A stretch of DNA of 64,000 nucleotides, from NCBI RefSeq assembly GCF_035083965.1, contig NC_089739.1, positions 8,916,001-8,980,000 of the forward strand, written 5' to 3'. Both the position numbers and the translations under genes were made by a program. The DNA comes from Branchiostoma lanceolatum (taxonomy: Eukaryota; Chordata; Leptocardii; Amphioxiformes; Branchiostomatidae). Under the pieces are notes generated by a model. That model was not told the DNA's origin and ran no database searches. It saw only the letters and a program-made list of their open reading frames with translations. Shown here in pieces: positions 1 to 64,000 of this stretch. Within the stretch, counting starts at the first letter, position 1. Every line of letters starts with the position of its first letter.

Positions 1-183
1 GAGAAACTCTACGCTTGTGGTGCATGTAGATACAAAACAGCTATAAAACCCTACCTAACCCGACACATGAAGAAACACAGCGGTGAAAAACCTTACAAAT
101 GTGACCAGTGTGACTATTCTGCTGCACAGAAAGGTAATCTGAAGAAACATGTCATGACCAAACACACTGGGGAGGAACCCTAA
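1..183 (+). CDS. C2H2 zinc-finger protein, 3' end (partial at window edge)
   Basis: Frame 1 is open from the first base to a TAA at 181-183. It encodes one complete finger (C..C at YACGAC, ending H..H at TRHMKKH) and a second (YKCDQCDYSAAQKGNLKKHVMTKH) joined by the TGEKP-type linker SGEKP. It ends abruptly at TGEEP, where another finger would be expected to start. Fingers of this type bind DNA in the nucleus; the target is unknown. The two finger types alternate exactly as in the intact gene at 2408-3220, so the two are paralogues. The stop is created by a one-base frameshift in the next finger (see 184-393), so the protein is probably C-terminally truncated relative to its ancestor. The 5' part lies outside the window. 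Confidence 0.85.
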   Translation, partial: EKLYACGACRYKTAIKPYLTRHMKKHSGEKPYKCDQCDYSAAQKGNLKKHVMTKHTGEEP

Positions 184-393
184 GGTGTGGGAAGTGTCTA
201 GATCTATAGATATGTGCACAATGGCTGATAAAATTGTCATTTGTGAGGTAAGGTATTTATGTGAAAAATACATTGGACAAAATGTGATCATTGCAACTAT
301 TGTGCTGCATATGAAAGGCGACATAAACCGAAACGTATAGCTAAATGCACTGGGGTGAAACTGGAACATATTGTTTGTCTCACCTTGTTTTAA
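184..393 (+). pseudogene. Decayed zinc fingers downstream of the premature stop
   Basis: Right after the TAA, shifting one base recovers CGKC (about 187-198), the start of a normal finger, which then runs into stops. At 274-393 another frame reads WTKCDHCNYCAAYERR, then KCTGVKLEH. This matches the KCDQCNYSAA...HTGEKP pattern of the intact fingers but has lost its histidines. These are remnants of at least two more fingers, now effectively 3' UTR. Confidence 0.75.
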
Positions 394-2280
394 ACTCATT
401 GTAAATAAAAATTACTTCAAATCATCTGTTCACCCCCTGGTCTTTTTTTTAACAAAGCTTTATTCTCTGTTATGTTGCTTAGAAGTTAGATAGACTAACC
501 TGTGTTTGTATATCGGTTTCTTGTCATTGCTATGTTCCAGGTATTACATACTTGATTTTGTTGATGTAAAGCCACTAGATGGGTTGAGGTCTGTACTTCT
601 GATATTCTTTAACATTGAGTTCATGAATGGAAAAATACATACACATATATATGAACACATGCACTCACATCATATGTGAAGGTGCACTTCTTGAAATATT
701 CTCTTTCAAAGTCTTAAACAAAATCGTCCGGTGCAATTCCGTAAAAGAGCTGCTAGGAGGCCCAAACCTATAATGTAAATGCATTTAAGTTTCCATAGTT
801 TTTATTTCGCACTAAGGGGAAAATTGAGTGTTCGTGGTGGTTTTAATTTTGCAGCATTGCTATTGCCATATACTGCTATGGTATTGGACAAAAACATAAA
901 TTTTACACGTTATTTCCGTATACAATATAACTTAGCAATTCAACCAGTCCTCTGAGTCTTCTCAAGTTGAATACACAGGTTTATCTTTTTATTTATTAAT
1001 CTTTACAAATATTGTTCAAATGAGGGAAATATTCCTTTCCATCAAAAATTCAAACTGCAATTATTTCGTCATCCATCGGAGTCTAAACATTGCATAGCTT
1101 CCTGAAAGAGTTCTGCGGTGAAATGTAGTGATAACATGGCAAAGTAGGTAATCAGGTTTGTCAACTTTGACCTTTAACCCGCACACTACCGCTTGTCTAC
1201 CACCACCACTTCGCTTGGTGTTGGGAGAACGTCACATCAAATCTGAGATTTCAGACTCTTTAAAAAGCATTGTATGAATTAAGGTGCATCTTAAACCAGC
1301 AGGTAAGCCTTGCAATCATCACTAACACCCACTAGTTTCTGTTTTTGCTGCAGTATTGCTTAAAATGATCTTTATTTGGAGAAACGTGACATATGCATCA
1401 GATGGGGAGGGGGGCAAAACGAGTGGGTGAAATATGGCGAAAATGACAACTGAAAGTAAATCTTTAAATGGTTACTTGTTTAAATCAACATTAAACAGCA
1501 GAAGTACATATAGTACATACTAAAATATGCACTTCTGAATTACGTTGATCTTACACAACATATCATTACACACAATATACCACAACAACACTATGACAGT
1601 CTGCAATAATTTTGTCTGTTGTACAGACGGATGGTATAGTGGAGAAAGGAGTTGTACAGTCTGTTGGTCCTGGCTAAGGGGACACTGATTCCACCAGAGT
1701 TCCTTAAAGACCTTCCAGTGACCTCTGACCGTACATCTGGTACCAGATCATGCAAAGTAGCTATTAAATTACTCAGTCATAGATGTGAAGTAAAAAAAGA
1801 AACTTTTTATAGTTCTAAAAGTGTTTTTTTGCAACTGGAGGTGTTACCATAGAATATTTTTGTAAGAAAAGGCAAGACACTCTGTTAATCAACTAATAGA
1901 CAACATTTCTCACGCATGGTCTTATCGATATTCCAACCTAACAAAATATCTTAAGCCAGCTCACAGTCACGACTAAAAGTACCAGTTTATCTCTGCAAGC
2001 ACCAAGCGTTTCAGTTTTTCTTTCACGATGGGGGAGTAGAACTCACTGCCGCGGCATAAAATTGTACAAGCCCCGACAGTAGAGCCCGGCTGCAAGGCCA
2101 GACTTACTGCCACTGTGTCATAACCCGTCGTCGCCTAACTCCCCCCCCCCCAAAGTTACACCCCCCCCCTTATGAGTTGTTAGAAGAAGAAGAAGTTGCA
2201 ATGAATCAAGTAAAATAATAAGTGACTTCTCTAGTACCTGATATTAGACTTATTATCATACCTGGTGAACTCCAAATTTC
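394..2280. other. Intergenic stretch with repeat fragments
   Basis: No convincing coding exon was seen. It holds a short fragment (about 690-775) of the dispersed repeat that is longer at 4303-4580, and poly-C runs at about 2141-2170. A 5' untranslated exon of the zinc-finger gene at 2408 could lie here but cannot be placed. Confidence 0.4.
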
Positions 2281-2395
2281 TGGCTCAGTCACTGATGAAA
2301 GACAGCAGATGCAATTTGTATACATCTGACCATTTACAAATCTATCCAGTTGCTTGAGTAACTGTTCTCGTGCTACTTCCCTATTCCATTGTAGG
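2281..2395 (+). repeat. Dispersed repeat copy (R1) abutting the zinc-finger exon
   Basis: The segment carries the blocks CAGTCACTGATGAAAGA and ATCCAGTTGCTTGAGTAACT. These recur at 39849-39985, 46490-46615 and 59985-60190, and in fragments near 11795-11875 and 13460-13520. It ends at the pyrimidine-rich AG (2394-2395) that looks like the acceptor of the zinc-finger coding exon. Confidence 0.65.
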
Positions 2396-2407
2396 ATATT
2401 ACTAGAA

Positions 2408-3220
2408 ATGGACCAGCCAGCTTGTGGGCCACCCATTGATTGGATTGAGAACCAACCTACTGGCCATCCTGAGAACGAGACAAGATGCGCAGACGAACAA
2501 ACAGCAGACACAGGAAGGCAACAGGATGAAGGTGTTCTTTGGACAGAAGCGTCAACAAAGTCTGACGAAATATCCTCCTCACTTCTACATACACAGGACT
2601 GTAAGGATAGGAGGAACATGGTTGTGGGCAAATTTGCATGTGAGGAGTGTGGATACCGGGCACCTTATAAGTCACACCTCTCACGGCACATGAGAAAACA
2701 TACAGGCGAGAAACCCTTCAAATGTGACCAGTGCAACTATTCTGCTGCACAGAAAGGTGACTTAGACCAACACGTTATGATAAAACACACCGGTGAGAGG
2801 CCTCACATGTGTGGGGAGTGCGGATACAGGACTGCAATCAAGTCTGCCCTATCTGTGCACATGAGAAAACATACAGGTGAGAAACCCTACAAGTGTGACC
2901 AGTGTGACTATTCTGCTGCACGGAAAGGTGATGTCCTTCAACATGTCATGATCAACCACACTGGCGAGAAACCCTACATATGTGTGGAGTGCGGCTATAT
3001 GACTGCTGTTAGGGCCAACCTGACTTCACACAAGAGAACTCATTCCAACGTAAAACCATACAAATGTGACAAGTGTGACTTTTCCTCAACACGAAAATAC
3101 ACCCTGAAACAGCACATGAATAAACACACCGGTGAAAAGCCCTACATATGTGCAGAATGCTGGTATAGGACAGATACTAGTGCTAACTTGTACCGACATA
3201 TGAAAAAACATAACGGGTAA
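2408..3220 (+). CDS. Seven-finger C2H2 zinc-finger protein
   Basis: Single large coding exon, 270 aa from the ATG at 2408 (MDQPACGPP) to TAA at 3218. The reading frame stays open upstream to about 2354, but that part is repeat sequence and a likely 3' splice site (TTCCATTGTAG) ends at 2395, so 2408 is the preferred start. The first ~75 residues are acidic and unstructured. Seven fingers follow with TGEKP-type linkers, alternating a CGYR type (C-X2-C, H-X3-H) with a CDQCNYSAA type (H-X4-H or H-X3-H). The fifth-to-sixth linker is the variant SNVKP, and the last finger has W in ECWYRTDTS. Probably a nuclear DNA-binding regulator of unknown target. It is a paralogue of the gene at 1-183. No KRAB, BTB or SCAN domain is visible. 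Confidence 0.85.
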   Translation: MDQPACGPPIDWIENQPTGHPENETRCADEQTADTGRQQDEGVLWTEASTKSDEISSSLLHTQDCKDRRNMVVGKFACEECGYRAPYKSHLSRHMRKHTGEKPFKCDQCNYSAAQKGDLDQHVMIKHTGERPHMCGECGYRTAIKSALSVHMRKHTGEKPYKCDQCDYSAARKGDVLQHVMINHTGEKPYICVECGYMTAVRANLTSHKRTHSNVKPYKCDKCDFSSTRKYTLKQHMNKHTGEKPYICAECWYRTDTSANLYRHMKKHNG

Positions 3221-3570
3221 GAAAGTTTAGTTGAATGAGGAATTCTGGTAAACGTCCATTAAAAGGTCTGACCAGTCAATACATATGAAAGGCTTTTTTT
3301 AAAGCTGGTGCCACAGCAAAAGGAGTGAGCAAGTGTTTGTATCTGAGGGGGCAAGGAAAGATTATAGTATGGGTGACTCCTGTTATGTAAATGATGATTT
3401 GTGAACCTTTTCAGCCTTATACTTTATGCTGGTGGGCCAATGTTAGTGGGTACAGGGTGGTCATCTCTTAGGGAGTAATTTAAGAAAATACTGTAAAGGT
3501 AGCCATTGAGAAATAAGTTTAGATAATAAGTTTAATATTTACAGACTGAATGTCAAACAGTGTGAACTTT

Positions 3571-3741
3571 ATCAACATACGTTGAAAGGTAGATATATAT
3601 TTATATCAAGACGTTGTCAACATACGTTGAAAGGTAGATATATATTTATATCGAGACGTTGTCAACATTCGTTGAAAGGTAGATATATATTTATATCGGG
3701 ACGTTGTCAACATACGTTGAAAGGTAGATATATATTTATAT
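3571..3741. repeat. 45-bp tandem repeat, four copies
   Basis: Four near-identical units, each starting (G/A)TCAACATACGTTGAAAGG and containing an AT-rich core (AGATATATATTTATAT). They lie 350 bp downstream of the zinc-finger stop. Confidence 0.9.
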
Positions 3742-3922
3742 TTTAGACAATAGATTCCCTTTACTAAAAATTAACATTTCAGCAACATGCAATCTGTTGG
3801 TAATTGACGGAAACATATTGCAAACAAAACCCACCACATAGGATTTGATTTTAGATGACGAATAAATTATGTATGTTTTACCCTGCTGGCTGAGTGGCGT
3901 GTATAATTGGCACTGGAACACT

Positions 3923-4080
3923 AGCCTCCGATGCAGACTCCTCCCAGCTGTTTTCTTTGTCAAGTTATTGTTTTTATACTATTACATTTTTTTCTTATTG
4001 CTGGCCGGGAAATGTACATGTAATAGTAAAACTGGAACTTAGAAAATGAAAACAGCCGGAAGGAGTCTGCAACGGAGGCT
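3923..4080. repeat. Fold-back repeat with 33-bp arms
   Basis: The arms at 3923-3955 and 4048-4080 are reverse complements with about three mismatches (AGCCTCCGATGCAGACTCC against its complement). An inner pair (TACTATTACAT / ATGTAATAGTA) lengthens the stem. It looks like a non-autonomous fold-back element. Confidence 0.75.
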
Positions 4081-4302
4081 ACTGGAACACAGCGAAGGTT
4101 GGAAAGGTTTGTTTAAGCCTGTACCCGTCTGTTAACAGAAGAACACAAGCTGTCACATGGTAGAGAGTCCTATCAAGCAATGCAGTGGATTTATAAACTT
4201 TCCTCATTAATTATGCAAATTAGATTGGTTTGCATAGTTAGTTTATGATTATGTAGATCATCACTTATGCTATCTACACGCCAATGATGATCCGTCAACA
4301 CT

Positions 4303-4580
4303 TTGAGTTATTCTCTTTCAAATTCTGAAACAAAATCGGCCCCTGCAGTCAAAAAAGGCCATAGGGGGCCAAAACCTACACGACTTAATCTCCCTCTAAA
4401 GAGCTATGTACCACCCAAAAATGATGACCATGGCATGTTCAGAACTCAAGAGTTCAGGAGCGGAAATTCTACTGCAGTACCATAGAATATTGCAAGGGGG
4501 TCCAAATACAATCATTTCGAGGTCTCACGAAGAACTGCCTACCAAATATGTAGACAATGCGTCCAGGCATTCTTGAGTTA
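4303..4580 (+). repeat. Dispersed repeat (R2)
   Basis: About 280 bp with the blocks TTCAAATTCTGAAACAAAAT, AAGGCCATAGGGGGCCAAA and ATCATTTCGAGGTCTCACG. A 5' fragment occurs at about 690-775 and a 3' part at 36062-36380, where it ends in a CA-rich tail. The short open frame within it (4303-4485) is not treated as a gene. Confidence 0.65.
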
Positions 4581-4844
4581 TCAACCTGTGGACTGAAATC
4601 CCTGTTGACACATTCCTGTACAATTCCTAGAATTTTTGCAGACTGCACGCAATACTATACCATTAGGCACGCACCTGAGGCGTCGCCAAAATAGACTTCT
4701 CGCCCAAGGTAAATAGCAATCTTTGAGAAACTGTAATTGCACCAGGCCAGACCTATCAGGTATCGGGGACTGATATGAAGAGATGATCACAATACCTGAT
4801 GAATTGACTCATGGCGACGTCACTCCAAGCCCACGCGTACGTTC

Positions 4845-6130
4845 CAATCTGATCAGATGCTCACTGACAGTTGATTATATTAGTCTACCTTGTTAAGATG
4901 GACTCAGCAAACAGCACCGAACAACAACAAAAACTGTGCGTGCACAGAAACGTGTTGTTGATGATGATAATGATGATATTATTTAGTCTATAGTAGACTT
5001 TTGTTCTGACTTGAATCATAGGTTGACACTGAATACGACGGGAATCTGTTGACTTGTGGCAACCGGATTGTCCTGATATTCGTTGGCATGATTTTTTTTC
5101 TTGCTTGACTGTAAGTGTTATGCCTTTTACGGTGGAGACACCTCATACATCTAGACTTCATTATTTATCCCTTTTATTTAGTACTGAATTTATACTAGCA
5201 TTAAATCCGGGATAAACAAAATTATCGGGATAGTGGTACTGTGATGGTTTTATCCCATATTTTCGCCAGAAAGACACTCAGATTTAGGTCCCCTGATATT
5301 GGAGCATACAAGCATAAGAGAATCATAGGGAGGCCTTTTATTCAGCTAGGTAATCATCGTTTAAACCTGGCTTCAAATGTCAGTAAAAATCTCTGATTTT
5401 TCGTCGACAAGAAACAAAACGAAAATTCTTTTTATTTTGAAGATTTTTTAATCGCTGATTTCAACTATAGTAATGTCGACAAATATGTAAAAAGAACGAC
5501 ATTCTTTTTTCTTACATTTTCGCACTTGATTAATTACCCATGATACAAAATCAAGAGCATTTTTAAAAAATCTCCCAAACAAAAATGTCGGGGGAAACCG
5601 TTACGTCAATAAAGTCGTCAATGAGATAAGGTGTATACTTCTTGAAGCTATGTTTAAATAATGTTTGAACGCATGTCACGCCGCACGGATAGTAGTGGCT
5701 TCGTTACATGTTGAATGTCCACAACAAAGTGCCAGAATAAAGTTGTTATGTCTAGAAAACAGTAAATATTTCTGAAAATGTAGTTCTTTTACCTGATACG
5801 GAAAAAAAGGGCCCGAAAGCGATGGTCTAAATAGAAACTTGCAATGACCGCAGATGACCCCAAATGCAACCTGCGTTCGGTTTGCTCAGTCCAATCTCGT
5901 CAGGTGATTATTGTCAGCTGATTGTATTAGTCTACAGACAGTCTACTGGGCTCAAATCACGGGAGAACACAACAAGAAACGGTTGGCTTGTGGTGCTTGT
6001 GCAGACCAGTTTGTTCTGACATCCGTAGGTATGTTGTTTTCTTGTTGACGTACGTCTTATACGTCTGATTCCCATGAGATCCCCCTGATATTGGAACATA
6101 CAAGCATTAGAGAAGCATATCAATGCTATA
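4845..6130. other. Tandemly duplicated segment, possible alternative 5' exons
   Basis: Two related stretches, about 4845-5340 and 5880-6120. They share CCAATCT...GATT(A/G)TATTAGTCTAC, a following TTGRCTTGTGG block, and CCCTGATATTGGARCATACAAGCAT. The second copy has a good donor (CCGTAG|GTATGTTG, near 6027). This suggests duplicated promoter/first-exon units for the LRR gene downstream, but no transcript evidence is available. Confidence 0.4.
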
Positions 6131-6344
6131 TATGCTGAGGTATTCAGGAGTATCACGTGGCATACCTATACATGTATTTCTGCTTGTCAGAGGATATCTT
6201 TGGTATGGTTTCAATGTTTGCATTGTAACTTCCTTTAGGAAATTATGCATATGTTTTTCCTTAGTACTTTCTGTCCTAATCGTCGTTCAGTTCAAACCTT
6301 TTTATCTTTTTACGAACTTTCTTTAAGAGCGCACAATCAATCAC

Positions 6345-6510
6345 ATAAGCCCACTCGTAGTTTCGAGTACGCGTGTGCAGAGTCTAAGGTAAGACATAAA
6401 CAAAACCAGTCGGTGCGTTTTCATGATCCAAATTTAGATAACTGTTAACAAGCCAGGGGCCTTCACCCTGGACAATGGACTTGCGTACTCGAATCTACGA
6501 GTGGGCTTAT
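6345..6510. mobile_element. Small terminal-inverted-repeat element (MITE-like)
   Basis: 28-bp arms at 6345-6372 and 6483-6510 (ATAAGCCCACTCGTAG...), reverse complements with one mismatch, enclose about 110 bp with no coding potential. Near-identity of the arms suggests a recent insertion. Confidence 0.75.
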
Positions 6511-7221
6511 ATCGCCACGTATAAAGGAATTCGAATCGGAATTGTGACGCCCTCTCTCTCTCTCTCCGTCGCTTTTCTTTAAATCTATAACACCAGAAGA
6601 TAGAATGGTCTGAGCCCATTCTCGGCAGCGACGTTGAATATTCGGTAAGTGTAGCCTCTTTACATGGTATCTTATTGCAACCATATGTCTGGGAGGATTG
6701 GTCATTGGCTCAATTTTGCTCAAGGTGCTGAATATAAAGCTAGTGAATGAAAAGTACTATTTCAGTTGAAGAAAATACATGTATTTTAACCTCCTTGCAT
6801 GTATTTTGTATGTTCACAACCGACCGTCTTCTGCTATGCATTGTCCGAGTGCTCATGAGAAAACTGGCAACCCATGAAATACTGTTGTTGTTGAAATGTT
6901 GTTCAAATTGAAATGATATTCCAAGTAAGATTTTAATGATCACAAGAACGTCAACTCCTAGGTCTGTCTGACACTGCCCTTTCAATGTTTAGAAATGGCA
7001 TTATTGGCAAATCATTTGTTCTTTGAACTGTGTTACCACAGGTACTTATACTGACTTTTAGGTCGGTACCAAAGTGCTCACCAACCGTGCAGTAAGACGT
7101 GTTGAAACAACCCTTCCTCCGACATTGAGCTCGAGCATTTGATTCCATCAACCTCACCGAACAAGCTATAGTTCGAACAGTCCTTTGTAGTCTCAGTAAC
7201 TAGGTGCACAGCCTTAGACTG

Positions 7222-8532
7222 ATGATGAAGTACAAGTATTTTGTGTTCTTCATTCTTACGCAACTGATATCATGTATGGTATTAGGTGATTCGTTTCCGA
7301 CCAGATGTTATGTTAGGGATGGTTTAGACACAGCTATTAACTGCCCACATTCCAATATAACAAGCCTACCAACTAGTCCACCACATCTCGTGTATGAGGT
7401 ATTCCTCCAGCACAATCGTATCCAAACCGTCCACGACTTATCTGGCGTTTCGTTTAGCCGTTCGCTGAACCTTAGCCACGACGTTATCACATCATTTCCG
7501 TGGGAATCTTTGAATTATATGAAACACCTCCACAAGCTCGATTTATCTCATAATCGGCTAACCTCTATCAGGCTTGACTTGGCTAGAAAAGGCACAACGT
7601 TTCTATATTGGGTTAACGTAGCCTACAACCAGTTGGTTACCTTTTCTGAAGCAAACTTGGACAATCGTGCTCTAGATTCTAGAAAATATATCTACAGGCC
7701 TGCAAGAAAAGGGTACAGATTCGTCTATGGTAACCCGATTCTTTGCGACTGTCGTATGTCATGGTGGACAGAAATTGCTCTTACGTTTCACCAATGTTGG
7801 CCACACACATGTACATCAGTTGTCGAAGAGGGTCTGCTTTTTAACGACTTTGTTGTCAATGGCTTGCCAAAATGTAGCAGTCCCGAAATTCTACATAATA
7901 TGCCATTACATGAGGCAAACCTAACAACCTGTCCAACTACAGGAGAAAAAGGGACTGAAACACAACTTCCCATCTTAGAAAATACCACCGACTACTTCCC
8001 TATTTCTGAAACAATTCTACCACCCGAAAGAAACCAGTCCAAAGACATCCGGCATGGTCTACCTAAAGTTACACATCCTTCTACTAAGAACGAGATCGGT
8101 AGCATTCCCAACAAAGTAGCTATTGAAGCTAGAGACGCTATCTTAATAACCTGTGTAGGTGTTTTCAGTTTACTTTTAGTGGTGGCTTTCTCTGTAGCCA
8201 CAAAACATGTCATCCAAAAGAAATTGATTGATGAACATCCGGACGGACCCAACCAATATGAAGAACATGGGGAAATTGCAGAAAGATCGTACGTAAGTCC
8301 CGGACCACCCAACGTCCTTATGAACCCAGTTTACGAAAGGCATGGTGATTATGCTACGGTGTTGCCAATGGGACAATCCCCTATTCTTCAAACTCCAAGT
8401 ACAGATGAATTGCCCCGTAGAGTGTCCAACAATCGGCAGCGCACCTTGGAAAACGTCTTGTACGGAAGAAACCAAGCTGACTGTCAGTTTGATAGTGATT
8501 CCCTGTACTTCTCCAGACGTCTTACATTGTAG
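7222..8532 (+). CDS. Leucine-rich-repeat type I transmembrane protein
   Basis: Single coding exon, 436 aa from ATG 7222 (a second ATG follows at 7225) to TAG 8530. The frame is open upstream only through a GTG codon. A plausible acceptor (GTGCACAG) lies just before the start. Order: signal peptide ~1-22; LRR N-cap with RCYVRDG...INCP; about three LRRs (VYEVFLQHNRI, LHKLDLSHNRL, LYWVNVAYNQL); LRR C-cap (GNPILCDCRMSWW with later cysteines); an S/T/N-rich stalk with N-glycosylation sequons; a membrane span at ~307-330 (ILITCVGVFSLLLVV); and a ~105-aa cytoplasmic tail. The tail has tyrosine motifs: NPVY at 368-371, GDYATV around Y377 and NVLYGRN. These resemble adaptor-docking (PTB/SH2) sites, so a receptor-like role at the plasma membrane is inferred. 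Ligand unknown. Confidence 0.85.
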   Translation: MMKYKYFVFFILTQLISCMVLGDSFPTRCYVRDGLDTAINCPHSNITSLPTSPPHLVYEVFLQHNRIQTVHDLSGVSFSRSLNLSHDVITSFPWESLNYMKHLHKLDLSHNRLTSIRLDLARKGTTFLYWVNVAYNQLVTFSEANLDNRALDSRKYIYRPARKGYRFVYGNPILCDCRMSWWTEIALTFHQCWPHTCTSVVEEGLLFNDFVVNGLPKCSSPEILHNMPLHEANLTTCPTTGEKGTETQLPILENTTDYFPISETILPPERNQSKDIRHGLPKVTHPSTKNEIGSIPNKVAIEARDAILITCVGVFSLLLVVAFSVATKHVIQKKLIDEHPDGPNQYEEHGEIAERSYVSPGPPNVLMNPVYERHGDYATVLPMGQSPILQTPSTDELPRRVSNNRQRTLENVLYGRNQADCQFDSDSLYFSRRLTL

Positions 8533-8704
8533 GAGATCAGGAAATGTGCGATATTAAACAAATCCCGTGCTTTTGTTCGTGCATTTTCGAAACAGCACTC
8601 AGGTGTTAAAGCACAAAGTCAGTTCTATTTAGAGATCACCCTAAAATTGTTGGATACAATCACACTTACCAGTTCGACCACGGTACCATCCATATCATTT
8701 GTGA

Positions 8705-9630
8705 GTATAAGACTTTTAGAATTGTAAATGTTAGCGGTTTATGGGAGAAGGTTGAGGTTTAAGTTGCGAAGGTTTCGGGCTGAGAAGTAGAAAAGGTAAT
8801 GAATAACCAGGACCAAATCTAATAATAGCACTGATATTTCAACACAATACACTATGTACATAGTACTTATCATAAACTTTATTATTAAAACATAGCGTGT
8901 ATAAGACTTTTTAGAAATTGTAAATGTTAGAGGTTGAGAAGTAGAAAAGGTGTTAAAATATAAGCCAGGACCAAATCAAATGATAGCAGTGATGTTTCAA
9001 CACAATACACTATGTACGTAATACTCATTATAAACTTTGGTATTTAAACATAGCGTTGTTAGAGGTTGACAAGTAGAGCAGGTCTAATGATAGCAGTGAT
9101 GTTTCAACGCAATACACTATGTACAGACTGAATATTATTTATTATCACTTTTATTATTCAGATATAGCATGTACATATGTATGATGGTGCAGAATTCAGA
9201 ATTTATGTTGTGGTATCGATATATGTAGTAAGATGGTATAGTAAATTATACGAGGAAACTGAAGACTTTTAAAAATTGTAAATGTTAGTGGATAAAAGTA
9301 GAAAAGTTAAATCGAAGCTTAAGCCAGGACCTAATGTTGTAGCAGTAATATTTGAACACAACACACAATGTATAGCCTGAATATTACAAAATAGCATGTA
9401 CGGTGGTGCAGAGTTTGTGTTGTGATATCATTAAATGTAGCAAGGTAAAGTAAACATATACATGTACAAGGAAACTTGACTTTGAAATTTAATTCAAGAC
9501 TTGTTAGAAATTGTAAATGTTAGTGGGTAAAATGTAGAAAAGACGTTAAAAAAGCTTAAGCCAAGAACAGATGTTGTAGCAGTAATTTTTCAGCCTGAAT
9601 ATTGTAATATGGCATGTATGGTGGGGGAGT
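8705..9630. repeat. Five diverged copies of a tandem repeat, 3' of the LRR gene
   Basis: Copies begin near 8709, 8903, 9055, 9261 and 9499. They share the core AAATTGTAAATGTTAG, then AAGTAGAAAAG, TAAGCCAGGACC and CAACACAATACACTATGTAC. Copy spacing is irregular (about 150-240 bp). This probably lies in the LRR gene's 3' UTR or just beyond it. Confidence 0.8.
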
Positions 9631-11284
9631 TTTGTTGTGGTATCGTTGCATATATGTAGTAAGGTATATGAATATTTATATGTGAGAGCTTTGTCAAGAA
9701 AGAGACGTTTGAATGAAAGCTTTGCAAGAAAAGTCACATAACAATAATTGTAAGAAAAATTGTCCTTGGACAATCTCATCATGTAAAAAAATATCTAAGG
9801 GCCTTGAAATCAGATTGTTAAGCTTGTTACTGGTCGGGGTAAAACTGCATGTTGCAGCAAGCTAAATAGATTCGACTAGAAAGTATATTTTTATGTATCT
9901 ATTCTTCTAATTATGTCGATTATGCAAATTATGTTTCTACTTACTTCAAGTTGCCATTGGTGATTAATGTGGTGATTGCCATGTTTCCTATATATTCCAC
10001 ATTGAATAGACTTATGAGTTATGATGCATGGTACTTATAACAATACAACATGTAGTACATTGGATTGCAATCATCATGGCATGTTACTGCTGTGCCAGCT
10101 TTATTGCTCATTTGTAGGATTCTTATAGAAATATCATGACTAAAATAGCATCTTCTTTATGTACAAAATATTCCATTTTAAGATTTGCATAGCAGCTATA
10201 ACACCACTGAAGTTGTGCTAAAGAAAGGGCAATATAAAAGAATACGAAAGACAGCAATTCAACATTGTTGTAAATTGGACTGTAATATTTGGTATCATCA
10301 AGTTGATTCATCTCAAATATTTGGAATCAAAATCGAGTTAATACATTTACAATGTAAAAACCCTCTATACATGTAGTATCATTATTTGCATCTTGCTATG
10401 GTGCCCAAATAAGGCACATATATACAACTAGGAAAATTATTGAATGATTCTAATGAGCTTTACTGTCATATCACTGCTGCACAACTTATGTGCATTTCCT
10501 AGTCCTGGTCACATAATTGTGTAACTTAATATAGGCTTTAGCTTGTAACTATTGTTTCCTGCTTCTAATACCTGACCACTTCTAATTATCATCAACAATC
10601 TTTAACCAGGAATCTAACTTTCATTCACCATGCTTAATTTGCTGCCCTATAGTCTATGATATAGGGACATCTCATAGTGCAACATCATCCACATTATCAT
10701 TTGGTCCTCATGACCTAGATGAAAAGCAGTCAGCTGCCAGATACAATTTTTTAGGCATAATCATAGATTTTAAAAAAAGAAGAAGATAATTAGGATACCC
10801 AGTTAATTAATATACAAAATATGGAGTTGTCATGTTCTAACGTTACATGCAGAGTTTGCAATAGACGACATATCAAACATATAAAATCCTTATAAACTTC
10901 TATCTAATACTTTTTAGACATCTTAGCTTCTCCTGAATAAAAACCAAATTATATACAACAAATATACTTCTTCAATGATGCAAAACTTAAACTATTTTCA
11001 TAAAAAAATTACTTTTAAAATACAAATCTTTCCATCCAGAAAATACATTTAGCTATATATCCTTGATTTCAAATCAATCCATCAGTAAAAGTATTGTTTC
11101 ATATAAGTTATAACTTGCTCAAGCATATTACTCTTACCAAGGATAACCTCCTTGCTCTTACTAATTAGCTTTAAAAAAACATCAGTGAGCTATGGTACTT
11201 AATTAGTCCTATTTGCCTAGTTGGGCATGTACGTAGCTTTATGTACAGCCAGTAGTATGTTTAAAAGCTGTATTCAAACACAGC
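9631..11284. other. AT-rich intergenic stretch between convergent genes
   Basis: No coding exon was recognised. It separates the ends of the LRR gene (+) and the Ig/FN3/SEA gene (-). It may hold the long 3' UTR of either gene. A TTTATT (minus-strand AATAAA) near 10101 is the nearest candidate polyadenylation signal noted for the minus gene. Confidence 0.4.
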
Positions 11285-11346
11285 TCAGCGATCAGCCATC
11301 AAATTCCCGTTCTCATCTCCATCATCAGCAGGTGGATCTCCTTGGG
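11285..11346 (-). CDS. Terminal exon of the SEA gene, readable in two frames
   Basis: Joined to the exon at 12473-12601 (phase 1) it reads AQGDPPADDGDENGNLMADR and stops at 11285. Joined to the optional exon at 12286-12362 (phase 0) it reads PKEIHLLMMEMRTGI and stops earlier in the same exon. The first is the default in the gene model because it needs no extra exon. Confidence 0.55.
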
Positions 11347-14300
11347 CTTGGAAAAAAAAATTTAAACATTACAGTTACACATTTAACTTGGTGAGCATCA
11401 TCATCTACGCAAGTACTCTACCGGGCCACATTCATTGTACAAGATGCTCAGCAACATTAATTCCTGTACTAAAACAACAGGAGCTAATTGACTGTCTTAT
11501 TAGCGTACTACATGTATATGCTCTTCTATTGAACCATCCTAAATTGTCTTCATTCAGAGTTTTGGTATAAAACTACTTTCCAAGTTGAGGAGGGGTTTCG
11601 GCTGGTGTTTCTAGGCGTTTTTGTCGGGCTTTCTACTGTCATGTTTTTTTTGTATAGCCAACCCGTAGGTAAACAAAAAAAAACATGACAAAGTAGAAAG
11701 CCCGACAAAAACGCCTAGAAACACGTCAAAAACCAGCTGAAACCCCTCCTCTGCTTGGAGAGTAGTATAAAACCTGGTTCTCCAGTTCTTCCTTTTAGTC
11801 ACTGACGAAATGTCTGAAATGCCTGATGCTGTCTGAAAGGTCTGACTGTTTCAAACATTTATCCTGCTGCTAAATGAGTCACTGTCATTTGGTATAAGAT
11901 GCTCAAGGAAATGAAAATGTGGGTACATGTTCCTTCTCAGCTGCGCTAATTTTTGTCTTGGATCAATAAAGAAGCAGAATAAAATGATGGAGTTACTTAA
12001 GATTCCAAACGTATTAGATTGCACCCTTATGCATGGTCTGAAAAATTAATCCAATCGATCAATTTGCAATTACAACAACAAAAAAATACACTACATTGTG
12101 TATTCCTGAAACAGTCATTAATATTATCTAAGTAAGAGAACAATTAGCAGGTTATTCAATTCATCTGGTCAGAAACTTACACTCTACATCTTTAGAACTA
12201 GAGGATGCTCATGCAATAAGTTTCATGTACTTTGGAGATATGTAATTACTCTCCATAATCACTACTAAATGAAATACGTACATACTGAATTCTCTTTCTC
12301 AAAACAACATGCCAGCCGCTCAATGTCTATTTCTTTATCATTATCTGTATCGTAAAGTGCTACTAGTAAGAAGTATACAAAAATAAATCACGCACACGAT
12401 ATTGTAGATACAACTGAAGTTAAGTGTGTACTGTCAAGATTGTTAATAAGCATAACATCAATGAGTTGTCACCTTGATTTTGTGTCGGACTCCTTATCTT
12501 CTTGAAGTGGTACGGAAACCACAGTAAGACTAAGACAGTGCCACACCCAATAACAATAATCAAAACCTTTGTAGCGGCTGGCCTTAGCAGTTCTTTGTGG
12601 TCTAAAGAACATAAAAAAGCAATGTCAGTAAAACATAAATAATCAGGTTTAATTTGATACAAAGAGAATACCACAACATCACCAGAGGTACCAGCCCAAC
12701 CGGCAGTGGGTGATCTGATTTGCAGGAGGGCTAGAGCCTAGGGTGGTATGAAATTCACTGTGCGGGTAAAATTCTATCAATGTCATACCTGCCCAAGAAA
12801 AACACCAATCGTAAATGTAGCAACCTAATATAAATACTCATTGAAGGCGCTCTATGTTACGTATTGGCCATACCATAAAGTACAGACTGATCCTTATCAT
12901 GCTTACAGGAGGTTATAATGGTCAGGGTATGACATAAAGTAAATAAAGATGCTAAACTAATAGTATTAGTACATGTACATTAGTAACGTTATATTATTTT
13001 AGTTGTCAATACATTCCTGTGTATTACTGAGTAATACACAGGAATGCGTTGACAACTAAAATGAAATCAAACAAGTTATTTGACAACGTTTCACAAAGCA
13101 CACATTTGTGTTCACCCACCTATAGCATAGCCAGTCTGTATGATAACACCTGCACAATTCAGAATAAACCCGCAGACAAGGACTGTAGAATAGAAATATA
13201 ATCAGTTAGACACGCACTTAAACCTCAGGATCTAATCAACAATGGTAATAGTATCTGATTCAATACTACACAATTAAGAAGTATTCAAAAACAAGTCGTT
13301 CATGTTAAAACATATTACAGCCAAATAAATAAATAGATAAAATAAAACAACTTATGGATCCCTGATAGACTGGTTGCATACAAATGACAAAGCAACCAAC
13401 ATTCCATGATTAATAATATTACAAATTTGTGGGTTCAGAAAAAAATATACCTGTCTGGTAGACAAGCCAAAAATAGTTACTCAAGCAACTGGATAAAATA
13501 TTGAAACAGTCAGACATTTTACCCACCTGGTATATATACATGTATTCAAAACTAAAAATACAATATTAACATTTGATTGCAAGCAAATGCATGATGTGCT
13601 CCTAAAACATTTTCATTCAAAACTGTCTAGACCTTACAAAATCATACAATCATACCAATCTTTAGCTTACTAGAAAAAGATCTTAGCACAGGTGCCTTAA
13701 ACATAATTTTTTCTACAAATAGCTGAATATGTATCAAACGTCAAAAAATTTAAATTCTTTACATAAGGCCACACCATTTTAATTTCTTGGTTAACGGTAT
13801 TTAAAAAAATGCTAGATTGGAAAATCAACAAGAAAACAGAATCTCAGAGGAAAGTTTGTACTTTGGTGCACACAATTTCAGGGAGTGAACAGGGTCAGGT
13901 GCAAGTTTTCACCCCAGTCCTCTGTTTTCATGATTTTTTTGCTGAAATCAAAAAATAAATCCGTTAACCAAGAAATTAAATTGGTGTGGCCTAATGCTGT
14001 ATTGGATCATGGATCCTTAAACTCATATCTTGTTCTGTAATACAATATCAAAATAGAACATGAGCCTGTCAAATATGTTTTTGTGTAGAAATAGTCTCCA
14101 GCCCCTTCCTAAGTTTTCTTTAATCATTTCAAAGGCCTGAATCAAGAACATAGACATTAGATTAAGAAATACCTGAATGTACATATTCCAATACCACTCC
14201 CATATCAAGGTCCACGTCATTTAGCTTTGGTATGCAAACCTATCATTATAGTTACCAAGTGTCTTCTTCCTTTTACGCAAATATAGACCAGGCCAGGCTA

Positions 14301-17300
14301 TCTTGGCATAGGAGCAGAAAATAGCTTCATATATATATATATAGAGAGAGGAAAGAGGATGAAAGATTGGTAAAAAAAGCTCCAAAAATTGTTTTGAGAG
14401 CCTGTATCTTGAATGAACATGAAAAGAGCAAACATGTATTAGTTAACTTTGAAAACTATGAAATGTCAAGTTATTTGGCATAGAAATGAAGGTTTGCCAT
14501 CTTTTGGAAAGGTGTTGGGTCAAAATACAGTATCAACAGAAGGAGAAGAGCAACTGTTACGATAAACATTGGAGGAAACAATGATGTCAATGATTTGCAG
14601 TTCATGCTGCTATGTTTTTAAACTTAAAAGTACAATCCTCTAGCTTGGGTATCATCTCCCTTAGTTACCGCTGGCACGGCTTAGTTACCGTTGGCTCCGC
14701 TGGCTCAATCTTTTTGCTTGCTCACCATGTCGTTTCGTGGTGACTAAGTGAAAAGTTTGAGCCAGTGGTAACTACAGAGGATGATACACATCAAGCTAAC
14801 AAACCTCCATGAAGGCATGGGCAGATCCTCTGACTGATAATGCCCAAAGCCCCTGCAACTCCATAGAGAAGTACACCAACAGAAACAATGAACAGTTCCA
14901 GGTAATTTCCATCTTGAACTGTAAAAACAAATGAGGATAATATAGACTCAGAGTGATGACACATTACATAACATGCATTGTCCTTAATCTGATTATGCAA
15001 CTTTCACAAATTTCAGAAATAATGTGTTCCTTCAAGCTATCATACATGTCAGAGAATACTGTATCAACACCACAAAACTACAGGGACCATGACTATGTTA
15101 CTCATTAAGACAGTCTTGTACAAAAATAACATGATTATAAGTATTCAGATGAAATACTTACTGCTTTTCGATAGAATGGAGATGGAAATCAGCGTAGAGG
15201 ATGAAAAGACTGCTGTGATCACAGGTCCAATATAAGTGGAAACCTTGGTCCACTCTGAACGCTCTGTAGAACATAACAAGCCACACAGCAATGAACTTAA
15301 CAATTATCATAGTTTGATTAGGGTTATTTAGGATCAAGAAAAACATTGTACCATTTTGATTTGCAATTTTTAAATGTTCAGATAAAGTTACTCTTAATTT
15401 TCTCCAAATGTATCTATTGTGTACCTTTGAATTTTTATGTTAGAAGTCTAGAAAGAAACTTTAGATAATACTTTTTTGATTGATGCTCAACCTCTCAATT
15501 CTTTACCCTTGGTTTATAAAATGACCTACTCAAAAGATATACTCACATGTTTGAATAAATACCTCCACTACGATCTGAACAAGGAGCATCAAGTTGATTA
15601 TTTGGTACAGCAAAAATACTGGAGCTGAAAGATCTTTATCTGGGACATCTGTGAAAAGCGAAATTAAGAAGAAAACAATTATTGCTTTTACTGTTCTATA
15701 AGTTACAACAGTAAAAAAAAGTGAAGAAAAACAAAAATGAATTTCAACTAGAAAGGCAACATTTGCACAAGCAAATACAACATGTATCACCCATTTCCCT
15801 CCCCAAGCAAAAAGCGACTGTTCGAATGCAAAAACTAACGTTTTTTGTATGTCGCTCTGCAATGTTGGTATTTGAATAAAGAATTAAATTGAAGACCAGT
15901 CAGAAATGGATCTCTCCCAAGTTGGAACCCTATGCATGGATGGGCTCTTCCAGGTACACATATTCATACTGGACCATTAAAAAAATGCCTCTACCAAAAA
16001 ACCTGGACTTTTTTGATAATCAACCAAGCCCAAAATTGAATTTTCAAAAATGTCCCCCGCATACAAGAATGGACTCGTCCAGCTGTGTATGGGCCAAGGA
16101 GGTTAAAATAGTATCATGCAAATTTCAGAATGTAAACAACTAGAATCTTGATGAAGATCTAGATTTCTTCTGCGGAAGAATTTCCGGAATCCGAGAGTCC
16201 AGATAATTTTGCATTATGCAGCCAACACTTCTTTGGAACCAACTCAGCTTTTGCAAAAAATTCACAAATTTCTGCTAAACGTACCGCAAATTTCAGGTGC
16301 GTATTTCTTGACCTGTACTGTAACACTGACACATACCACCATTAAAAAAATGTTGCTGAAGAAAGGATACACAAACATTTGTAGGGATATGAACCTTTGC
16401 GTACTGTTGGTGTAAGTGAAAACAAGCTATTGCTTAATATTATACAATCATATATGTACACACAGAGAGGAATGTAGAACAATACATTTATGTGGAAAAA
16501 CACCACCAGAAAAAGTTTTGTTACTGAAGGCGTAGATTTTGAACCTTCTCAATTGCACATAACGGGTGTTGCCCTAACTTATGACGCGCCCTAACTTAGG
16601 ACGGATTTTTTAGTGATCTTGTTAGGCATAAGTACGCCGTGTTTGTGTCCACTGACTATGCTCATACATGTCATAAGGAAGATTTTTTATTTGCATTCAG
16701 AACATATGTGTACATATTCATTTCTTGTTTTGTCGAGAATAGTATTTCGACAATAATGATGGCAACGCTGAGTAGAGGGTCACTGCGTAGCTAGACGGCC
16801 CGACACCTAAATATACGACCTGTGCCAAGCAGATATAGATCTACAACTATCATACACATAAGAAATATAACTTCATAAAACACAAAAAAATTGGGTCTTT
16901 AAGTGTTCGTTGAGAAGAAAACCGACCAAAGAAAACAACATAAACATCGCTGCCATCTGGCAACGTTGTTTTCCCGCCATTTTTTGGGGCCGCGATGGTG
17001 GCGGACGGCGATTCAACGCACAGCTTTGTAACGCTCTAACATGTGATTGGTACCGTCTATGAAAAGGAAACTGAATACAGATATGGCGAAGATATTTCCC
17101 AATAAGTTGACGGACTATTGTTGATGTAAGCTGTGTCGTTTTTTCGTAATGATTTTGTAAGTCGGGTCGCATGCAAGACGTATGTCGGGCCGCGCGCAAA
17201 GTGCGTAGTAGCCTATTTCCCGCCAAAACATGAGCTGGGATGCGCTAGATATAGCCCTTCTCACATGACGTTAGAAGTGCACACAGTCAAAATTTTCCGG

Positions 17301-20300
17301 TCAAAAGAAAGCTAGAATATAGCAGACTTCAAGCCTTATTTACATTTCCCTAACTTCATCACCAACTTCCGAAGAGAGCAAAATTACCAAAGCGTACTAA
17401 GTTAGGCACACTATCTGGTGTAGCACTAAATCAGAAGCTACATTCGTGAAAACGTCTCACAACGTTTGCCGCTTGTAACTCGGAGCGTGAAGGGCCCATG
17501 AACAGTATGAATACATTTCTTGTCCATGTATGTTCTTTAGATGAATGTGTTCAAAATTCATTCATTAAAACATGACCATTCTCTGGCAACCAGCAATGGA
17601 GCGCCGTGAGTTCGAGCGCGTAAAAAAACGTCCTATGTTTGGGCGACTCCCGTTAACTTCAGTAAGACACAGCATTAAACAACACAAGGACAGGAGCCAG
17701 GGGGCAGTGAAGTTGTGCCTGTCTGCACCTGGCAGATTTATAGTGCTCCTAATTAAATTGACTATTTCAACCAATCAGGACGAGTTTAATAAATCCGTAA
17801 GTATATTAATAGGCGCTCTCTCATTGGCTGACTGAATTAGCCCACTTGGCTACCCATGCCCACCTACTAGGAATAAAGATATGACCATATATGACCATAT
17901 ATGGCAACACCATTGATGGTCATATGAGGAAAATAGCCAATTTTCCCCAAAATACCCTCCAAAATCGTATTTTGAAGTGATGTATGCCAAAAGTACGAAT
18001 GGGGTTCTTTGAATATATTTGTTCAATGTACCCCCATAGCAAATTTCAGGTCATTTGGATGTATTTCCAGAGCACAGGAGGCCAAAATGTATGTTTTTGG
18101 ACAGAAAAACCTCAATAAAATCATTTTAAAGGCATTTATTGAAAAAATGAAAAAAACGTCTGGAGGTATGCACTTACTTTACCTGCATACCAAATGCTTA
18201 TTTGGCCCAGGGGCGACCGAGATGAATCGATTTGAAGATTTGGCAGGAGGAGGAGAAAGAAACATTACAAAAACAATATGTACCGCCCATACCTAATATG
18301 GGCTAATATGGGCGATACATAATAAAATGAGTAATATCATGCCCATAGAGGCATACAATGTAAGTACCTTTAGGCTTTTCATCATCGATATCAGCCCCGT
18401 CCTTGTCAATGTTGAAGTCTCCCAAGCGTTCATTTTGAATGCTGTACCAGAAGGCGTCCTTGGCTGATTTGATCTCACTTTCAGCTACGGTCATACGGAT
18501 ATCAACCATCACACCTCCCGTATGCCTGCATAAGAAAATTACAACTTATATGAATGATTGAATAGTTATAACAGGAGGAGCCTTAACATAACACACTTTT
18601 TCATGCACTCAAACTTATGCCGCTCCATTGTTAGTTGTCAGAAAGTGGTCAGGATCTTAAATAAGATTTAGACATATTAATCTTAAGAACATATTTGAGA
18701 AAGAAATGCATTAATACGGTTTGTGAACCCTTCAGTCTCTGCATTACAACCGGTCAATGCTGCAAGACGTTTTTGTGAATGCTTCTTCTGATTTTTTCAG
18801 CTATGTGTATAGACTTGATTTATTTACCTCTCTAATCAGCATAGTACTAGTAGGTGGTAACAAATGCCGTACTTATGCATAATAAGATCAGTAAAAAATC
18901 CATGTTTTATTAGCGCCACCCTGTTATACTATCAGAAATGTGTCAACCTGACATACCAGCATAACTCAAGATTGTATGGAGTGAGTGAGTGAGTGTGAGT
19001 GATTGGTATTGAATATTGAGTGTGGGAGTATTATATAAGCTGCTTACGCAAATGATCCTCCAATTTCTCTGAAGTGATCACATTCAGACTTCTCGTAACC
19101 AATGATGGCGTGGAAGACTTTGCCAAGCTGTAGTCACAATGTAGATATCAACAATTAGTGTATAAATGTTATGTTAATCATAGGATTACTTTTTGTACAA
19201 CTTAGCAAGATTTGACTGTGGTGATGGATTGCTGAAATGCTGTGATTTTAACAGCTTGGATGATGTGCCCAATTTAGAAATCAAAACTCTACTAGTACAT
19301 GTACTGTTCATAACAGGATGAACCCACTGCCTTACACACTTGGTCAACATAAACTAGATAATATATATATTAAAGAAAACAGTAGAAATGCAAAAATTAG
19401 ACGAAGAAAATCTGCTAATTTTGATGGATATCTAGGATCAGTCTGTTATTGCTATGTGTTGTCTTTGATAACACAAAAAACTACCTCTGATCTGACTTCA
19501 GTGCACAGTTGAACAGCTGAAGGTGAGGACAGGTTCTGCAAATAGTCACTGTAATCCCAGTTGGTGATGGGTAGGCGGCCGTACAGGGTGGCAGCATCTG
19601 AGAAAAATTCAACAACAAAAGTTTAATGCAAAACCAACTCAAATCTAATATGTTTGTTCTCTGATAAAGTACTGATCTGACAGATCAACATGAAAACAGA
19701 TTGAAGTGAAGTTCTTAAAGGAAACCCAAGCAATATTAGGGACTGAAAATCGGATTTTGAAAGTCAATTTATACAGTCATTTCTATACATGATTAGTTCA
19801 AACAACACTTTCACAATGTATAGCAATGTCCATCATGCAAAAATATGACACTGAAAATCGTTGCCAGGGTTTTTGTAGGCTTGCGCAACTAAGGGAATCA
19901 TCGTACGGCATGTTTTTGCACGGTTTTAAATGCTCAAACTATGAAGTTTATTTCCATATTTTGGGCCCTGATATTGCTTTGGTTGCCTTTAAGATGCACA
20001 CAGTTTCAGCAAGGTACACATATGTAATCATGGTGTTTCGAACCTTTTGAAGCTCAATATATCATCAACAAACCTTCTATAGTCACACTGATCACATTAG
20101 AAGATGCAGCAGGTTGTATCTTATTTGCTGCTCTGATCCTGATGTTATATTTTCCCTTTTTTGGAAGCTGGAAGATCATATTAGTGTACTGTGGATGATT
20201 GCTGTTGGCTGGTTCAGTCACCAAATGCCCATCTAGATCTACCCATTCTCCGTCCACTTTTCTGTACTGTACTGTGTGAGTTGTGTCCAGTCCACCATTG

Positions 20301-23300
20301 AACCCAGCTGTCCACTCTAAGGTTACATATCTATGGGAGTTCTTCCGGGTAACTGTAAGGTTGTACGGACGTTCGGGGGCACCTGTGAGGAATTCAACAC
20401 TGATCATGACCAAGTTGAAACATAAATACCTCCCAAGCATTCTTAATAAGCTAGCAATCTGATTAAACAAGTTTGACTAACAATAGGTATATTTATGACA
20501 ATGAGTTATTTCTACCCATTTGTACAATGAGCATGGCAATGTTAAAAAATTGTAACTTAATAGGCCACACAGATCTTAAAATTTTAATTTCACAGTAACT
20601 GTTGTATATATGAAACATGTTTTGTTAGCTTACAACAAAACTGTGTTTGCTCATCAGAAACATCTTTTACTTTAACATTTTCAATCAAAGGGTATAACAA
20701 TACCTGCCCTTGGCGACAACTTTTTAAACAACATACAATGTCAAAATCATATCACTAAACAGCTTTGAACAGAAAGAAACTAGTATTTATTACTGTCCAT
20801 TGTTTGAAGATTGATTTTCACAAAAAACATCCTGGTTGTCCTTACTTTCAGCTGCAAGTTGGATGATAGCAGAACTGCTACCCTTGGAGGTTGTAGCAGT
20901 AATGTCATACAAGCCATAGTCAGTCTCTGTCACTGCTGGGAAGCTCAGTGTGGTCTGCAATTCATCATACGTGATGATAGCAGTGTTTGGCACTCTCCCT
21001 CCATCCTTAGACCAGGAAAATTCCACTGGCAAGGGGTAGGCAGTGACACTGACGAGGAAGGCACTTGGGTCGCCCTTTGCAACCACATGTTTGTCTTTCA
21101 TGGCAAAGAACTTGGGGGCATCTGAGAGAAATAGACAATGCATGCCTTAGTCCAATGCAAACTTAAAGACAAAATCACCAAACAACACCGAAATACAACA
21201 ATTTTCAACAACAACAACAACAACTGTATATTGTTGAACTGAAATTGGACATCGTAGAACACAGCACATTTCAGAACCTTGGTTTTTAGAACTGTGCTGG
21301 TTAAGATGGGATTTTAATCCCTAACTTTGAGATCCTGAAGAAGGATTGCTAACAGCTAGAATATCACATGATACTAAACTCCTTTATTATCTGGGCTGTC
21401 TCCAGCTTTAAATTTGTTTTGGTCCCACTAGATTGTCTAGGACCCTCGTAAAACTTGTCATTTCAAGCTTACAAAAATACATTTGAATCAATTCCAATTG
21501 TCATGAAGTTCATATGTTTTTTGACAGATGGGGTAAAGTTTTTTCCATCCCAACAAGCAAATTTCTGTCCTGGGACAGAGGGATGGGTCCTGGAGACAGC
21601 CCTGTGACTTGTAAACACAATTTGCTATAGTACTAGGCAGACTTTGTGGAAGCCACGAAATTGAAATAATAGAGTAAAATGCACTGTACTTACAGTTGAC
21701 AGAGAGAGACAGGTTAGCTCCTGTTGTGTGTCCGACTTCACATCTGTAGGTTCCAGCATCACTGGGGGAAACCCTGTCAAGACGGTGGGTTAGGCCCAAA
21801 CCGTCATTGATATGACTTAGAGGCCTGTCATTTTCCTCAGACCTATCCCCCATCCGGATTATATCTATATGGAAAGGACCAGGGATCTGATCACTGGTCA
21901 CTCTGCACGTCAGTGTTACATTCTTCCCTTCATCCACTGGGTTGGGATAGGCTGTGAGTGTGATGTCTGGAACTACAGAAAACAGTTTGCATGTCTGTCT
22001 AATCATATCTGATGTTTTAGGAACATGATGGCAAATTCAGCACAGAAAGATCCAAAAATTGCTAGAAGTAAGGCTGGTCCTTAAAGTTCCTCCTTTCTCC
22101 CTTTAACATTATGAACATTACAAACATCTTCTCACACCAGGCCCACTTATGTATGTATCATACAATGACCCTGGCTAACCAGCCTGTGATCCGTCCTTCT
22201 CACTGTTTTAGCGCTGATCAGCTGTCAGCCAACCAGATCCTTCCCCTCCTGTTGTTGTTGGAGAGAAGGTTACTAGCCAATCATGTTGCCTCTTGACATT
22301 AGGTGGGAACATGATTGGCTGGTAACCTTCCCTTCAACAACATCTGGAAGGGGAGTATCTGATTGGCTGACAGCTATCACAGTGAGAACAACGGACCACA
22401 AGCAGGTATCCACATGGGTCATTGCTTGGGCCAAGCTGTGGGCCCTGCATACAGGCTGCATACATGATACATGTATTATACATAGACAAGCTGTGAGCCC
22501 TGCAAGCATACAAACATACCAAGAAATGCTCTCTCTCACACGTGGATAGTAGAAAACCATTCTACAGTTACGAAAGTTGACTACAATGAGCCAATGACCA
22601 TCACCAAAATTGATTGATTGAGAAAATTCATGCAAAATGAAAAATGCGAGCTGTCACCCAATAAAAGATTATTAAGAGTCTTATTGCTCACCGATGATGT
22701 GTATGTTCATGAATGGTCCTTGCAAGCCCTTCTGTTGGAACTGGTAGTACACATGTATATGTCCTCCTGGGGCTTGAACGTCTGTTGTTCTGACGTCTCT
22801 GAGTTCCACTGCAATTCCATGTGGTCCCTCTTTCAGGGACACACGGTCTTTGTACTCTTCTGAAATGCTGGCATCCTGCACAGGTTGGTCTGAAACAGTG
22901 AAAGGAAGCCACAAATACTACGTCATGTTGTATCATAATTTACAAGGACTTCTTTTCACACAGGGAGGGGAAAGGAGGTGTTAAACAGTGTTGTGGTTGA
23001 AACAATACAGCTGTAAAGTAATAAGACAGAATACATGTTCACAATGTAATGAGGATGTGAACATGAACTACTCTGATCATTTCACAATGGACAAGACAAA
23101 TACAATTTTGCACAACACTATCAAAGTTTTGAGTCTCTCCTCTACTTGTTAGTCACTGTCAAATGAGGAATGGAAAATAAGTGCATTCAAATATCAACAT
23201 TGGTTTGATAAAACCAAACATATTTACGAACAAAAGACAGCATCCGGACCTGAACCTGAATGTCTGGACCTAAACCTGGATTTGAACCTGATCAATCTGA

Positions 23301-24393
23301 CCCGGTAACCACCCCACCCTACCCCAACTGTGTGGACAATCTGACACACCAATGTAATGTCTGCACATCAGTACAGTTCTTAGTATAATAACATGATTAT
23401 ATAGTGTACAATAAGTTTAAAAGTACCTGCAGCTGACCAGTCCAGAAAGACTGGAATGATGTCATAGGGTTTGTCGGGGTAGACTATTAATTTAAAAAAG
23501 CTTACTAGTAAGTCTTTGTTGGGGTCAAACTGGGTGAAGTCACTAAGCAGCATCAGTGCAGTTTCACCCTCTTGGACTTTTATGAAGAAACAAAGAAAAA
23601 GACATTATGATTAATCTACAAACAAAGGACTATCATGCTACTCTAATCTGTACAGACACACACACACAGACACACACACACATAATGTTACACATGTACT
23701 TTGTAACGATAACAGACTTACAGAAAAAGACATAAGTTATGTGGGACATCCAAAAAGGCCAAAACCATCAGGCCCTTGGAGCGAGGACGTACAGGAAATA
23801 CTTTCAATTGGTAAAGTTGATCAGGAACACATTTTCATACATTTTGAGAGGTGATATTACAACAAGTTTAATAAATAGAAACTCTTTGCTATGAACAAAC
23901 AAGATTGGGCAGTTTGAGTATACTTAGAATATACAAACGGTTTAAAGATATTTATTCAAGTTATTGTACAGAAAGCCATCACGTGCACGGTCACTATGAA
24001 TCATCGAAAAAGTGGGTGTGCTTCAAGGAGAACATTCAACCTGAAGAGTCCGTTCATACCCAGTTTTGCCTTCTACTCTAGCACGAAATCTCTTGTACAT
24101 GTAAGGAAGGCACCTGTTACGCTGTAGGAAAGTAGCCTGAGTACAAGAATTGAGCCAGCGGTCACTACGGAGGCTGGTACTCAGGCTAGTAGGAATACAA
24201 AACAATAAATTTTGCAACTTCACAAATGTCAAAGCTTCGGATCCAAGAACGATCTATCAATTTGATATATAGAACCTCCCTGTTTAGACTTACCATATAT
24301 ATCTATATCTCCTTCTTTACTCCATACTCCTTGTGAAAGCACGAGAAACACGGTAATCACAAAACGGCACAGCGAAAACATTTTTGAAAACAT
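11285..24393 (-). CDS. Ig-Ig-Ig-FN3-SEA multi-pass membrane protein
   Basis: Hand-spliced minus-strand model. Exons in order: 24294-24393, 23427-23576, 22692-22889, 21694-21972, 20846-21121, 20074-20382, 19485-19597, 19048-19127, 18368-18525, 15162-15263, 14805-14918, 13120-13182, 12473-12601, 11285-11346. They give 710 aa with all phases matching. The signal peptide is ~1-25 (MFSKMFSLCRFVITVFLVL). A V-like Ig domain without cysteines follows (~33-149), then an Ig with the CxC pair (TLTC...GTYRC, ~150-242), a third cysteine-poor Ig (~243-334), FN3 (~335-437) and SEA (~438-550). Four hydrophobic segments (~562-585, 595-615, 627-646, 656-676) and a basic-then-acidic tail complete the protein. 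Alternative exons exist at 15547-15648 and 12286-12362. Likely a cell-surface adhesion or receptor protein; I know no named family with this order. The 5' end lies head-to-head with the TIR-Death gene. Confidence 0.75.
11562..11775. repeat. Long fold-back repeat in a SEA-gene intron
   Basis: The arms (GTTTCTAGGCGTTTTTGTCG and its complement) pair over about 80-90 bp around a ~25-bp loop near 11652-11676, with one small indel. No coding content. Confidence 0.85.
12286..12362 (-). CDS. Optional exon of the SEA gene with an EF-hand-like loop
   Basis: It lies between an acceptor (TTCTTACTAG) and a donor (GTATGTAC) and enters in the phase left by the preceding exon. It encodes VALYDTDNDKEIDIERLACC... 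The run DTDNDKEIDIER has D at loop positions 1, 3 and 5, a hydrophobic residue at 8 and an acidic residue at 9. Position 12 is R, not the canonical E. It leaves in phase 0, which puts the last exon in a second frame. Could be a calcium-binding cytoplasmic tail variant or a chance exon. Confidence 0.4.
12996..13062. repeat. 67-bp near-perfect palindrome
   Basis: 32-bp arms (12996-13027, 13031-13062) around a 3-bp loop, with two mismatches. It sits in the intron 57 bp below the exon at 13120-13182. Confidence 0.85.
13767..13991. mobile_element. 225-bp MITE, Harbinger-like
   Basis: The ends GGCCACACCATTTTAATT and AATTGGTGTGGCC are inverted repeats of about 32 bp (matching also GGTTAACGG / CCGTTAACC). 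TAA flanks both sides as a 3-bp target duplication, as in PIF/Harbinger-derived MITEs. Intronic. Confidence 0.75.
14640..14800. repeat. Fold-back repeat beside a splice donor
   Basis: The outer arms TAGCTTGGGTATCATC / GATGATACACATCAAGCTA and inner arms GTTACCGCTGGC / TTGAGCCAGTGGTAAC pair. In the minus-strand transcript the hairpin starts only a few bases after the donor of the exon at 14805-14918. A related shorter palindrome is at about 24128-24192. Confidence 0.75.
15547..15648 (-). CDS. Alternative membrane-span exon A of the SEA gene
   Basis: 102 nt with a strong acceptor (CGCTTTTCACAG) and donor (CAT|GTGAGTA). It enters and leaves in phase 1 like its neighbours. It encodes DVPDKDLSAPVFLLYQIINL followed by a hydrophobic run to VFIQT, a clear membrane span. 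Splicing it to the next exon (15162-15263) creates TAG at the junction. Splicing it to 14805-14918 stays open. It is therefore either mutually exclusive with 15162-15263 or makes a short single-pass form. Confidence 0.6.
15649..18367. other. Large intron of the SEA gene with repeats
   Basis: No extra exon was recognised. 16550-17410 holds CCTAACTTA motifs in both halves, and 17870-18300 carries a repeat-like block with short ATGACCATATATG duplications. Open frames at 16873-17226 and 17572-17835 lack any recognisable domain. Confidence 0.35.
21430..21610. repeat. Dispersed repeat (R3), copy 1
   Basis: The blocks GTCATTTCAAGCTTACAAAA, CCCAACAAGCAAATTTCTGTC and GGAGACAGCC recur in the same order at about 41805-41945 in an RGS22 intron. 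Confidence 0.65.
22220..22375. repeat. 156-bp fold-back repeat
   Basis: The ends AGCTGTCAGCC and GGCTGACAGCT are exact complements. The arms continue inward through CCTTCCCCTC and GGTTACTAGCCAATCATGTT with few mismatches, leaving a loop near 22291-22301. Intronic in the SEA gene. Confidence 0.85.
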
Positions 24394-25217
24394 TTTGACG
24401 AGGAAATTTGTCCGCCAACGTGAGTATTGGGTTCAAAGGTAAATAGAAGAGTGCACTCATGGAGAGGGGTAACGCTAATTTGGGCAACTGCTGATTTATC
24501 ACTTCGTGAGGGGTTTAGAAATACTTTAAAGCATTCATACAAATAAAATCTATTTGCAAGATACAAAACTATTCTATTTTGTTACCATTTTGTTTTCTTA
24601 GTTGTTTCTAACTATTTTCATGCATTATCAAACCCTGTCATTTTGAATGGTACGTCCTTAGAGAGATAGGATTTGGGGATTGTTCGCGCCAAATAAAATG
24701 GAGGGACAGTGTCCTGTATTTTGGCGCGAAACATTTGCTACTTTTGGACAACATTGTAAGTAAGGATCGATACTTATTCTGTCATAATGTCCCATTTCCA
24801 AAAGATGACAATGAGTACGTGAAATGCCGCCATGACTGTTGTCAAAGTTCCCTGAAGTTGCATTATTAGTATGGGGAGGGGCAGCGTTGGAAGGCAGACG
24901 AAGGCAGTATCATCATCACATTATCATTATCATGCCAGGGCACCAAATATGATCATACTAGTAACGTTAATAGTGCCAAATTTTTAAGTCTATTTCTTTC
25001 CCAGTCCACTTCTATGGAACTTGACACATACTTACTAAGTAGCTACAGAAAAATATGAGATGGCAAATTGTAATACAGTATGACAAATGGACTAGCTTGA
25101 CACTGAGTGACAAAGTAAAGAAAAACCAGGGAGTCTACTTATAACCTCCTTGGAGAAACTGAAACAGATTAGGTGGAAACTGCTTACCAATTCTGTTCAA
25201 CAACCATCTTGAGTGAG
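24394..25217. promoter_or_regulatory. Shared head-to-head promoter region
   Basis: 824 bp separate the start codons of the minus-strand SEA gene and the plus-strand TIR-Death gene. No other exon is evident. E2F-like sites lie near the middle (24683-24731). Transcription starts cannot be fixed from sequence alone. Confidence 0.5.
24683..24731. promoter_or_regulatory. Inverted pair of E2F-like sites
   Basis: TTCGCGCCAAA at 24683-24693 and TTTTGGCGCGAAA at 24719-24731 both contain the TTTSGCGC-type E2F/DP core, facing each other 25 bp apart. It is the only such pair noticed in the intergenic region. Confidence 0.5.
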
Positions 25218-28200
25218 ATGACAATGGCACATTCAGAAGGGCATGTACAAAATGACTTCCTGTACGATGCAGTACTTTTCTATGAGAAGGATGATCCAGA
25301 TAAATGTAAGGTTGAAGAAATCAGGAGGATACTAGAAAGTGACAGTTGGAGTGTCAACGTTTTTGACCCACATCGTAGCGAGGAAGGCAACAAAATGGAC
25401 GCATTCCAAGAGTCGTTTAAAAACAGCCGTCACGCCATCGTGTTTCTCACCAAGACTGTTCTACGATTCCTGGCAGAGAAGAAAAATGCAGAGGCGACGT
25501 TTCATATGTCGACCTTCTTGTGTAGCCTTTTGTCGAGTCACGACAAGAAAATCGCTCGCCGGCTGATTCCGATCAAGCTGACCAATGACAGAACTCCATT
25601 TGTGCTAAGCGACCTCAGTGGATTGGAGCCAGGGCAGGTGGGGTTTAGGAGAAAGCTCTTCAGGAGTCTCAGTGTGCCGCCAGGTAGGTACTAGTAGCAC
25701 CAGCTGCTGTTTGTTGATAAACAATAGTCAGTTTTTCTAATCACCTAATCACCAATGCAGTAGTCTTGTCTGTTTGTTTGTTACATTTCCACTGATGAAC
25801 TTGTGTATTACATTGTATGGTGGATGTTTTGTGAACCTATTCTTTTAGTGTTTACTCTAGGTCTAATCTTAGATTTATTTAGATTTATTAGATATTTTTA
25901 CACATAAGTTATCACATGTACATGTAATGTTACATGTTGTTGTTCCACAGGACCACACACCCCTTCACAAGTCCAGGTAAGACAGAAGGTGCAGGAGGCC
26001 CAGAAGACGGTGGTGCTGTCTGATGTTGTGGTACAGAGACTGGCTGCACGTCTACACGTCCCACCAGAAGTCATGGCCGACATTCAGCAGGAGTATGGAG
26101 GGTGGAAGGCAAGGGCTATGGAGGTGGGTGGGAAACAAAATTATACATTTTTTGTACAGTTGACTGCTCAGGAAAAGTGTACATAGGAAGTTTAACAAAG
26201 GGGGTTAAAGAAAGAAACCCTCTCTCTTTACTCCTTAAAGTAAGTAAAACTTTTTTGAACAAAATTAAGAATTTAAAGTCTCTGTCTGCTATCATGACTT
26301 TATCCAGGAAAGCTGATGGCTATATTTACATAACAGTGGGTCAGTTTTCCTGAGGACAAGGTGAATATCATATAGTACTAGCAAGGACATTATATTGTTT
26401 ATATAATGTCCTTGGTACTAGTTACTGTTTTTTTATAGATTTCTCAAGACAAATTTAGCTCTGTTTCAAATTTGTTATTCCTGAGAGATATCAATGAAAG
26501 GATAATGGATGGAGAATAGAGGGGAAAGAAGAAAGACAATTTAAACATGTAGGTGTCCTTCCATCTTGAGACATGATGGTAGCAGTCTCTGGTATCAGGG
26601 CCGATGACAGCGTAAACATGTTTTGATGAAATAGATATTCTATTTGGAAGGAACGGTAGGAATAATGCTAAGGAAAATGTGTGGCAAACTTATATATTAC
26701 TCCCAAAGAAAGTAAAGAAACAAGGAAAAAGATGAATCTGTGTTTGGACCTACGATGTACACAATAAAAAGAAAATTAGAGTACAGCTTTGTTGTTAGTT
26801 TATACAGTCAAACCTGACATCAGCAACCACTCAAGGGACTGAGGTAAAATGGTTGCTGAGGACAGGTGGTTGCTGAGGACAGGGTGGGGTTAACCATGTG
26901 AAAATGGACGGGATTATTTTTGTGTGACTGGAGGTGGTGGCCTGCACCAGTTGGCTGCCCGAACAAGTTTCACTGTATTATAGTATGATTTATGCAGGTA
27001 GTGGACTGTTGGAGGACTCGCTATGGTGAGGAGGCCTCCATGGACAGACTGACTGAGGCTCTGCGGAGTATAGCAGGGCAGACTCTGCAGGATGGAGCTC
27101 AGAGCACAGGAGGGACACCTTGGCAAGAGGAACCATGTCCACGGAGTCTAGGTGAGAATTCTGCTCTCTCCATTTCACCACTGACATGTGGAAAACTCAA
27201 ACTGTATTTGAAAGTATGTGGAATGTTTAGACTGTTTAGGTACTGACTTCAACATTGTGGTTTTGAATGGCAGAGCAGCTTGGCTAGCAGAGATGACACT
27301 AAGAGGTCATGGGTTTGATTCCTGGCTAGACATTGTGTCCTTGGGAAAGGCACTTTATAGGACTTTCCTCCCCACTCCACCCAGGTGTAAAAATGGCTGC
27401 CTGACTTCGGTTGGGGAGGTAAAAGGCAGTAGAAAGAGAGGGATGGGCTCTACCTTCCAATACCGGCCCTAGACACAGTGGATAACAACACGCTGCCCCT
27501 ATGGTCTCATAAAATCTACCTGTACCTTCCTTTTACCATAACTTGAAATGTCTTCCGTCAGAATTGAGGTTGTTGGAAGATTGTCATTCATCATTGTAAA
27601 TATTTCTGCGCCTGACTTTTCATGCTGAAGACTACTAGTATCTTGATTAGCCTCCTTTCAGTAGACCCTGCTTTTCAGATGGCCCATGGCACTGAGTGGG
27701 CTATTTTCTTATTTTTTATGATACATTGTATTAACAAAGCAAATTTAAAGTTCTCATTGTCTATTTTCCACCTGCTCAGTTGAACACCAGCCCCCTGACA
27801 ACCTGCCATCTTCAGTAGGAGTCCAGCCAGATGGTAAGTTGTCATCTATACTACACTTCTTGTCAAACAGCTTTATGAATGAATTTTTAACTTGTAATGT
27901 AAGTGAAAGTGAATTGGTATCCTTCCTTTGTCCATTGGCACTAAAGTCAATTTTGACATTGCTCTGAGACCTGCAGATTTACTTCTACAAATGGTATGCT
28001 CAGGTTAAAATCAATTCTTTGTGCTCATTGTCTCACATGTTTGAGCCACACCTTGAGCATGTTAAGATCCCACTGCACTAATCAAAAACAGTAGGAACAC
28101 CTTACACTCCAGTCTTTTGCAGCTTGCACACAAAGATATGAAAAGGTGACCTTGACAAGGAAGACCTGTTTTGCTATACCGTCCACTGTGTTGGAAAAGC

Positions 28201-28876
28201 ATAATAGATAAACAAACAAACAAACATCATCAATCATCATATTTTCTTTTTCTTTCAGCATCCTTAGAGGGTGAGATGGAAGGTTTGTCCCTAAGTACAG
28301 GCCAGTCCCAGAGGAAGCCTGCAGGTAAACTGGCAATTTTTTTCACTAGTATTGGGTTGATGTTGAAGACATGTCTTTCAAAAGGGACAATATAAGCTGT
28401 AAGTCCTGTGTTTGAAGAGAACCAGCCCAGAATCGGTCTGCCAACATAGTTATTGTCTTCATCCTTAAGGGAATATGATACAAAAACTGGATCATATCAA
28501 ACTAGAAGTAGTAAACAAGAGAAGAATGGATCTCACATTTCAGACATACAAGTGTTAGATTCCAAAAGCAGCTGTCAACGATTGTAGTAATTAATCAATT
28601 TGTAAATGACAATTCAGAACCCCTTCAGGGGCCTATGAAAAGCTGTGTCATTCGTTTGTTTGTTCATTCATTCGTTCAACTATTCAAACATAAATGTATA
28701 CAGCTACAGCTTGACAGCTATATAGAAAAAATGCATTTCAGACTTCACTGTATTAATGATTTATTGAGCTTTTAAAAGGACGAATGAATGAAATTGTTGT
28801 TAATTTTCTTCCAGGCAAAGTGGAGAATAAGAAAAAGTCTGCCGCTTCTCACAAGCAGAAAGAAACAGCGCTGTGA
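25218..28876 (+). CDS. TIR-Death domain adaptor (TICAM-like TIR)
   Basis: Six exons: 25218-25683, 25951-26123, 26998-27151, 27780-27833, 28259-28324, 28815-28876, giving 324 aa with all phases consistent. The start at 25218 (MTMAHSEG) is the first ATG in the open frame. TIR domain ~15-148: FLYDAVLFYEKDD, a BB-loop region VFDPHRSEEGNK, HAIVFLTKTVL, and a C-terminal LSDLSGLEPG...FRRKLFRSL resembling the TICAM (TRIF/TRAM) end. Death domain ~172-240 across exons 2-3: LAARLHVPPEVMADI, EYGGWKARAMEVVDCW, RYGEEAS, LTEALRSIAG. A P/S-rich linker and a lysine-rich tail follow. Such proteins act in the cytoplasm in Toll/NF-kB-type signalling through homotypic TIR and Death contacts. MyD88 has the opposite order. 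No signal peptide or membrane span. Confidence 0.85.
26806..26905 (+). repeat. Fragment of a CAGTCAAACC-ended MITE
   Basis: It begins ACAGTCAAACCTGACATCAGC and contains two GGTTGCTGAGGACAGG units. It is related to the fuller element at 31414-31575 and to fragments near 39078 and 41735. Confidence 0.5.
27262..27540 (+). mobile_element. tRNA-derived SINE, family 1
   Basis: It has a tRNA-like head with a B-box-like GGGTTTGATTCCTGG. The body TTGTGTCCTTGGGAAAGGCA...CTGACTTCGGTTGGGGAGG is shared with 54514-54775 and, inverted and truncated, 57640-57735. It lies in intron 3 of the TIR-Death gene. Confidence 0.75.
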
Positions 28877-29868
28877 AACACAACACAACTATGCATCAGT
28901 CTGTAATGGTTTCAAAATCCATGTTGTTTCTGCAAGGAAAATGTACTTTGATAGTCACTCCTACATTTATCGGAGAAGATTGTTGTTGTCATCATCATCA
29001 TCATTATTATTGTTGTAATAATACTAAAAGTATTTTTATGCAAACTTGGTAAAAGCCACAGGTCCTGAGGACCATCTATGCTGGCATTTGTCTTGTTCTG
29101 AGATTTGACTTGTCCGAGACAAGATTAAAATGAGGGAATTGTTGATTAACACAATCATGCAGTTGGGGGAAGGGTGAGAGGGAATGCTTGGCTTGTGCAG
29201 GTGTGAGGTAAAGACTCAAGAGTTACTTTTGTCATGGATCATACATGTACTATAGGTGCATAGCCTATACATAGGTAAAGTGTTTTTAAAGAATCTATTT
29301 TACATCTTATCATGCTACTTTTTACGAATATTGCTGTTTTACAAAGTCAGATCACCGTCAACATTGAGCAACACATTGAGACAACATTCCATCATGTTCC
29401 AAATGCTTGTCTGCATCTTTGAAACAATGTGCAGATAATGGCACATTAGACAGTTTTTAAAATGCTAAAATGTTACTTTATCATAGATCTACCAAACCTT
29501 TCAGGTATAATATAGAGTAGGACTTTGTGGGACCCAAATCTTACATAGGCCAGTTGTAGACATTGAAATGTTTAATTGCTTTTTTTTAAAGCTTTTGTGT
29601 TTGTTTTTATGAATTGTCATTCCTTCAGCTCAACTTTGTACTATTGCTGCTATGAAACAATAAGAATATCATATTTGTAATTTGAACAGATAGAAGATGA
29701 TATTTTGGTGACAGCATTTTACATCCTATATTCTACAAGATATTCCAGGTTTGTAGAGAGAATTTGTATCATAATCCAAACATGCAAGTAAAGTCTTTTG
29801 CATCTGATGTCTGAGTAGTCAACGAGTAACTTTCATGTCTGTCTTGGTTTGATGATACTTTCTTTCAG

Positions 29869-29996
29869 GACAAAGTCTGCAAGACATCTGATATTACCAT
29901 CAGTAAGAGAATAACAGTTATGGAACAAGGAAATGTACCTTGACAATGGATAAACTTAAGAACGAACCGGCAGCATCAGAACACTTAAGTCATTTG
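29869..29996 (+). other. Candidate alternative exon of the TIR-Death gene
   Basis: Bounded by a good acceptor (TTTCTTTCAG) and donor (TTG|GTAAGTC). Entered in phase 1 from 28259-28324 it reads GQSLQDI then TGA, which would replace the lysine-rich tail by a short end. It might equally be an untranslated or spurious exon. Confidence 0.25.
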
Positions 29997-30079
29997 GTAA
30001 GTCATAACAAACCTGAAGGCGATCTTGAAGGAAACACAACTAAGGAATTCCTGTTTCCCTCTGTCCATTTACACCTTGT

Positions 30080-30085
30080 AATAAA
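30080..30085 (+). terminator. Candidate polyadenylation signal (AATAAA)
   Basis: AATAAA lies 1.2 kb past the TIR-Death stop, with overlapping AAATAAATAAATAA just after. The length of the 3' UTR is not established. Confidence 0.35.
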
Positions 30086-30218
30086 GCTGAAATAAATAAA
30101 TAAGTGTAGGTGATCGAGTCTAATCTAAGCTATAACTTGGACATTCCGTCTTAGTTGACAGAAAAACAAAACGACCTTGACAACTTTAGAACGTCTGGCC
30201 CTTATTTGGACGTATTAA

Positions 30219-30226
30219 TGACGTCA
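30219..30226. promoter_or_regulatory. Palindromic CRE (TGACGTCA) upstream of RGS22
   Basis: A full-length consensus CREB/CREM site 478 bp before the RGS22 ATG. CCAAT boxes (30239-30243, 30443-30447, and inverted at 30489-30493) lie nearby. Confidence 0.5.
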
Positions 30227-30532
30227 CAACAATGCAGACCAATCAGCATTGAGTGGTCTGCGTAATAAAAGTTCCTCAGACAAAAGCCATACCTATTATT
30301 TGTGATAAAAAATGCATCCCACACCCCTGCGCTCCATGGATCAAAAGCCCCGCTCTAGCGATCCAATGTATTATTGCAGGATTAAACCGCGCAAATAACT
30401 GCAGACATAACGACAGCCGCTAGAGGTCCTCGCTGACACGTAACCAATCAAAGACGCAACAGGCAATGTAATAGTAACGAATTATCTGATTGGTCCAAAG
30501 TTTTATGTGCCCCGTACATATGGTTGCGGGCT

Positions 30533-30546
30533 GTTGCCATGGAAAC
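30533..30546. promoter_or_regulatory. X-box (RFX-binding) motif upstream of RGS22
   Basis: GTTGCCATGGAAAC differs by one base from the ideal palindromic X-box GTTGCCATGGCAAC bound by RFX factors, which drive ciliary genes. It lies 158 bp before the RGS22 start codon. Confidence 0.6.
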
Positions 30547-30703
30547 TTCACAACCCTCTATGACGTTCCAGTTATGACGACATAAAAAAGTGACGCAAGA
30601 ACATGGCGACGGGCTGAAGTGGCAAGCCAGTTGCCGTGCGGACGGCCTCGGTTGTTTTTCTAACATTTGCGGCATTTAGAAGAAGACCTATTCGCACTTG
30701 AAC

Positions 30704-33700
30704 ATGGAGTGGGACCTAGAAGGTTACGCTATAGGTGAGCTAGTTGATTTTTCCTTTATTTTGGTTCATAATTCCAAATTTTCAGGCCTTTCTGGGACAA
30801 AAATGTGCACATTGTCCACGTCTTTCGTTGGGAGGGGGGCAACTAACTCCGTGTTCCTCAAAATATAGCTCTTTGTGTTGTCACTGGTTTTACTTCGCTC
30901 AAAGCTCCCAGAATAGTTGCGGACTGGTCAACCAGGAAGCAAAAAAAGTGTAGAGCCTGTCCCGCGGTACATACACATGCAGGCCAAAGGTAGTCTCCGC
31001 CGCCAGTTCAACTTCAAGTGCCCGGCGAATCTCCCAAATCGTGTAAATCATCGGCATAGATAACTTTAGCCACTATACTAGCTAGGCGTCCTCAATGAGT
31101 TTGGGCGTTTTAAAGTCCTCAAGCCTGTCTTTCTCCCTTTATAAGGATCACGGCCGTCCCTGCCAGAGTTTGGAGAGTTGTTAGAAGATGTGACGTTTGT
31201 GGACTACTTCAACATCTTCCTCAGTCTTCCGGTAAGTAACTAGCGAAGGAGTCTTACTTTTGTTGAGCCTTTTTTTTTTAACATTGAAATGTAAACCTAT
31301 TTCAGAGTTATGAAGGCATATGGAGTAGCAGTGTGTTTTGAAGCCTTATTTGCAAACAGCGTGAGTTTTGACCCTTGTTGAAGCACACTTTTCTGAAGAG
31401 AAAAAAAAGTGTTACTGTCAAACCCGGTTGGGCAACCACCAGGCACAGATAGCCACCTCAGTCACAAGCTACCTTAAAGCAGTCTATTTTTACATAGTTA
31501 CCCCCACCATGTCATTAGCAACCACCTGTTCTAAGCAACCATTTTTCCTCAGTCCCTGAATCCAGGTTTGACTGTAGTTTCTCCATGTAAAAGGACATTG
31601 TTCTTAGAATCAGACTGTATTATGACTTATGTAACACTTTTTTCTGTTCTCCAGGTATTTGGACAGAGTCTGTTTTATCCACGGTCCCTTAAGAAGTTTG
31701 AGCTGCACCCATCCATCAACAAGGCCATCTATGTGAGTATATATCATTGGACTATGACAATATCTTTTTATTCCGGAACAATTTCATTCATTGGTTAAAC
31801 AACAGAGTATTGTGCATATGATACTGTGCATACATGATCCAAACGTAGTTAAATGAACTTCTTTCAATCCAGCAAAGATTATAAAAAACTGTATAGAGAA
31901 AGTAGAACTGTAGTGCTCTTATCACGGCTAGTCAATTGCATGCAAAAAGAATTTTCATTGACACTGTGATTATATTCTTTCCTAGTTGAACACTTAGTAA
32001 GGAAAACTGTTCGTTGGTATTGACTGTCTAGTAACATTACATGAAATTGAACATTTCTCCCAGCCCCACACACTACTTACTTATTATTTTAGGAGGAAAA
32101 GCACAGTTGATTTGACTGGTGGTTGGTAGAATTCTACATAATACCAGTGAGTGACAATCCCCCTCCCCCTCTTTGTCAGGTCCTGGACCGTCAGAAGCTG
32201 CATAGTTGGGTGATTCGGGAGCGTTTCTCCCTGTTCCTGACCTCTGACCTTTACGTGGAGTACCTACTGAACAAGAGACTGAGGCAGACCACAGTACACC
32301 TCACCCCCAGTGACAGAGATGGCAGCAGTAAGGCTTTCTGTTTGTTTGTTTATTTGTTTGTTCCTAAACTTCCTACTGAACAAGAGACTGAGACAGACCA
32401 CAGTACACCTAACCCCTATAGTGACAGAGATAGCAGCAGTAAGTTTTGGCTGTGTTTATTTATTTCACTTCTCCAAAGCTGGAAGGCATGGCAGAACAGG
32501 TGAACCCCCGCAGAGGTCACCTTTTCAAGGCCGCCATGCCGAAACATACAAAACTGTACACAATATCAAAACATATATAGTAATACAATATAAATGACCA
32601 ATATAAATGAATCGACATGGTATTCAAGTTAAGTCAACTTAACACTAGAATGGCAACATTTTCGGGAAAATGCAGGATATTCCCCTCCCATTACCTACAC
32701 CTCAAATATGACATCCTTAGCATTGACTGTAAGGTCATCATGAAGTTTCTGCATAAATTTTGCAAACAAGGTCTGCATTAGCACAATTTATGGTCAGGTG
32801 TGTCAGAGCGAACTCCTGCTCTGGGCACCAACTCATGGACACTCCTGTGTCGGGCGACCCCGACGGACCTACATAGACCAACTTGCTGGGGATGTACGGG
32901 TGAGGTCTGAAGATCTAGACCAACTAATGGCGGACTGTGACGCCTGGTATTAGCATAATTTATGGCCAGATGTATTCACCTTTCCTTAAGGTACCTACAA
33001 GTCAAATATGACATCCGTAGCTTTTATGGTAAGGAAAATTCAACTTTATGTATAAATTATGCAAACGAGGCCTCATTAGCATAATTTATGGCCAGGTTTT
33101 CTGATCTTTCCTAATGGTATCTACATCTCGGATATGACATCCATGGCTTTTACGGTAAGTAAAATACAAGTGTATGCATAAATTATGAAAATGAGGTCCT
33201 CATTAGCATAATTCATGGCCAGGTGTGTTCACCTTTCCTAAAAGTACCTACATCTCAAATATGACGTCTGCAGCTTTTACGGTAAGGGAAATACAAGTTT
33301 CTGCATGATTTATCCAAATGAGGTCCTCGTTAGCATAATTAATGTCCAGGTGCTTTCACCTTTCCTAAGGGTACCAACATCTTCAAGATAACATCCACAG
33401 CTTTAAGGGTAAGGGAAATACAAGTTTATGCATAAATTATACAAATGATGTCCTCATTAGCATAATTCATGGCCAGGTGTGTTCACCTTTCCTAAAGGTA
33501 CCTACATCTCAAATATGACATGTGCAGCTTTTACGGGAAGGGAAATACAAATTTCTGCCTAAATTATGCAAATGGGGTCCTCATTAGCATAATTTATATC
33601 CAGGTGCATTCACCTTTCCTAAAGGTATCCACATCTCAAAGATGACATCCGCAGCTTTTACGGGAAGGGAAATACAAGGTAAATACAAGTTTATGCATAA

Positions 33701-36700
33701 ATTATACAAATGAGGTCCTCATTAGCATAATTCATAGCCAGGTGTGTTCACGTTTCCTAAAGGTACCTACACCTCAAATATGACATCTGCAGCTTTCACG
33801 GACAGGGAAATACAAGTTTCTGCATAAATTATGCAAATACGGTCCTCATTAGCATAATCTTTGTCCAGATGAATGGACCTTTCCTAAAGGTACCTACATC
33901 TTAAAGATGACATCCGCAGCTTTTGCGGTAAGTAAAATACAAGTTTATGCATAAATTATGCAAATGAGGTCCTCATTAGCATAATTCATGGCCAGGTGTG
34001 TTCACCTTTCCTAAAGGTACCTACATCTTAAAGATGACATCCGCAGCTTTTAAGGTAAGAGAAATACAAGTTTATGCATAAATTATGCAAATGATGTCCT
34101 CATTAGCATAATTCATGGCCAGGTGTGTTCACCTTTCCTAAAGGTACCTACATCTCAAATATGACATCTGAATCTTTTACGGTAAGGGAAATACAGGTTT
34201 CTGCATAAATTATGCAAATGAGGTCCTCATTAGCATAATTTATGTCCAGGTGTGTTCACCTTTCCTAAAGGTACCTACATCTCGAATATGACATCTGAAT
34301 CTTTTACGGTAAGGGAAATACAAGTTTATGCATAGATTATGCAAATTAGGTCCTCATTAGCATAATTCATGGTCAGGTGTATTCACCTTTTCTATAGGTA
34401 CCTACATCTCAAATATAACATCCGTACCATGTAACATAAGGTACATATAACTTTCTACAATACCATTGGTAGAGCTACTACCGCACATCTACTTGGTTTT
34501 TGGCAGAAGAAAGAAGAAGAAGAAGAAGAAGAAGAAGAAGAAGAACAGGCAAGCAAAAACAGTATATCCCCCTTCCCACTGGAAGGGGAATGTAAATATA
34601 TACAATACAAAGATAGAAATGAATTAAAGAAACAGCACAAGATACAAAATTTGTATTTGTTTGTTTAGTAAACCACAAAGGTCTTTTCTTGGACAGTTCT
34701 TTTTTCTTTAGAAAATGAAATGAAGCATGATGCTTTTTCAAGTAGCTAGTGGTGCAATACGACTTTATTGACTGTCACCCCTAGTGCATTATTGACATAT
34801 AAAACAAATAAATACTGGTTATCAATAGATTTTTCATCAAAGACACGAAATTTTGTCAACAAAAATCTGTATCCAGGTATACAATGTAGAACATTGTAGA
34901 ATTTTTTATTTCATTTATTTCTGCGCAATTTGTCCATATCAGAAGACAAGAAGTTGCGGAGCATGGGGGACATGTTGCGCCGGATGTTGAAAAAAGCTCG
35001 CGGCATGAGACGATTTCGCCAGTCACTCAGGGGCACACCAGGACGGAGCTACCTGGCCTTCTGGTTGGATGCTGAGACGTACCGACGACAACCGTGCGCC
35101 AAGAAACGAAGAGAGCTTCTAAGGAACATCATCAGGAAGTACTTCTGTAACGGGGCAGACTTGGAGATGCCTACGGCCATTAAAATGAAAGTCTTGCAAG
35201 GTAAGATGCCTTCTGTGTTATACATGTACTTGCAGCAAGTCCTAAACAGAAAAATATATGAGAGAGAGAGAGTATCTATCTGTAGTGAGAGAGAGGGAGA
35301 AAGAAAGGGACACTAAACCCTTGTCTTAATCAACAAAACTAGAGATAGTTTGTTATTTTTTTCTAATGCTTGAAGAAATGTGCTACTATATATATTAGGT
35401 TAATTTGAGATGCTAAAATTTAGGTTAGTATGAAGACCAACATGATCATAAATAAGATAGAAGTTCAGTAGTTGTTGTAGAATGCTTTTGTTCGTAGCTA
35501 AGCATTCACTGTGATAAAAGATATGGTACCTTAGAATTTTCTCTAGTGTCATTTAAAAAGAAACCTAAGTTTTGAGCTTTCTTGACGGTATTGATAAGGT
35601 TTCTAAGGATGACTTGAAAAGATTTACAAATATAGAATTGAGAATTCACTTAATGAATGAGATGTTAAACTTTGTTGTTTTCTCAGATAGTATTGATTAC
35701 AAGTTACTGGTAAAAAGATTGTTTCAGCACCTTTCTCTGTTGTTACCACAGTTGTTTTAATCCCATCTTATGGTTTTGTTGTTTTATCTTTCCCAGCTGG
35801 TGTTGATGAAAAGTTGACGTTACAAGCAGAGTTCAGTGAAGGCTGCCCCTCCCCACACCTGCTGGTCGATGTTCAACAGGTGGTTTTAGAGACAATACAG
35901 TCCTACTGGCTACCTCGCTACATGGGATGGTGTAGGGCCAGGTAAGGGTGGTTAGCACTATTTGTTTGTTTGTTTGTTTTGTTTGTTTGTGATACAACAG
36001 GTGGTCTTAGAGACCATACAGTCCTACTGGCTGCCTCGGTACAGTATGATGATTACAATATTTGGTTGGAATAAAATCTAAATCCTTTCGAGGTCTAATC
36101 AAGACCTACCCACATAACAAATATACAGACAATCCACCCAGATATTCTCAAGTTATCTTGTTGACAGACACAAGCACACACCACACACACACACACACAC
36201 ACATACACGCACACACACAGAGACACAAACATACACACACACCACACACACAGACACACACACACACAGACACACACATACACACGCACACACACACACA
36301 CACACCAAAAACACACACACACACATACACATACACATGAAAGCTCCACGAAACAATAACCGTCCGGCAAAGGTACTAAGATAATTTTTTTTGGTCATTC
36401 AGTGCTAATGTACTACTATTACAGATACATGGAGTCCATACTGAAGCCTGGACAGTTCTTTATACTGGACGATGACTCTGAAGATGAGGATAACGCATTA
36501 TTACAGACTGCCAGTATCTCCAACATCACAGTAGCCGGCCTGGTGCAACTGGCCACCTCTCCCACAACAGGTATCGCGGAGAAATCGGTGTCGTCAACGT
36601 TGCTGGGTCGCCAGGAATCAGACAGCGCTGTTGCAAAGCAGGATGGGAAAACTGGGTCATCATTGCAAGTGGAAGGTAATGTAATACAGTTGTCAATTGT

Positions 36701-39700
36701 ATTTTAATTTTTTTGGGGGGGGGTTAGCATCTCAGAATGTATAAATTGTTTTGTAGGAATAAGTGAATGACCAAATGAACGAACAAACAAACAGACGTTT
36801 CTGAAAAAATACAAGATTGAAGGGTGAAACATGAAAGCAATACCATACTGCTAGATGTTTTGTCTCATTTCTTTAGTGTCTGTCCCAAAGAGCATTTCTG
36901 CTGAGAAGACCAATTTGAAAGCAGATACTCCAGTCAAGACACCGCCTGTAGTCAGGATAGTGGAACCAGATGGGACTGTTACCCAGACTAGGGAACACCC
37001 TCAGGGGGCTGATAGCCAGGCTAGTTCTGGGCCTCAAAAGACTGGCAGCCAGACTAGGGTAGAGCCTCAGGAGACTGGTAGCCAGACTAGGGTAGAGACT
37101 GTGAGCCAGGATGAATTAGAGACAGCAAAGAAAAAGAAACAAGAAACCGAGGAAGAGAAAGAACAAGAAGCCATGGAAAGGAAAAGACAGGTAGATTTGG
37201 GGTTGAGGTTGAGTCAGTGTCTAATGGTTTCGTGGTTGGGAATCTGCTCTTGGGATAACAAGGTTTGGGGTTCGAATCCCAGTCTAGATGCAGCACTAGT
37301 CTTTAACGTCAGTATGCATGTTTTGGAACCAGCCAATTTTCATTAGCCTGACGAATCGCACTCCTAGTGGCCAGCCGGTCCTGTAACCCCTTTTGGGGTG
37401 GGGGTCAGTAACCTCCGGCCGAGAGCTTGTGTAAATACAGGCAAAATTTTCATCAAGTTTCCTCAGCCACTATTTCAAGACGTTTTCACTACCCAACAAA
37501 GTGACATTCTTAGGATGTGAATATCGCTGTGCAGACACTGTAATAAGGTAGAGTCAACTTATGATGTAACAAAATTACCAAAAACAGTAACTTTGCTTTA
37601 ATATTTTGATTGGTGAAATTCTACAATATGTACCTTTAAGGATTTTTTTTGCAGCATCCCAGGAACGGAGCCATTAATGGAATGGCTGTGACTTTAATAT
37701 ATGGACAGCGATTTTGTTTTACACATTGGATTTTACTTGTTCCACTGAATGTCGTCCACTTTTGTCTCCATCTGACTGAATGTGACACGTCTTGAAAATT
37801 GACTTTTACAGGTTGAAGGGAAACCCAGTTGCCTTGAGATTAGGGGTGGGTACCGGTACAGAAAATTCAGGTCCGGTCCAGGTCCAGGTTCAGAGGGTCA
37901 GGTCCAGGTCTGGACTTGGACCTGATTATAGTAGTGTAGCAGTACACCATATTCTGGAGAGTGATTTACTTGTCATCATCATCATTATCATCATCGTCGC
38001 CGCTTTCATCTGTCGACGATGCAGGCCACCACTGCTTTCCACGCACTTCTGTCCAGTGCCTGTACTTGATTGCAAGTATATGCATGTGTCGGACAATAAC
38101 GCTATGTCTGGAACAATATGATTTTTTAGGTTCGCACTGTCTTAAAATTAACTATACTCACCTCGCCGTGTGTGACTCATCCTTTAGGTGTTTCTAGATA
38201 TGATCACAGCTAACATCTTCGAAAAAGGGCAACCGCGACTCGTTTAATCTGCTGTTTTGTATTTTCTTAGACCAGTAACATTATTATATTTTGTTATGTG
38301 ACCGCCTGCTGGTAGTCTTGTACTGTGAATTTTCTAATCGGTCCAAAATCCGGTCCACTGATTTATTCCGTACCGTTTTTTTTACCAGTCCACACAAAAA
38401 TACCGGTTTTGTACCAATACACGGTACCGGTACCCACCCCTACTTGAGATGACATGAATATCATAAAATCAAATACAGTGAATCTATTCAATATTGCGGT
38501 TCAACCGTTGGTAATTTTAGCATTTTGGGGAAAGGGAGTAGTATAAGGCATTTAATTTTAATGTGCAAACAAACATCACTGTCTTTAAGTTCTAATGTTA
38601 GTAATCATTTGCGATGATGAAATTTTAGGAATTAACGATCGACCATAAAAGTAGCTAAAATTAAGTTACCTTTAACAAATCAGGAATTACAATAAATGGC
38701 TCCTTTGTTGTTGGACAGGTAAAGATGGCTTTGCACAACCTGAAGACAAAGTACCCGATGCGCCTGACGCCCAAGAACCTATCCAAGCTGCAAAAACAAG
38801 AGCAGCAGAAACAGAAGAAAGCCGAGTGTCTTAAAGAACGCAGAGGCAGGGACAGGAGCAGTTCTTCTACACTACAGGTCGGCTGGAAGCAGAACGAAAG
38901 AAAGAGAGGAAAAAGACGAGACGCGTTGCCTGCTGTGAAGCCACAAACACCATCAGTAGGTAAATAAATGTTGGCATCCATGTATGTAGTCAAAATTGTA
39001 GAAGGCTTGTCCTTAAAAATACTTGACTTGAAGCCTTGGTACTATGTTTCTTGGAAAAAACAGCAGAATACAGAAAAAGATACAGTCAAAGCAGTACAAG
39101 TCACCACAAGGACCACCTGGCCTGTTTGATTGCGTTTTGGTGGTCTCTTAGAAACTTTTACCCATTGAAACAAGTATGAAGAATCCTGTGTATGGTGACC
39201 ACCTATCCATATAGACCAGGTTCTATTAGTCCTCTGAGTAGGCAGTATTGAGTGAACATATTTTTAGGCATATGTAATATCATACGTACTAGTAACTAAA
39301 ACAGAGAAATATTTAACACTAAAACAACATGTTTCTGGTATATGCATCATACAACAGTTTATCAAAACAGAAAAACATATCAATACACTGTCTTTTTATT
39401 CCAATAGACAAGAAAAAACAACGTAAACCTAAGACCTGCAAAACCGACACGCCACGCAGAGAAGAGATGTTCTCTAAGACGAGTTTCACTGCCAAGATGA
39501 AGGAACTCGAGAACAAGAATGAGCTCACAAGCCAAGGAGACAGTTCTCCTCTCCGTCTTCCACACATCTCCGGCGGCCCTAATCTTCCCCAACCCACATC
39601 TTATAGTCTATACTCTTTATACAAGAAACAACAAGAGGTTTTCCTGCGGAACAACAAGTTAATTTTCTTAGCCCTGGAGTCGGACAAACTTGCTGGAGAC

Positions 39701-42700
39701 CCTCTTTATTCCCACCTCGAGAAGGAAGGTCTGGAAAAAGAGAAGAATGTCTTTAAGTTCTGGCAGGCGTCTCAGGAGCTGCTGAATCTTGAGATGACGT
39801 TTTCCTCGGGGGATAAGTCTGTGTGGTACGAGAAGAGTCGGAGGTAGGTGTCACTGAAGAAAAGTAGTGAATGCTACTTGAAACATCTGACCGTTTCCAA
39901 AATCATATCCAGTTGCTTGTCAATGAGTAACTGCTATTTGTCTTATCTTATTTTCCGATGTCTAATCTTCATCAACGTAGAAGGTAGCTATTTGTTTGTT
40001 TGTTTGTTTGTTTATATTACATATAGATTTATGCCACCCTCCCCCCCCCCCCCTTAAATAAAGCACTAAAACTGGTGGTGTATTTGCGGGGTTTCAAATT
40101 TAAGTTGCCGCCACAGTGCTCTTGGGCAGAAATTGAAATACAGATTATGCAGATTATGTTCAACTACATGTGTGCCAAATTTGGTGCTTTTAGACAAATT
40201 TGCACAATTCAGCTGATTTTTCCTAATAGCAATTCTGCTGACGATATGTATGTTGCATTGATAAGACATAAGGATTTTATATGTACTCATATACGCACTT
40301 ATCTAAATGACATATGTCCTTAGTTACTTAATTGAGAACACACTTTAGATGAAATGCTTTTCAGTATTTCAATGCTATAATTGTGGTTTGATAGGTACAT
40401 TTTGTGGAGCCAGCCAGTTGCGTGAGTCTGCCAGTTGCGTGATAAAGATCCATTTCCAATTTCCAGGTTGGTGGAGAGTCACATGAGGCCGGGGACAGCG
40501 GAGTACACGGCTGTAGGACAGGGGTTAGGGGAGGTATTGATGACTACCCCTCCCTCCGCACTGTGGTGTGTCTACCTACAGCAGGCACAGATCAACATAA
40601 CTACGGTCAGGGTTTATTTTATCTTTTGTTAAGTTCATTTGAATCTCATCATTGGCCGGCAAATCAAGAATAGCTACACATGTACAATACTTATTACAGA
40701 TGGTATCAACTTGTTAACAGATCATGAAATTAAGGGAGCCAACAACACATAACCATTACAATGTGTTTGCATACTGTGTCTGACATATTACCTTTCTATC
40801 CTGACAGTCTATCGTCCAGAGTTGGAAGGAGTTTTGTGAAAATGACATAGACAACTTCCAGCAGGCTGTGGTAGGTTCATGTTACATTGGTCATGTACTT
40901 ATTATGTTGTTGTATGAGAATGTGTGTTTCACTGTCCCTGGTGCTGAAACTTCTGTAGGTGCATTAAAAAAATGTTGTTTTATTTGCATTCAAATATTGA
41001 AATTATGGCCCATGCAGAATAATCTCTTTGGCTCTTCAATGATGGTAATGAAGTAATAAACAATTTACCAGGGCTAGGAGTCTGGAATTGTTTTGTACCA
41101 ATGGATGGTGTTTTGAAACTGACTACATTTGTTGCAAACATACATTTTGATTGCTATTCTCAATATCCTCTTTACCTTCTTTCAATTCTACAGCTCTTTT
41201 GAAGGAATGTGGTAAGAGAACAAAACAAAGCAGAAAAAGCTTGTAAACAAGCCACTGTACTTTAAACAAAGAAGGCCTTTCCAACAATTCTTTTCTGTAA
41301 TAAGTTTGGTTTCTATAGCCAGGTGAAATACTTAAACTTGGTGCAATCTTGTGCTCTAAGGTTGACTATCATGTACTGAAATTTTCTCTTAATTGTAAAT
41401 AGACCATTCTGCATAGCATACCGTAGTGATAAGTGGTAATCCAACACACTTTTGCGTACATGTACATTAATGCAGTCCGTTCGGCAAAGACGAGTTGGCG
41501 TAGGAACAAGCGACTACCTCCCGCTCATACGTACATCCTCCTTCGGAATGTCAAGTCTTCCCGCCAGAAAAAGCAGCACCGAGATTTTTGCGAAGAGTCA
41601 AGTGACGCCTCCTTTACCTGGGGAAGGGAGTTCGGTAAAAGTGGATAAGGAACCTCTCGGTCTTAAACATCGCAAGGAAAAAGCTGTGAACCTGGCCAAG
41701 CAGGTCTCAAGAAGTGAGTATGATATACATTTGTACAGTCAAACCTGCCCAAGAAGACCATACAGGGCACCAATAAAATCTGGTCTATGCATTAGTCGTA
41801 TTTAAAATCTGTCATTTCAAGCTTACAAAAAACAATTTTCATCAATTTCAAGTTCCCATTTTTCAACAGACATGATTAATTTTTTTCTGTCCCAACAACC
41901 AAATTTCTGTCTCAGGATGGAAGGCTGAAGACAGCCTTGCTAGAATCTAAGTAATTTAGTGATCAGATATCTTAGTCTTGTTGTCTTTCTCAAGCAGTGG
42001 ATATGCAGGAGATGGAAGACTTGAGTGACTACTTTGAAGAGTCTGATGATGAACTCTCACTCAAAGGAGAGAAGAAGTTGCCCGCTCGAAGAGGTAAGAA
42101 AGTCTCTACATTCTATGGTAGTCAGGCCTTTGTTTTTATTGCATACCCGGTAAACTGCCTCATGGTGTAACACACCAGGTTTGTAATGAAAAGTACAGGC
42201 TGCGTATGCAGACAGATATATTTGATCCACCCACATCAGGATAGACCCCTACGTCTTTCAATAAGTGTGGTCTGTTCCTTAATGTGCTCAAGGTGTGACT
42301 CCATTTAGGACCTCTATTTAACGTCCCAGTGAGATCCCTAGCCAAAGCTAGGTACTCATTTATACAGCTGAGTCAAATGACAAAATTGGTATAACATGCC
42401 TTTCCTAAGGGCACAACATCAGGAACTGTCAGGGATTTGAACTCAATAGCTTGAGGTTTTGAGTCAACAACCCTAATAAAAAGGCCACTCTGCCACCCCT
42501 TCAGTGTTTCCAAAGAAAGTGGACTACAAGCAGTGTACAGCCCAGAGTGCAAGCTACATTGTAGTATCCCAACAAGCACATAGACATCACTGCCTCTAGT
42601 CTACGGCCTCTAAAGGCTATGGGTCTACTGTCAATACAGAAATGTACGCGGTGGTTTTATGTTCGGGGTTTTCACAGTGAACTTTCAGCGCAAACTTTTT

Positions 42701-45700
42701 GCCCACCAATGACTATAGCGCTACTATTGATTCAAACGCGAACTCAAAACCACCGCGAACACTCCATTTTCTCCCTACCGCGAAATAAAAACCATGCAAA
42801 CTTAAATGCATTTACAGTACCTTTTACCTTTGCTTTTACCTTTCAGTGTTTCCAAAGAAAGTGGACTACAAGCAGCTAGCGGCCCAGAGTGCGCGGGAGT
42901 ACCCCAACAAGTGGTACCGCCCTGTGCAGAAGAGCGAGGTTCAGGGACCGGGAAACTCCAAGATGCCATTTTTCTTCCGCTCTGTCAAGAAGCATGGCGT
43001 CGTCTTGCCTCCGCCAACCAAACCTAAGTGAGTGGTCCAAAAGCTATCATTGTGTGTCCATGCTTTTGACAACATGATTGCAGCTACGAATAATCTCTGT
43101 TTGCCCCTTTTACACCCTTTTTATGTCTTTACCACCTGGATACCTCGGGAATTACAGATACTGCATAAGGTCTCTTTGAATTTCCCTTTTTAAAATAATT
43201 TGATTACAGGGTATCTACTCAGGGTATCTAGCTGTATGGCCACTGTGACCAAACCTTGGCTGGATACACCAGCTGCAGCTGTTTATTCTACACTGAACGA
43301 CCCATCACACCTCAACTTCGCACATCTGACTGCAAGCATTGTTTAATTCTATCTAGTGAGGATGCCCCTACTGTACTTGGTACCGAATGGAATCATGAGA
43401 TTTGACAGTGCACTTTGCTATGTTTTAGGAACTTTTTAGAGGTCCTGTGGAACAGCGTACATCTGGCATACTTTCCTGTCCTTGGCACTGAAATGCTATC
43501 CCTGTCCCTGGTACTGAAATACTGTCTCTGGCACTGAAATGCTATCCCTGTCCCTGGCACTGAAATACTATCTCTGGCACTGAAATACTGTCTCTGGCAC
43601 TGAAATGCTGACCTTGGAACTGAAATTCTATCCCTGTTTTGCTGTAGGAACTTTTTGTAGGTGCTGCGGAACAGCGTCCATCTGGAGTATTTTCCTGTTC
43701 CTGGTACTGAATTGCTATCCTTGTCCTTGGTACTGAAATACTGTCTCTGGCACTGAAATGCTGACCTTGGAACTTAAATTCTTTCCCTGTTTTGTTGCAG
43801 GAACTTTTTGTAGGTCCTATCGAACAACGTACATTTGGAGTACTTTCCTGTCCCTGGTACTGAGATGCTTTCTCTGACACTGAAATGCTGTCCTTGGAAC
43901 TGAAATTGTATCCCTGTTTTGCTGTAGGAACTTTCTGGAGGTCCTGAGGAACAGTGTCCATCTTGAGTACTTCAAGCGTTTCCTGATGTCGGAAGGTTCG
44001 GAGGCGCCCCTGCTGTTCTGGATCGCGGTGGAGAACATGCGGGTCCACAGCAAGGACAACAGGGAGAAACAGAGCAAGGCAACGCAGATCGTCAGGAGGT
44101 ACTTCAGTAAACAGGCAGGGAAAGGTAAGGGAAGATTTTTTTGTTTTTCCTCCACGAATGTCAAAAAATGTCTAAAGAACATTATCAGTATGTGGCAGGC
44201 AATCAGCAGTCTGAATTATTGCTAATTCACACAGCCAATTCATTTGAAAACATTCATAATTTTTTTAAAACAAAAAACAGAAAACAGCTGTACAATCACA
44301 GATGTTATTAAGTATGTACTGTATACGTCATTAGAATACATTCATCATAAGGATGTTATCAATACAAGAGATATTCAACTTCTTTGCGAAAGAGATTTGT
44401 TTTGGAGCAGCGTCAAATAAGATGAATGATCTGGACCAAATGGCTGTCATTACGGTTACTGGAGTAGTAGCAGACCTCCAGACAAAACCATGTGGTGTTT
44501 GATTACAAGTACATAATGTAACAAGTGGCAGGACAGAGCTGGGGGGGGGGGGGCTAGTCACCATATATATAAATGTGTTAGTATATATAAGTATAAACAA
44601 ACCAGTAGTCTGTTAAGCTTAACCATCATGCGAAGGTAAACATTATTTTTTTGCCTGCAAATTTGACCATGTTTCTACCTGTTTCTGTAGGTGTGGCCCT
44701 ACAATGTGAAGCGCAGGTGATCAGGGACATCGCTAAGATGGGGAGCATCACTCCCGCCATGCTGCTGTCTGCTCAGGCCGCTGTGGGGAAGTCACTGGGC
44801 GATCGCTGGTAAACAGTTGTTCTCATTGCTCAATCTTATTCCTGCTGTAAGTTACTTTATTTTCCTGAGATTTTTAACTTTGTGGTTTTCACAGAGACCT
44901 TATTTTCGCTAGGTCATTTCCCTCCCTACACCTTCCGTTGCAAAATACATGTAGTATGCTATATCAACACCAACGCAACATCGCTGTTAACATTTTCCAA
45001 CTTTGTCTGTTCATGCTCAGGTATGAGAGGTACCGGGATTGTTTCCCAGACGACAGCACCACAGACTTACAGGTCGATGAGTTCGAGGAAGCTGATTCAC
45101 CTGTAGAGAAATCCAAACCAAAAGTCATCAGTCTGAAAGCAAAAACGGTCAGTGCCAGGGACTGAAAAGTAGCAGTTCAGTACCAGATACATTATTTCAG
45201 TACAAGGGGCAAGGGTAGCAGACAAGTACCAAGGACATGGATAGCCTTTCAGGACCAGGGACAGCATCTAGTACCAGGAACAGGGATAGCGTGTGGGTAC
45301 CAGGGACAGGGATAGCATTTCAGGAGCAGGGACAGGGATAGCATTTCAGGAGCAGGGACAGCATCTAGTACCAGGGACAGGGATAGCATGTCGGTACCAG
45401 GGCCAGGGATAGCATTTCAGGAGCAGGGATAGCATTTTAATACTAGAAACAGCATTTTGGTACAAGCAGCAGCATTTCAGGGACAGGGATAGCAATCTAA
45501 TGACAGCATTTTAGTACCAGGGGCAAGATGGCATTTCAGTACCAGGGACAGGGATATCATTTCAGTACTAGGGATAGGGACAGGGATATCATTTCAGTAC
45601 TAGTGCTAGGGACAGGGGTAGCATATCTGTACCAGGGACAACATTTCAGTGCCAAAGACAGGGATAGCATTTCAGCACCAGGGACAGTGACAGCATTGAG

Positions 45701-48700
45701 AACAAGCGATACTGCTTCAGTACCAGGAACAGTATATCAGTACCAGGGACAGTATTCAGTACCAGGGACAGGGAAAGCATTTCAATACATGTACATTACA
45801 GAGCACAAATCAGACATTTATTGCCTTATGAAGCCTAACACTCTTTCTCTTGTTTAGAGAGCCATCTGTTTTGCTATCGTCCGATCCATCATCGCCCTGA
45901 GACAAGCCTTACACAGGAGGCTACAGAGTCAGGAGTTTGAAGACTATCTGAGAGCTGAGAGCTTCAGGCCCAACTCTGCAAGTAAGAAGATTTTTTTCAA
46001 GTCAAATCTAGATCTAAATTAAACTGTAAAAAACAGGCATGTATGTTATAATTCCTTCTCATGTTATAGCACACGAGCCATAGTGAAGCTGTATTACAAT
46101 ACTAGCTAACTAAAATGCTTCGTTCTCGGTCTGAGGTTAGGCCGCTTTACCTTATGAATTCAGTTATGGGAAAAGGCAAAATGTGTGTCCCCAGTGAATT
46201 TTGTCTAGAAATGCATTTTTCTTGTTGAAACTCATATAACGTCAACTCATAATTCCACTGGGTATGCTAAAACTGCCACATTCTTAGAAAATCATGAGTT
46301 TGAAGAGAGCTACTCATACAGCGTCAGTAATCCCTGATGTATGCACACTTCAGGTATCCATGTGTTCAAAACTTTCTTGAGAAGGCCTTGATAGCACTTT
46401 TCTTTATGTGGAGGTCTTGGGGTACCCAGCAAAATGATGAGAGCGGACGTTACAATATACATGTACATGTAGCTTATACGCCAAAAATAGTTAGCTCAGT
46501 CACTGATGAAAGATAGAGGATGCTGTCTGAAACTGTTTCAAAATTTTATCCAGTTGCTTGAGTAACTATTTTTTGCTTATCTTATTACCTGGATATCTAA
46601 CCTTCATCAACACACGTAGCTTATAGTCTGTGTTGTGCCAAAAAAACTAAAATTGTCTTTGCTTCACTTCATAAGACATTGCAACTCCTAACCAACCGAA
46701 GATCAGGGATTTCGAGGCCATTGACTTCTTAGAGGTTGAAGATGTGAAGGAGAAGAAGCCTCGGCTGACGAGAAGGTTCACCGGAGGTCGGGTCATCTTT
46801 GTGGAGAAGCTGCCGAAGGATGTGGCTTTCTTCAAGGAAGTAGAATGGTAGGCAACTTCTAGTACACCTTATAGATGTAATATCAGGTACTCCTACAGAG
46901 GTTAAGGTACAGGACCGGACCTGTATCTGTACCTGAACAATTTGACAGAGTCACCTGAGGTCTTCAATGATGACAGAAACATAAATATTAGTTAACAAAC
47001 TGATTATTTAAATAGCTATTCTGTATCTGTATAGCCTGTAGTGCGGCAGCAGCTGGTCATCTAATATGCTTCAAATATCTTATGCAGAGAACCCAATACT
47101 TTCCAAAGCATCTCAAAAGGGAAAGTGTTGATTTCAACGTCCATACAATTTTTTCATCTTTTTGCTAAATTTTTATCGTTGTGGTAGGAAGAACACTTTA
47201 AGTAACAAAAAGTTATACACTTCAGTGTAAGTCTATCCAGGTATAGTTTTTGCAATGTGATTTCCTGTTGTTTTTCCAGCTACATCGCCCTTGCAGATGA
47301 GGTGGCTAAGAACGCCCAGTCTGGTGAGTACTCCATGGACGAGGATGAATTGCTGAAGAGGAAAGCCTCCGCAATTATAAAGTGTTTCCTGGAGTCTTCT
47401 GTTCCCCCAAGGGTTCAGGTAGGTCCATGGGGACTTGTTGTTATTGTTCACCTTGTAGTGCCTAGTGGCACATGGGTCTGCAAGTTTCTTAGTTGAGACA
47501 AGTTTCATTGCTGTTTCTGTAGCAGGGTATATTTTTTGGTCAAGGCACCTCCTTAAAATGGGACCCCTATTTTATGTCCCTTCCAAAAGACAGGTGCAGC
47601 CCCAACCAAGATATCCTGACTCACAATTGAGCCGCGGTCTCCCAGTTACAAACTAATAGGAACCAGGAGCTAAACAAAGGCTGCTAGCAGTTGAGCTACA
47701 GGGCCATCCCTAGGCCCCTGTATAGATGATGTACTGTAAATCTTTAAATATTTGCAGTAGTTTTATTTTAGCCCCACTGTTGTATCGAGTGGCTGAGTGC
47801 CTATACTAGCACACATGAGATCAAGAGGTCAATGGTTTGATTCCTAGATGTATGTATGTGTGTGCCTGTGTGTGTGTGCGTGTGTGTGACTGTGACTGGG
47901 AATGTATGTGTGTGTATGTGTGTATGTGTTGGTGGAGTGTGTGTGCCTTTTTCATTATGGTGTGTGCATGACTGTGTTTTGTATATGGCCTATCATTACA
48001 GTGACCGTATAATGTATATCACCACAGATAAACATCCCACCAGAAATGGCCTCTCATATCGTAGCGGATGCGAATCGTGGCTTCTGCGACCGTGGACTGT
48101 TCTACGACGCAGTCATGACCATCTTTCCCACCCTGGTGCACTTCTGGAAAAAGTGTGTACACTAAAGATTTACTATAGTACAGCCCTAAAATGATTTATA
48201 CCCATACAAAAATACTATTTTAGTATAGGTTTCAAATGATGAATACCCATTTCTTTGGAAAAAATGTTCATAACTCTTGCAGAAAGTCATGATTTAGAAT
48301 ACAGCACTCTACACAACATCTACTATCAACGGGTCAACAGTTCAAGTTTGTGTATGGAAATACAGTAAATGCAGAGATGTTTGTGGTGTTTTATGTTATT
48401 TACAGTTTTCGCAGTGGACTCTTTACGACGGCTCAGGTAATCAATCAAAATTGATTGATTGGTTGGTTGATTTTTTTTATTTGCAGGTTTTGTCGTGAGA
48501 AGAATGACCTTTCCCTCCATGAAGACTGGAGGCTGGCGCTGAAGAAAAAGACTTTCAACTTCCCTGACTACCTGAACATGAACACAAAGTCGCCGTTCGT
48601 CAGGATTCCTGGGATTTCATGTACGTTTTTGACTTTCTGTTTTCAAATTTTTGCAAGACTGAAGTTGGAACAGTCGAAAATCTGGGTAAACCCAATGTTT

Positions 48701-49110
48701 GTGTTGGAAAGTACAGTTCAACCTTGCTTCAGAAGGATTTCTACCAACGCAGATGAAATCATGTTATAGTAGCGTGCGTAGTCCAGTGGTTAGCAACTCT
48801 GCCTCTGCCAAGAGTTTGGGAGTTTGAATCCTTGCTGTTGTCGCTCACCCGACATGCATGCTACTGAAAAGGGTCACAGTCCTTAGGACGGGACAATCCA
48901 CTGTTCATTGTACCTGTTGAAAAGACTGTCTAATTTTCTCCTTCCATAGTTTCGGACCCGCCGCGGCTCCTGTTCTCCATGGCGCAGGGTCCACGGTTCA
49001 TCGCTCCTCCCAAACTGCCAGAGAACGATGACGCGCCCGATGACCTGATGGTGTACCTATCTGCACGTGGAGATGTTGTCAGGGGGTTGTCCCCGAGTAA
49101 TTTGCATTAA
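30704..49110 (+). CDS. RGS22: Regulator of G-protein signalling 22 orthologue
   Basis: 24 exons: 30704-30734, 31146-31231, 31655-31732, 32180-32327, 34943-35200, 35797-35941, 36425-36675, 36877-37190, 38719-38959, 39408-39843, 40467-40605, 40808-40870, 41476-41713, 41998-42093, 42847-43027, 43928-44124, 44691-44808, 45021-45147, 45858-45981, 46676-46847, 47280-47418, 48028-48152, 48487-48620, 48950-49110. They give 1,333 aa (human about 1,264) with phase kept throughout. Recognised by the N-terminal VDYFNIFLSLP, by SYLAFWLDAETYRR, and by CFLESSVPPRVQINIPPE with LFYDAVMTIFPTLVHFW near the C-terminus. RGS-like helical bundles lie at ~122-250, 590-730, 902-1035 (EYFKRFLMSEGSEAPLLFW) and 1050-1245. 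Residues ~333-520 are low-complexity Q/E/K-rich. Vertebrate RGS22 binds G-alpha subunits and is expressed in testis and ciliated cells. Exon 18's donor (ACG|GTCAGT) is weak. Confidence 0.9.
31414..31575. mobile_element. MITE with GTCAAACC-type inverted ends
   Basis: ACTGTCAAACC at the left and GGTTTGACTGT at the right are near-complements, enclosing ~140 bp with GCAACCACC repeats. It lies in RGS22 intron 2. Fragments of the family occur at 26806 and 41735. Confidence 0.6.
32372..32443 (+). repeat. Partial duplicate of RGS22 exon 4 plus its donor
   Basis: It repeats 32263-32332 (CCTACTGAACAAGAGACTG ... GCAGCAGTAAG) with a handful of substitutions and a 2-bp insertion. Offset is ~110 bp. The copy has a donor but no acceptor, so it is probably not spliced in. 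Confidence 0.85.
32691..34432. repeat. 127-bp satellite, about 13 monomers, in RGS22 intron 4
   Basis: Units run GGTACCTACATCTC, AATATGACAT, GCAGCTTTTACGGTAAG, ATACAAGTTTATGC, ATAAATTATGCAAATGAGG, TCCTCATTAGCATAATTC, CAGGTGTGTTCACCTTTCC. Successive unit starts at 33494, 33621, 33759, 33886, 34013, 34140 and 34267 are 127 bp apart, apart from one 138-bp unit with a local insertion. The first unit is interrupted by a retrotransposon fragment (32810-32947). Confidence 0.9.
32810..32947 (+). mobile_element. Fragment of a non-LTR retrotransposon reverse-transcriptase ORF
   Basis: 46 codons without a stop read ELLLWAPTHGHSCVGRPRRT and then a run ending LDQLMADCDAW. This is the GRPRRTY...DQL..D...M.D...W pattern found at the C-terminal end of many LINE-type ORF2 proteins. 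Both flanks are satellite sequence. Confidence 0.65.
34505..34545. repeat. (GAA)n microsatellite
   Basis: About 13 AGA/GAA units in RGS22 intron 4, just after the satellite array. Confidence 0.9.
35991..36043 (+). repeat. Partial duplicate of RGS22 exon 6
   Basis: It repeats 35868-35922 (CAACAGGTGGT, TACAGTCCTACTGGCT, CCTCG) with about six changes, 50 bp after the exon's donor and beyond a GTTT-rich spacer. Confidence 0.85.
36050..36380 (+). repeat. R2 dispersed repeat with (CA)n tail
   Basis: 36062-36165 matches the 3' half of the copy at 4303-4580 (TTTCGAGGTCT, TCTCAAGTTATC). It passes into a ~155-bp imperfect CA array (36172-36330) and ends CAATAACCGTCCGGCAAAGG. The dinucleotide array is therefore part of the element's tail. 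Confidence 0.65.
37200..37320 (+). mobile_element. tRNA-derived SINE fragment
   Basis: TGGTTGGGAATCTG (A-box-like) and GGGGTTCGAATCCCAG (B box) are spaced as in tRNA-derived SINE heads. It starts just after the exon 8 donor of RGS22. Confidence 0.55.
37346..37440 (+). repeat. Dispersed repeat (R6), copy 1
   Basis: GCCTGACGAATCGC, TCCTAGTGGCCAGCCGGTCC, CCTCCGGCCGAGAG and GTGTAAAYACAGGC are shared with the tandem copies at 61952-62085. Confidence 0.7.
39849..39985 (+). repeat. Dispersed repeat R1, copy next to an RGS22 donor
   Basis: TCACTGAAGAAAAGTAGTG ... ATCATATCCAGTTGCTTG ... TCTTCATCAACGTAGA. It begins 6 bp after the exon 10 donor. Confidence 0.75.
42290..42500 (-). mobile_element. tRNA-derived SINE, family 2 (minus orientation)
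   Basis: On the minus strand a tRNA-like head (GGGTGGCAGAGTGGCC, then GAGTTCAAATCCCTGAC) is followed by a body with GTGCCCTTAGGAAAGGCATG and ATGAGTACCTAGCTTTGGC. It lies in RGS22 intron 14. Confidence 0.65.
42499..42577 (+). repeat. Partial duplicate of RGS22 exon 15 with its acceptor
   Basis: It repeats 42842-42912 (TTCAGTGTTTCCAAAGAAAG, TGGACTACAAGCAG, CCCAACAAG) upstream of the real exon. The SINE at 42290-42500 sits directly before it. Confidence 0.85.
42635..42835. repeat. Dispersed repeat (R4)
   Basis: ACGCGGTGGTTTTATG ... ACCGCGAAATAAAAACCATGC is an imperfect inverted-repeat element. A degenerate relative lies at about 48355-48430. Confidence 0.5.
43429..43921. repeat. Array of exon-16-start copies mixed with a minisatellite
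   Basis: Three degenerate copies of the RGS22 exon 16 acceptor and first ~50 nt start at 43429, 43648 and 43801. Each is followed by units of a minisatellite (CCTGGCACTGAAATGCTATC type, ~20-26 bp). The real exon at 43928 is the fourth copy. Confidence 0.85.
45165..45790. repeat. Minisatellite in the opposite orientation to 43429-43921
   Basis: About 25 units of GGGATAGCATTTCAGTACC with AGGGACAGGG spacers fill RGS22 intron 18. Each is the reverse complement of the units at 43478-43921. Confidence 0.9.
46490..46615 (+). repeat. Dispersed repeat R1, copy in RGS22 intron 19
   Basis: GTCACTGATGAAAGATAG ... TTATCCAGTTGCTTGAGT ... ATCTAACCTTCATCAACAC match the other R1 copies. Confidence 0.75.
47440..47715. 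repeat. Repeat (R5) joined to a minus-strand SINE-like segment
   Basis: GTAGTGCCTAGTGGCACAT ... TGCTGTTTCTGTAGCAGGG recurs at about 63630-63710. The 47580-47715 part read on the minus strand begins GGGATGGCCCTGTAGCTC, a tRNA-like start. Confidence 0.5.
47846..47945. repeat. (GT)n-rich microsatellite
   Basis: Imperfect TGTG/TATG runs over ~100 bp in RGS22 intron 21. Confidence 0.85.
48771..48905 (+). mobile_element. tRNA-derived SINE, family 3
   Basis: AGCGTGCGTAGTCCAGTGG head with a B-box-like GGAGTTTGAATCCTTGC, then CGCTCACCCGACATGC and TTAGGACGGGAC. The same unit is fuller at 55608-55895. It lies in RGS22 intron 23. Confidence 0.8.
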
Positions 49111-49137
49111 TGACACATGCAGGAAAACGTGTGTGAA

Positions 49138-49143
49138 AATAAA
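49138..49143 (+). terminator. RGS22 polyadenylation signal (AATAAA)
   Basis: The first AATAAA after the RGS22 stop, 28 nt downstream, implying a very short 3' UTR. Confidence 0.65.
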
Positions 49144-49689
49144 ACAGAACTTGTGATACAAGAGATCTTATCGTTTGTCATGTGATGGACTGTTCTGTGT
49201 GTTGGAATAGATCTACAATCTTCGTCTACACTGTAGCTTTGAAACACCAAAGCAGCTAGTTTGGCGTACTTTGAGCTTTTGCTGAGATATCATTATTATG
49301 TTTACCTTCACATTCATATTGTTTTTGGTTCGTTTCTCCTTCAATGGTTTGAATCCCTGTCCCTTCCCTTCTCCAATAAAAGAAACAGGCAGCAAAAGAC
49401 CCAGGCAAAGGAGTTGTAGATGAATTCAGTGCAAACGATGAAGGTAATAGACAAAAGTTAACATTTGGTTGATTTAATTTCGCCATTTCTTGTCATTGAG
49501 AAGACAGGAAAACCACAATAACACGTTTATCTTTATTAACAATTTCACTGATACTGTCTACATTTCAAACTTCTGTACGCAACTAAAGCCAGTCAGTTGT
49601 GAAGTAATACCTTTGAAGGAATTAATCAAGTTCTATCAACAAAGATGTTTTTCCATTGTAGATGCCATCAGCAAGCATCAACTATTACG
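49144..49689. other. Short intergenic region between convergent genes
   Basis: It separates the RGS22 end (+) from the CEMIP-like end (-). It holds the minus-strand polyadenylation signal at 49532-49537. No exon is seen. Confidence 0.5.
49532..49537 (-). terminator. CEMIP-like gene polyadenylation signal
   Basis: TTTATT on the plus strand is AATAAA on the minus strand, 153 nt past the stop at 49690. Confidence 0.6.
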
Positions 49690-50840
49690 TCAGTACAGCA
49701 GAGGGATTCGGGTTTGAATCACAGCGGGTCCGTTTCCCTTTGGTGGCGCCACCTGGCGGTTCCAGTTGGGACGGTAACCTCCCTTAAAGCCAACAAGGGC
49801 GTAGCTCGCTGAAATCGGACCAACAACAGTTGTAACACTATGTCATTAACTTCTTCACGCTTATCACATCTTAAACTTTGTTGTATCTATATTGATGAAC
49901 CGTGGGTTTAGTAGTACAGTTATATGGTCATCATCATCTGATCATGTCGCCCCAACTCCAGTGATCGGGCTGTTAGATGGTGATTGTACAAAATAAACGC
50001 TTCCGTAAACGTGCAAGGCGTAGCTAAGACCATATTCAACACTAGCTTCATGATTTGTGATCTATTGTCCTTTGAACTCATCATGATATGCACGCATGGA
50101 CTTAAGTGGGATTTATCTGCTTATTAGCTTGGCTTCGCGAACGAAAATTTAAGGGCGTTGTACGTATAGTAGACATCATCGTGTTCAAAGCAAATATGAA
50201 GAAAAAAATATCATCACTGACGCATAGGTTTTTCTGTTTAACTTCCCACCTTTGCCTGGTATCTGAATCCCAGGTTCCTCCGCTCCGACCTCCATCAGGG
50301 CGAGAAGACTGTCCTGGGCGTAGCGTTGGTGACTTCCGAACACACTCACAAGTACCATGCAGCTGTGAAATACAAAATATAAATCCCAGCGTTATATGTT
50401 AGATACCGTATCTTAACCTCAAAGTAAAGACTGGGAGGAGGCGGAATCGGAGGGGGTCGTAATGACGGTACAGTAAGGGGGTATGCAAAAAATTTACCAA
50501 ATGATGACCAGAAAGGTTTGCGGGTAAGACAAGTAAAGTAATCCGTAGAAGATATTAGTCTGCCCATAGTAGTACATAGTCCGTCACCTCAATGAAAGGT
50601 ATTACTGAATCGAACACTAGCGCTGAAATAGTGCACTTGTTTGATAGATACAAGCGCGGTTGAAGGTGGGTCTCACTTTTTCGGGACGTCGTTACGAAGG
50701 AAGTTGGCGAATGCTGCGTCCTCTGCATGGTCCCGGTTGGTCATGAAGATGCTGTGGGCAGTCACGCTTCCGTTATGTGCGTCCACGATAACAACGTTAA
50801 ACCCCCAATTTCCGTTAGAAGTGTAGGACACTCCGTTCAC
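49690..50840 (-). other. Second ILEI/PANDER-type domain exons
   Basis: The last three exons (50677-50840, 50250-50362, 49690-49808) encode [18 protein letters not shown], then [39 protein letters not shown]-like sequence ([10 protein letters not shown]) and [14 protein letters not shown]. These match the fold and order of the first ILEI domain at 62093-62889. The donor AAAAA|GTGAGA hides a TGA that would end the protein if intron 22 were retained. Confidence 0.8.
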
Positions 50841-53800
50841 CTGAAACAACACTACTGTTTAGGGAGACGGATATTTCAACAGGTAGAATTGGACTTACCA
50901 GCATTTTTCATTTCTAAACAAATTATATTTTGTGATTACAGTGTTTACATGATGTCCTTGGAGTCTCCAAGATCATAGTTACTATAGAGGCTTTTAATGA
51001 TTAAAAAAAATTATAATTTGAATCCCCCGGCGGCCATGTTGGTGGGTAATTGGATTACAGCAGCAACATGTTGGGGTGTTTTACAGATTCGCGCTGTAAT
51101 CCAATATGGCGCAAATGACGTCATATGCAACGCCTGTATCAAAGATTTACCTCGAAGAGAACAGAAAATTATTGTAGCCTACCAAACGTCAGTGAATAAC
51201 ACGCAATATGTTACTGTACTCTACAATCAAAATAAACTTGGTGCCATGCATTGACCAGCGCAGTTTACATCCAAACAACTATTCCTACCGTGATGGCAGC
51301 AGAAGGGCCAGGATGGTCAAAGTCGGTATAACCACGTGACACAACTGACACATCAAGGAATGCGCCATTTTCCTCAAGGAGAATCGGTTCCTAAAACAAC
51401 AACAGTATATGTATACATATAACGAGAAAACAAGCCGCGCAAAGTTCACTAGTTTTCGATTGCCCGCCCCAAACTCCCCAGTTGCACAAAATATTGCTGC
51501 CAACTATAGCGAAGTGTGCATAATTCGAGATATACTCTACACAACAAAGTCGCATTCATACGCTGTGAATATTGCTGTGCAGTGAAATAAGCTAGCTTAT
51601 GATGTGACTTACAGTGACTTTCAAAAATGCTTTGATCGGTCAGATTCTACAATACGCACTTTTAGCCAGTGACATTTTTAGTTTCCGAAACACAATGATC
51701 ATCATTCTATTGATTCGGGATACTGAAAAGCTATTTGGTGATTAATGGCATTGAACCATTGTCCAGAAACAAACTTATAAAACAGGAGGGAAGACATAAC
51801 CATGTAGGAGAAAGCAACAATTTATAGTACGACTCTTCAGTAGATACCTTAGCCCCACTGCCCTGGGGCTGGCTGAGCATCATGGGAAGGCCAAGGGACG
51901 GTGACAGACCATATTTGGGATAGGCTGACGACATGCAGTCACTGACGTCATCAGAGATCATGGTTGCTTTGATGAAGATGCTTTCACAGCCCATGTTGGA
52001 ACAGTAGCTGTATTCCTTCTCACCGGTGTGGTCGTAATGGGCAAGCACCTTCACGAAAAGAAGACTGCATGCAAAAGGAAAGAAATGGTGTTGAGTAAAG
52101 TAAACTTAACGATGACGGCGGTGTTGTTTACTGAACTTTCAAATAGCACACTTGCACACACACGCACACACCCCCCCCCCCCCACACACACACACATGCA
52201 TGCGGGCACGCACACACACAAAAACACACATACACATGCACACACACACAAATACACACATACATACATAGCCACCCACACATACATACATACACATGCA
52301 CACGCGCACGCACGCACAAACACACACACACACACACACACACGACCAAACAATACTTCCCTAGGGGGTACACTACGTACTTACCCTGTACTGTCGTCCC
52401 AGTAGAAGTTAAACCCGTCCCCGTTATCCACCTCCGTCAGGTCCGCTGCCGCTGAAATCCGCTGCCAGTTGCTCTGGACACCGGTGACGCGGTTTTTGAT
52501 GATGTACGTCACATAGAAGGTCGTGCCCGGGGGATAACAGAAACCCAGACGGACCCAGTTGTCTCTGATGACAAAGCGTAGAATACATGTATACATGAAA
52601 ACGTGTAAGGACGGACATTTAATCAGCCTTAGGTTTCATCTTCCACAAGGCAGCAATTGTCCTGGTGATTCAAGAGAAATAGTCTAGGAGGTTGGTGCAA
52701 AATATAGCTAGAATTGTTCAAATTGTGGTAAAAGCATGAAACTTGGTATGGTGAACCCTGAGTATGTACTTAATATTTTCAAGGGTGGAGCCAATAAAAT
52801 AATGTACTATATATCTTTATACTTTTTTTCATTTCAATTCTGTATGCCCTTTATGGCAACGCTCAGCTGTAATAGACAGAACTAAAGAAAATGGCTACTT
52901 GTGAAGTAAATGGTCCGCATGAAGAGACCTATTTGGAGTGCTTTCCACGCTCAGTGACAGTGCACTGCTTTAAAGTGAAGCCCTGGAAAAGTTTAACATC
53001 TGTCTACAAAGAAAAACGTACTTATTGAAGTGAGCAGGGTATATCCTGATTTCCTCCGGCGCCCGCCCGTCCCAGTGCACGGTGTAGGACTTGTCCACCG
53101 TCACGACTGGGTTGTGCTGCTGCTTGGCCGACGGCGATTGGTTGAGCCCCTCAAGAGTGACAGGGAGATCAGGGTACTCGTCACGTGTCAGGATCATACT
53201 ATTGGTACCGGGCTCCTCCACCTGCATGAACAGCTGGGTGTGGAGGCAAAGAGGACGTGAGAAGAATGGGACGGGGGGCGGCACCGACTTCCTGGCATCT
53301 AAAGCCCGCTCCGATATTCACATGATAGAAATGTGTGCTCTGATACGTGATGAGGACAAAAGGGCTGTTCAAATATATTTAAATGTGAAGAGCTTGATGT
53401 ATGAAAGTAAAAGACGTCGCGAGAAAAACGGGATGACGGACGATTCCGACTTCCTGGCACATCCGCACACCCACTCCGAACATCACGTTTCCGAAATGTC
53501 ACATGATAGAGTGTGTCCGAACACATGGCGAAGACCCACATACCAGGTGTATGTGGGTCAAAAATTCGTACAGTAATGTGGGTCAAATATTCGTTAAGTG
53601 TTTTTGTACTGTACTGTTGGATAGAAAACAGCATTCTTCAACTATCAATATGTTTTCTATTAAGCACAGGACTGTCCAGTTTTCATTCTGATATTCTTAT
53701 GTAAGGGGAAAGTAAACCAGGCATGCCCGACAGAAAATGAAGGAAGCTAAGATTTACACCAAGAGGTTCCAGTAGCTATACAAGAAGACAAACCATTGCA

Positions 53801-56800
53801 TAGTTGTCGTTGCATATCATAGCGTTCCAGTCCGGCCGCTCCACACATCCGGGGTTTTTAGCCAGATGGTTGCCGATGTAGAAAACATGGCCGCCGACGT
53901 AGCCGGTAACGGAGCCGTCTACGTCATGGAAGGAGCCCATCTTGTCTCCCTCTCGGTCCATCGGACCGAAGAATCTGTCGCCTGGAGCTCCAAAATTCAC
54001 TCTAAGATCGACCTGGTATGTGGGAAACACAAATTACATGACAAATGTTCTTGTTATACCTGAAAACAACAACTAGCATTTTAATGAGGGAAAAAAGCAA
54101 GCAGCGCCCCCCAACCATGCACGAATAGAGACGGAGGACGTCATACGCTATCTTTCAGCTGATCCACTGCAGACTAAGTGCCGAAAGTGACGTCATGGAA
54201 AGTGTGGATTGATTTATTCATGGTGCATCAATCGATGCTGTACAGTCGGTAAATGAGGAAAGCTCAATCTCTTTCGCTTTGGAAATCACAATTATGATCT
54301 ATCATCATAACCTTGTATACAGTTGTGACGGTACGCAGGGCTCTTGAAAGTGGTTATTACCTTAGCTCATTGATGATTAAATTGTGACCGGGTGGAACAA
54401 CGCAAATCCATGAAATATTCTTGTCCCTTAACTGGATGCAGAACTTTCCCAAATTTGTTCATGACGGTTTCATATCACTAGAAAATGTTCACTTTTACAA
54501 TCATCAGTTGTTGTGGGGTCGAATGGCCGGACCTATTCTAGCGGACACGAGACCTGGAGGTCTAGGGTTCGATTCCAGGCATTCCTGGCTAGACGTTGTG
54601 TCCTTAGGAGAGGCACTTTCCGCACTCCACCCAGATGTAAATGGGTACCTGACTTCGGTTGGGAAGGAGATTAAGAGAGGGCTTCCAATACCGTGCCGTA
54701 CCGTGATTTGGGATAACAACCCCCTAGGCCCTGTCCCCTACAAGTTTTTTGGTTTTGACAAATAAAGAAAGACCTATATGTTTCGCACCTCTTCAAACTT
54801 GGCATTGATGACTGCGTTGTTCACCGCCATTTGGAACTGGTTCTCCAGCTGGAACCCAATAGCACTGACCCCAGGTCGGGCCGAGGTCACGTGGTAGTTC
54901 CTAAACGTGCAGTTCTCGATTGCCATTGGTCCGTCGTAGATCTCGAACCCACGGTACGGGTATCGTCTGCAACATGGATTATATTTATGAACATAATGAA
55001 GAATATCTTATGCAACACCAATATAGCTACTAGTAGAATGGTAATATTTGCAAGCAAATACACAATGTTTACTTCACATGGTCTAACAAACTATAGCTAG
55101 TGCTTATTTTTACTCAAACACATTCATGATTATGGTGACCAACCCCTCCGGCTCTGTCCTGCCACTTGCTACATAATGTAATTGAACACCACAAGGCTAC
55201 TTTACCAGTAACCACCACACCAACACCTTCTATAAACAAAAACTTGAGGGAGAAACACTTTTTTGTTAATGATGCATTTATTTTAAAATTTTCTCGAAAC
55301 TTGAAGTTACCCTTAAGCTTCGCGCATTGAGTAGAATGGATTCATTCCTCTGCTAACCGACATCTTTCGCACCGTAGTCATCCCCAACGAAACAAGTCTA
55401 TGAGACTGCCGACTAAAAGTTCTAAACGGGAACTATGCGGCTCCAAATGTCTCACTCAGGTATGACTGCATGCGGTTCGAAAGATGTTGGTTATCTGAAG
55501 AATGAATCTAATATCTATTCAATACGCGAAGGGTAACTTCGAGAAAAATGCATCATTCGAAAAAAGTATTTCTCGGTCCAGTTTTTGTTTACAGACCCTC
55601 TACTGGTAGCGTGCGTAGTCCAGTGGTTAGCGATCTTGCCTCTGGAACTAGCAGCCCCGAGTTCGATCCCGGCTGTGTCGCTCACCCGACATGCACGCTA
55701 CCGGAAAGGGTCGCAGTCTTTAGGACGGGACGTTAAACCGTGGTCCACTGCTCATTGTGCTTGCCGAAAAAAGCTAGGGGAATTTCCCCGGTACAGTGAA
55801 CCTGTAAATACTGTACATAGCGTCTGTCTTCTCTGTCACGACCAGTGGAAGATTAGCTCATCTGTTCATTGAGTTCATTTGAGCTAAACTGGTTTGAGAT
55901 CACTTTCCTTTCCCTTTTACTTACCCTCCGCGTGAAAGGGTCCTAAATCTCCCGTCAGCCCCCGGTGCCCAGCTGACGTACTGTCCCCGGTCCCGACAGT
56001 TCCCCAGGTTATCGCTCTCTCCGACAAAAACACAATTACTGACGACCTGCCTGGCTCCCTCGTCCCCAGAACCCATCGGATATCCTTCGCTATCATTGAA
56101 GAAATCGATGATAGCATGAAATGTTTGTGTGGTACGTTGATGAAAACAAAGAAAACCACTGCAAAAGTATTATAGTATTCTCTCCATCATTTGCATGTTT
56201 GGAATAATACTTTGCGACAAACTTGCAGTTTGCAAAAAAACAACACACTTTTATGTGCCCCAGAGGTTTTAACTCTTTTCTTCGCCGAATGTCTATTTGT
56301 CAAATTGTTATAGTTTAAGGGGAGGAGCGAGGGCATCTTTGTATGTAAAGGATACCTTGCAAAAGTCAAATCCGTGGTGTCAGCAACCCTAGCAACAAAC
56401 AGAAAGAACATTTAGAAAAATGGAATACGAAATTGTACTGAAACGCTTCAGAGCTGCGTGCGCTGTCAAAAACATCACAACCATGGCTATATTACCATTG
56501 ATACAGTATCTTATGTGATATCAAGTCAAGATACATATAACTTGTACATGTCAAACCTCATAGATTGAATCAACCGAGAAATCTAGAATAGTATATAGCC
56601 AGGAGTGCTGTGTGTGCTATGAAATGAATGTACTACACAACTTACGCGCAGTTTTTGAGGACGATGTCGCCTCCCCTTAGCCAGCCTGCCGCGAAGCCAT
56701 TCTTGTACGTAATGAAACCGTCAAACACCGCGGGGACGCGAGGCATCCTGGGATCGGAGTCCACGTGGGGGTGGTATCTGCAAGGACGTCATGTGACAGT

Positions 56801-59800
56801 GCATGTGACGGGACCTTTTAGAACCCGAACCATGTTCGATCTGATGTAATTCGAACCGAACGCGTGTTCCATTTCAATATATGCATACGTTTGCATATTC
56901 TACATGTCGATGCTTTGCACAGATTGCTATCTTCGACTCCTAGTCTCATTTTTCTTCAAATTTTAGACAGACGAACAGTTGGTAATATAGAGTAGCATAA
57001 AGTCTTCTTTCTCCTATAGATAGCGCACTATAAAGCTTGGAAACAATGACATATCAGCAGCGATTACACTACTAAATAGCATTTCAAACACTGATTTACG
57101 AATTAGTCCTCATAGATTAAGTGCACCTTACGATTGCTTTTAACCATATAGGTTATCTAATGATAATAATAATTTTTTATAAAGATGACAAAGGGGTTCT
57201 ATCATGCGAACATTCTGAGCACCGTAAAAAAAACGTTCAAACAGTTATGACCAGAGACTAACTTGATGTCTGTGATCTTGGACAGAAACTCTGCAGGGTT
57301 TCTTGCTGAGGCTGGAGTCGTCTTCACGCCATTGTCCACCATCAGTCCTTGCTGTAAAGTGTAAGCTATGAATCATGAATGGTATATCAGCGAATGTTAT
57401 TTGTCTTCAGTGCTGCTAACGTTATGTAATAGTAATTTTGTGTGGGGGTAAGGGGTTAGGGGTAAATCTTTGATTGCTTTGTTTCATCTGCTATCAACCA
57501 TGTGGACCTTCGACTTTGTTTGCAACTTATAATAATGTTTTTATTGGTCAGAAATTACCCACAATGGCAGCCTTTCTAGCGCTGAATTGATGCAGGGTAT
57601 TACAGGTTTAACACAATACACAACATATATAATATCTTATCCACACTTGCATTTTGTGGAATGTCGCAAGGGTCTGGGCGGCTGCCATTCGGCGCCACCA
57701 GGTGACCTCAATACGACTTTCCCCAACCGAAGTCAGGTACCCATTTACCCCTGTTCACACACTGAAATATTCCTTTAGTTTATTTATGTAGGTACGCCAG
57801 CCATGTTTACATTGTGTTATGGTGTTGAGGCACTTCCAGTTGTTATTCAATTTTAACTGGATTTGTATGTTACCTTTTTATTAGTTCACATCGGGTAATA
57901 TCCTTCTAATCTTTTTCCTATGCTCGTAAAATAAAGATAAAACAAAATACATAGATAAGTACGTTAGAGTTGGAGTGTGCCCTGTTGTTGTAGAACTTCC
58001 CCAGCGGTGCGTGTTCGGCATGACCCGGCGGCAGCATCCCCTGTGAGAGTCCTGTAGGCTCGTGGTGGAACATGTACCAAATCCCGAATCGCTGTAGGTG
58101 AGAGGAGGAACCAACAAAAATAGAGATTTCATACATTAAGAATGGACATCACACGGTGCCAAAGAAAGGACAAAAGCAGTGTACCAAAACCTTAACCATA
58201 TTCCAGTCATCCACATCTTGTCCATGACCAACGCAACCGAAAGATGGTTCATAAAATATACAGGACGAGGAACAATTGCCTGCACTGTTTTTGGTTGTGT
58301 TTGTGTGTTCGCTCACACAAGTCAAGATCCTTTTGATGAATTTGTATGAATTTTGATATGTGGGTAGTTATCTTCCTTCATGGTTATCTATTCATTAATA
58401 TTCACCACATACGATGGTTTTTGGACTTCAAACTTTTGTGACTTGACTCAAAGTCCTAAACGAACGCCCCGCGAGACCACACGAGACTTACCGCGGACCC
58501 GGCTGCGGCATTATTGATGAGGTTGTTGTTGGGATGGGCGATCCAGAACGTGGAGACGGACCTAAATACAATAATGATAACGGTAACAAGTGGAACAAGC
58601 CGGTGCGTCTTTTCCCAAGAGAAAATAAGAGCTTGAATGTGTTCTAAGTTTAAAATTGTCTGCATACAAAATTAGAGCATGAAAAAGTAAGGTATGCGGC
58701 GTCAACCATTTATTAGGCGAATCAATAACGTAATCTTCGATGTGTTGATGTTTTTCAGACGTTCGCAGTTTGTGCGCTGATCTTGTGACCAAGGAAACAG
58801 TTACAGACACTAAGTGAAACAACAAGAAAAACAGAAAACGAAGAAGGTGGATGGATCTTCTCACGGTCGTCCCCCAACGGTCAACCAGTAAACTAAGGGA
58901 TAGATGAGACGAGAGAACCCGTTACTATGTAGATCACTCACAAGCATTCACTATTCTGAGGAATGTAGTCTCCGTAAACTCCGGTGCGAATCCCTCGGCA
59001 CATCGCTGAGTCCCTGTCGGTGGGCAGCAGGGCCCCATGGCGGGTGACCAGCCCGAGGTTGTGGTCCAGGGTGTTCCGCTGCTCAGCCCCGTCCTCCAGG
59101 AAGTAACAGTGCCCGAGGGTGTCGTACCCTACCGTGTCTTTCACCTGGTGCACAAAATAGCTTTATTTTCTAAGATAGCATGTGATGAGTTTCTTACATT
59201 GCAATGATTTGAATTGACGATATTATTTCCTATTCTTTCCTTGGCATCCTTTTTCTTTATTAACTCCCTTGAAATGAAGGTACGGTGCCAAGGTGTTCTA
59301 AATACTGGGCAGGATTTCGACAACGCCATTTGGTAGAAAGTTAAATTGATGTAGAATGTGTACTGGAGGACTGGCCATGTATGACTGTTAACTGCCCATG
59401 GTACCGCTCAACATTCGGCAGTCTAGATCATGCGGTGCCGCGAGTAGTCCACACGAAGTCGTAACTACCCTTCTAAACATGCATATATATCTCATACGGT
59501 TAGTCCTCTTGTACACATTCTTGCCTAATTTTCACAAAACGCTCAACGAATGTCACAGATGAAAAACGAACATTTTTACGCTTTGTATGTTTTGCTGTCT
59601 TTTCAGTTATACTTTTTGCATTTTCCATGACAATTATAAAGTCAATGATTACACAAATCCAATTTAGGTCGCAGCGAGAGCGCAGCGCGATCAACGTCTA
59701 TTGAAATGAGGGCCTCAAAGAAATGAAATCTCTGACCATACCAGCAGCCCGTGCGTGCCATGTATGGTAACGCAGCGGGAGAAGCAGTGGTGGATGGACA

Positions 59801-62800
59801 GTCCGTCCAGGTAGGCCGGTCTGTCGTACCCCCCGAGCTCGTCCACGTCTCCGGCCATGTGGAAGTGGACAGGGTAGCTGCCCAGCACATGCTGACCCAT
59901 CCGCGTCAGCTCCACCCCTGATAGATGCACGTTGGCGAAACCTCCCATAACCTACAATAAAATATAAGGATACAACTAGAAAGCTGACACCAAATAACAG
60001 GTACTCATATGACATTGACAAGCAACTGGATATGATTTTGGAAACGGTCAGACGTTTCAAGTAGCATCCACTACTTTTCGTCAGTGACTCTGCTACCTGA
60101 AACGTCCGACCGTTGCCAAAATCATATCCGGTTGCCTGAGTAACTGTTATTTGGCGTATCGTATTACCTGGATGTCTAACCTTCATCGACGTAGAAAGGT
60201 AATATTTGCAGGGAGGTACATGTACATACTAGTGTTTGCCTTCACATGGTCTAGCCTAACAAGCTACTGGTCTGTTTATTCTTAATCGAACACATATATA
60301 TACATATTTCTGTATCTGTATCTATATAGCCGGTATACCAGCCCTACTTTACCAGTAACCATGGTGACAGCAGTCTGGTCAAGGTCATTGACACATTTTT
60401 TTTGTTTGGAGAAGAAGAAAAATCAAATCTAATAACTAAACTTTATGCTCGTGTATCATTAAAGCTTGGCAGTCAGCCCGTACACATTTCCAATGTTGTT
60501 ACAAGAACATTTCTGACCTTGAGATGACCTCCAAAGGTGTCGTAGTCAAAGTACTGGCAGAAGTGGTTGCCATAGCAACCGTCCTCCGTCTCGGACGTGA
60601 TGACGACATTCCTTGTCAGCAGCCCGACCTCTCCGCGCATGTCAACTCCACCGGAAATCTCCCCGAAATGGGTGTACTTCGGTTTGCCTATAGATTATAG
60701 TTGAGAGATCGGCATTACCTATTTTGGCCACGCCCCGGGAGCGGCGCCTCCTTTTTTAATAGATCTTACGAGTAGTATTGAGAAAAATGGATTAACAACC
60801 GTCTTTTTCTTTGAAATTTAAGTTTCATCTATGATGATTGTACCGTTCACATAAATGAAGCGAGGATACACAGATGTAAAATATACATAGGTGATGTTTC
60901 GTATTACGTACTGTTACAGTCAAACGGATTCGCTTTGATGGATAACCGGATAGTAAATAAGTGAGTGAGAGTGAGTGAGTGAGTGAGTGAGTGAGTGAGT
61001 GAGTGAGTGAGTGAGTGAGTGAGTGAGTGAGAATGTTAAGACGGAAGACGAAGCTAAAGAAGAAAGTTTACCTGCGATTTTGACCTGGTCCGCGGAGCAT
61101 TCCGGACAGGGCACGAGTTGGAACTCCTCCGCCTGCTCCATGTTGTAATCCGTGCTGGCCAACACGATGGTGTCGCCCGGTTGCCAGGAAGTGACGTCAT
61201 CTTTCAAACTGATGACCGTTTCTGGTGCCACAGCATCCACAAATATCTCCAAGTGCTTGTCACCTAGTATGAAGAATAAAGAGATACAGAACGAAGTTGG
61301 CTGTAAAAACCCGCTGCACAACGAATTTTCCAGACAATAGATCAATGGTAATTTCTACATAACAGAAGTTGAGTAAAGAAGTATCAAAACAGCTTAAGCC
61401 TACAGGCTAGATACATACATGTATGTATGACTTGGACGCAGTATAAAGGGTTTTCATATTATATATTATTTGAATCCCCCGTCTACCATGTCGGCGTCTT
61501 AAATCTAACATGCCGCAAATGACGTTAAGTACAAAGCATAAACCGATATCAATTTTGTAACTTTGTCAGCAATAACGTCATTAAAACAGTGCGTTGTTCA
61601 CCTACCATTGGCCCACCAACTGGCAGTGCTAACCCTGAACTCTATTCCATCAGTCGTCGTGAAGACCTTATCAGCTGTTGCTGGAGTGTCCTCCGTTGCT
61701 ATGGAAAGGCATACAGAACTTATAAAGCATAGATAGAGGTAAAGCAAAAGAGGTCGTTACATAGGTGAGATGTATTTCATTATCATATAGCCAGATGACG
61801 TCGACCAATCAGAGGTCCCCATTGCATAACGGTTATGGCGCCGTAACGTCATAGACCGTGTGTATGTTTCACATCATGACCTATAGCTTTTGATGTTTAT
61901 TTCAAGACAGAGTCTGCATCTATGAAGACGTGTTTTGTAAGTATTTTCCAAGCCTGACGAATCGCGCTCCTAGTGGCCAGCCGGTCCTGTGACCGCCATC
62001 CCCCTAGCCTGACGAATCGCGCTCCTAGTGGCCAGCCGGTCCTGTAACCTCCGGCCGAGAGATTGTGTAAACACAGGCTAGTATTTTCCCACCTGAATAC
62101 ATGACTGTGTTTTCCACGGCTGAGGTGGGGTCTCCTTTGATAGCTACAAAAGCCCAATATTGCCTGTGGGGAGAAATCACAGACTTAATGAGAACCGCAT
62201 CAATTAAAATGAAATATAAAAGATAGAAGCAAGAAAATGTACAAAATGTTCAGAAAGGTATAGATGAAACATGACTGTCAGCGGACTGATACCTACCGAT
62301 ACCCCAGTGTACTGATGACGCTACTCCCAAAGGCTGCGATGGCGTTTTTGGCGGCGGTGGTCAGTTTTTCCGACCCTTCCGCCAAAACACCCATGGACAC
62401 TATGGATCTGTAAAACGGTATAAAACATACCGGTAGAAAATAATCTGCCAGTCCCTTGGTAGTGTTGTCTGGGACTGTCACATTCTTTCTTCGGTGTGCT
62501 GAGTGCAAAGACGAGAAAGCAAACTATGCACCATCTTAAAAATCTTTGGTTTGAACAAGGAGATTAAAGGTAGACTCTTAACACTCCGTGGCAGCAACAA
62601 CTGACTGCAAAATGAGTACTTTACCCACTAGGCCATGATAATGCACCGATGTTGGTACGTATTATGTATTCAGGTACAAAGTTCTTGACCCACCCGTCCG
62701 GTATTTTGCCCAGGAAGTCGACCAGGCGATCGCTCTCTGCCCGGTCTACGTAAGTGTCGAACGACCCGAAGTCCACCTGGGCTGCCGTTGCCGGGTCCAC

Positions 62801-62959
62801 CACCAGGACGTTGATGCCCCGCTCAGCCATTGTTGATGAGCAGGCCTCCCAGCGTTCACTGACGGCAAAAGATCCATGTGGGAGCCCTCCTGTAGAATGG
62901 GACGGACCCATCATCATCATCAACATCATCATCATCAACATCGTCATCATCATTATCAC

Positions 62960-63033
<74 letters not shown>

Positions 63034-64000
63034 CCACCATCATCACCACCATCATCATCATCATCATCAACATCATCAACATCATCAACATCATCAACAT
63101 CATCATCAACATCATCAACATCATCATCATCATCATCAATACCGACTCTTCAGCCTTCCTCAAGGTGAATGACCGACCAAGCAGTTAGACACGTGGTTAA
63201 CATGGGATTTAGGTATAAAAAAAAATCGGGGCTTAAAGTTTGTGTCGTCCTGACAATTTGCCAAATGAAAGCTCGTTCCCTGCCATAGTGCCTTACCTGC
63301 TCCGACAGTTTTTGTGAGTTGAGTCCACGACAGTTTCCTCTGTCCGTGAATCTCCAACGTTCCACCGGCTGCGACACCGATGAACTTTCGGCCGAAGTTC
63401 GGGGTTTCCTCGCCTTCGTCCGAGCGCCCGAAGACGACGACCGTTGCCTTCGAGCGGTATCGGCAACTTTCGGAACCGATGTGCAGTTCACCGGCGGCTC
63501 CGACGAGAATACTCCTCGTGCGAAGGGTAATGTCAGTTCCGCTGTCAGTGAAAACAAGCCTCCCTAAAAGTTGTATAGAAAAATGAGATGAGAACAGACT
63601 GGCAGACTTCGTTGGTTCGTTCAGGCCCTTTTAGTGCCTAGCGGCACATACGACAGCACGTCGCAATGCTGTTTCTGTAGCAGGGTATATCTTTACAGGG
63701 AGGGGTTGCTAGCAGTCTCTACCAGACTAACTACGCCAGCTATAGGGAGAATATTTGCCAGGGTTTCACTTGCAGGCTCCGATGGCATATTGGACCCTCT
63801 CTCCGTAGCCGACTCCCTTAGCATACTATTCCCTCTAAGCGGCCAATTTCTACTATTTTCCCAGCCATCCGCGGGGCCTGGTAGAGGCTATGTTACTCGA
63901 TGCACCTCCTCTCTGACCAAAGGAAAAGAAAGATAGAAATGGCCTCGATTGACGTCACTCACCTCCCGTGATCTCCAGACTTTCAAATGTTGCTGAACCA
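49690..64000 (-). CDS. CEMIP/TMEM2-family hyaluronan-degrading protein, 3' part
   Basis: 24 exons in the window: 63963-64000 (partial), 63297-63563, 62694-62889, 62297-62407, 62093-62163, 61606-61698, 61072-61263, 60518-60687, 59742-59951, 58942-59144, 58492-58561, 57963-58091, 57263-57351, 56646-56777, 55925-56089, 54789-54966, 53794-54012, 53022-53233, 52385-52564, 51848-52064, 51289-51390, 50677-50840, 50250-50362, 49690-49808. They encode ~1,212 aa in continuous phase to TGA at 49690. Domains: end of G8 ([46 protein letters not shown]); a first ILEI/PANDER-type domain ([10 protein letters not shown]...FDTY...[16 protein letters not shown]...[10 protein letters not shown]); right-handed beta-helix repeats ([39 protein letters not shown]); and a second ILEI domain ending [16 protein letters not shown]. 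Family members cleave hyaluronan outside the cell. Whether this one is secreted (CEMIP) or membrane-anchored (TMEM2) depends on the N-terminus, which is off the window. Confidence 0.9.
52155..52343. repeat. (CA)n-rich microsatellite
   Basis: About 190 bp of CA/CACG/CATA runs with a poly-C stretch, in the CEMIP-like intron 40 bp from the exon at 52385. Confidence 0.9.
54514..54775 (+). mobile_element. tRNA-derived SINE, family 1, second copy
   Basis: Head with GGGTTCGATTCCAGGC, body TTGTGTCCTTAGGAGAGGCA ... CCTGACTTCGGTTGGGAAGG, ending near a GACAAATAAAGAAAG tail. Same family as 27262-27540. Confidence 0.8.
55248..55575. mobile_element. 328-bp fold-back/MITE element
   Basis: The ends GAGAAACACTTTTTT and AAAAAAGTATTTCTC are near-complements. 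Pairing continues inward (ATGATGCAT / ATGCATCAT; AGTTACCCTT / AAGGGTAACTT; CCGACATCTTTCG / CGAAAGATGTTGG). Confidence 0.8.
55608..55895 (+). mobile_element. tRNA-derived SINE, family 3, fuller copy
   Basis: AGCGTGCGTAGTCCAGTGG (A-box region), GAGTTCGATCCCGGC (B box), then TCACCCGACATGCACGC and TTAGGACGGGACGTTAAACC. The body extends to about 55895. Intronic in the CEMIP-like gene. Confidence 0.85.
57640..57735 (-). mobile_element. Truncated SINE, family 1 (minus orientation)
   Basis: Read on the minus strand it gives AATGGGTACCTGACTTCGG followed by TTGGGGAAAG, the 3' body of family 1 without the tRNA head. Confidence 0.65.
59985..60190. repeat. Two R1 repeats head-to-head forming a palindrome
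   Basis: The left half (ACAAGCAACTGGATATGATT, ACGGTCAGACG) is the reverse complement of the right half (CGTCCGACCGT, AAAATCATATCCGGTTGC). The right half continues to ATGTCTAACCTTCATCGACG. Confidence 0.8.
60960..61030. repeat. (GAGT)n microsatellite
   Basis: About 17 units of GAGT, roughly 40 bp beyond the donor of the CEMIP-like exon 61072-61263 on the transcribed strand. Confidence 0.9.
61952..62085 (+). repeat. Two tandem copies of dispersed repeat R6
   Basis: GCCTGACGAATCGCGCTCC with TAGTGGCCAGCCGGTCCTGT occurs at 61952 and again at 62006. The second copy continues into CCTCCGGCCGAGAG as at 37346. Confidence 0.75.
62907..63142. repeat. (TCA)n trinucleotide array
   Basis: ~235 bp of TCA units with AACATC and ACC variants, in the CEMIP-like intron between 62889 and 63297. 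The long His, Ile or Met open frames across it are artefacts of the repeat. Confidence 0.95.

Follow-up and report, generated by a model that had tools for sequence, protein, structure and literature searches.

Two candidate membrane-span exons meet at a stop codon in a predicted immunoglobulin-domain receptor gene of Branchiostoma lanceolatum

On the minus strand of a 64,000-nucleotide stretch of the Branchiostoma lanceolatum genome (contig NC_089739.1, positions 8,916,001 to 8,980,000; this whole stretch is referred to below as the window), two neighboring exons of a predicted receptor gene, A and B, cannot be translated when joined as written. The question is whether the stop codon at their junction belongs to the way the transcript is spliced or to this particular copy of the gene. 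The initial annotation described both exons as 102 nt long and of phase 1-1, each with good splice sites and a hydrophobic segment in its translation. This proved correct to the letter, and the frame of each is open. On the minus strand, the borders read cacag/ATG...CAT/gtgagt for exon A and tacag/AGC...GCA/gtaagt for exon B (slashes mark the exon ends); after the upstream exon end at 18368, in phase 1, exon A is translated as DVPDKDLSAPVFLLYQIINLMLLVQIVVEVFIQT and exon B as ERSEWTKVSTYIGPVITAVFSSSTLISISILSKS. The exons were excised and joined to their neighbors in four ways. As claimed, A followed by B gave T/AG, and both A to C and B to C were in frame, the latter two because the upstream exon E9 ends in G (phase 1) and exon C begins with TT. 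Skipping both exons (E9 to C) also left the frame open. The exons, the frames, the hydrophobic segments, and the stop are all present in the sequence as it stands.

The surrounding receptor gene was modeled from sequence alone (Table 1). Reading of the minus strand at 13800-19000, 8500-13800, and 18300-26000 gave a putative 15-exon gene whose start codon lies at 24393 and whose stop codon ends at 11285; the model was read by eye and checked by script. All introns of the model are GT-AG, and the frame is unbroken apart from the A/B junction. The encoded protein would consist of a leader, an N-terminal region that matched no profile, two Ig domains, an FN3 domain, a SEA domain, five one-span exons (A to E), and a short acidic tail.

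Table 1. Exons of the predicted receptor gene, with window coordinates
Feature	Coordinates	Strand	Basis
E1, start codon and hydrophobic leader (putative signal peptide)	24294..24393	-	gene model
E2, N-terminal region, first part	23427..23576	-	gene model
E3, N-terminal region, second part	22692..22889	-	gene model
E4, Ig domain	21694..21972	-	Ig_3 E 9.1e-19, best stretch residues 153-229
E5, Ig domain (I-set)	20846..21121	-	I-set E 6.5e-13, best stretch residues 246-331
E6, FN3 domain	20074..20382	-	24.4 bits vs cut-off 25
E7, putative SEA domain, part 1	19485..19597	-	SEA profile
E8, putative SEA domain, part 2	19048..19127	-	SEA profile
E9, putative SEA domain, part 3, and linker to spans	18368..18525	-	profile match ends inside E9
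Exon A, span A, ends in T	15547..15648	-	splice sites, window scan, span prediction
Exon B, span B (marginal), starts with AG	15162..15263	-	splice sites, window scan, span prediction
Exon C, span C	14805..14918	-	gene model, span prediction
Exon D, span D	13120..13182	-	gene model, window scan, span prediction
Exon E, span E and start of HFKKIR tail	12473..12601	-	gene model, window scan, span prediction
Exon G, acidic tail and stop codon	11285..11346	-	gene model

Scores of 68.2 bits for Ig_3 (cut-off 30) and 49 bits for I-set (cut-off 23.7), with two stretches each, place the predicted protein in the Ig superfamily. The second Ig domain, in E5, has zero cysteines and so is without the usual disulfide. 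Over E7 to E9, the SEA profile reached E 7.1e-5 and 23.3 bits, below the cut-off of 26.4, and 18.7 bits in the whole protein. In autoproteolytic SEA domains, a G-S pair lies ahead of a V-rich strand; the SEA part of E9 reads HTGGVMVDI in place of that pair, so the domain may not self-cleave. Pfam gave nothing below E 0.24 for E2 and E3. In the PDB, the best 60 of 135 matches to the ectodomain were general Ig/FN3 proteins, e.g., titin, Robo, and NCAM2. A possible extra tail exon of 85 nt was observed at 12278-12362 (minus strand), between E and G; it is open from E (VALYDTDNDKEIDIERLACCFEKENSVC), breaks the frame into G, and could be an alternative tail or a last exon.

Relatives of the gene were sought at several levels. 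Within the window, tblastn with E9, A, B, C, and the first Ig exon returned the queries themselves and weak scattered matches, with one weak Ig match falling in E5. For the span region, Pfam listed no CD47 or GPCR family in any form tested, and its matches were at chance level (PhoR, E 0.42 and 6; BCHF, 0.47; 8xMP, 7.1); in the PDB, the best matches were PsbX (E 0.47) and flagellin (E 0.52). NCBIfam profiles gave zero matches. Two contig collections not meant for animals were also searched: the part from C to G had 93 pattern matches with 0 confirmed in a genome contig collection, and the form with exon A, from E4 on, had 1 pattern match with 0 confirmed in a viral contig collection. Among the matches listed in the literature searches, no paper on this receptor gene was recognized. 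A named orthologue of the receptor may well exist.

Several other features were found in the window. At 25173-25691 (plus strand), an open frame that matched TIR weakly (E 0.0025, below cut-off) is oriented head to head with the receptor gene, whose start codon is ∼0.8 kb away. Leucine-rich repeats (LRR_8, E 5.8e-10) occur in an open frame of 442 residues at 7204-8529 (plus strand), which converges on the receptor gene's 3' end. Open frames with several C2H2 zinc fingers (2330-3217, plus strand) and with a G8 domain (63163-63630, minus strand, E 1.4e-25; as in CEMIP-like proteins) were also seen. The hexamer ACATGT occurs 57 times, against ∼20 expected from composition. No Rfam family at the gathering threshold and no tRNAs were found in the window.

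Splice sites were scored with approximate matrices. The acceptor and donor scores of A (4.3 and 4.8) and B (3.4 and 2.4) lie within the range of the gene's other exons. A scan of the window for open symmetric 1-1 candidates of 60 to 150 nt, with cut-offs of at least 3.0 for acceptors and at least 2.0 for donors, found five on the minus strand, of which four were hydrophobic, namely, A, B, D, and E, and two on the plus strand, of which none was; knowledge of A and B guided the cut-offs, and the scan was neither blind nor exhaustive, exon C for one falling below the donor cut-off. That A or B is a chance look-alike and not an exon of this gene could be argued from their codon scores, which 9% (A) and 5% (B) of random 102-mers from introns equaled or surpassed, though the scores are weak in all five span exons, C, D, and E included. 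Beyond A, B, D, and E, no hydrophobic candidate of such grade occurred on either strand in the whole window, and a look-alike appears very improbable indeed. We conclude, as far as sequence can tell, that A and B are both exons.

The junction stop itself is uncommon within the gene. Of 134 combinations of phase-1 donors and acceptors of the receptor gene, two produced a stop, with E4 and A as donors and B as the acceptor in both; A-B was the only one of these between neighbors. Only a T as the last base of exon A makes the stop, and T closes 2 of the 12 phase-1 exon ends of the gene, A counted, whereas G closes 8. If the intron after A were retained, reading would end five residues on (CEYIF). 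The equal length of A and B is the only such case in the 45 pairs among ten symmetric internal exons. The initial annotation had also pointed to the fact that either exon joins C in frame; because 10 of the 13 internal exons are of phase 1-1, and thus skippable in frame, this is expected of any of them, junction stop aside, and is not distinctive.

How the exons would place the protein in the membrane was predicted with insertion-energy parameters and a cut-off of 2.5. Energies of −0.6 (A), +1.85 (B), −0.09 (C), 0.38 (D), and −2.34 (E) gave five spans for A plus B with the stop ignored, four for A only, four for B only, three for neither, and one for A followed by the stop. Given an extracellular N terminus, only odd numbers of spans put the HFKKIR tail inside, and four spans put KKIR outside. 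This parity argument depends on B, the weakest of the five, being a span; if it is not, B only and neither would have three spans each and A plus B four, and the argument would be reversed. The marginal energy of B would be in keeping with a role as second helix in a hairpin. Lys/Arg counts outside and inside were 7/6 for both exons, 7/3 for A only, 8/4 for B only, and 5/4 for neither. With the stretch before the first span left out, the inside excess was +2 for both, +1 for neither, 0 for B only, and −1 for A only, and with it counted, no form had more positive charge inside than outside. The counts agree weakly with odd-span parity. It is quite improbable that the pair acts as a topology switch, in which A alone would give four spans, B alone (if non-inserting) or neither would give three, and both would give a single span ending at the stop; just as improbable is the corollary that one splicing decision sets the KKIR tail to the cytosol, to the outside, or to absence.

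The initial annotation read the arrangement as the signature of mutually exclusive exons. Two published schemes for selecting such exons use similar length, the same frame, and homology, going by the excerpted text of PMC3228551 and PMC7954323. Like homologous pairs of this kind, A and B are neighbors of equal length and phase whose double inclusion is untranslatable as written; unlike them, they lack the homology that both schemes, as excerpted, call for, and the signature is unsupported. The two translations are identical at 1 of 34 residues (ungapped shuffle P 0.48, local P 0.31), and the DNA is identical at 27 of 102 positions (P 0.50). Origin of B by tandem duplication was considered and rejected: of the ten pairwise comparisons of spans, the seven that involve A or B gave no P < 0.2. 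Among the three without A or B, D-E had a P of 0.024.

The stop, moreover, bars constitutive joining at these sites only and is not in itself a mark of mutual exclusion. A version in which A and B are mutually exclusive or independent cassette exons, offering alternative first spans while the stop polices double inclusion via nonsense-mediated decay, is conceivable but doubtful. It would fit the shared length and phases, the good sites of both exons, their open joins to C, and the stop upon double inclusion. A stop more than 50 to 55 nt ahead of an exon junction invites decay; this one precedes the B/C junction by ∼100 nt, has more junctions behind it, and would do so. The missing homology, in protein and DNA alike, lowers this version. 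No inverted repeats of at least 14 were found within 14800-16100, an interval that covers the smaller part of the 2.7-kb intron before A, and the stretch 14919-15700 showed no special fold (z = 0.00; 11 of 20 shuffles folded at least as well). The 283-nt intron between A and B seems too long for steric exclusion. Inclusion of a single exon would also leave four spans with the tail outside, unless B is no span.

Double inclusion would, as proposed, encode a short single-pass form made of the ectodomain, span A, and the stop. If that join were really used, as regulated truncation, the ectodomain would sit tailless on span A or the transcript would be unproductive, and the full-length receptor would skip one or both exons. 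The highest-scoring pair of sites yields exactly this product, and without either exon the frame stays open and the receptor would have three spans, its tail inside. A precedent is offered by adhesion GPCRs, which likewise set a large ectodomain built of domains on a base of several spans; the excerpt of PMC11039983 lists isoforms reduced to a membrane-anchored N terminus. They differ in that the predicted receptor has at most five spans rather than seven, with no GPCR family among its Pfam matches. Regulated truncation is nevertheless unlikely, since zero sequence signs indicate that both exons get skipped, and exons that served purely to make a stop would not need to be as open and hydrophobic as A and B are. 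As a case of splicing, the A/B pair is a candidate example of a type already known.

The initial annotation allowed that other splice sites might remove the stop. That part stands, as stop-free joins exist, but only with lower-scoring sites. Nineteen in-frame, stop-free joins of A to B were enumerated. Of the three best, a donor at 15563 with an acceptor at 15261 (VVE/RSEWTK) keeps five spans with a score sum of −2.2, and the donor of A with an acceptor inside B, before 15212 (sum 4.7) or 15209 (3.0) at a CAGCAG pair, cuts away part of span B and gives four. These sums compare with 8.1 for the plain A-B pair, and the acceptor at 15261 has GAG at its end, with a better CAG two bases earlier. 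The gene does have further weak sites (E4 acceptor, −0.5; E8 donor, −1.2), and joining by other sites would restore the frame; even so, this is again unlikely, a shade more so than truncation. No stop-free mini-exon was found between A and B (acceptor at least −2, donor at least −1.5, length 3 to 240 in multiples of three). By eye, a strong-looking acceptor (tttctttctag) and a donor (caaag/gtacac) enclose 23 nt of the A-B intron at 15425-15447 (minus strand); this stretch is unable to bridge A and B because of an in-phase stop inside it. RNA editing of the first base of exon B, turning the stop to sense, was set aside, as no sign in the sequence supported it.

The reading we tentatively prefer, while short of confidence in it, is that A and B supply spans 1 and 2 of a receptor with five spans, the stop being peculiar to this haplotype or sequence. 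The gene would be built with one span per exon and spliced A-B-C-D-E, and the TAG at the A/B junction would be a nonsense allele or a base error, not a splicing code. Several findings point this way: the splice scores of A and B fall inside the range set by the gene's other exons, and both stand out from background as open, hydrophobic frames; the two begin a continuous series of five exons with one span each; with the N terminus extracellular, five (or three) spans keep the KKIR tail inside; the modeled frame contains no second break; and the stop hangs on a terminal T, the base at 2 of the 12 phase-1 exon ends, of which most have G. Both exons would have to be included normally, B would have to be a span, and the stop would have to be not fixed in the species, and all three we infer. 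Against the preferred reading, the forms differ little in charge, B is possibly no span at all, and the equal length of A and B is left without explanation. Nonsense variants in working genes are also rare. Single-base variants were reported at 4.39% in a diploid lancelet genome assembly (excerpt of PMC4284660), and such a difference between haplotypes would make a variant stop easy to accommodate.

In layout, a five-span receptor of this sort would recall CD47 (integrin-associated protein), which joins an extracellular Ig part to five spans and a short tail; the predicted protein would have five hydrophobic spans, with the N terminus out and the C terminus in as in CD47, only with both A and B read, and B is marginal. 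According to the excerpted text of PMC10902115, human CD47 has 13 exons, and its tails are set by skipping of exons 8 to 13; on that count, five exons would presumably serve the five spans. The two differ in that the spans of CD47 come from constant exons while its tail varies (same excerpt), and in that the ectodomain of the predicted receptor has two Ig domains and putative FN3 and SEA domains. The search for the CD47 membrane-region profile listed no CD47 family up to E 10, a range in which HMMER filters drop most weak matches, and the PDB matches to the spans included no CD47 chain. The likeness thus appears to be one of layout only.

The stop between A and B could mean alternative splicing and could equally be a one-letter variant or an error in this gene copy. 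A haplotype variant would serve as a warning that, in very polymorphic animals, a reference built from a single haplotype can mimic a splicing code. Should the stop be fixed and both exons be in use, splicing would alter the span parity of an Ig receptor, which, if true, would be a direct means to flip or drop the receptor's tail.
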